From a virus: DNA of 26,576 bases. Location of the stretch: positions 1 to 26,576 of the IMG/VR virus record IMGVR_UViG_3300043543_000067. The stretch is one strand, 5' to 3'. Shown one piece after another: positions 1-26,576 of the stretch (position 1 is its first letter; the number at the start of each line of letters is the position of its first letter). Both the position numbers and the translations under genes were made by a program. The notes below the pieces were generated by a model, which saw only the letters and a program-made list of their open reading frames with translations, was not told the origin of the DNA and did no database searches.

Positions 1-173
1 GAACCGCTGATATACACCCCAGACAAATCAAGCGTGTGGAGTGTGTGGGGGTAAATGTACAGGTTGCCCTTCCACTGCCCCACCACGCGCACACGCAATC
101 TTTCGCCATACTCTACGAGCAGTGCGTTGAGCTCGATCTGGGTGCTAGCCGTCTTCCATTCTGTAGGGTTCAT
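1..173 (-). CDS. 11-residue-repeat protein, third tandem paralogue (partial, runs off left edge)
   Basis: This minus-strand gene starts at an ATG at 173-171 and leaves the window at base 1, so only about 57 residues are visible. The start MNPTEWKTAS is nearly identical to the start of the next gene (188-991), and the motif order EW, LxALLxxYG, LRVRVVGxW and LHTLDLSG is shared with both neighbours. It begins to enter the repeat region (LSGVYISG) where the window ends. An AGGAAG-type ribosome binding site lies just upstream, and the gene begins 14 bases after the stop of its paralogue, as the distal gene of a leftward operon. It is clearly homologous to the two adjacent genes, but its function is unknown and its C-terminus cannot be seen. 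Confidence 0.8.
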   Translation of the reverse strand, partial: MNPTEWKTASTQIELNALLVEYGERLRVRVVGQWKGNLYIYPHTLHTLDLSGVYISG

Positions 174-187
174 TTGTCTTCCTTTTG

Positions 188-991
188 TTAAGCGCGGCCA
201 GGGACGCCGTTCATTACCGCAGGCAGGTTGATGGATCGGATATTTGCCCCTCGGTGGGTCAGAGCGCCACCGATCTGGGCTCCGGTGGCGTCCACTCTGC
301 CGATGTCCGCGTCGTCGAAGACCACCTCGCCTCCGATGTGCGAATCGTCTAGGATCAGCGCGCCGCAGATCGTGGCGCCATCGGCGCGCAGTGCCCCACC
401 GATCCGCGCGTGGTCGGCGCGTATGCTTCCGTGGATGTCCGCCCGTCGCGCGTCTACATCCCCGCCGATTTGCGTTCCGTGGGCGCCTATACCAGCATTG
501 ACAAACGCATTGTATAGGATCAGCGCGCCGCCGATGTGCGCATAACCCATATCTATTCCGCTCCTGATGTGCGCCCCACTGCAGTCCACGGTCCCGACGA
601 TCCGCGCGTCGTATATGCACAGTGCGCCGACACGCACCCCGCATGCAGACATGGCTTTACCGACCTCGATCTTATATGCGCTCATGCTCCTACAGATGCG
701 CGCCTCTCTGAAGTCCATGCCGCCTACGATCCGCGCGTAGTCGAAGATCATCGCGCCGCTGATCTGTGCCCCGCATGCGCGCAGGTCTTCACCGACATGC
801 AGCAACTTGGCGTTCACCGTGCCGCGGATGCGAGCGCTAGATAGATCGATAGAGTGCACCGCACGGCATGCGATGCGCAGGTCGCCTTCCCACTCCCCCA
901 CCATGCGCACTTTGAGCGCCTCGCCGTACTGTGAGAATAGGGCGTCGAGTTCAGCTTGGTTTCTGGCCGTCTTCCATTCTGTAGGGTTCAT
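188..991 (-). CDS. 11-residue-repeat (pentapeptide-like, beta-helix) protein, second paralogue
   Basis: This encodes a 267-residue protein. Residues 1-45 form a non-repeated head (EWKTARNQAELDAL, YGEALKV, VGEWEGDL) shared with the genes on either side. The rest is about 18 imperfect repeats of 11 residues with the pattern G-x-hydrophobic-x-A-x-x-A-x-I, for example GGALRADGATI and GGALTHRGANI. Such regularly spaced small and aliphatic residues usually indicate a right-handed beta-helix of the pentapeptide-repeat type, although the period here is 11 rather than 5. The start ATG (991-989) overlaps the TGA of the upstream paralogue in an ATGA, so translation is probably coupled, and an AAGGAAG ribosome binding site precedes it. 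No signal peptide or membrane segment is visible. Some pentapeptide-repeat proteins mimic DNA and bind gyrase, but nothing here shows that activity. Confidence 0.82.
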   Translation of the reverse strand: MNPTEWKTARNQAELDALFSQYGEALKVRMVGEWEGDLRIACRAVHSIDLSSARIRGTVNAKLLHVGEDLRACGAQISGAMIFDYARIVGGMDFREARICRSMSAYKIEVGKAMSACGVRVGALCIYDARIVGTVDCSGAHIRSGIDMGYAHIGGALILYNAFVNAGIGAHGTQIGGDVDARRADIHGSIRADHARIGGALRADGATICGALILDDSHIGGEVVFDDADIGRVDATGAQIGGALTHRGANIRSINLPAVMNGVPGRA

Positions 992-1869
992 TTATCTTCC
1001 TTCTTGTTAGAGGAAGTGTTGTACGGACGAACGATTTCGCCGCTAATGTTTGCGCCCTTGGTAATCAGCGTCCCGTCAACCCACGCACCGCCTGCATCAA
1101 TACGTCCGCCGATGGTTGCCTCGCCGACGTCCACATCCCCTCTGATGTATGCTACACTGGCGTACAAACTCCCGCCGATCTGCGCTCTATTAGCGTCCAG
1201 AGACCCATTGATGTGCGCTGCGTGGGCGTCCAGGGACCCGCCGATCTGCGCTCTGTAGACATCCAACGCACCGTCAATCCGCGCTTCGCGGGCGTGAAGT
1301 ATTCCACTGATGCGCGCTCTGTAGGCAATGAGCCCCCTGCCGATGCGCACCTCGGAGGCATCCAGATTTCCGCAGATTTGCGCTACGCCAACGTACAGCT
1401 TCCCTTTGATGCGCGCGCCACTTACATTCAGATCGCCGCCGATTTGCGCTACGCTGATATCCATATCCCCGCCGATCTGCGCTTCACGTGCGTACAGATC
1501 CCCTTTGATGCGCGCGCATCTTACATTCAGATTTCCGCCGATTTGCGCTACGCTGATATCCATATCCCCGCCGATCTGCGCTTCACGTGCGTACAGATCC
1601 CCTTTGATGCGCGCGCCACTTACATTCAGATCGCCGCCGATTTGCGCTACGCTGATATCCATATCCCCGCCGATCTGCGCTTCACGTGCGTACAGTGATC
1701 CACTGATCCGCGCCTCGTAGGCGTATAGAGTGTGCAGAGACCGATCTACGATGTACACATCCCCGTGCCACGTACCAACAATGCACACTTTAAGCGCCTT
1801 ACCGTACTTCGAAAGTAGCGCATCTAGATCTGTCTGGTTACTTGCTATCTTCCACTCTGTCAGTTTCAT
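988..1869 (-). CDS. 11-residue-repeat (pentapeptide-like, beta-helix) protein, first paralogue
   Basis: This encodes a 293-residue protein. The start is placed at the ATG 1869-1867 because a strong AAGGAGGAC ribosome binding site precedes it and because MKLTEWKIASNQTDLDALL aligns with the starts of the two downstream paralogues; the frame stays open further upstream to 2307 but that part resembles nothing. After a head of about 50 residues come roughly 20 repeats of 11 residues, such as GDLYAREAQIG, GDMDISVAQIG and GDLNVSGARIK. Three of these units form a 33-residue block that is itself repeated three times almost unchanged. The C-terminus is short and charged (SSNKKEDK). The stop overlaps the next gene's start. 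A solenoid or beta-helix fold is inferred from periodicity. Biochemical function is unknown. Confidence 0.85.
   Translation of the reverse strand: MKLTEWKIASNQTDLDALLSKYGKALKVCIVGTWHGDVYIVDRSLHTLYAYEARISGSLYAREAQIGGDMDISVAQIGGDLNVSGARIKGDLYAREAQIGGDMDISVAQIGGNLNVRCARIKGDLYAREAQIGGDMDISVAQIGGDLNVSGARIKGKLYVGVAQICGNLDASEVRIGRGLIAYRARISGILHAREARIDGALDVYRAQIGGSLDAHAAHINGSLDANRAQIGGSLYASVAYIRGDVDVGEATIGGRIDAGGAWVDGTLITKGANISGEIVRPYNTSSNKKEDK
1303..1698 (-). repeat. 99-bp tandem repeats inside the first 11-residue-repeat gene
   Basis: Three near-identical direct repeats of 99 bp (33 codons) lie at 1402-1500, 1501-1599 and 1600-1698. Copies 1 and 3 are almost the same; copy 2 differs at only a few bases. 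A more diverged unit precedes them at about 1303-1401. Because 99 is three times 33 bp, gain or loss of a unit keeps the reading frame. The near identity indicates recent duplication or gene conversion, not ancient repeats under drift. Confidence 0.85.
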
Positions 1870-2161
1870 TTGTCCTCCTTCTATCCCTGTTGCGCTGCCG
1901 TAGGATCGCCGCGCACACCGCCCGGCGAGTGTACATATCATCGCGAGAGGCGAGGAGAGTCTCCGCACTGATCGCGGATATATCCCCGTATTTCTCGCGG
2001 AGCCTCCGCGCGTAGTCGGCCGTGCCGATCGGGCAGTTCCCGGCCAGGATCGAGTCACGCTGGGTGACCAGCACCGCCGAGAGGTCGCACTCGCGCGATA
2101 GATCATTGAGGTTGAGGGTGCTGTATACTTGCCGGCGACGAGCAATGATCGCATCGCGCAC
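1838..2161 (-). CDS. Small hypothetical phage protein
   Basis: This encodes a 107-residue, highly charged protein rich in Arg and Asp. It starts at GTG (2161-2159), 6 bases after the upstream gene's stop, and ends 32 bases inside the next gene of the operon. No obvious Shine-Dalgarno sequence precedes the GTG, so translation may be coupled to the upstream gene. The sequence (IIARRRQVYSTLNLNDLSRECDLS, then ADYARRLREKYGDIS) is probably helical and has no membrane segment or recognisable catalytic motif. It is not recognised as a known family. A competing frame covers the same bases and runs into the repeat protein, but that frame lacks its own ribosome binding site here. Confidence 0.6.
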   Translation of the reverse strand: MRDAIIARRRQVYSTLNLNDLSRECDLSAVLVTQRDSILAGNCPIGTADYARRLREKYGDISAISAETLLASRDDMYTRRAVCAAILRQRNRDRRRTNETDRVEDSK

Positions 2162-2167
2162 GGCTCT

Positions 2168-2803
2168 TCATACATCTTTTTCCCTCGAGTGATAGGCCCA
2201 CGGCTTCCGCCTCGCAGTCGGATCGCCGGCCGTGATGAGCGTGACCTGGGCGCCGGCGATTGCCGCGCAGTATGCGTGGTACCCGTGGAGCATCCTCTCT
2301 GAATCATGCTCCCAAATAGTATCTACCCCGCCGATCTCCCGGCGGCGGAGATCGCGGCAGTGCTGGGCGAGGTATCTGAGCCCGACCTCGAGATGGCGGG
2401 TACTCGGGATGTACGAGCCGGGCGCCACTTTCCAGCGCCCACGCCAGCGAAAGCCGCGTCTATTGCCTGCGATGCTCAAGCCATCGCCCGGTACGATGCG
2501 CGCGTCGTACCTGAGGCCGCCGCGCTCTTGGCATATCCACCGCAGATATGTCGTGATCAGCCCATCGAGATGCGGCTGCCCGTAGCGAGCGAGGATCCGG
2601 CGCTCGCCGCAAAGCACGCGCCACTCGTGGCGAGTGATGGTGCGGTCGCCTTTTGGAATGGCGGAGCGCCTCGCCTCCGCCCACGCACGCGCCGCCGCGA
2701 GCACGTGGGGCAGCGCGCCCATTATCGTGGTCGCGCGCGACCCGCGCTCACGCGCGATCGAAAAAATGCGAGCTTTTCTCGCCTCGATATCATCTCTAGT
2801 CAT
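2168..2803 (-). CDS. Hypothetical phage protein, early leftward operon
   Basis: This encodes a 211-residue basic protein. It starts at ATG 2803-2801 with an excellent AGGAGG site 8-9 bases upstream and overlaps the previous gene's stop by 8 bases. Residues about 45-110 have the look of a small helical domain with conserved-type aromatic and Arg residues (RHEWRVLCGERRIL, LITTYLRWICQERGGLRYD). The middle has a basic, Gly- and Trp-rich stretch (GNRRGFRWRGRWKV). No domain family is recognised. Position among small early genes suggests a host-takeover or DNA-metabolism accessory role, but this is inference from context only. Confidence 0.65.
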   Translation of the reverse strand: MTRDDIEARKARIFSIARERGSRATTIMGALPHVLAAARAWAEARRSAIPKGDRTITRHEWRVLCGERRILARYGQPHLDGLITTYLRWICQERGGLRYDARIVPGDGLSIAGNRRGFRWRGRWKVAPGSYIPSTRHLEVGLRYLAQHCRDLRRREIGGVDTIWEHDSERMLHGYHAYCAAIAGAQVTLITAGDPTARRKPWAYHSREKDV

Positions 2804-3101
2804 TGTCTGTCCTCCTATTCATGATAGCTGCGCGCAGTAGTGCAGCATCACTTGCAGTTGATGTGCCGCGCTCAACTCGGCGCAGTGCATCCTCGATGCA
2901 TTCATCGAGCATCGCTCTTCGCCTATAGTAGGCTGCAAGACTTTCTTCATTGATCCAACCGTTACGCCGCGCGAATCGCTTAGCGCGCACCCTGATCTGC
3001 GCGCACCGACTGCATATGCATCCGGAGCGATGGCCGGTCACAGACGCCGCATGTCTGGCAATTGCTTTCAGGATAGTCTCACTGTAGGTCATGGGTCGCA
3101 T
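2796..3101 (-). CDS. Small Cys-containing basic hypothetical protein, first gene of leftward operon
   Basis: This encodes a protein of about 101 residues. The start is placed at ATG 3101-3099 because GAGGAGGC lies a few bases upstream; the frame is open for 19 more codons but a start there would lie within the transcript leader predicted from the promoter at 3150-3177. The protein begins MRPMTYSETILKAIARHA, followed by HRSGCICSRC with a CxxC pair and a strongly basic stretch (RVRAKRFARRNGW). A small metal-binding or nucleic-acid-binding protein is possible, but there are too few Cys/His residues to name a zinc finger. It is promoter-proximal, so it is probably among the first products of this operon. 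Confidence 0.65.
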   Translation of the reverse strand: MRPMTYSETILKAIARHAASVTGHRSGCICSRCAQIRVRAKRFARRNGWINEESLAAYYRRRAMLDECIEDALRRVERGTSTASDAALLRAAIMNRRTDND

Positions 3102-3149
3102 GATGCCTCCTCTAGAGTGTGTGCCAAGCGCGAACTGCATCCGATTGCT

Positions 3150-3177
3150 ATTATACATACTTGCGTCATGTTGTCAA
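3150..3177 (-). promoter_or_regulatory. Strong sigma70 promoter for the leftward operon
   Basis: Reading the minus strand, a perfect TTGACA (3177-3172) is followed after a 16-base spacer by a perfect TATAAT (3155-3150). Transcription would start near 3143 and give a leader of about 40 bases before the ATG at 3101. Both hexamers match consensus exactly, which is typical of a strong, early-acting phage promoter that host RNA polymerase uses directly. Confidence 0.8.
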
Positions 3178-3264
3178 GAGTATCGCGCTTCAATATTTGT
3201 GCTCATGGTTCATGTGTTTGCTGAATCATCGCGAACTCGGGCCTGTGAATCTCCTGCGGCAGAA

Positions 3265-3273
3265 TTATCCATA
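3265..3273 (+). promoter_or_regulatory. DnaA-box-like nonamer
   Basis: TTATCCATA differs at one position from the DnaA box consensus TTATNCACA and lies immediately before the tandem 11-bp repeats. A single nonamer match can arise by chance; its placement beside iteron-like repeats is what makes it worth recording. Confidence 0.35.
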
Positions 3274-3328
3274 GGCACGGCATGAGCACGGCATTAGCAT
3301 GGCATTAGCATGGCATTAGCATGGCATG
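3274..3328 (+). repeat. Five tandem 11-bp repeats (iteron-like)
   Basis: Five consecutive 11-bp units occupy 3274-3284, 3285-3295, 3296-3306, 3307-3317 and 3318-3328. The core is AGCATGGCATT; the outer units differ at one to three positions. A period of 11 is close to one helical turn, so a protein bound to each unit would sit on the same face of the DNA. They lie in non-coding DNA beside an AT-rich segment, as replication iterons or cooperative operators do. Confidence 0.75.
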
Positions 3329-3369
3329 AAAAAAAATAAAGCATCGCAGATTGTGCAGCGCCGCAAAAT

Positions 3370-3392
3370 GCACCATAATAGTGCAATGGTGC
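3370..3392. repeat. Inverted repeat, operator-like
   Basis: GCACCAT (3370-3376) and ATGGTGC (3386-3392) are perfect inverted arms of 7 bp around a 9-bp AT-rich centre. The centre-to-centre spacing of 16 bases suits a dimeric helix-turn-helix repressor or initiator. The adjacent sequence GCGGTGCAAAA (3391-3401) recurs inverted as TTTTGCACCGC at 3598-3608, so the same half-site motif may be used on both sides of the region. Confidence 0.45.
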
Positions 3393-3446
3393 GGTGCAAA
3401 AATCGCTTAAAGTCTACCATGTGAACTTTACATAATACATACCATG

Positions 3447-3465
3447 TTTCAAAATATTTTTGAAA
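3447..3465. repeat. Perfect 8-bp-arm palindrome
   Basis: TTTCAAAA (3447-3454), a TAT centre, and TTTTGAAA (3458-3465) form a perfect 19-bp palindrome made almost only of A and T. It is in non-coding DNA between the iteron-like repeats and the primase-like gene. It could be an operator, a site for an architectural protein, or part of an unwinding element. It lacks the GC stem and U-run of a terminator. Confidence 0.45.
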
Positions 3466-3714
3466 AACGCGCTGTAGCAGAATCATGAGCTTACGATATC
3501 AAATTGAACATGAACAAGGGAATTTCTGCGAATTTCAAGATATACGAAAAATTGAGTTTTTGAGTAAAAAATAAGGTTTCAACGACTTTTTTGTCACTTT
3601 TGCACCGCAAAATACTGGCGCCCCCCATAATTTTAAGTAAGGGGTAAAATTCGCAGGTATTCCCTGGTCCGAGTTCACAATTCAGCGCATTAAAGAAAGT
3701 AAATCCACTGGAGC

Positions 3715-4746
3715 GTGCCCTGGACGCAATGCGTGATGGATGATACAGTGATGCACCGTCGGAGTGACTCAGTGCGCGAATACATCGAGCAATTCCGTGC
3801 TGCGATCCGCAATGCCGGCATATCACCGCCGGAGGTGGTCGAAGCTGATGGAAAACTGCACCGCTTCTCCAGTAACGGCAAGCGCGGCGATGATGCGGGA
3901 TGGTACGTGTTCCACGCCGACGGTGTCCCGGCCGGCGCCTTCGGGGACTGGCGCTCGGGTATATCCAGGATCTGGCGGGCAGAGATCGGGCGGCGCCTAT
4001 CCCCGCAGGAAGAAGCCGCGCATCGCAGGCGCATCGAGGCGATGCGGCGTAAGCGGGAGGCCGAGGAAGCGAAGCGCATGGCCGAGGCCCGCGAGCGAGC
4101 GGCGGCGATATGGCAATCAGCCCTTCCGGCGGCTAATGATCATCCTTACCTGATCAGAAAGCGGATCAGGGCGCATTGCGTGCGGCTGCACGAAGGGGCG
4201 CTCGTCGTCCCGATGCGCGACGCGACGAGCAAGCTGTGGTCGTTGCAATTCATCGGCGCCGATGGACAGAAGCGGTTTCTCAAGGGCGGGCGCGTGAGCG
4301 GTTGCTACTTCGCGATCGGCGAGCCCAAGGGAACGCTCTGCATCGCCGAGGGCTTTGCGACCGGCGCGAGCATCAACGAGACGACCGGACACGCTGTCGC
4401 GGTAGCGTTCACCTCTGGAAATCTGCTTCCGGTAGCGCGGGCGCTAAAAATCCGATTCCCTGGGCTGCGGCTGATCCTGTGCGCGGATGATGACATCATG
4501 ACGGCCGGCAATCCGGGCCTCAGCAAGGCGCGGGAAGCGGCGCAGGAGGTGGGCGGGCTGCTCGCCGTGCCTGATTTCGGCGCGCGGCGGCCTGAAGGTG
4601 CCACCGATTTCAACGATCTGCGTCGGCATGCCGGCCCTGCGGCCGTGCGCGCATGCATCGAGGCAGCAGTGCCTGCGCCATGCTGGCCGAGCCCAAGGCG
4701 GCCGAGCCCCTGCTCGACCGGCGCCGCAAGGCCCATCAAGGGATGA
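3715..4746 (+). CDS. Toprim-domain primase-like protein
   Basis: This encodes a protein of up to 343 residues of the kind that forms the N-terminal half of many phage and plasmid primase-helicases. Residues about 47-85 contain the typical LHRFSSNGKRGDDAGWYVFH and FGDWRSG segment. Residues 98-130 are a charged helix. The Toprim fold covers about 205-290 with CIAEGFATGAS (conserved Glu about 212) and LILCADDD (Asp 258-260), followed by the family-typical GATDFNDL. These acidic residues bind Mg in Toprim enzymes. No CHC2 zinc-binding motif and no helicase domain follow. The last 25 or so residues are low-complexity Pro/Arg/Ser and meet a transposase fragment, so the gene may be truncated. GTG 3715 has no well-spaced ribosome binding site; ATG 3736 or 3751 are alternatives. 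Confidence 0.8.
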   Translation: MPWTQCVMDDTVMHRRSDSVREYIEQFRAAIRNAGISPPEVVEADGKLHRFSSNGKRGDDAGWYVFHADGVPAGAFGDWRSGISRIWRAEIGRRLSPQEEAAHRRRIEAMRRKREAEEAKRMAEARERAAAIWQSALPAANDHPYLIRKRIRAHCVRLHEGALVVPMRDATSKLWSLQFIGADGQKRFLKGGRVSGCYFAIGEPKGTLCIAEGFATGASINETTGHAVAVAFTSGNLLPVARALKIRFPGLRLILCADDDIMTAGNPGLSKAREAAQEVGGLLAVPDFGARRPEGATDFNDLRRHAGPAAVRACIEAAVPAPCWPSPRRPSPCSTGAARPIKG

Positions 4747-4766
4747 AGACGCACGGCGCCGGCGCT

Positions 4767-5261
4767 CTATGGGCCCGGGCCGCTGCTGTTGTGCCCGGCC
4801 GACGCCCTAGGGGCGGCGGCCTGCGTCAGAATAGGTGCGCCCGCAGGGAAGGTGGCGCGATCGTCGAAGGCGACGAAGAGAAACTCCCAGCCGGCGCCCG
4901 CAACCGAGTCGCGCCGGTTGCCGCTGATGCGATGGCCGATGCGCTCGATGCGCGCAAGCTTCTTGGTGTCGATGTGCACGAGATCGCCGGGGTGCGCATG
5001 CTCGTAGCGCAGCGCCGGCGCAGCCGGCTCCAAGTCCTTCAGTCGCGACAGTCCTGCCCGGGCCAGAACCCTGCCGACGGTGCTTTTGGACACCCCGAGG
5101 CGGGCGGCGATGCGCGCCTGCACCAGGCGCCGGCGGCGCAGCTCGACGATCGCCAAGGCGGTTGCCGGCGCGATCGCCCTGGGGCTGCGCCTGGGACGCG
5201 AGCAGCGGTCACGCAACCCCGCCTCGCCCTCGGTCAAGTAGCGGCCCAGCCACTTACGCAC
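4767..5261 (-). pseudogene. IS481-family transposase fragment
   Basis: On the minus strand the segment reads as an internal part of an IS481-type transposase: RKWLGRYLTEGEAGLRDRC, then IVELRRRRL, a helix-turn-helix VSKSTVGRVLARAGLSRLKD, then LVHIDTKKLARIERIGHRI with the first catalytic Asp, and GAGWEFLFVAFDD. Full-length members are usually a little over 300 residues. Here about the first 40 residues are missing and the recognisable sequence stops near base 4855, soon after the first catalytic Asp, so the second Asp and the Glu of the DDE triad are absent. The 5' end fuses to a different frame near 5261. No terminal inverted repeats were found. It cannot be active. Confidence 0.75.
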
Positions 5262-5466
5262 GATCGGCGGGCAAGAATGATGAATCGATCTCTATCTCTT
5301 CCTTGGCGCGCCTGATAGCATCTTTTAATCTCCTGAATTTTGGCCGATATCCATCAATCCATGCCCGAAAATGCGCATTCCAAAGCAAAATTTCATATTC
5401 TCCTTTCCCCCCAATGATTCGATAGATATCCCCTTTGGGGGATTTGATATCGATTTGCTTCCTCAT
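5254..5466 (-). CDS. Small AT-rich hypothetical gene (70 residues)
   Basis: This encodes 70 residues starting MRKQIDIKSPKGDIYRIIGG. AGGAGG lies 5 bases before the ATG (5466-5464) and a good promoter lies further upstream (5541-5569), so it looks expressed. The product has a beta-rich N-terminal half (GDIYRIIGGKGEYEILLWNAHFRAWIDGY) and a basic helix (FRRLKDAIRRAKEEIEI). Base composition is far more AT-rich than its GC-rich flanks. The last six residues (LPADRA) appear to derive from the junction with the transposase fragment, so the natural C-terminus may have been lost or altered. Family not recognised. Confidence 0.6.
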   Translation of the reverse strand: MRKQIDIKSPKGDIYRIIGGKGEYEILLWNAHFRAWIDGYRPKFRRLKDAIRRAKEEIEIDSSFLPADRA

Positions 5467-5540
5467 AATATCCTCCTAGCCCCTGATCCGCCCCGAGGCG
5501 CGGGTGCAGCGGGATGCTGCCATGATGCATTATATGATGC

Positions 5541-5569
5541 ATAATATATCAATAGTTTCCGCTTTTCAA
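5541..5569 (-). promoter_or_regulatory. Sigma70 promoter for the small AT-rich gene
   Basis: On the minus strand TTGAAA (5569-5564) and TATTAT (5546-5541) are separated by 17 bases; each matches consensus at five of six positions. Transcription would start near 5534 and leave a leader of about 68 bases before the ATG at 5466. The leader begins with a direct repeat of ATGCATCAT (seen on the plus strand as two copies of ATGATGCAT at 5522-5542). Confidence 0.6.
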
Positions 5570-5599
5570 ATTGAATTTTTTTATCCATCCATAAAATGA

Positions 5600-5920
5600 G
5601 CTCAGGGTGCGCCGGGCCCGCAGCGGAAATCTCGCGTGGGGCCTCGAAGCTGCGCGCGCCGTCGAAGGAGCTGGTGTAGCGGATGCGCGAGGGCGCGAAC
5701 GGCCCGCCCGCGCTCTCCGCCCAGGCGAGGGGCAGCACTCCGCGCCAGTCAACGGCGATATTCGTGGCGTCGGAATAACCGGGGCTCGGCGCGACGATGC
5801 GCAGCTCGCCGAAGCTCGCGCCACCGTCGTTCGAGACGGAAACGTGGATGTCGGCCGAGCGGTCCTCGCCCACTGTCCAGGCGGGCCCGGGCCCGCTGAG
5901 AGCGCGGCGCCAAGCACGCC
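5600..5920 (-). pseudogene. Fragment of an Asp-box (BNR/sialidase-like) beta-propeller protein
   Basis: On the minus strand, bases about 5905 down to 5605 encode a stretch typical of bacterial Asp-box repeat proteins: IHVSVSNDGGASFGELRIV, a middle strand region with NIAVDWRGVLPLAWAES, then YTSSFDGARSFEAPREIS. SNDGGASF and SFDGARSF fit the S-x-D-x-G-x-x-F Asp-box pattern and are about 50 residues apart, as in successive propeller blades. Such proteins are secreted or surface glycan-related enzymes of several hundred residues. Only about 100 residues remain, with no start, signal peptide or catalytic residues, and the frame dissolves at both ends. It is a remnant of foreign or host DNA. Confidence 0.6.
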
Positions 5921-5939
5921 CACACCCCCCCCGGGGGGG
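5881..5939. other. Two GC-only perfect palindromes
   Basis: GCGGGCCCGGGCCCGC at 5881-5896 is a perfect 16-bp palindrome, and a run of eight C directly followed by seven G lies at 5925-5939. Neither is followed by a T-run, so they are not standard terminators. They sit at the edge of the mosaic region beside the Asp-box fragment. Such sequences are recombination- and sequencing-prone, so the local assembly should be treated with care. Confidence 0.6.
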
Positions 5940-5998
5940 TCGCGCTGGCCGGCCCGCCGGATAGAGCACTCGCCGACTAGCCTCTCCCCCTGCGCGGC

Positions 5999-6027
5999 TT
6001 GCTTTTTTCGTTCCTTTTCTTTATACA
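5999..6027 (+). promoter_or_regulatory. Possible sigma70 promoter upstream of the packaging genes
   Basis: TTGCTT (5999-6004) and TATACA (6022-6027) are separated by 17 bases. The predicted transcription start would fall almost on the ATG at 6034, giving a leaderless or very short-leader message. No Shine-Dalgarno sequence is visible before that ATG, which is at least consistent. The match is moderate. Confidence 0.3.
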
Positions 6028-6033
6028 TCGCGC

Positions 6034-6489
6034 ATGGGCGTGTTAGCGCGCTATACGCGCTCCGAGATCGAGCGTCTGGAAGCTACGGACCCTCGCTGGT
6101 GGTCCGAATTGTGTGCTCGTGTTGCCGAGCATGGTTCTCGTGCTTTGCAGGATGAGCGTCGTGAGCGTGGGTGGTCTTGGGGCGCGTTGTGGGCGTGGTT
6201 GACGGAGAATGAGGAGCGTTATCGGGAGTACAGGCGCGCGCTAGAGGGTTATGCGCAGATGCGGATGTTGGAGACTGTTCCGATTGCGGATGAGAGTGGT
6301 GATGCGCGGTTGCGTGTCGAGACGCGGTTCAAGTTTGCGGAGCGTGCTGATCCTGCGCGCTGGTCGGTGAAGGGTGGTGGCGAGGGTGGAGCGGTGAAGG
6401 TGGTGCTGGTGAATTTCCGGTTGCAGGATGGGCGGGTGGTGGAAGCTGATCAGGTGGCTGATCAGGTGGCCGATCAGGTGGCTGAGTAG
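6034..6489 (+). CDS. Terminase small subunit
   Basis: This encodes a 151-residue protein recognised by the phage small-terminase pattern. The N-terminal half is a DNA-binding helical domain (SWGALWAWLTENEERYREYRRALEGYAQM), then LETVPIADES, and the oligomerisation or large-subunit-contact region RLRVETRFKFAERADPARWSVKG. The small subunit recognises the packaging site and feeds DNA to the large terminase. The gene stands directly before the large terminase, with one small gene between. The C-terminus is an unusual tandem ADQV repeat made by 12-bp direct repeats. Codon use favours T- and G-ending codons and the coding strand is strongly G-over-C, unlike the later genes. No ribosome binding site is evident before ATG 6034. 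Confidence 0.8.
   Translation: MGVLARYTRSEIERLEATDPRWWSELCARVAEHGSRALQDERRERGWSWGALWAWLTENEERYREYRRALEGYAQMRMLETVPIADESGDARLRVETRFKFAERADPARWSVKGGGEGGAVKVVLVNFRLQDGRVVEADQVADQVADQVAE
6445..6480 (+). repeat. Three 12-bp direct repeats at the 3' end of the small terminase gene
   Basis: GCTGATCAGGTG occurs at 6445-6456 and 6457-6468 and, with one change, at 6469-6480. Each unit carries the palindrome TGATCA, so GATC (Dam) sites recur every 12 bases. The repeats encode the ADQV tail of the protein. In P22 and SPP1 the packaging (pac) signal is in or beside the small terminase gene, so these are a candidate recognition array. Simple coding-repeat expansion is the alternative. Confidence 0.7.
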
Positions 6490-6500
6490 GGTGTGCGTGT

Positions 6501-6686
6501 ATGCCGTTCGTGAGCGAGCGACAGCGCCGGTGGATGTGGGCTAACATTCCGGAGGTGGCTAGGCGCTGGACACAGAAGTACGGTGCGAAGCCGGTGAAGC
6601 CTGTGAAGCCTGCGAAGCCGGTGAGGCCTGCTGAGGAGCGTATTGCGATTGCTCTTTTGCGGGCGCGCGCAAGAAATGTGCCGTGA
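6501..6686 (+). CDS. Small basic phage protein of the packaging region
   Basis: This encodes 61 residues. The start MPFVSERQRRWMWANIPEVARRW is of a type often seen in small phage proteins beside terminase or portal genes, where a QRRWM-type helix is conserved. The middle is a PVKPVKPAKPV repeat and the end is basic (LLRARARNVP). It lies 11 bases after the small terminase gene and its stop overlaps the GTG start of the large terminase gene (GTGA), so translation is probably coupled. The function of this family is not established. Confidence 0.65.
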   Translation: MPFVSERQRRWMWANIPEVARRWTQKYGAKPVKPVKPAKPVRPAEERIAIALLRARARNVP

Positions 6687-8098
6687 CTGTTCTGCGTCTT
6701 CCGAAGTCCTGGCGACCGAGGCCGTATCAGCTTCCGCTCTGGGAGTATCTTCGAGCGGGTGGGAAGCGCGCCGTGGTTTGCTGGCACCGCAGGGCGGGCA
6801 AGGACGATGTGTGTCTGCACGCGACCGCCTGCGCGGCGATGGAAAGGGTAGGTAACTACTGGCACATGCTGCCCGAGTATGCGCAGGCGCGGAAGGCGAT
6901 TTGGGATGCTGTGAACCCGCACACTGGCGTGCGGCGGATTGACGAGGCGTTCCCGCGCGAGATCAGGGCCTACACTCGCGAGCACGAGATGACCATCGGG
7001 CTCGTCAACGGCTCTACATGGCAGGTGGTCGGATCGGACAACTACAACAGCCTGATGGGCACGACTCCTGCGGGCATGGTGTTTTCCGAGTACGCGCTGA
7101 GCAACCCGTCGTCGTGGGGGTATCTCTCGCCGATCCTGGAGGAGAACGACGGATGGGCGGTGTTTATCTCTACCCCGCGTGGAAGGAATCACTTTCACGC
7201 CATCTGCCAGACTGCGCAGCGCGAGCAGGGCTGGTTTTACAGCATGCTCACGAACGACGACACCGGCGTGTTTAGCAAGGAACAGCTCGAATCGAAGCTG
7301 CGTGAGCTGCAAGACCTGCACCCGCCTCAGTACGCGCTCTCGCTATGGCGGCAGGAGTATTTCTGTTCGTTCGATGCGGCGATACCCGGGTCGATCTGGG
7401 CGGATTGCATCGAGCGGGCGGAAGCCGATGGCCGCATTCTCGATCTTCAGGTTACCAAGGCTCCGGTCTATACGGCGTGGGACTTGGGCCGCACGGACGA
7501 TACGGCTGTCTGGTTCTACCAGTTCAACGGCCAGTACATTGATATCTTCGATTTTTTCTCGTCGAGCGGCATGAGCATCGAGGGTCTGGTAGACATGCTC
7601 ATGGACAGGAAGGTGAGGCACGGTATCACCTATGCTCGACACTGGCTTCCGCACGACGCTCGCCCGAGAACGCTAGCGGCTGGCGGGAAGTCCATCCTTC
7701 AGCAGTTCATGGACGCAGGCAAGCGGATCGCAGGGCTCGGAGACTTTGCCATCGTGCGCCGGCTTGACGTGCAAGAGGGCATTCAGGCCGCGAGGGCTAC
7801 GTTCCAGCACGTCAGGTTTCACGTGGAACGCTGCAAGCAAGGCATCGAGGCGCTTCGGCACTACCACCGAGAATGGGACGACAGCCGCAAGGCGTTCCTC
7901 GACCGCCCGGTACACGACTGGTCTTCGCACGCTGCTGATGCGTTCCGTTACCTGTCGCTATCGTGGAAGAGGCCAAAGAGCAACCAGGCTCAGCCAGTGG
8001 ATCGGAAGGAGCCAGAGCGACCAGGTGGCGTAACAATGGGCCAGCTTTGGCGAGAACATTTACGCAGGCGTAAATTAGCGTCGCTCGGGATGATGTAG
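6683..8098 (+). CDS. Terminase large subunit
   Basis: This encodes 471 residues, the ATP-driven DNA packaging motor and genome-cutting nuclease that docks on the portal. The N-terminal ATPase has a variant Walker A HRRAGKD at 35-41, Walker B GMVFSEYAL with catalytic Glu near 136, and a coupling motif FISTPRG at about 161-167. The C-terminal RNase H-like nuclease shows WDLGRTDDTA (Asp near 267), a central HDAR, and HAADAFRYL near residue 425, the three metal-binding sites of this fold. The HRRAGKD Walker A is characteristic of many podovirus terminases. The GTG start overlaps the previous stop. The portal gene begins 3 bases after its stop. Length and motif order are normal, so it should be functional. 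Confidence 0.93.
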   Translation: MTVLRLPKSWRPRPYQLPLWEYLRAGGKRAVVCWHRRAGKDDVCLHATACAAMERVGNYWHMLPEYAQARKAIWDAVNPHTGVRRIDEAFPREIRAYTREHEMTIGLVNGSTWQVVGSDNYNSLMGTTPAGMVFSEYALSNPSSWGYLSPILEENDGWAVFISTPRGRNHFHAICQTAQREQGWFYSMLTNDDTGVFSKEQLESKLRELQDLHPPQYALSLWRQEYFCSFDAAIPGSIWADCIERAEADGRILDLQVTKAPVYTAWDLGRTDDTAVWFYQFNGQYIDIFDFFSSSGMSIEGLVDMLMDRKVRHGITYARHWLPHDARPRTLAAGGKSILQQFMDAGKRIAGLGDFAIVRRLDVQEGIQAARATFQHVRFHVERCKQGIEALRHYHREWDDSRKAFLDRPVHDWSSHAADAFRYLSLSWKRPKSNQAQPVDRKEPERPGGVTMGQLWREHLRRRKLASLGMM

Positions 8099-8101
8099 AC
8101 G

Positions 8102-10408
8102 ATGCACGAGGAACGCTCACCGCAGTGGTGGCTCGCCGAAATCGAAGCCGCTCGTAAGCGCGAGGAGACCTGGCGCAAGGACGCTGAGCGCATCATCCGC
8201 ATCTATGAATCCCGCGACGACGGCAAGGTGCCGTTCAACATCCTGTTCTCGAACACCGAGACGATGCTGCCTGCGCTCTACTCGGCAGTACCGCGCCCAG
8301 TCGTGCGCCGCAGGTTCAAGGACGACGATCCACTCGGACGCGCAGCCGCCACCGCCGCCCAGCGCATGCTCGAGTTCCTGCTCGACATGAACATAGAAGG
8401 GTACGAGACATTCGATACAGCGATCAAAACTTCGACGCTGCACGCGCTACTCGTCGGGCGCGGCGTCGCGACCGTGAAATACGACTCGGAGGAGGAAACT
8501 CTACCAGGCGAAGAGCCAGTTCCATACAAGAAGTCCGAACTAGTCTGCATCGAAAACAGGATCTGGAACCGCGTGTACTTCGGCTTCGCGCACAAGTGGA
8601 CCAAGGTGCCGTGGATCGCCTACGAGGAATACATCGACAAGGACGAGGCGACGAGGCTCTTCGGCAAGGAGATCGCTGAGGAGCTCAACTACGCTAGCTG
8701 CGAGTCTGAGGACTCTGACGACAAGACGCTCAAGCCATATGGCGACGTGATCGGCCGCTCTGAGCGCAAGCTCGCACTCGTCTACCAAATCTGGGACAAG
8801 GAAGGCGGGCGGCGCGTGCTCTACGTGAGCCCATCGCTGCCGGACCGCTTCCTCCTCACGATGGACGACCCGCTCCAGCTCACAGGGTTTTTCAACTGCC
8901 CGCAGCCGATGGAGTTCATCGAGCGCGCAAGCGGTGGATGCCCAGTGCCGCTCTACTCGCTCTACGAGCAGCAGGCAGTCGAGATCAACGAGATCACGCG
9001 GCGCATCCGCAACGTTGTGCGCGCAATCAAGGCGCGCGGTATCTACGACACCGAACTTGGCGAGGATATCAAGCGCCTGTTCGAGGCTGACGACAACGAA
9101 CTTGTCCCCGCAGAGAAAAGCTCCGCGTTTTCCGCCGAGCGCGGGCTCCAGAACGCCATCTGGTTCGCGCCGCTACAGGAACTCATCACGACGCTGGAGA
9201 AGCTCTACGCAGCGCGTGAACAGTGCAAACGTGTGATCTACGAGGTCACGGGCATCTCGGACATCCTGCGCGGCATGTCGGTTGCATCGGAGACCGCCAC
9301 CGCGCAGCGCATCAAGAGCGAGTGGGGCTCACTCAGGTTCCGGCGCAAGCAGCAAGAAGTCCAGCGCTTCGCCCGCGACATGCTGCGGCTCATGGTCGAG
9401 GTCGCGGCCACGCGATTCAGCGAGGAAACCTGGGCGCGCATGACCGGGCTTCCATACCTCACAGAGCAGGACTTCGCGCACGAGAAGATGCTCGTCGAGC
9501 AGCTCACCGCACTGCTGGCCTCAGGTCAGGCAAGCCCACAGGTGCAGCAACAGTTAGAACAGGCGCGCCGTAACCTCACGACCCCGCGCTGGTCACAGGT
9601 GCTGGAAATCCTGCGAAACGACCTCCAGCGCGCCTATCGCGTGGACATCGAGACGAACTCGACCGTAGAGCCCGAAGCCGTCGAGGATCAGCGGCACATC
9701 AGCGAGGTCATGACGGCACTCGGACAGTTCCTGAACGGCGTGACTCCTCTTGTGACCTCCGGCACGATGCCTTTTCAGGCTGCCCAGGCAATGATGCTCG
9801 CCATCACACGACGCTTCCGCTTCGGCGAGGAGATCGAGGACTACATCAAGTCCATGCAGCCGCCTCAGCCGCCGGACATTGGCAAGGAAACGATGGCCGA
9901 GATCGAGCGCGAGAAGACGAAGCTTGCACTCGAACAGGCGCAGCTCGAAGCGGAGAAGCGCGAACTTGCCGCGCAACGCGAGATTGCGAAGAAGGACATC
10001 GAGATCGCGCGGCTACGCGCCGAGCTTTCTGCTGTGGACATGAAGGTCAAGGAGACTGTCGCGAACATCGAGCTTCAGGCGCGCGAGCGGATGGTGCGCG
10101 AATCCGAGGCCGTCGTCGCGGCCAAGGCGCAACAGGTCGCGAAGGGCGAGCAACGGAACGATGCCGCGGCAGCAAAGGCCATCGCAGCCATACATCGCTT
10201 GGTCACCACGTTCTCGGAGACGATGGCCAAGCTCGTGGCCAGACTGGAGCAGAGCGATGCGAATCTCTCCGACAAGATGGCGCAGATTCTGGCGATCAGT
10301 TCCGCCCCGCGCCGCTCTCGGGCCATTCGCGGCAAGGACGGGCGCATCGAAGAGACTGTGAGCGAACCAGTGCTAGCCCAGACTACTCCAACCACCAGCC
10401 TGCCGTGA
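8102..10408 (+). CDS. Portal protein
   Basis: This encodes 768 residues, the dodecameric channel at the capsid vertex through which DNA enters and leaves. The large size and the order of segments (NILFSNTETMLPALYSAVPRP, then a region with IENRIWNRVYFGFAHKWTKVPWIAYEEYI, then YEQQAVEINEITRRIRNVVRAI and YEVTGISDILRGM) fit P22/Bcep22-like podovirus portals. Residues about 590-690 are a long charged coiled coil (EREKTKLALEQAQLEAEKREL and on), resembling the barrel helices that project into the capsid. It follows the large terminase immediately and precedes the scaffold and capsid genes, the standard head-gene order. No truncation is apparent. Confidence 0.9.
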   Translation: MHEERSPQWWLAEIEAARKREETWRKDAERIIRIYESRDDGKVPFNILFSNTETMLPALYSAVPRPVVRRRFKDDDPLGRAAATAAQRMLEFLLDMNIEGYETFDTAIKTSTLHALLVGRGVATVKYDSEEETLPGEEPVPYKKSELVCIENRIWNRVYFGFAHKWTKVPWIAYEEYIDKDEATRLFGKEIAEELNYASCESEDSDDKTLKPYGDVIGRSERKLALVYQIWDKEGGRRVLYVSPSLPDRFLLTMDDPLQLTGFFNCPQPMEFIERASGGCPVPLYSLYEQQAVEINEITRRIRNVVRAIKARGIYDTELGEDIKRLFEADDNELVPAEKSSAFSAERGLQNAIWFAPLQELITTLEKLYAAREQCKRVIYEVTGISDILRGMSVASETATAQRIKSEWGSLRFRRKQQEVQRFARDMLRLMVEVAATRFSEETWARMTGLPYLTEQDFAHEKMLVEQLTALLASGQASPQVQQQLEQARRNLTTPRWSQVLEILRNDLQRAYRVDIETNSTVEPEAVEDQRHISEVMTALGQFLNGVTPLVTSGTMPFQAAQAMMLAITRRFRFGEEIEDYIKSMQPPQPPDIGKETMAEIEREKTKLALEQAQLEAEKRELAAQREIAKKDIEIARLRAELSAVDMKVKETVANIELQARERMVRESEAVVAAKAQQVAKGEQRNDAAAAKAIAAIHRLVTTFSETMAKLVARLEQSDANLSDKMAQILAISSAPRRSRAIRGKDGRIEETVSEPVLAQTTPTTSLP

Positions 10409-10415
10409 GGTGAAC

Positions 10416-10502
10416 ATGGCGATCTATTCCACTTCACTTCTTCTTACTCGCATCGGACGGAAATGCCGCTTCACGACTTCCGCTGCCAGCAGGGACACTT
10501 AA
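10416..10502 (+). CDS. Possible 28-residue leader peptide overlapping the zinc-ribbon gene
   Basis: An ATG at 10416 follows AGGTGAAC closely and opens a 28-codon frame (MAIYSTSLLLTRIGRK at its start) that ends at TAA 10500-10502, 40 bases inside the next gene in another frame. The ribosome binding site is as good as that of the following gene. It may be a real small protein, a coupling leader, or chance. Confidence 0.3.
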   Translation: MAIYSTSLLLTRIGRKCRFTTSAASRDT

Positions 10503-10873
10503 CCGAGGCGTATGTGCCGCACGGCACGGACGCGATCTCGTGTCAGCGCTGCGGCAAGCGCGCGGAGAAGGTGTTCCTGACCTTCCCCATGATCTTCGTC
10601 CAGCCGGACATCTGCTACGAAAGCCCAATCGACGGAAGGCCGATCACATCACTGCATGCACGCAAGGAAGACCTTGCCCGCTCTGGTTGCATCCCCTACG
10701 ACCCGGAGATGAAAAAAGACGCAGAGCGCAAGCAGAAAGAAGCAGAGGCGCGCCTCGAAGCTGCGCTGGACGAGACCATAGAACGCGAGATCACGGCGAT
10801 GCCATTGCGCAAGCGCGAGCGGCTCGCCTCAGAGTTGGACGCTGGTTTTGACGTGACGTTCATGAGGAAATAA
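10463..10873 (+). CDS. FmdB-like zinc-ribbon protein of the head module
   Basis: This encodes 136 residues. The N-terminus MPLHDFRCQQGHLTEAYV with ISCQRCGKRAEKVFL gives the FmdB-type zinc ribbon pattern, C-x2-G-H and C-x2-C separated by about 20 residues. The rest contains FVQPDICYESPIDGRPITSLHARKEDLARSG, also seen in phage copies of this family, then a charged helix rich in Lys and Glu. It lies between portal and scaffold genes with GGACGGA before the ATG. Zinc binding is a family-level expectation; its part in head assembly is unknown. The portal-scaffold position and the 2-base gap to the scaffold gene argue for co-expression with head genes. Confidence 0.75.
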   Translation: MPLHDFRCQQGHLTEAYVPHGTDAISCQRCGKRAEKVFLTFPMIFVQPDICYESPIDGRPITSLHARKEDLARSGCIPYDPEMKKDAERKQKEAEARLEAALDETIEREITAMPLRKRERLASELDAGFDVTFMRK

Positions 10874-10875
10874 CG

Positions 10876-11841
10876 ATGCCTGAAGGTGAATTCGACATGG
10901 ACAGCGCAGTAGCATCCGTAGCGTCCGGACTCGGAATCGGTGCGTCTGATGGAGCACAGGAATCGGTCGAGCCGCAGTCCGAGGTTACGGAGCCACAGAC
11001 CGACGAGGCCCCTGCGGCAGAAAGCGCGGAGCAGCAGCCCGATGCCGTGCAGGTGCGACCAGCTCCGAAATCGTGGGCAAAGGAATATCACGAGCACTGG
11101 GCTAAGCTCGATGCGAAGGTGCAGGACTACATCGAGAAGCGCGAGAAGCAGATGCTCGACGGGCTGGAGCAGTACAAGAGCGACGCCGCCTTCGCGCGCG
11201 AGATTCGCGAGGTGATCACTCCATATCTCCAGCATATCCAGGCGCAGGGCGTCGAGCCGAAGCAGGCAATCCAGTACCTGCTGCACGCCCATCACCTACT
11301 CACGACTTCGCCTGCCGAGCAGAAGCTCGACTACTTCCGCAAGCTCGCAGCGTCCTACGGCATCCAACTCGACCAGCTCTCTGCCGAAGCGCCGAAAGAG
11401 GATACGGCTCTCAAGCCGATCACCGAGAAGCTTTTCGCTCTCGAACAGGCGCTTCGTGCCCGTGAGCAAGCGGAATACCAGGAGCGGTACAACAATATTC
11501 TCGCCGAGGTGCAGGCGTTCGCATCAGACGGCAAGCATCCGTATTTCGACGAGTGCTACGAAGACATCGAGGCGCTCGTCCGTGCAGGACATACGCTCGA
11601 ACAGGCGTATGAGAAGGCGGTGTACGCCAACCCGGTCACTCGCGCCAAGGAACTCGCCCGCCTTCAAGCGGAGTGGGAAAAAGAGATGCGCGAGAAGGCC
11701 AAAGCAGAAGCCGAGAAGGCCAGACAGGCCAAGGCGGCAAACATCCGAAGCAGGGAAACGACCGCAACTCCGACAGAGCCTTTGGGGTCGATGGAACAGA
11801 CTATACGCGAAACTCTTAAGAAATTAAGAGGAGCGTCCTAA
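10876..11841 (+). CDS. Capsid scaffolding protein
   Basis: This encodes 321 residues. Residues 1-60 are acidic and rich in Ala, Gln, Glu and Pro. Then comes a typical phage scaffold segment, PKSWAKEYHEHWAKLDAKVQDYIEKR, a helical core (FAREIREVITPYLQHIQAQGVEPKQAIQYLL), and a C-terminal coiled coil from about 240 to 290 with many Lys, Glu and Ala. Scaffold proteins direct capsid assembly and are removed before DNA fills the head; their basic C-terminus often contacts the capsid protein, and here the end is LKKLRGAS. The gene directly precedes the major capsid gene. GAGGAAAT is the ribosome binding site. No protease motif is apparent. Confidence 0.82.
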   Translation: MPEGEFDMDSAVASVASGLGIGASDGAQESVEPQSEVTEPQTDEAPAAESAEQQPDAVQVRPAPKSWAKEYHEHWAKLDAKVQDYIEKREKQMLDGLEQYKSDAAFAREIREVITPYLQHIQAQGVEPKQAIQYLLHAHHLLTTSPAEQKLDYFRKLAASYGIQLDQLSAEAPKEDTALKPITEKLFALEQALRAREQAEYQERYNNILAEVQAFASDGKHPYFDECYEDIEALVRAGHTLEQAYEKAVYANPVTRAKELARLQAEWEKEMREKAKAEAEKARQAKAANIRSRETTATPTEPLGSMEQTIRETLKKLRGAS

Positions 11842-11859
11842 ACTCTAGAGGAGATCAAA

Positions 11860-12822
11860 ATGCCTTCCCCTAACAGCGTGTTCACGGAACTGGTCACGAC
11901 CACGTTCCGCAAACACAGGAAGGAGATCGTTGACAACCTGTCGAACCGCAACGCTCTCCTGAAGTACCTGATGAAGCGCGGTAACTACCGCACCGAGGAC
12001 GGCGGTCTGAGTATCGCCATACCTTTCGACTACGCCGCGAACAGCACCTACCAGCGCTACAGCGACTGGGACACGCTGAACATCGGGCAATCGGAGGTGC
12101 TCTCGGCTGCCGAGTACCAATGGCGGCAGATCGCCATCCATGTGGTGGCTTCCGGTCGCGAGCTGCGCATCAACAGCGGAGAAACGAGGATCATCAACCT
12201 CGTGAAAGCCCGCATGAAGAATGCCATTCGGACGTTCAACAACAACTTCTCGTTCGACCTCTACTCGAACGGCACGTTGACGAACCAGATCAATGGCATT
12301 CAGGCGCTCATCGCTGACACGCCGACGAACACGGTTGGCGGAATTGACGCCGGCACTTGGACGTTCTGGCAGAACAAGGTGTACAGTGCGTCGGACAACG
12401 GCGTTACGCCGTCTGCGACGACAATCGAGAACAGTCTGCTTCTGCCGGCGTGGATGATGGTGGACCGTGGCCCAGACGACCAGCCCGATCTGATCGTGAT
12501 GTCGAACGACTGGTATCAGTTCTTCGAACAGTCGCAGACCTCGATCAAGCGCTACACCAGCCAGCAGAACGTGGCAGGAGGACTCATCAGCCTGAAATAC
12601 AAGACGGCTGACGTGTTCTTCGACGGCAACTCTGGCATCCCGCCTTCGCGCGCCTATCTCATCAACACGGAGTACCTGTACCTCGTGGTGCATGAGCAAG
12701 CGAACCTCGAAGTGCTCGATGCTCAGAAGCCTGTGAATCAGGACGGCGAGATCGTGCCGATCATCTTCATGGGCAACCTCTGCTGCTCGAACCGTTCGAT
12801 GCAGTGCGTCATCAAACCCTAA
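11860..12822 (+). CDS. Major capsid protein
   Basis: This encodes 320 residues of a phage major capsid family, expected to take the HK97-like fold. Features include the helical N-terminus (VFTELVTTTFRKHRKEIVDNLSNRNALLKYL), a beta-rich DGGLSIAIPFDYAANSTYQRYSDWDTL region resembling the extended loop, and NNFSFDLYSNG, LIVMSNDWYQFFE and LISLKYKTADVFFDG in the core. A strong GAGGAG site lies before the ATG, as expected for the most abundant virion protein. It follows the scaffold and precedes a probable decoration protein. No N-terminal cleavage peptide can be assigned. The fold is inferred from family likeness. Confidence 0.88.
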   Translation: MPSPNSVFTELVTTTFRKHRKEIVDNLSNRNALLKYLMKRGNYRTEDGGLSIAIPFDYAANSTYQRYSDWDTLNIGQSEVLSAAEYQWRQIAIHVVASGRELRINSGETRIINLVKARMKNAIRTFNNNFSFDLYSNGTLTNQINGIQALIADTPTNTVGGIDAGTWTFWQNKVYSASDNGVTPSATTIENSLLLPAWMMVDRGPDDQPDLIVMSNDWYQFFEQSQTSIKRYTSQQNVAGGLISLKYKTADVFFDGNSGIPPSRAYLINTEYLYLVVHEQANLEVLDAQKPVNQDGEIVPIIFMGNLCCSNRSMQCVIKP

Positions 12823-12837
12823 CTGAGCGAGGCGAAC

Positions 12838-13548
12838 ATGTTCTCTGCTATCGATTCGGTTGGCGGAACCCAGCCATTCAACGACTGGTTTACGCCCGAC
12901 ACGACTCAGCGCCACGTCCTCGGGATGAAGGTGTCTGCCGTAGACCCATATTGGGGGTACGGCGAGTTCATCTATCTCAAGGCTGGCTCGTCCCTGAACA
13001 AGGGCAACGTGTGTGTCATCAATGCGTCGTTTACCGCGACCACGGCTCCGGCGACTGCCAACACCGGATACCCGGTCTGCGTTGCGATGGCGCCGATGTC
13101 CGCCAACACCTTCGGCTGGTTCCAGACGATGGGTCTGGCGGTCTATGCCATGAACGCGACGGTGACGGCGGACGCGGCTGTCGGCGTCGCGGCTGCCGGT
13201 GTGCTTGGGACCAACGTTGCCGGCAGGCAAGTGCTTGGTCTCAGGCATCTGAGACCGCAAACGGCTACGATCACCGTGCAGGCGACGCTTACCGCCGGAA
13301 GCCCTGTCGTGCTCACTGGTGGGTACGACGGGTTCTTCGTCGGGATGGCGTTGTCCGGCACAGGTGTGCCCGCCTCGACTGTCGTCGGGCGTCTCGACGC
13401 GGACGGCAGGACGATTTACATGGGCAGCGCCGTCGGTCTCTCTGACAAGCTCGCGACCTCTAGCGGGCAGATCACGCTTACCGGAACCTACACCGGTTTC
13501 GGTGCCGGGATCATCCATAGCCCGTTCATGCAGGGCGCGATCACTTGA
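12838..13548 (+). CDS. Probable capsid decoration or head accessory protein
   Basis: This encodes 236 residues, low in charge and rich in Gly, Ala, Thr and Val. Residues about 45-130 (YLKAGSSLNKGNVCVI, YPVCVAMAPMSANTFGWFQTMG) resemble small beta-barrel head-decoration proteins in which a YG-x-F, GTxxxxGxV and GWxQ pattern recurs. Residues about 150-236 add a second beta-rich part (ATLTAGSPVVLTG, GMALSGTGVPASTVV) typical of surface-exposed phage beta domains. The gene follows the major capsid gene by 15 bases and is the last before a strong terminator, so it is expressed with the head genes. The decoration role is inferred from position and composition. Confidence 0.6.
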   Translation: MFSAIDSVGGTQPFNDWFTPDTTQRHVLGMKVSAVDPYWGYGEFIYLKAGSSLNKGNVCVINASFTATTAPATANTGYPVCVAMAPMSANTFGWFQTMGLAVYAMNATVTADAAVGVAAAGVLGTNVAGRQVLGLRHLRPQTATITVQATLTAGSPVVLTGGYDGFFVGMALSGTGVPASTVVGRLDADGRTIYMGSAVGLSDKLATSSGQITLTGTYTGFGAGIIHSPFMQGAIT

Positions 13549-13555
13549 CCTTGTG

Positions 13556-13593
13556 CCCGCCCTCCATCTGCAGATGGGGGGCGGGACTTTTTT
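13556..13593 (+). terminator. Intrinsic terminator after the head genes
   Basis: CCCGCCCTCCATCTG (13556-13570) pairs with CAGATGGGGGGCGGG (13571-13585) with a single mismatch; in RNA the centre would open as a small loop. A run of six T follows at 13588-13593. This is a textbook GC-rich hairpin plus U-run. It would end or reduce transcription from the head module and lower the level of the distal tail genes. Confidence 0.85.
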
Positions 13594-13618
13594 GACTGGG
13601 AGACTGACTGGGAGACGT

Positions 13619-14296
13619 ATGAACGAAGAGATTCAGATAACGATGTCGAGAGAGGAGCGTCCGCCGTTCGTCAAGTTCGAGCGGTGCCCGGTCGAGGACG
13701 TTGCCGCGTCCAAACGCGAGGGACGCTACATCGCGCGCGATGTGGATTTCGCGTGCGTGACGCAGCCCTACTCGCGCGACGTGTTCCGCTGCGAAGTCGA
13801 CGAATGGTTCAAGTCTCTAGATCGCGAACTTGCAGCGGGTCGCATGCGACCTGACTGGGTCGAGATGTTCAAGCGCAAGTACGAGGCGTGGAAGAAAGGG
13901 CAGGAGATGCCCATCGAGGGCACGCCGATTCGCGGCTGGGGCGTCATCTCTCCGGCCCAGCAGGAGATGCTGATTCACGTCGGCATCATGACGGTCGAAG
14001 ACCTCGCTGCGGTCAACGACGAGGGTATGCGCAGGATCGGTATCGGTGCCGTAGAGCTGAAGACGAAGGCCAAGGCTTGGATCGCACAGCTTCGTGACAA
14101 GGGGCCGCTTACGATGCATATCACGGCCCTAGAAAAGGAAAACGCGCGTCTCAAGGAGACGGTGTCTGCGTTGGAGACCGAGGTTGCCAAGCTGCGAGCC
14201 TCGTTCGCCCAGATCGCCGGGCAGGCCGTGGCGCAGCAGCAGATCCAGCGCGAGGAGAAGAAGGAAGTCGAGATCGAACTGAAGGAAATCATCTAG
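13619..14296 (+). CDS. Conserved podovirus structural-module protein with C-terminal coiled coil
   Basis: This encodes 225 residues starting MNEEIQITMSREERPPFVKFE. The start at 13619 is chosen because GGGAGA precedes it and because upstream codons of the open frame run through the terminator hairpin. Residues about 100-145 (GWGVISPAQQEMLIHVGIMTVEDLAAVNDEGMRRIGIGA) resemble a helix-hairpin-helix-like pair. Residues about 165-225 are a coiled coil (LEKENARLKETVSALETEVAKL) with a charged end. Proteins like this occur in podoviruses between capsid and adaptor genes; their function is not known. The position suggests head completion or assembly. A duplicated GACTGGGAGA sits just before the start codon. 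Confidence 0.68.
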   Translation: MNEEIQITMSREERPPFVKFERCPVEDVAASKREGRYIARDVDFACVTQPYSRDVFRCEVDEWFKSLDRELAAGRMRPDWVEMFKRKYEAWKKGQEMPIEGTPIRGWGVISPAQQEMLIHVGIMTVEDLAAVNDEGMRRIGIGAVELKTKAKAWIAQLRDKGPLTMHITALEKENARLKETVSALETEVAKLRASFAQIAGQAVAQQQIQREEKKEVEIELKEII

Positions 14297-14305
14297 GGTA
14301 CGCAC

Positions 14306-15019
14306 ATGAATCTTCTCCAGATCGTGCAAGCGTTCTGCGACCGGACGAACCTGCCGAGTCCGGCGACCGTCATCGGGTCGGCCGATCATCTCGTCCGGCA
14401 GATACGCGCGATTCTGGAGGAGATCGGCACAGACATGGCCGACCGTGGCGCGTGGCAAGCGCTCACGTTCGAGGCGTCGTTCACCACCGTAGCGGCAGAG
14501 TCGCAGGGGCAGATCAGTTCGATCGCGTCGAACGGCTTCAGCTACATCAAGAACGAGACGATATGGGATAGGGCTTCGCGCATCCCGATCTGCGGGCCGC
14601 TCGATGCGCGCGAGTGGCAGGAGGCTAAGGCTCACCAGCCATCAGGACCTGCGTACCACTACCGGATTCGAGCCGGTGATCTTCTCATTATCCCTGCCCC
14701 ATCTGCCGGGCTTACTTGGTACTTCGAGTACGTCTCGCGCAATTGGATCACGGACTCCACGGGCACCATAGGGCGGTCCAAGTTCGAGGCGGATACCGAC
14801 CTCGTGCGCCTTCCGGTCCATGTGCTCCTGATGGGCCTGCGGTGGGCGTGGAAGAAGGAAAACGGGCTCGAATACGCCGAAGATTTGCGCACCTACGAGG
14901 CGCAGCTCGCCGATGCCATCGGGCGCGAGGGCGGGAGGCGAAGGATCAAGATGGACGCTCCCATCTACCCGGGCCCGCGCCCTGGCATCTTCATCCCTGC
15001 CGGTAACTGGGACCTGTAG
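14306..15019 (+). CDS. Head-to-tail adaptor (gp4-like) protein
   Basis: This encodes 237 residues. The N-terminal helical part (MNLLQIVQAFCDRTNLP, LVRQIRAILEEIGTDMADRGAWQALTFEA) followed by a beta-rich middle (YHYRIRAGDLLIIPAPSAGLTWYFEYVSRNW) and a C-terminal helical segment (LPVHVLLMGLRWAWKKENGLEYAEDLRTYEAQL) is the arrangement seen in podovirus adaptor or tail accessory proteins related to P22 gp4. These form a ring under the portal and link it to the nozzle. It abuts the next gene directly, TAG followed at once by ATG. The C-terminal tail is Pro- and Gly-rich (YPGPRPGIFIPAGNW). Confidence 0.7.
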   Translation: MNLLQIVQAFCDRTNLPSPATVIGSADHLVRQIRAILEEIGTDMADRGAWQALTFEASFTTVAAESQGQISSIASNGFSYIKNETIWDRASRIPICGPLDAREWQEAKAHQPSGPAYHYRIRAGDLLIIPAPSAGLTWYFEYVSRNWITDSTGTIGRSKFEADTDLVRLPVHVLLMGLRWAWKKENGLEYAEDLRTYEAQLADAIGREGGRRRIKMDAPIYPGPRPGIFIPAGNWDL

Positions 15020-16582
15020 ATGCGCGTCGCGCTCAAGATCAAGGCTCCACAGCGCCAGCAGGTGGCAAGGTTCGTCTCGTATCCTGCCCCTGTCGGCGGG
15101 TGGAACGCGCGCGATCCCCTTGCGAACATGCGGCCCGAGTACGCGGTTAAGCTGGAGAACTGGTTTCCGCAGCCCTCGTATTGCGAGCTTCGCGGCGGGT
15201 ACAAGTCGCACGCAACTGGCATGACTGGAGTCGGCAAGACGCTCATGACTTACAACGCGCAGAACGGCGCACAGTCCATGTTCTGCACGACTTCGAGCGG
15301 GACGTTCAACGTAACGTTCGTAGGCGCTGTCGGGTCTTCCGTGCTGGCCCGCACGAACGGCAAGCATCAGTGGACCATGTTCGCAGACGGCACGAACAAC
15401 TGGCTCATCGCGTGCAATGGCGTGGACAAGCCAGCGTACTACGACGGCACGACGTGGATCGCTGTGGACAACACCACGACGCCATCGCTGAGCGGCGTAC
15501 CATCCACAGAACTCGTGCAGCCGCTCTCGTTCAAGGGCAGGCTCATGTTCGTGCGGGTGAACTCAGCGTCGTTCTGGTATCTGCCTGCGGGCGCTGCCGG
15601 CGGAACGCTCTCAGAGTTCAACCTCGGTGGCGAGTTCACGCGCGGCGGCTTCCTGCAGGCCATCGGAAGCTGGACGCTCGACGCTGGAGATGGCATGGAC
15701 GACCTTTTCGTCGCCGTGTCCTCCGAGGGCGAGGCGGTGGTCTACAAGGGCACGAATCCGGCGAACGCGGCCTCGTGGGCGAAGGTGGGCAAGTTCTTCG
15801 TAGGGCGTCCGCTGGGACGGCGCTGCCTGATTCAGTACGGCGGCGATCTCGTCATCATCACGCAGAACGGCGTGTTTCCGTTCTCGGCTGCCATTCAGAC
15901 CGCGAGCGTGGACTACAAGATGGCGCTGTCGTTCCTGATCGAGTCGGCCTTCACGGAAGCCGCCCGGGAATACGGCAATGCGTTCGGATGGCGCGCCATC
16001 ACGTTCCCGCCGCAGAACGCGCTCATCGTGAACGTACCCATCGCCGAAGAAGGCGTGCATCACCAGTACGTCATGAACACCATCACCAAGGCATGGTGCA
16101 AGTTCACAGGCTGGGATGCCGAGGATTTCGGCGTGATGGGATCGCGGCTCTTCTTCACGCGAGGGGATGCGGTTTACGAGGCATGGACAGGGCGTTCTGA
16201 CAACAACGCGAACATCGTGGCGTTCGGCAAGCAGGCGTTCAACTATTTCGGCTCAATGACACAGCGCAAGAAATTCAAGCTCTATAGGCCGGTTCTGACT
16301 GCCGATGACGATCTTGAGTACCTCACTGGCCTCGACGTGGACTTCGAGGACGAAGGACTCGTCAGCGTGCCATCCAGCTCTTCCAGCACGGCGGCGAAAT
16401 GGGACAGCGCGATCTGGGATCAGTCATTGTGGGCTGGCGGCTTCAAGGTCATCAAGCAGTGGACTTCGCCTACGTCGCGCGTCGGATACTGCGCCGCAGC
16501 AAAGGTTAAGGTTGCTAGCAAGGCGGTAGGCGTTCGGTGGCTGGCGAATGAGATAAGCATGGAGTTCGGAGGGCCGATTTGA
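15020..16582 (+). CDS. Tail nozzle or hub protein (P22 gp10-like)
   Basis: This encodes 520 residues, largely beta-strand. It begins with YPAPVGGWNARDPLANMRPEYAVKLENWFPQPSYCELRGGY, a hallmark opening of podovirus nozzle proteins related to P22 gp10. Repeated blade-like segments follow, such as NNWLIACNGVDKPAYYDGTTWIAV, GRLMFVRVNSASFWYLP, DDLFVAVSSEGEAVVYKG and GDLVIITQNGVFPFS, which fit a beta-propeller. The C-terminal part contains a flexible Ser tract (VPSSSSSTAAKWDSA). The nozzle closes the tail channel and carries fibres or spikes. It starts directly after the adaptor stop and its TGA overlaps the TTG start of the next gene. Confidence 0.75.
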   Translation: MRVALKIKAPQRQQVARFVSYPAPVGGWNARDPLANMRPEYAVKLENWFPQPSYCELRGGYKSHATGMTGVGKTLMTYNAQNGAQSMFCTTSSGTFNVTFVGAVGSSVLARTNGKHQWTMFADGTNNWLIACNGVDKPAYYDGTTWIAVDNTTTPSLSGVPSTELVQPLSFKGRLMFVRVNSASFWYLPAGAAGGTLSEFNLGGEFTRGGFLQAIGSWTLDAGDGMDDLFVAVSSEGEAVVYKGTNPANAASWAKVGKFFVGRPLGRRCLIQYGGDLVIITQNGVFPFSAAIQTASVDYKMALSFLIESAFTEAAREYGNAFGWRAITFPPQNALIVNVPIAEEGVHHQYVMNTITKAWCKFTGWDAEDFGVMGSRLFFTRGDAVYEAWTGRSDNNANIVAFGKQAFNYFGSMTQRKKFKLYRPVLTADDDLEYLTGLDVDFEDEGLVSVPSSSSSTAAKWDSAIWDQSLWAGGFKVIKQWTSPTSRVGYCAAAKVKVASKAVGVRWLANEISMEFGGPI

Positions 16583-17070
16583 ACGGACTCGTAGTAGGCC
16601 AAGAAGTGGTACGGTGGGTCGGCTTCATGGTCGGCCACATGTTCAATCCTGACCTTTCTGTTGGCATCGGCTGGCAAAGGGATGGCGAGATCGTTTGCGG
16701 TGCGGCCTTCACCGACTACAACGGCATCAATATCAATATGCACATCGCAAAGCTGGATGGCGAGACCTTTCCGCCAACCTTCATTGCCGCGATCTTCGAC
16801 TACCCGTTCAACCAGGTCGGCGTGCGTCGCATGACCGGTCTCATCCCAGAGAGCAACGCCGCGTCCATCGCCTTCGCCGAGCGCGTCGGAGGCGTCAGGG
16901 AAGGCGTGTTGCGGGATGGTGCTCGGGATGGTAATCTCGTCATCTATGGGCTTCTAAGGAGCGAAGCGGACAGGTGGCTGACAGCCTCCTTTGCCCGCAG
17001 GCTGAAGAGGCAAGGGGGTTCTGATGGGCGGAATCTTCAAGGACAGCCCGTCGCCGCCGCCACCGCCTGA
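16579..17070 (+). CDS. GNAT-family N-acetyltransferase
   Basis: This encodes 163 residues. The start is TTG 16579, overlapping the previous TGA, with GGAGGG just upstream. The fold is recognised by the C-terminal acetyltransferase signature VRRMTGLIPESNAASIAFAERVGGVREGVLRDGARDGNLVIYGL, the RimL-like pattern of Asn-x-Ala-Ser followed by an acetyl-CoA-contacting helix, then the EG..R turn and a final strand. The middle contains VCGAAFTDYNGININMHIA. It transfers an acetyl group from acetyl-CoA to an amine on an unknown target. It lies inside the tail-gene block and overlaps the next gene by 47 bases. Modification of a virion protein or of a host target are both possible. Confidence 0.75.
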   Translation: MNGLVVGQEVVRWVGFMVGHMFNPDLSVGIGWQRDGEIVCGAAFTDYNGININMHIAKLDGETFPPTFIAAIFDYPFNQVGVRRMTGLIPESNAASIAFAERVGGVREGVLRDGARDGNLVIYGLLRSEADRWLTASFARRLKRQGGSDGRNLQGQPVAAATA

Positions 17071-17887
17071 CTACGTTGGCGCGGCTAAGGCTCAGGGGGC
17101 TGCGAACCGAGAGACTGCGATAGCGCAGTCGTTGCTTAACAACCCGAACGTCATCGGACCGTTCGGGACACAGCGATGGGTGGGCGGCGAAGAGGGAGAC
17201 CGCCCTACACTCTATCAGGAGCTTTCCCCAGATCAGCAGGCAGTTCTGGATCGCCAGCTCGCAGTCAAGCGCGACTTGGCAGACCTTGCGCTGCTCGGCT
17301 CTTCAGCAGCGCGCGGCGTTCTCGGATCACCTCTAGACCTATCAGGCCTGCCTCCACGGCCAGGTAGCTTCGAGGAGCTGCGGAACAGAGCCTACGAGGC
17401 CCAGATGGCGCGCATCCAGGAGGATGCCCAGCGCGCCAAGGACCAGGCGCACGCGGACCTGATCGCGGCCGGTATCAGACCCGGTACCAGAGCCTACGAG
17501 GACCGCATGCACGCCATCCAGCGCGGTGTAAACGATGCCGCCAACCAGGCCTACCTTGCTGCGTCGCAGCATGCTCAACAGGCGTTCGCTACTGAGTCCG
17601 AGCGTCGTAGGCAGGCGCTGGCGGAGCTTCTGACAGGCCGTCAGACGCCGATCAACGAGATCGCCGCGCTCATGAGCGGGTCGCAGGTGGTGAACCCGTT
17701 CGCGATGCCTGGTATAGTGCCCAGCCAGATCGCGCCGCCTCCTATTTTTGCTGGGCACCAAGCGCAGCATCAGGCCGCGATGGATGCGTACAACGTTGCT
17801 GCGCAGCGGGAAGCAGGGTTGATGAGCGGACTGTTTAACTTGGGCGCTGCAGCTCTTGGGTCGCCGTGGTTACCGAAATTGTTCTAA
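17024..17887 (+). CDS. Virion/ejection-type protein, stopped at the S74 cleavage position
   Basis: This encodes 287 residues up to an in-frame TAA. It starts MGGIFKDSPSPPPPPDYVGAAKAQG, a form common in podovirus internal or tail proteins, with AAGGGGG before the ATG. The middle is a long helix (RNRAYEAQMARIQEDAQRAKDQAHADLIAAGIRPGTRAYEDRM), then a helical ERRRQALAELLTG segment and a hydrophobic end (LFNLGAAALGSPWLPKLF). Immediately after the stop, the same frame continues for 62 codons as a clear peptidase S74 chaperone domain. Related proteins are expected to carry that domain as one polypeptide. The TAA stands where the domain's first Ser should be. It overlaps the GNAT gene at its start. 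Confidence 0.8.
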   Translation: MGGIFKDSPSPPPPPDYVGAAKAQGAANRETAIAQSLLNNPNVIGPFGTQRWVGGEEGDRPTLYQELSPDQQAVLDRQLAVKRDLADLALLGSSAARGVLGSPLDLSGLPPRPGSFEELRNRAYEAQMARIQEDAQRAKDQAHADLIAAGIRPGTRAYEDRMHAIQRGVNDAANQAYLAASQHAQQAFATESERRRQALAELLTGRQTPINEIAALMSGSQVVNPFAMPGIVPSQIAPPPIFAGHQAQHQAAMDAYNVAAQREAGLMSGLFNLGAAALGSPWLPKLF

Positions 17888-18076
17888 GACCGCCGCCTGA
17901 AGTCGAACATCAACCGTGTCGGCACGCACCGTCTCGGAATCGGTATCTACGTCTACGACATCTTCGGTCGCCGCGAGATCGGCGTGATGGCCGACGAAGT
18001 GCTCGCAGTAATGCCTGATGCAGTGTCTGTCGGACCGTTCGGGTATCTGATGGTGGACTATGCCAAGATCGGCTGA
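17885..18076 (+). pseudogene. Peptidase S74 (intramolecular chaperone) domain separated by an in-frame TAA
   Basis: In the same frame as 17024-17887, directly after TAA (17885-17887), the DNA reads DRRLKSNINRVGTHRLGIG, then YVYDIFGRREIGVMADEVL, then MPDAVSVGPFGYLMVDYAKIG and TGA. This is the standard S74 core, normally opening SDxRLKxNI. In endosialidase-type S74 domains that Ser is the cleavage-site residue and acts with the Lys five residues later; here the Lys is present and the Ser codon is TAA, one base from TCA. The domain has no other stop or frameshift, and its end overlaps the next gene's start by 17 bases, as expected if the gene originally ended here. No internal start with a good ribosome binding site was found. 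Confidence 0.85.
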
Positions 18077-19478
18077 CCCATACTCGCTCGCGATGACCGG
18101 CCTTCCGCCGGAGGCGTACCAGCAGCTTCTGGAGGCCCAGCGCCGCCGCGAACTTGCCAACGCACTCCTCGCTCAGAGCATGACACCGATTCAGGCGCGC
18201 CATGCAGGAAGGATGATCGCGCCGCCGCACTGGCTCGAGGGTGTGGCGCGGATGGCGCAGGCGTATGTTGGCAGGAAGTCGCTGGAGGAAGCCGACGAGC
18301 GTGCAGCGCAGCTCGCTCGAACGATTGCAATGCAGCGCCAGGAGGCGCTCGACAGGCTGCAGCGCGATCTCATGGACGCTCTGCAGCAGCGCCAGCCGCC
18401 AGGCGCGCCAGCAGCACCGACTGTTCCGGCAGCTCCTCGTGCCCAAGCCCCGGACCAAGCTCTGGCTCAAGACCCTGCCAAAGCCCAGGCTCAAGCCCCG
18501 GCTCAAGCCCCGGTTCAAGCCCCGGTTCAAGCCCCTGTTCAACAGAACATCGAGCCTTCGGTAGAGCCGCATATGCCTGCTGCTCCACAGCCGGCAGCGC
18601 AGCAGCAGCTCACGCCTGCGCAGCGCCTGATCGCGCTCTCTCTGGCTGCGTCGTCCAACCCGCTGACGCAGCATACGGCTCCACTTCTCGGAAGCCTGGT
18701 CAAGCACGCGCTCGATCCGCATCGGGTCGGAGCAAACCAGATGCTCGTCGAACCGCTGACTGGCGCTGTGATCGCTGGCCCACAGAAACAGGAGACGCCG
18801 CAGCGCAAGATCGTTCGTGGGACACTTTTGGAGGTCTCGCCGCAGGGCGATGTGCGACAGCTCTACACTGCCCCAGAGCCCACTCCGAAGCCGCCTGCCG
18901 AGAAGGTGGTTACGGTCGCTCCTGGCCGAACTGTGGTGCGCGTAAAACCGGGCGAGGAGCCTGAAGTGATTTACCAGACGCCGCAGCCTGCGGGCGGACC
19001 AGAGAAGGTTGATCCGCAGGAGAAGTTACGTCGCGATACAGCGCACAAACTTTACAAGCAGTATAGCGACAATCCTATCGTCAAGGACTATATAAAGAGC
19101 ACGCCGCAAGTCATGCAGATGGCGCAGTACATCGCACAGCGCCACAAGATGACGGAGAACGAGAAGGCCACCAACGACCGCGCTCTGGCGAACCTCTTCC
19201 TATCGCTCACGAGGGTGTGGGAAAGCCGCGCGACGAACATGTACCTGAAGCAGGAAGCTGGCCTCGAAGGCATACCGGAGAGACTGCTGATCGCCGCCAG
19301 GAACGCCATCCGCGGCTACCAGCTGAACGACGACATGGCATCCGCGATGTGGGACTTCGTCCAGAAGCGCTACAGCATCCTAGGGCAACATGAGCATCGC
19401 GTCCGTGATGAAGTGCTGTCGCGCGCGAAGGCCATGGACGTGCCGCCCGAGATGATCTTCAAGAAGCCCGCTCCGTAA
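18060..19478 (+). CDS. Ejection/internal virion protein with Pro-Ala-Gln repeat linker
   Basis: This encodes 472 residues. Residues 1-105 are helical and basic (YQQLLEAQRRRELANALLAQSM, RMAQAYVGRKSLEEADERAAQLARTIAMQ). Residues about 115-185 are a low-complexity linker rich in Pro, Ala and Gln built from 12-bp repeats. Residues about 190-300 hold a mixed region (LTPAQRLIALSLAASSNPLTQHTAPLLGSLVKHAL), and the C-terminal third is helical (AHKLYKQYSDNPIVKDYIKSTPQVMQMAQYIAQRH). It lies between the S74-linked protein and a giant helical protein, the usual place of podovirus DNA-ejection proteins. No catalytic motif is recognised. The start ATG overlaps the ancestral end of the previous gene. Confidence 0.6.
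   Translation: MPRSADPYSLAMTGLPPEAYQQLLEAQRRRELANALLAQSMTPIQARHAGRMIAPPHWLEGVARMAQAYVGRKSLEEADERAAQLARTIAMQRQEALDRLQRDLMDALQQRQPPGAPAAPTVPAAPRAQAPDQALAQDPAKAQAQAPAQAPVQAPVQAPVQQNIEPSVEPHMPAAPQPAAQQQLTPAQRLIALSLAASSNPLTQHTAPLLGSLVKHALDPHRVGANQMLVEPLTGAVIAGPQKQETPQRKIVRGTLLEVSPQGDVRQLYTAPEPTPKPPAEKVVTVAPGRTVVRVKPGEEPEVIYQTPQPAGGPEKVDPQEKLRRDTAHKLYKQYSDNPIVKDYIKSTPQVMQMAQYIAQRHKMTENEKATNDRALANLFLSLTRVWESRATNMYLKQEAGLEGIPERLLIAARNAIRGYQLNDDMASAMWDFVQKRYSILGQHEHRVRDEVLSRAKAMDVPPEMIFKKPAP
18491..18538 (+). repeat. 12-bp tandem repeats encoding a QAP linker
   Basis: Four consecutive units of the type TCAAGCCCCGGT or TCAAGCCCCGGC begin at 18491, 18503, 18515 and 18527, with weaker units on either side. 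They encode QAPV and QAPA steps of a flexible linker. The frame is preserved by any unit gain or loss, so linker length may vary between isolates. Confidence 0.7.
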
Positions 19479-19480
19479 GC

Positions 19481-22300
19481 ATGCTGACCGAAGAGCAACG
19501 ACGCCTGATCGCGGAAGCGAACCGCGCAGCCGCTTTGATGGCTGGCAAGCCTCCGCCAGAGGACGACGACGAGCCGATACGACCGCTTCCGTTCTCCGAC
19601 AAGGAGATAGAGCGCATCATAAAGCAGGCGAACGAGGCTGCGGCCAAAATGCGCGGCAAGGTCAGGTACGATCCGACGCAGCCAACGCTTCCGTACTTCG
19701 CCCAGCAGCTCAAGCTAGTTCCCGCCGGACTGTTTGGACTTCCGGTGGACACACTCGCGAACATCCGCGACCTCGCCAAGGCGGCCGTTGGGACTGCGTA
19801 TGGAGAGGCCACGGGCAAGACTCCGCCGGAGTGGCTGCACGTTAAGGAACCGCAGCAGATCGCAGGAGTCGGAGAGTCGCTCTGGCACGGCAGACCCGGT
19901 GGCGCTGGGACGTTCGCGAGCTTTTTCGGCTACCAGCCCACGAAGCCGCCCGGGCCGATCAGCGAGGCAATCAGCAACGTAACCAACGCCATCGCGGCCA
20001 TCTTGCTCACGAAGCGGCTCTCGCCAGGCATGACGCTTCCGCAAGCTGGTGTGATCGGAACAGGCGCTGGGCTTGGACAAACGGCTGCCGAGCACGCCTT
20101 CCCGGATTCTCCTGTTGCTGGTGCAATAGGATCGGCCATCGGCGGATTCGTGCCATCCTTTTCTCCGACTGTTCGCATGCTCAGGACTGGAGCCGAAGCT
20201 GTCAGGTCAGCCTTCGGCGAGAAATCGCGCGCGAAGATTTTCGAATCCGCCAAGCCTGTGATCGAAGATGTCGTGAAGCGCGATGTGGCACGGCAGATCG
20301 CCGAATACGGCCCAGCGACCTCGAATATCGAACGCATGGCTGCACTGATGGCAGAGTTTCCAGGTGTACAGCCGAACATCGGTCAGATGACGCTGGTGCC
20401 AACGCTGGTCGCGCAATCCAAGAAGATGGCCCTCAACCCTGACCTCGCGAACGTGGTGCAGCAGATCAACACCGCCAACCGCGCCGCCTTGGCGAAAGCG
20501 ATCCTGCGTCAGCAGGATGCGCCGGCAATGGGCAATGTCGTTTCTGGCATGGTCGATGACATCGCGCGACAAAGCGCTGCTCTTGCAGACGAAGCAGCAA
20601 GGCTTCGAGAGGCTGGCCAAACGCTTCGTGCTTCTGTACCGACCGAGAAGCACACTGTCCTGGGGCAAGCAATGCGCGAATATAGGCAGCAACAGCTTGC
20701 TCAAGCTCAGCAGGTTGTCCGTACCCTGCTGGATCGCGTTGATGAGGCCGCTGCTGGCAAGACTTTCGATGCTACGAAGGTGGTGGAGACGGCCAAACAG
20801 GCAATGCAGAACCCGGCTCTCCGCTACGAACCTGGCTGGATGCCGGCAGTGGTGCGGCGCATCATGGGGCTCGTGAAAGAAAGCGACGATGCTCCGCAGG
20901 TGGACATTAAGAACCTGCCGTTCCGCGAGCTTCGCGCAATGAGGGAGGCTGTCAACGAGGACATCAGGCAGGTAGCCACCTCCGGCACGACGACGGCACG
21001 AGCCCAGCTTCGCGAGCTGATGGGTATCAGGAACGCGATTGACGACGCCATCATGTCCGGTGATCCTGCCGTGCGCAGCGCCTACGGCGAGTTTGTCAGG
21101 TACTACCGAGACGAATTTGCGCCGAAGTTCCTGCGCGGTCTGAATATCAAGCAGACCACGCGCGACGTGACCGGTGAGCTGCGGATTTCGCATGAGAACC
21201 TGCCGAAGCAGTACTTCAGCGCTACGCAGCCAGGCGCGGCACGGCAGTACCTATCGCTCTACGGCGGTAGCGCTGAAGGCAAGGACATGATGCAGCGCAC
21301 CATCATGGACCGCTACGCGCGCGAGGTTTTGACGAAGCCCAATCTCGAGGCTGCGCACCAGAACTTCGTCAACCGCTACCGCGAGCCGCTGCGCATCCTG
21401 CACGAAGGCGGGATCAACACTGCCGATGACATCGCCGCCCTCGGCAACGCCATCAAGAAGATCGGCGCAGAAGCCGCTGCCATGAAGGCGAAGCAGCAGG
21501 AGCTGCAGAAGAACTCGTTTGCGTCTCTCGTGCGGGACAAGTTCGGCACTCGAACCGCAGATCAGGTGATGGCTGATGTCATCAAGGACCCGCGCAAGGC
21601 CGACATGCTGGTAGCGAGGATGGACCAGAGGTCTGCGCAGGGGATGCTCAACTGGTTCGCGGACGATCTAGCGAGCGCAATCACTGGAGCAAAGGAAGGC
21701 CGCATCGGCGAGGTCGTGAGCGCGCGGCTGGAGAACAAAAACTACATCTACGCCTACCGTGCAGCCCTAGAGAAGGCATACGGCAAGCAGGTTGCAGACC
21801 AGCACATTGCGAAGCTGGGTATGCTCGACGATATCGCACGCAGGCTCGATGTGACCGAGGTCGACCCGTTCGTCAGCCTAAAGGGCAAGCATCAGATTGC
21901 GGACATCTCGGCGAAGACTGGCTTCACGGTGGCAAGCGTCTGGAGCCTGATCCGCGCTGTTGTCACCGGCAGGACGAGCGAATACCACGCAGCTCTCGTG
22001 CTCGGAGGGCAGTACGCGACGAAGCAGCTCGAAATCATACGTAACGACATCCTTCGCAAGCTGGTGACAGACCCGAAGGAGCTGGATGCGGTGCTGACGC
22101 TCGCGCGCGCCCAGGCTCCGGTAGGAGAAGCCGTTGCCAACGCGGCGAAGTCGTTGATGCCGACCGTCTTGGATGCCTTGCGGAAAGCTGGCGCGTTTGT
22201 AGGCAAGGCGGCTACCGTGCCGCTGCGGAAGACGGCTCCAACTACGATTGCACCGCTCGCGGAAGAACGTATCGGAGACGAAGATGCCATTCAACGGTAG
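19481..22300 (+). CDS. Large internal virion / DNA-ejection-type protein
   Basis: This encodes 939 residues, the largest protein of the window. It is mostly alpha-helical with many Ala, Gln and Arg residues, for example AALADEAARLREAGQTLRAS and a long helix around residues 400-430. Residues about 165-235 are Gly/Ala-rich and hydrophobic (ISNVTNAIAAILLTK, GVIGTGAGLGQ, VAGAIGSAIGGFVPSF), the kind of segment that could enter membranes. Giant helical proteins after the nozzle genes of podoviruses are carried in the capsid and form a channel across the cell envelope at infection. No lysozyme or transglycosylase motif is recognised. The function is therefore inferred from size, composition and position. 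It starts 3 bases after the previous stop. Confidence 0.65.
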   Translation: MLTEEQRRLIAEANRAAALMAGKPPPEDDDEPIRPLPFSDKEIERIIKQANEAAAKMRGKVRYDPTQPTLPYFAQQLKLVPAGLFGLPVDTLANIRDLAKAAVGTAYGEATGKTPPEWLHVKEPQQIAGVGESLWHGRPGGAGTFASFFGYQPTKPPGPISEAISNVTNAIAAILLTKRLSPGMTLPQAGVIGTGAGLGQTAAEHAFPDSPVAGAIGSAIGGFVPSFSPTVRMLRTGAEAVRSAFGEKSRAKIFESAKPVIEDVVKRDVARQIAEYGPATSNIERMAALMAEFPGVQPNIGQMTLVPTLVAQSKKMALNPDLANVVQQINTANRAALAKAILRQQDAPAMGNVVSGMVDDIARQSAALADEAARLREAGQTLRASVPTEKHTVLGQAMREYRQQQLAQAQQVVRTLLDRVDEAAAGKTFDATKVVETAKQAMQNPALRYEPGWMPAVVRRIMGLVKESDDAPQVDIKNLPFRELRAMREAVNEDIRQVATSGTTTARAQLRELMGIRNAIDDAIMSGDPAVRSAYGEFVRYYRDEFAPKFLRGLNIKQTTRDVTGELRISHENLPKQYFSATQPGAARQYLSLYGGSAEGKDMMQRTIMDRYAREVLTKPNLEAAHQNFVNRYREPLRILHEGGINTADDIAALGNAIKKIGAEAAAMKAKQQELQKNSFASLVRDKFGTRTADQVMADVIKDPRKADMLVARMDQRSAQGMLNWFADDLASAITGAKEGRIGEVVSARLENKNYIYAYRAALEKAYGKQVADQHIAKLGMLDDIARRLDVTEVDPFVSLKGKHQIADISAKTGFTVASVWSLIRAVVTGRTSEYHAALVLGGQYATKQLEIIRNDILRKLVTDPKELDAVLTLARAQAPVGEAVANAAKSLMPTVLDALRKAGAFVGKAATVPLRKTAPTTIAPLAEERIGDEDAIQR

Positions 22301-23594
22301 CGGACTTTTCATCCTTCCAACGCCCGAGTACCCGGCAGTACCGGACACGACCATCTACGCTGCTATACGGAACACGTTAGACTCGGACATCGCCGCCGGT
22401 CTATCGAACGTCATCTGCAAGGACGGGCAAACGACGGTCACGGCGAATATCCCCTTCAATGGATTCAAGCTTACTGGCGTCGGCAATCCAACGGTACGCA
22501 GCGATGCGGCGACTCTCGGAACGGTGCAAGACGGAATGCCACCGCTCACGACGACAGGTTCGGGTACGGCATACCAGATCGCGCCTGTGCCTCCCATCCC
22601 GTCTTACGTCGCTGGCTATTCGGTCATCGTCCAGTTCCACACCGCCTGCGGCGCGAGCCCGACGCTTCAGATCAGTGGCCTTCCGAACCCGCCGAATCTC
22701 GTCAAGCGGCTCGCGGATGGCACGCTCGCCAATATCGAGGCTGGCGACATTCCAGCAAACTGGCGCTCGCGCGTAGTGCTGCTCAGTGCGACGCAGGCGC
22801 TGGTAGAGCAGACGCCATTGACCGCGGGGGACATCCCCACCTCTGCCCTCGGCAGTGGTACTGCGGATAGCACGACTTTTCTGAAAGGCGACAGAACGTG
22901 GGCTACGATTGCCGCTTCGGACATCTCCACCCCCGCCCTCGGCAGCGGAACGGCGGATAGCACGACGTTCTTGAGAGGGGATAGGACGTGGGCGACCATC
23001 AGCGGTTATAGGCTCAGCAACATCGTTCGCTATACGACTCCAGGGAGTGGCACTTACAACAAGCCGGCCAACGTGATAGCGCTGCTGATCCGCGCGATTG
23101 GTCCCGGCGGCGGTGGCGGCGCCACAGGTACCTACGTTGGCGGCGGCGGCGGTGGTAGTGGCGGGTATGGCGAGTCATTTATCACCTCGCCAGCATCGTC
23201 TTACCCATATACGGTTGGCGCGAGCGGCAGCGGCGGCGTCCCCGGCGTCAACGGAGGCAATGGAAACAATGGCGGTACAACGACTATTGCCGGCATTTCG
23301 GCTGGCGGCGGAATTGGCGGTAGAGGCGGCGACTCCAACGCCGGCGGCGGTGAAGGCGGAACAACGAGTGGAGCAGACATCAATGTGAAAGGTAGCGGTG
23401 GCAGCGGTGGTAGCAATACTGCTGGCGGTGCCGGTGGTGGTAGTGTGCTTGGTGGCGCAGGTCACGGCGCTGGTGCCGGCGGCAACAACGGCGGCAGCGG
23501 CGCGTTTGGTGGCGGCGGTGGCGGTGGTACTGGCTTCGCCTTCACAGGTGGTGCAGGTGGCGCAGGGTATATCGAAATCTGGGAGTTCATCTGA
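22284..23594 (+). CDS. Tail fibre with glycine-rich tip
   Basis: This encodes 436 residues. The start is put at ATG 22284 (GGAGACGAAG before it), overlapping the previous gene by 17 bases; the longer open frame upstream lies within that gene. Residues 1-85 (MPFNGSGLFILPTPEYPAVP, ANIPFNGFKLTGVGNPTVRSDAATLG) are a virion-anchoring head seen in many phage fibres. Residues about 188-240 hold two 30-residue repeats, GSGTADSTTFL plus GDRTWAT, starting at bases 22845 and 22935. From about 270 on, the protein is glycine-rich (GGGGSGGYG, GGGEGGT and so on) and ends GGAGYIEIWEFI. Polyglycine tips of this kind are receptor-binding adhesins in other phages. It would determine host range. Confidence 0.8.
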   Translation: MPFNGSGLFILPTPEYPAVPDTTIYAAIRNTLDSDIAAGLSNVICKDGQTTVTANIPFNGFKLTGVGNPTVRSDAATLGTVQDGMPPLTTTGSGTAYQIAPVPPIPSYVAGYSVIVQFHTACGASPTLQISGLPNPPNLVKRLADGTLANIEAGDIPANWRSRVVLLSATQALVEQTPLTAGDIPTSALGSGTADSTTFLKGDRTWATIAASDISTPALGSGTADSTTFLRGDRTWATISGYRLSNIVRYTTPGSGTYNKPANVIALLIRAIGPGGGGGATGTYVGGGGGGSGGYGESFITSPASSYPYTVGASGSGGVPGVNGGNGNNGGTTTIAGISAGGGIGGRGGDSNAGGGEGGTTSGADINVKGSGGSGGSNTAGGAGGGSVLGGAGHGAGAGGNNGGSGAFGGGGGGGTGFAFTGGAGGAGYIEIWEFI

Positions 23595-24037
23595 TGAGAG
23601 CAGCGCGAATCGAAAACGGCGTAGTTGCCGATTTGTGGGAAGTTCCGTCTCTTGATTGCTATGGCGAGCTTTACACACTCATCGAAGCACCTGAGTGGGT
23701 GCAGCTTGGTGCAACATGGGATGGCTCAACATTCGTGAACCCGCCATCTCCGCCAAAGACGGCTGAGGAAATCGTGGCTGAATTCGCGTCAAAAGTCCAA
23801 GCTCGTCTCGATACATTTGCACGTACTCGCGGCTACGATGGCATTCTCTCGGCGTGCACTTACGCGGTAAGCACGAATCCGAAGTTCGCTGCTGAAGGAC
23901 AATATTGCGTGCAGGTAAGAGATGCAACCTGGGCGAAGTGCTATGAGATTTTGAATGCCGTACAAGCTGGTGAGCGCCCAGTGCCAACGTGGGAAGAGCT
24001 TGAAGCCGAGCTTCCGGTGCTGCAATGGCCGAATTGA
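23594..24037 (+). CDS. Probable tail fibre accessory/assembly protein
   Basis: This encodes 147 residues starting MRAARIENGVVADLWEVP at the ATG that overlaps the fibre stop (TGATG). The N-terminal part (ARIENGVVADLWEV, APEWVQLGATWDGSTFVNP) has the form of phage fibre-associated proteins in which a short beta domain ends in WDGxxFxxP and is followed by a helical part. Residues 60-147 are helical (EEIVAEFASKVQARLDTFARTRGYDGILSACTY), like the DUF4376-type region next to many tail fibres. The family function is probably fibre folding or attachment, inferred from constant position after fibre genes. Confidence 0.65.
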   Translation: MRAARIENGVVADLWEVPSLDCYGELYTLIEAPEWVQLGATWDGSTFVNPPSPPKTAEEIVAEFASKVQARLDTFARTRGYDGILSACTYAVSTNPKFAAEGQYCVQVRDATWAKCYEILNAVQAGERPVPTWEELEAELPVLQWPN

Positions 24038-24360
24038 TCCTGTTCACCATCGCTTACTTGTACGCCCTCTGGTGCACCTACGTGCTCGTCATGGGGATTT
24101 ACCGGGCGCATCTGGCGAAGCGGCTTGTCGGGCTCAACAAGGTGCTGGCGCTTCCCATTGTCATCATCGGTTATGTGATGGACGTGGCGACCAATTGGAT
24201 CGTTGCGCCGCTCTTTTTCCTCGACTGGCCGCGCGAGGCGTTGGTCACGTCGCGCCTGATTCGTTACAAGCGCGAAGACCGCGGCTGGCGTTGTCGACTG
24301 GCAACATGGATTTGCGACGAACTCCTCGACCCACTCGACCCGACTGGGGATCACTGTTAA
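24025..24360 (+). CDS. Small membrane protein with two transmembrane segments
   Basis: This encodes 111 residues with two hydrophobic helices, at about 4-26 (LILFTIAYLYALWCTYVLVMGIY) and about 42-66 (LALPIVIIGYVMDVATNWIVAPLFF), then a soluble charged tail (SRLIRYKREDRGWRCRLATW). It starts inside the end of the previous gene and precedes the lysis genes. Two transmembrane helices close to a SAR endolysin make it a conceivable holin, since phages with SAR endolysins can use two-helix pinholins. However, the long polar tail and the link between the helices do not clearly fit known holins. Confidence 0.6.
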   Translation: MAELILFTIAYLYALWCTYVLVMGIYRAHLAKRLVGLNKVLALPIVIIGYVMDVATNWIVAPLFFLDWPREALVTSRLIRYKREDRGWRCRLATWICDELLDPLDPTGDHC

Positions 24361-24384
24361 TTAGATGGGAAGAAATCAATCGTC

Positions 24385-24765
24385 ATGACTAACGAGCTCG
24401 TCAATTCGGACAGCATTGCAAAAGATTCTGACGCCATTGTGCGCATCGAGCGATTGACGAGTCACGTTCAGCGTATTCGCGAGGATCAATCCGTCATCAA
24501 AGACGAAATGCGCGCGCTGCGCGATGCCGTTCAACGCATGTCCGAAGCCATCACACGCCTGGCTCTGGTTGAGGAACGACAATCTGCCGCGTCTCAAGCA
24601 ATTGAACGTGTTATGGCAGTCGTGGAAAAGCTCGATGAGCGGGTGCGTGCGCTGGAGGTTGCCGAGCCGATACAGGTTAGAGCAGCGGAATGGGTCGAAA
24701 GAGCAGTGTGGGCGGCCGCTGCCGCTGCTGCAATGTTCATTGCGGGGAAAGTTGGGTTGTTTTGA
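24385..24765 (+). CDS. Coiled-coil protein with C-terminal membrane anchor, holin-like
   Basis: This encodes 126 residues. Residues about 15-95 are a long amphipathic coiled coil (IVRIERLTSHVQRIREDQSVI and ALRDAVQRMSEAITRLALVEE). Residues about 106-126 are a single C-terminal transmembrane helix (AVWAAAAAAAMFIAGKVGLF) ending just before the stop. This arrangement of N-terminal coil and C-terminal helix is that of XhlA-type haemolysin/holin-associated proteins. It lies in the lysis region upstream of the endolysin, and its TGA overlaps an ATG. A role in lysis is likely from position. Whether it is the holin itself is uncertain. Confidence 0.6.
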   Translation: MTNELVNSDSIAKDSDAIVRIERLTSHVQRIREDQSVIKDEMRALRDAVQRMSEAITRLALVEERQSAASQAIERVMAVVEKLDERVRALEVAEPIQVRAAEWVERAVWAAAAAAAMFIAGKVGLF

Positions 24766-24776
24766 TGGGGGTTGAA

Positions 24777-25049
24777 ATGACAAAGTACCGGAAGAAACCC
24801 GTAGTGATTGAGGCAACGCGATGGTTTAAGAACGGCGACCACCCGAATGTTCGTTACTTTCGTCACCCATATGTTAGCGGCACCAGCGCTTGCAAGAAGT
24901 GTGGCACCATCATGCACGATCATGGATGGATTGACACGCTGGAAGGCGGTCACACTGTTTGCCCCGGCGACTGGATTATTACCGGCGTGCAAGGCGAGCA
25001 CTATCCATGCAAGCCAGATATTTTCGCGGCAACGTATGAAGCGGTGTAA
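24777..25049 (+). CDS. Conserved small phage protein (KYRKKPVVIEA family)
   Basis: This encodes about 90 residues beginning MTKYRKKPVVIEATRWFKNGD and ending HTVCPGDWIITGVQGEHYPCKPDIFAATYEAV. The start and end motifs (KKPVVIEAxxW and PGDWIIxGVxGExYPCKPDIFxxTY) define a very common small phage and prophage protein family of unknown function. Two CxxC-like sites (SACKKCG and the later Cys residues) might bind metal. ATG 24777 matches the family start; an in-frame ATG at 24765, overlapping the previous stop, is an alternative that adds four residues. The gene sits between lysis genes but nothing ties it to lysis. Confidence 0.75.
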   Translation: MTKYRKKPVVIEATRWFKNGDHPNVRYFRHPYVSGTSACKKCGTIMHDHGWIDTLEGGHTVCPGDWIITGVQGEHYPCKPDIFAATYEAV

Positions 25050-25105
25050 GTGGAAGCCACCGGCGCGAACGACGCGCTTGCTTTACTCACTGTGGAATAG
25101 GTGAC

Positions 25106-25639
25106 TTGCGCGCAATTGAGATGCTTGGTAACGATGCAAACCGACCTAAACCTACGCTGCGCCGAACTCTCGTCTCTGGCCTGGGTGCGTCAGCCATCGC
25201 AGTCGCCATTATCGTTGGCTTCGAGGGCTACTCTGACAAAGCCTATGACGATGGTATCGGCGTGCAGACCGTTGGTTTTGGCAGCACACGTCACCCGGAC
25301 GGCCGCCCGGTGCAGCGCGGCGACACCGTCACTCCCCAGCGCGCGGTCGTCATGCTCGCCTACGATGCCGATCAGATCGCCAGGGAGCTATCCGCCTGCA
25401 TTGGTGATGTGCCTCTATATCTCCATGAATGGGACGCCTACGTCTCGTGGGCGTATAACGTGGGTTCATCGGCGGCATGCCGCTCGACGCTGGTGCGCAA
25501 ACTCAAGCAGCAGCCACCAGACTACGAGGGCGCTTGTCGTGAGCTGCTTCGATGGACGAAGGCTGGAGGACGTGAGCTGCCTGGTCTGGTCAAGCGCAGG
25601 CAGGCCGAATACAGGCTCTGCATGGGAGATGTACCATGA
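25106..25639 (+). CDS. SAR endolysin, T4-lysozyme-type (GH24) muramidase
   Basis: This encodes 177 residues from TTG 25106, or 172 from ATG 25121; neither has an ideal ribosome binding site. The weakly hydrophobic N-terminal helix (LVSGLGASAIAVAIIVG), rich in Gly and Ala, fits a signal-anchor-release segment that takes the enzyme to the periplasm without holin passage. The catalytic triad follows with T4-lysozyme spacing: Glu in GFEGYSD (about 40), Asp in AYDDGIG (about 49) and Thr in VQTVGFGST (about 55), numbered from TTG. It cleaves the glycan bond between N-acetylmuramic acid and N-acetylglucosamine. Several Cys residues (SACIG, AACRS, GACRE, LCMG) could take part in disulfide control, as known for SAR endolysins. 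Confidence 0.9.
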   Translation: MRAIEMLGNDANRPKPTLRRTLVSGLGASAIAVAIIVGFEGYSDKAYDDGIGVQTVGFGSTRHPDGRPVQRGDTVTPQRAVVMLAYDADQIARELSACIGDVPLYLHEWDAYVSWAYNVGSSAACRSTLVRKLKQQPPDYEGACRELLRWTKAGGRELPGLVKRRQAEYRLCMGDVP

Positions 25640-26166
25640 TCCCTCTTCCCATCATCGCCGCCATCGTTGGCCTACTCGTTGGTTTTGTCGCAGGCTACGG
25701 CTTTGAGCACCGTGCGCGTGTGGCCGAAGTTGCGCAAATACGCGCCGACATCGCCCGGCGCGAAGCCGCAGCAGCCGAAGAAGCCCGCCGCCGCATTGAA
25801 GCCGCACATAAGGCCGCCAACCAGGCGCTGGCTGCGCGAGAAGCCCGCATCGCTGAGCTTGACACAATTACCAGGAGACTACGCCATGATCTCAAGACCG
25901 CAACAACTGGTCGCCCTTGCCTCCCTGCTGATGCTCGTGAGCTGCTCCACCAATCCCCCGCTTTCGGCACCAGAATGCCCGAGACCTCCGGCGGCGTTGC
26001 TACATCCCCTGCCGCCACTGCCTCCAATCCCGGCGAGCGCGCCGAATCAACCGACACAGACATTGCGGGATGGATTCTAGAAGTCGCCAGCCTCTACGAG
26101 CAATGTCGCGCCCGGATAGACGCCATCAGACGGTGGGACGAGATGACTTTTGGGAAGACTGAGTGA
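25636..26166 (+). CDS. Rz: Rz-like inner-membrane spanin
   Basis: This encodes 176 residues. It starts at an ATG overlapping the endolysin stop (ATGA). A single N-terminal transmembrane helix (PLPIIAAIVGLLVGFVAGYGF, residues about 3-22) is followed by a periplasmic coiled coil (ADIARREAAAAEEARRRIEAA) and a C-terminal part with ALAAREARIAELDTITRRLRHDL. This is the i-spanin layout. The gene for the outer-membrane partner Rz1 is nested inside it in the +1 frame. Together they fuse inner and outer membranes in the last step of lysis. It closes the rightward gene block. Confidence 0.85.
   Translation: MIPLPIIAAIVGLLVGFVAGYGFEHRARVAEVAQIRADIARREAAAAEEARRRIEAAHKAANQALAAREARIAELDTITRRLRHDLKTATTGRPCLPADARELLHQSPAFGTRMPETSGGVATSPAATASNPGERAESTDTDIAGWILEVASLYEQCRARIDAIRRWDEMTFGKTE
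25886..26080 (+). CDS. Rz1: Rz1-like outer-membrane lipoprotein spanin, nested in Rz
   Basis: This encodes 64 residues, wholly inside the Rz gene in the +1 frame. AGGAG lies about 8 bases before ATG 25886. The signal peptide MISRPQQLVALASLLMLVSC ends in a lipobox LVSC with the lipid-modified Cys at position 20. The mature part of about 45 residues is Pro-rich (CPRPPAALLHPLPPLPPIP), as usual for Rz1. It anchors in the outer membrane and binds the periplasmic end of Rz. Full nesting of Rz1 within Rz is known from lambda and many other phages. Confidence 0.88.
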   Translation: MISRPQQLVALASLLMLVSCSTNPPLSAPECPRPPAALLHPLPPLPPIPASAPNQPTQTLRDGF

Positions 26167-26199
26167 TTGTTCGTCTTGCGCCATTTCACTCGATGCGCC

Positions 26200-26219
26200 G
26201 CCCGACTTTCAAGTCAGGC
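26200..26219. terminator. Weak candidate bidirectional terminator hairpin
   Basis: GCCCGACTT and AAGTCAGGC form a 9-bp stem with one mismatch and a two-base centre between convergent genes. No clear T-run follows on either strand, so only the hairpin and the convergent setting support it. Confidence 0.25.
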
Positions 26220-26278
26220 CAGCACTTGCGAAGCAGCGCCACATCAGGCCCAGTCGGCAGGCACGCGCGCGATGATGG

Positions 26279-26440
26279 TCATAGTGTCGCTCGCCTCTCG
26301 ACCTTCTTGGCCAGCAACCACTTGTCGCCGAGGATGACGAGCGCGCGGTAATACTTCGCGGCCATCCTACACCGCGTGCGGCGGTCAGCGCCTGGCCAAT
26401 ACGTCTTACGCGCGCGGCGCGCGTGTTCGAGCAGTGTCAT
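26279..26440 (-). CDS. Small basic hypothetical protein, minus strand
   Basis: This encodes 53 residues, MTLLEHARRARKTYWPGADR followed by RTRCRMAAKYYRALVILGDKW and a basic end. A strong AAGGAGG site lies 5 bases before the ATG (26440-26438). The gene is too short to stand out by length alone, but the ribosome binding site and the gene upstream on the same strand, whose stop lies only 15 bases before this start, support it. Its stop overlaps an ATG (ATGA), but the frame that follows is only 12 codons long, so a downstream gene may have decayed. The family is not recognised. Confidence 0.6.
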   Translation of the reverse strand: MTLLEHARRARKTYWPGADRRTRCRMAAKYYRALVILGDKWLLAKKVERRATL

Positions 26441-26455
26441 GTGCCTCCTTACATT

Positions 26456-26576
26456 TCAGATGTCTTTTTCCTCTTCGACACGCCTCGCCCGCAGAGCGTC
26501 AGACCCTGCTGTGACGACCTGAGCGTGAGGCTGCGGTTCCTCGTTCTGCTTCTGCTGCGGCGCGGCTTCGGATTCC
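26456..26576 (-). CDS. C-terminal end of a minus-strand gene entering from the right edge (partial)
   Basis: The last 39 codons of an open frame are visible on the minus strand, rich in Glu, Gln, Pro and Ala (EAAPQQKQNEEPQPHAQVV) and ending RARRVEEEKDI before TGA at 26458-26456. A good ribosome binding site for the next gene follows the stop, so this is a credible operon. The acidic tail could belong to a DNA-binding or recombination protein, but too little is visible to name it. Confidence 0.5.
   Translation of the reverse strand, partial: ESEAAPQQKQNEEPQPHAQVVTAGSDALRARRVEEEKDI

Follow-up and report, generated by a model that had tools for sequence, protein, structure and literature searches.

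A TAA stop codon at the S74 hinge of a phage virion protein: a probable recent nonsense change in a family with and without the domain

In a virus record of IMG/VR (IMGVR_UViG_3300043543_000067), analysed here over a stretch of 26,576 nucleotides that we call the window, the gene of a virion protein ends in TAA at the very codon where a peptidase S74 domain would be expected to open with Ser, and the same frame then continues into that domain. This raises the question of how the stop arose and what becomes of the domain encoded behind it. A sequence-only reading of the locus had offered three options, i.e. a bypass of autoproteolysis, a low-level readthrough system and a fresh null mutation, of which the last is the best fit: we consider it probable that a nonsense change recently produced the TAA at the hinge and removed a dispensable S74 domain.

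The virion gene and the frame behind its stop

The features of the locus are listed below by position in the window.

16579..17070, + strand: gene for a GNAT-type acetyltransferase, upstream of the virion gene and overlapping its start; named phages have this pair of genes too
17024..17884, + strand: body of the virion protein, 287 residues, PHROG 6121 (E=7e-44; the family is matched by 25 of 25 aligned members)
17885..17887, + strand: TAA stop where the domain-opening Ser is expected
17888..18073, + strand: 62 in-frame S74 domain codons behind the TAA (supported by Pfam S74, PHROG 6121 and conserved columns)
18074..18076, + strand: TGA, presumed ancestral end of the gene; the gene ends of relatives fall within a few residues of it
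18060..19478, + strand: downstream gene, which starts inside the S74 frame and overlaps the ancestral end as in the relatives L083 and L105

The open reading frame 17024-17887 comprises 287 codons and the TAA, after which the frame stays open for 62 codons up to the TGA. These 62 residues are matched by Pfam Peptidase_S74 (PF13884; E=3e-6, 27.9 bits, cut-off 22) and score 101 bits with our own S74 profile. PHROG 6121 (virion structural protein, 392 positions) matches the body over profile positions 7-318 and the residues behind the TAA over positions 325-386 (E=9e-15), and since a single profile spans first the body and then the S74 domain, relatives carry both as one protein. The arrangement of body and S74 domain across the TAA is not chance. 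The claims that an intact S74 core follows the stop in frame, and that the downstream gene still overlaps the ancestral end, were both borne out. The catalytic Ser that opens the domain is replaced by TAA, and the catalytic Lys five residues past that position is kept (DRRLK), as it is in 100% of the relatives. Rhizobium phage RHph_I3_18 and Sulfitobacter phage NYA-2014a resemble the window in protein family (PHROG 6121), gene neighbourhood and C-terminal S74 domain, but their gene, as annotated, has no interruption in its frame. A 12-bp tandem repeat (18444-18535) coding for AQAPVQ-like repeats is present in the gene that follows the S74 remnant.

The 62 codons are well preserved. All 17 columns conserved at >=90% among relatives are kept, and the three private residues are ordinary for the distance of the window from its relatives. 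A search for signs of relaxed selection found none; changes such as E to V in IYEYD fall outside the strictly conserved columns. In a neutral simulation of decay, with indels ten times rarer than substitutions, divergence since the stop comes out, at the 5% level, as less than about 5-7% per site. The undecayed state suggests that the stop is recent, or is not real, or that the codons are still in use.

The hinge in relatives

In order to learn which residue stands at the stop position elsewhere, the best 80 IMG/VR relatives of the 62 residues (64-74% identical) were compared. All 80 S74 loci have Ser (TCT in 47, TCA in 21, AGC in 5, TCC in 4 and AGT in 3), as do all 13 further S74-bearing phage kin reached through the capsid protein. 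The alignment that the sequence-only reading had called for therefore gives Ser in 93 of 93 S74 relatives compared, confirming that the TAA lies exactly at the domain-opening Ser. All six Ser codons are in use, and the occurrence of both the TCN and the AGY type suggests that it is the residue that is under selection. That the TAA is one change from TCA, as had been stated, turned out to be assumed: in L083 and L105, the nearest two relatives that bear S74, the codon is TCG, and TCA makes up only 6.5% of Ser codons in window genes, against 32% for TCG, so that the TAA may be two steps from a Ser codon.

The visible IMG/VR records were scanned separately for each of TAA, TGA and TAG ahead of DRRLKxNI. 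The 13 matches were all chance occurrences in unrelated DNA with no S74 frame, and the arrangement in the window is thus private among these records. The TCT version of the scan gave at least 120 matches; 118 of the 120 listed were S74, and an interrupted upstream frame was seen in none of those listed. A single-protein scan with the body returned no kin, which were instead reached via the S74 and capsid proteins. Capsid relatives in bacterial genome contigs numbered only three and added nothing on the stop.

The phage kin comprise 80 contigs with related capsids (66-75% identity), most of which share the same tail genes. Among the 43 scored kin with the same capsid and tail, the body is followed by S74 in 15 and lacks it in 28. 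The body orthologues whose end could be read are of two kinds. They run in frame into S74 in L083, L105, L110, L116 and others; those that end at the hinge include L098 (GTFKF*), L084 (MTGPR*), L103 (YLGRG*) and L118 (AGRP*), and L138 is also S74-less. Once the aligned sequences are trimmed at the Ser of S74, the points at which S74-less proteins naturally end lie no more than a few residues from the point where S74 joins the body, in each case behind a motif resembling GLFxLGxA. The S74-less orthologues (L098, L103, L118 and L138) thus share the body and the hinge end of the window protein but differ in having no S74 DNA behind their stop. The sequence-only reading had counted homologues that end naturally without S74 as a point against itself, which held in part: many do end at the same hinge, but no S74 remnant is detectable behind those ends.

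Switching was scored on a tree of a neighbouring tail protein of 520 residues, which covers the 15 S74-bearing and 28 S74-less phages. The presence or absence of S74 changes at least eight times on this tree, and well-supported branches require 5-6 of these changes. The partner of the window on the tree is the S74-less L118. On the tail-protein tree alone, losses are not separable from gains by recombination, and some of the switches could be gains. S74 domains of this type are found on the same body family in 79 of 80 cases, which makes repeated loss the simpler reading, and we infer that S74 may have been lost many times at the same hinge in these related phages.

The S74 domain of this family departs from the architecture described for others. 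In phage endosialidases and MYRF, the catalytic dyad consists of the Ser and of the Lys five residues further along, trimerisation is required for cleavage, and a C-terminal coiled coil is the main driver of trimerisation in MYRF (PMC3742443, PMC8326128); the 133-residue chaperone of T5 pb1 likewise has a trimeric coiled coil at its end (PMC4690869). The window domain resembles these S74/ICA domains in its core fold signature, its C-terminal position with the boundary at Ser, and an SDxRLK opening whose Ser and Lys are invariant in its relatives. It differs from them in its length of 62 residues, after which it ends with no coiled-coil helix (PMC4690869, PMC8326128, PMC3742443), in a body that is predicted to be helical as opposed to a triple beta-helix, and in the stop at the Ser codon. 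On the PHROG 6121 body family the domain spans 60-76 residues including Ser and has no C-terminal coiled-coil helix, and on other proteins in the same scan it mostly spans 70-140 residues. The PHROG 6121-borne domains (L002-L081, L175-L294) are uniformly short and may form a sub-class that acts in another way. An AlphaFold2 model of L083 shows a confident small S74 fold that ends in strands, after a mostly helical, low-confidence body; the full-length model has a mean pLDDT of 64.5 and is confident only in the S74 domain and one helical stretch. Comparison of this model with solved structures gave no match for the body, and structure searches added only S74-bearing phage proteins. That Ser and Lys are invariant speaks for a continuing importance of both residues; self-cleavage is a putative property of this family.

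Explanations for the stop

The probable course of events is a nonsense change that would have created the TAA at the hinge between the body and the short C-terminal S74 domain. Translation would then halt there and yield the 287-residue body alone, a form natural to many relatives, and the 62 codons behind the TAA would be leftover S74 DNA in which decay has not yet begun. On this account we infer that the base is real, the truncated protein functional and the S74 codons untranslated. The virion genes (6034-19478) are otherwise open, and are co-linear with those of relatives where matched. Counting against a recent loss are the single allele, the S74-less kin, whose lack of a remnant leaves a hinge stop as a putative route of their losses, and the undecayed domain, which would be equally expected from an error or from continued use.

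An error of consensus or assembly, or a minority variant, would mean that the real population has a Ser codon and an ordinary S74-bearing protein. A single base is involved, the 62 codons show no decay and no sign of age, and the stop is absent from every visible relative, with no second copy. Against this, single changes could create a stop in this frame by more than 100 routes, of which the hinge codon is only one, and an error requires TCA, a rare codon in the window, whereas the nearest S74-bearing kin have TCG. We regard such an error as unlikely, if worth serious attention.

The element could also be a decaying prophage, i.e. defective, with virion genes no longer under selection, in which the TAA would be the first visible virion-gene lesion. 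In its favour, a truncated IS481 transposase fragment (4853-5267) adjoins a Toprim primase gene, but the virion genes are open and co-linear as noted, and a nonsense change at random would be expected to hit precisely the hinge codon only about 2 times in 100; we hold this explanation to be improbable. Located on the - strand between the genes for the primase (3715-4746) and the small terminase (6034), the fragment corresponds to about residues 39-177 of 317 by comparison with ISBcen26. It suggests that an insertion entered the element at some time and was later lost in part, and it keeps this explanation alive. Elsewhere in the window, two adjacent genes of pentapeptide-like or bactofilin-like repeats lie at 188-2307 (- strand), the second with 3.1 near-identical 99-bp tandem copies (1392-1695), and a 939-residue ORF in the virion module (19481-22300, + strand) gave no significant Pfam, PHROG or NCBIfam match.

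A real and maintained stop, by which the body is made directly at mature length, with or without a few readthrough subunits that carry S74, appears rather more doubtful. If true, S74 would help assembly without being required for it, on a virion protein that is helical and possibly of the ejection type, and termination at the cleavage point would take its place.

Readthrough as such, programmed or tolerated, would end most subunits at the hinge and give a few the S74 domain. The 62 codons are intact and conserved, and the A1 extension of Qbeta is a precedent for extending a phage virion protein by readthrough (PMC12469967). The likeness to A1 is that the frame of a virion protein extends beyond its stop; the difference is that the extension is essential there (PMC12469967), while the window has no visible relative that shares the stop and no readthrough signal. 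The features by which programmed readthrough would be recognised are a stop conserved among relatives and a leaky context, RNA structure or suppressor tRNA. Visible relatives have no stop at the hinge position, the RNA around the stop folds less well than shuffled sequences, and no tRNA gene was found in the window, a partial contig on which alone a suppressor tRNA is judged. The TAA is followed by G, which is an efficient termination context. The low-level readthrough proposed earlier is accordingly disfavoured, and we consider it very unlikely. Other translational routes were considered: reassignment of TAA is out, as TAA ends five other window genes and no other gene is interrupted; frameshifting is out because body and S74 share one frame; and a restart inside S74 was judged unlikely, with the first in-frame ATG in mid-domain.

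Least credible is a selected bypass of autoproteolysis, with the stop favoured as a direct maker of the mature length: the stop falls exactly before the residue where cleavage is expected, so that the product has the C-terminus that cleavage before Ser would leave, as had been claimed, and natural S74-less kin end at the same hinge, but self-cleavage of this short S74 domain, which lacks the trimerisation-driving coiled coil, is putative, the predicted body is mostly helical and not a triple beta-helix, and with one allele selection is indistinguishable from tolerated loss.

An optional S74 domain

Taken alone, the window holds a private nonsense allele. Loss of S74 at the hinge is an ordinary mechanism, and its mild interest lies in giving access to a family in which natural pairs have and lack the domain. 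On fibres, S74 is usually regarded as a device dedicated to folding and cleavage; in this family it has come and gone repeatedly at one hinge, and natural pairs with and without it (e.g. L110 and L098) could reveal the role of a short S74 domain on a non-fibre virion protein, including cleavage.
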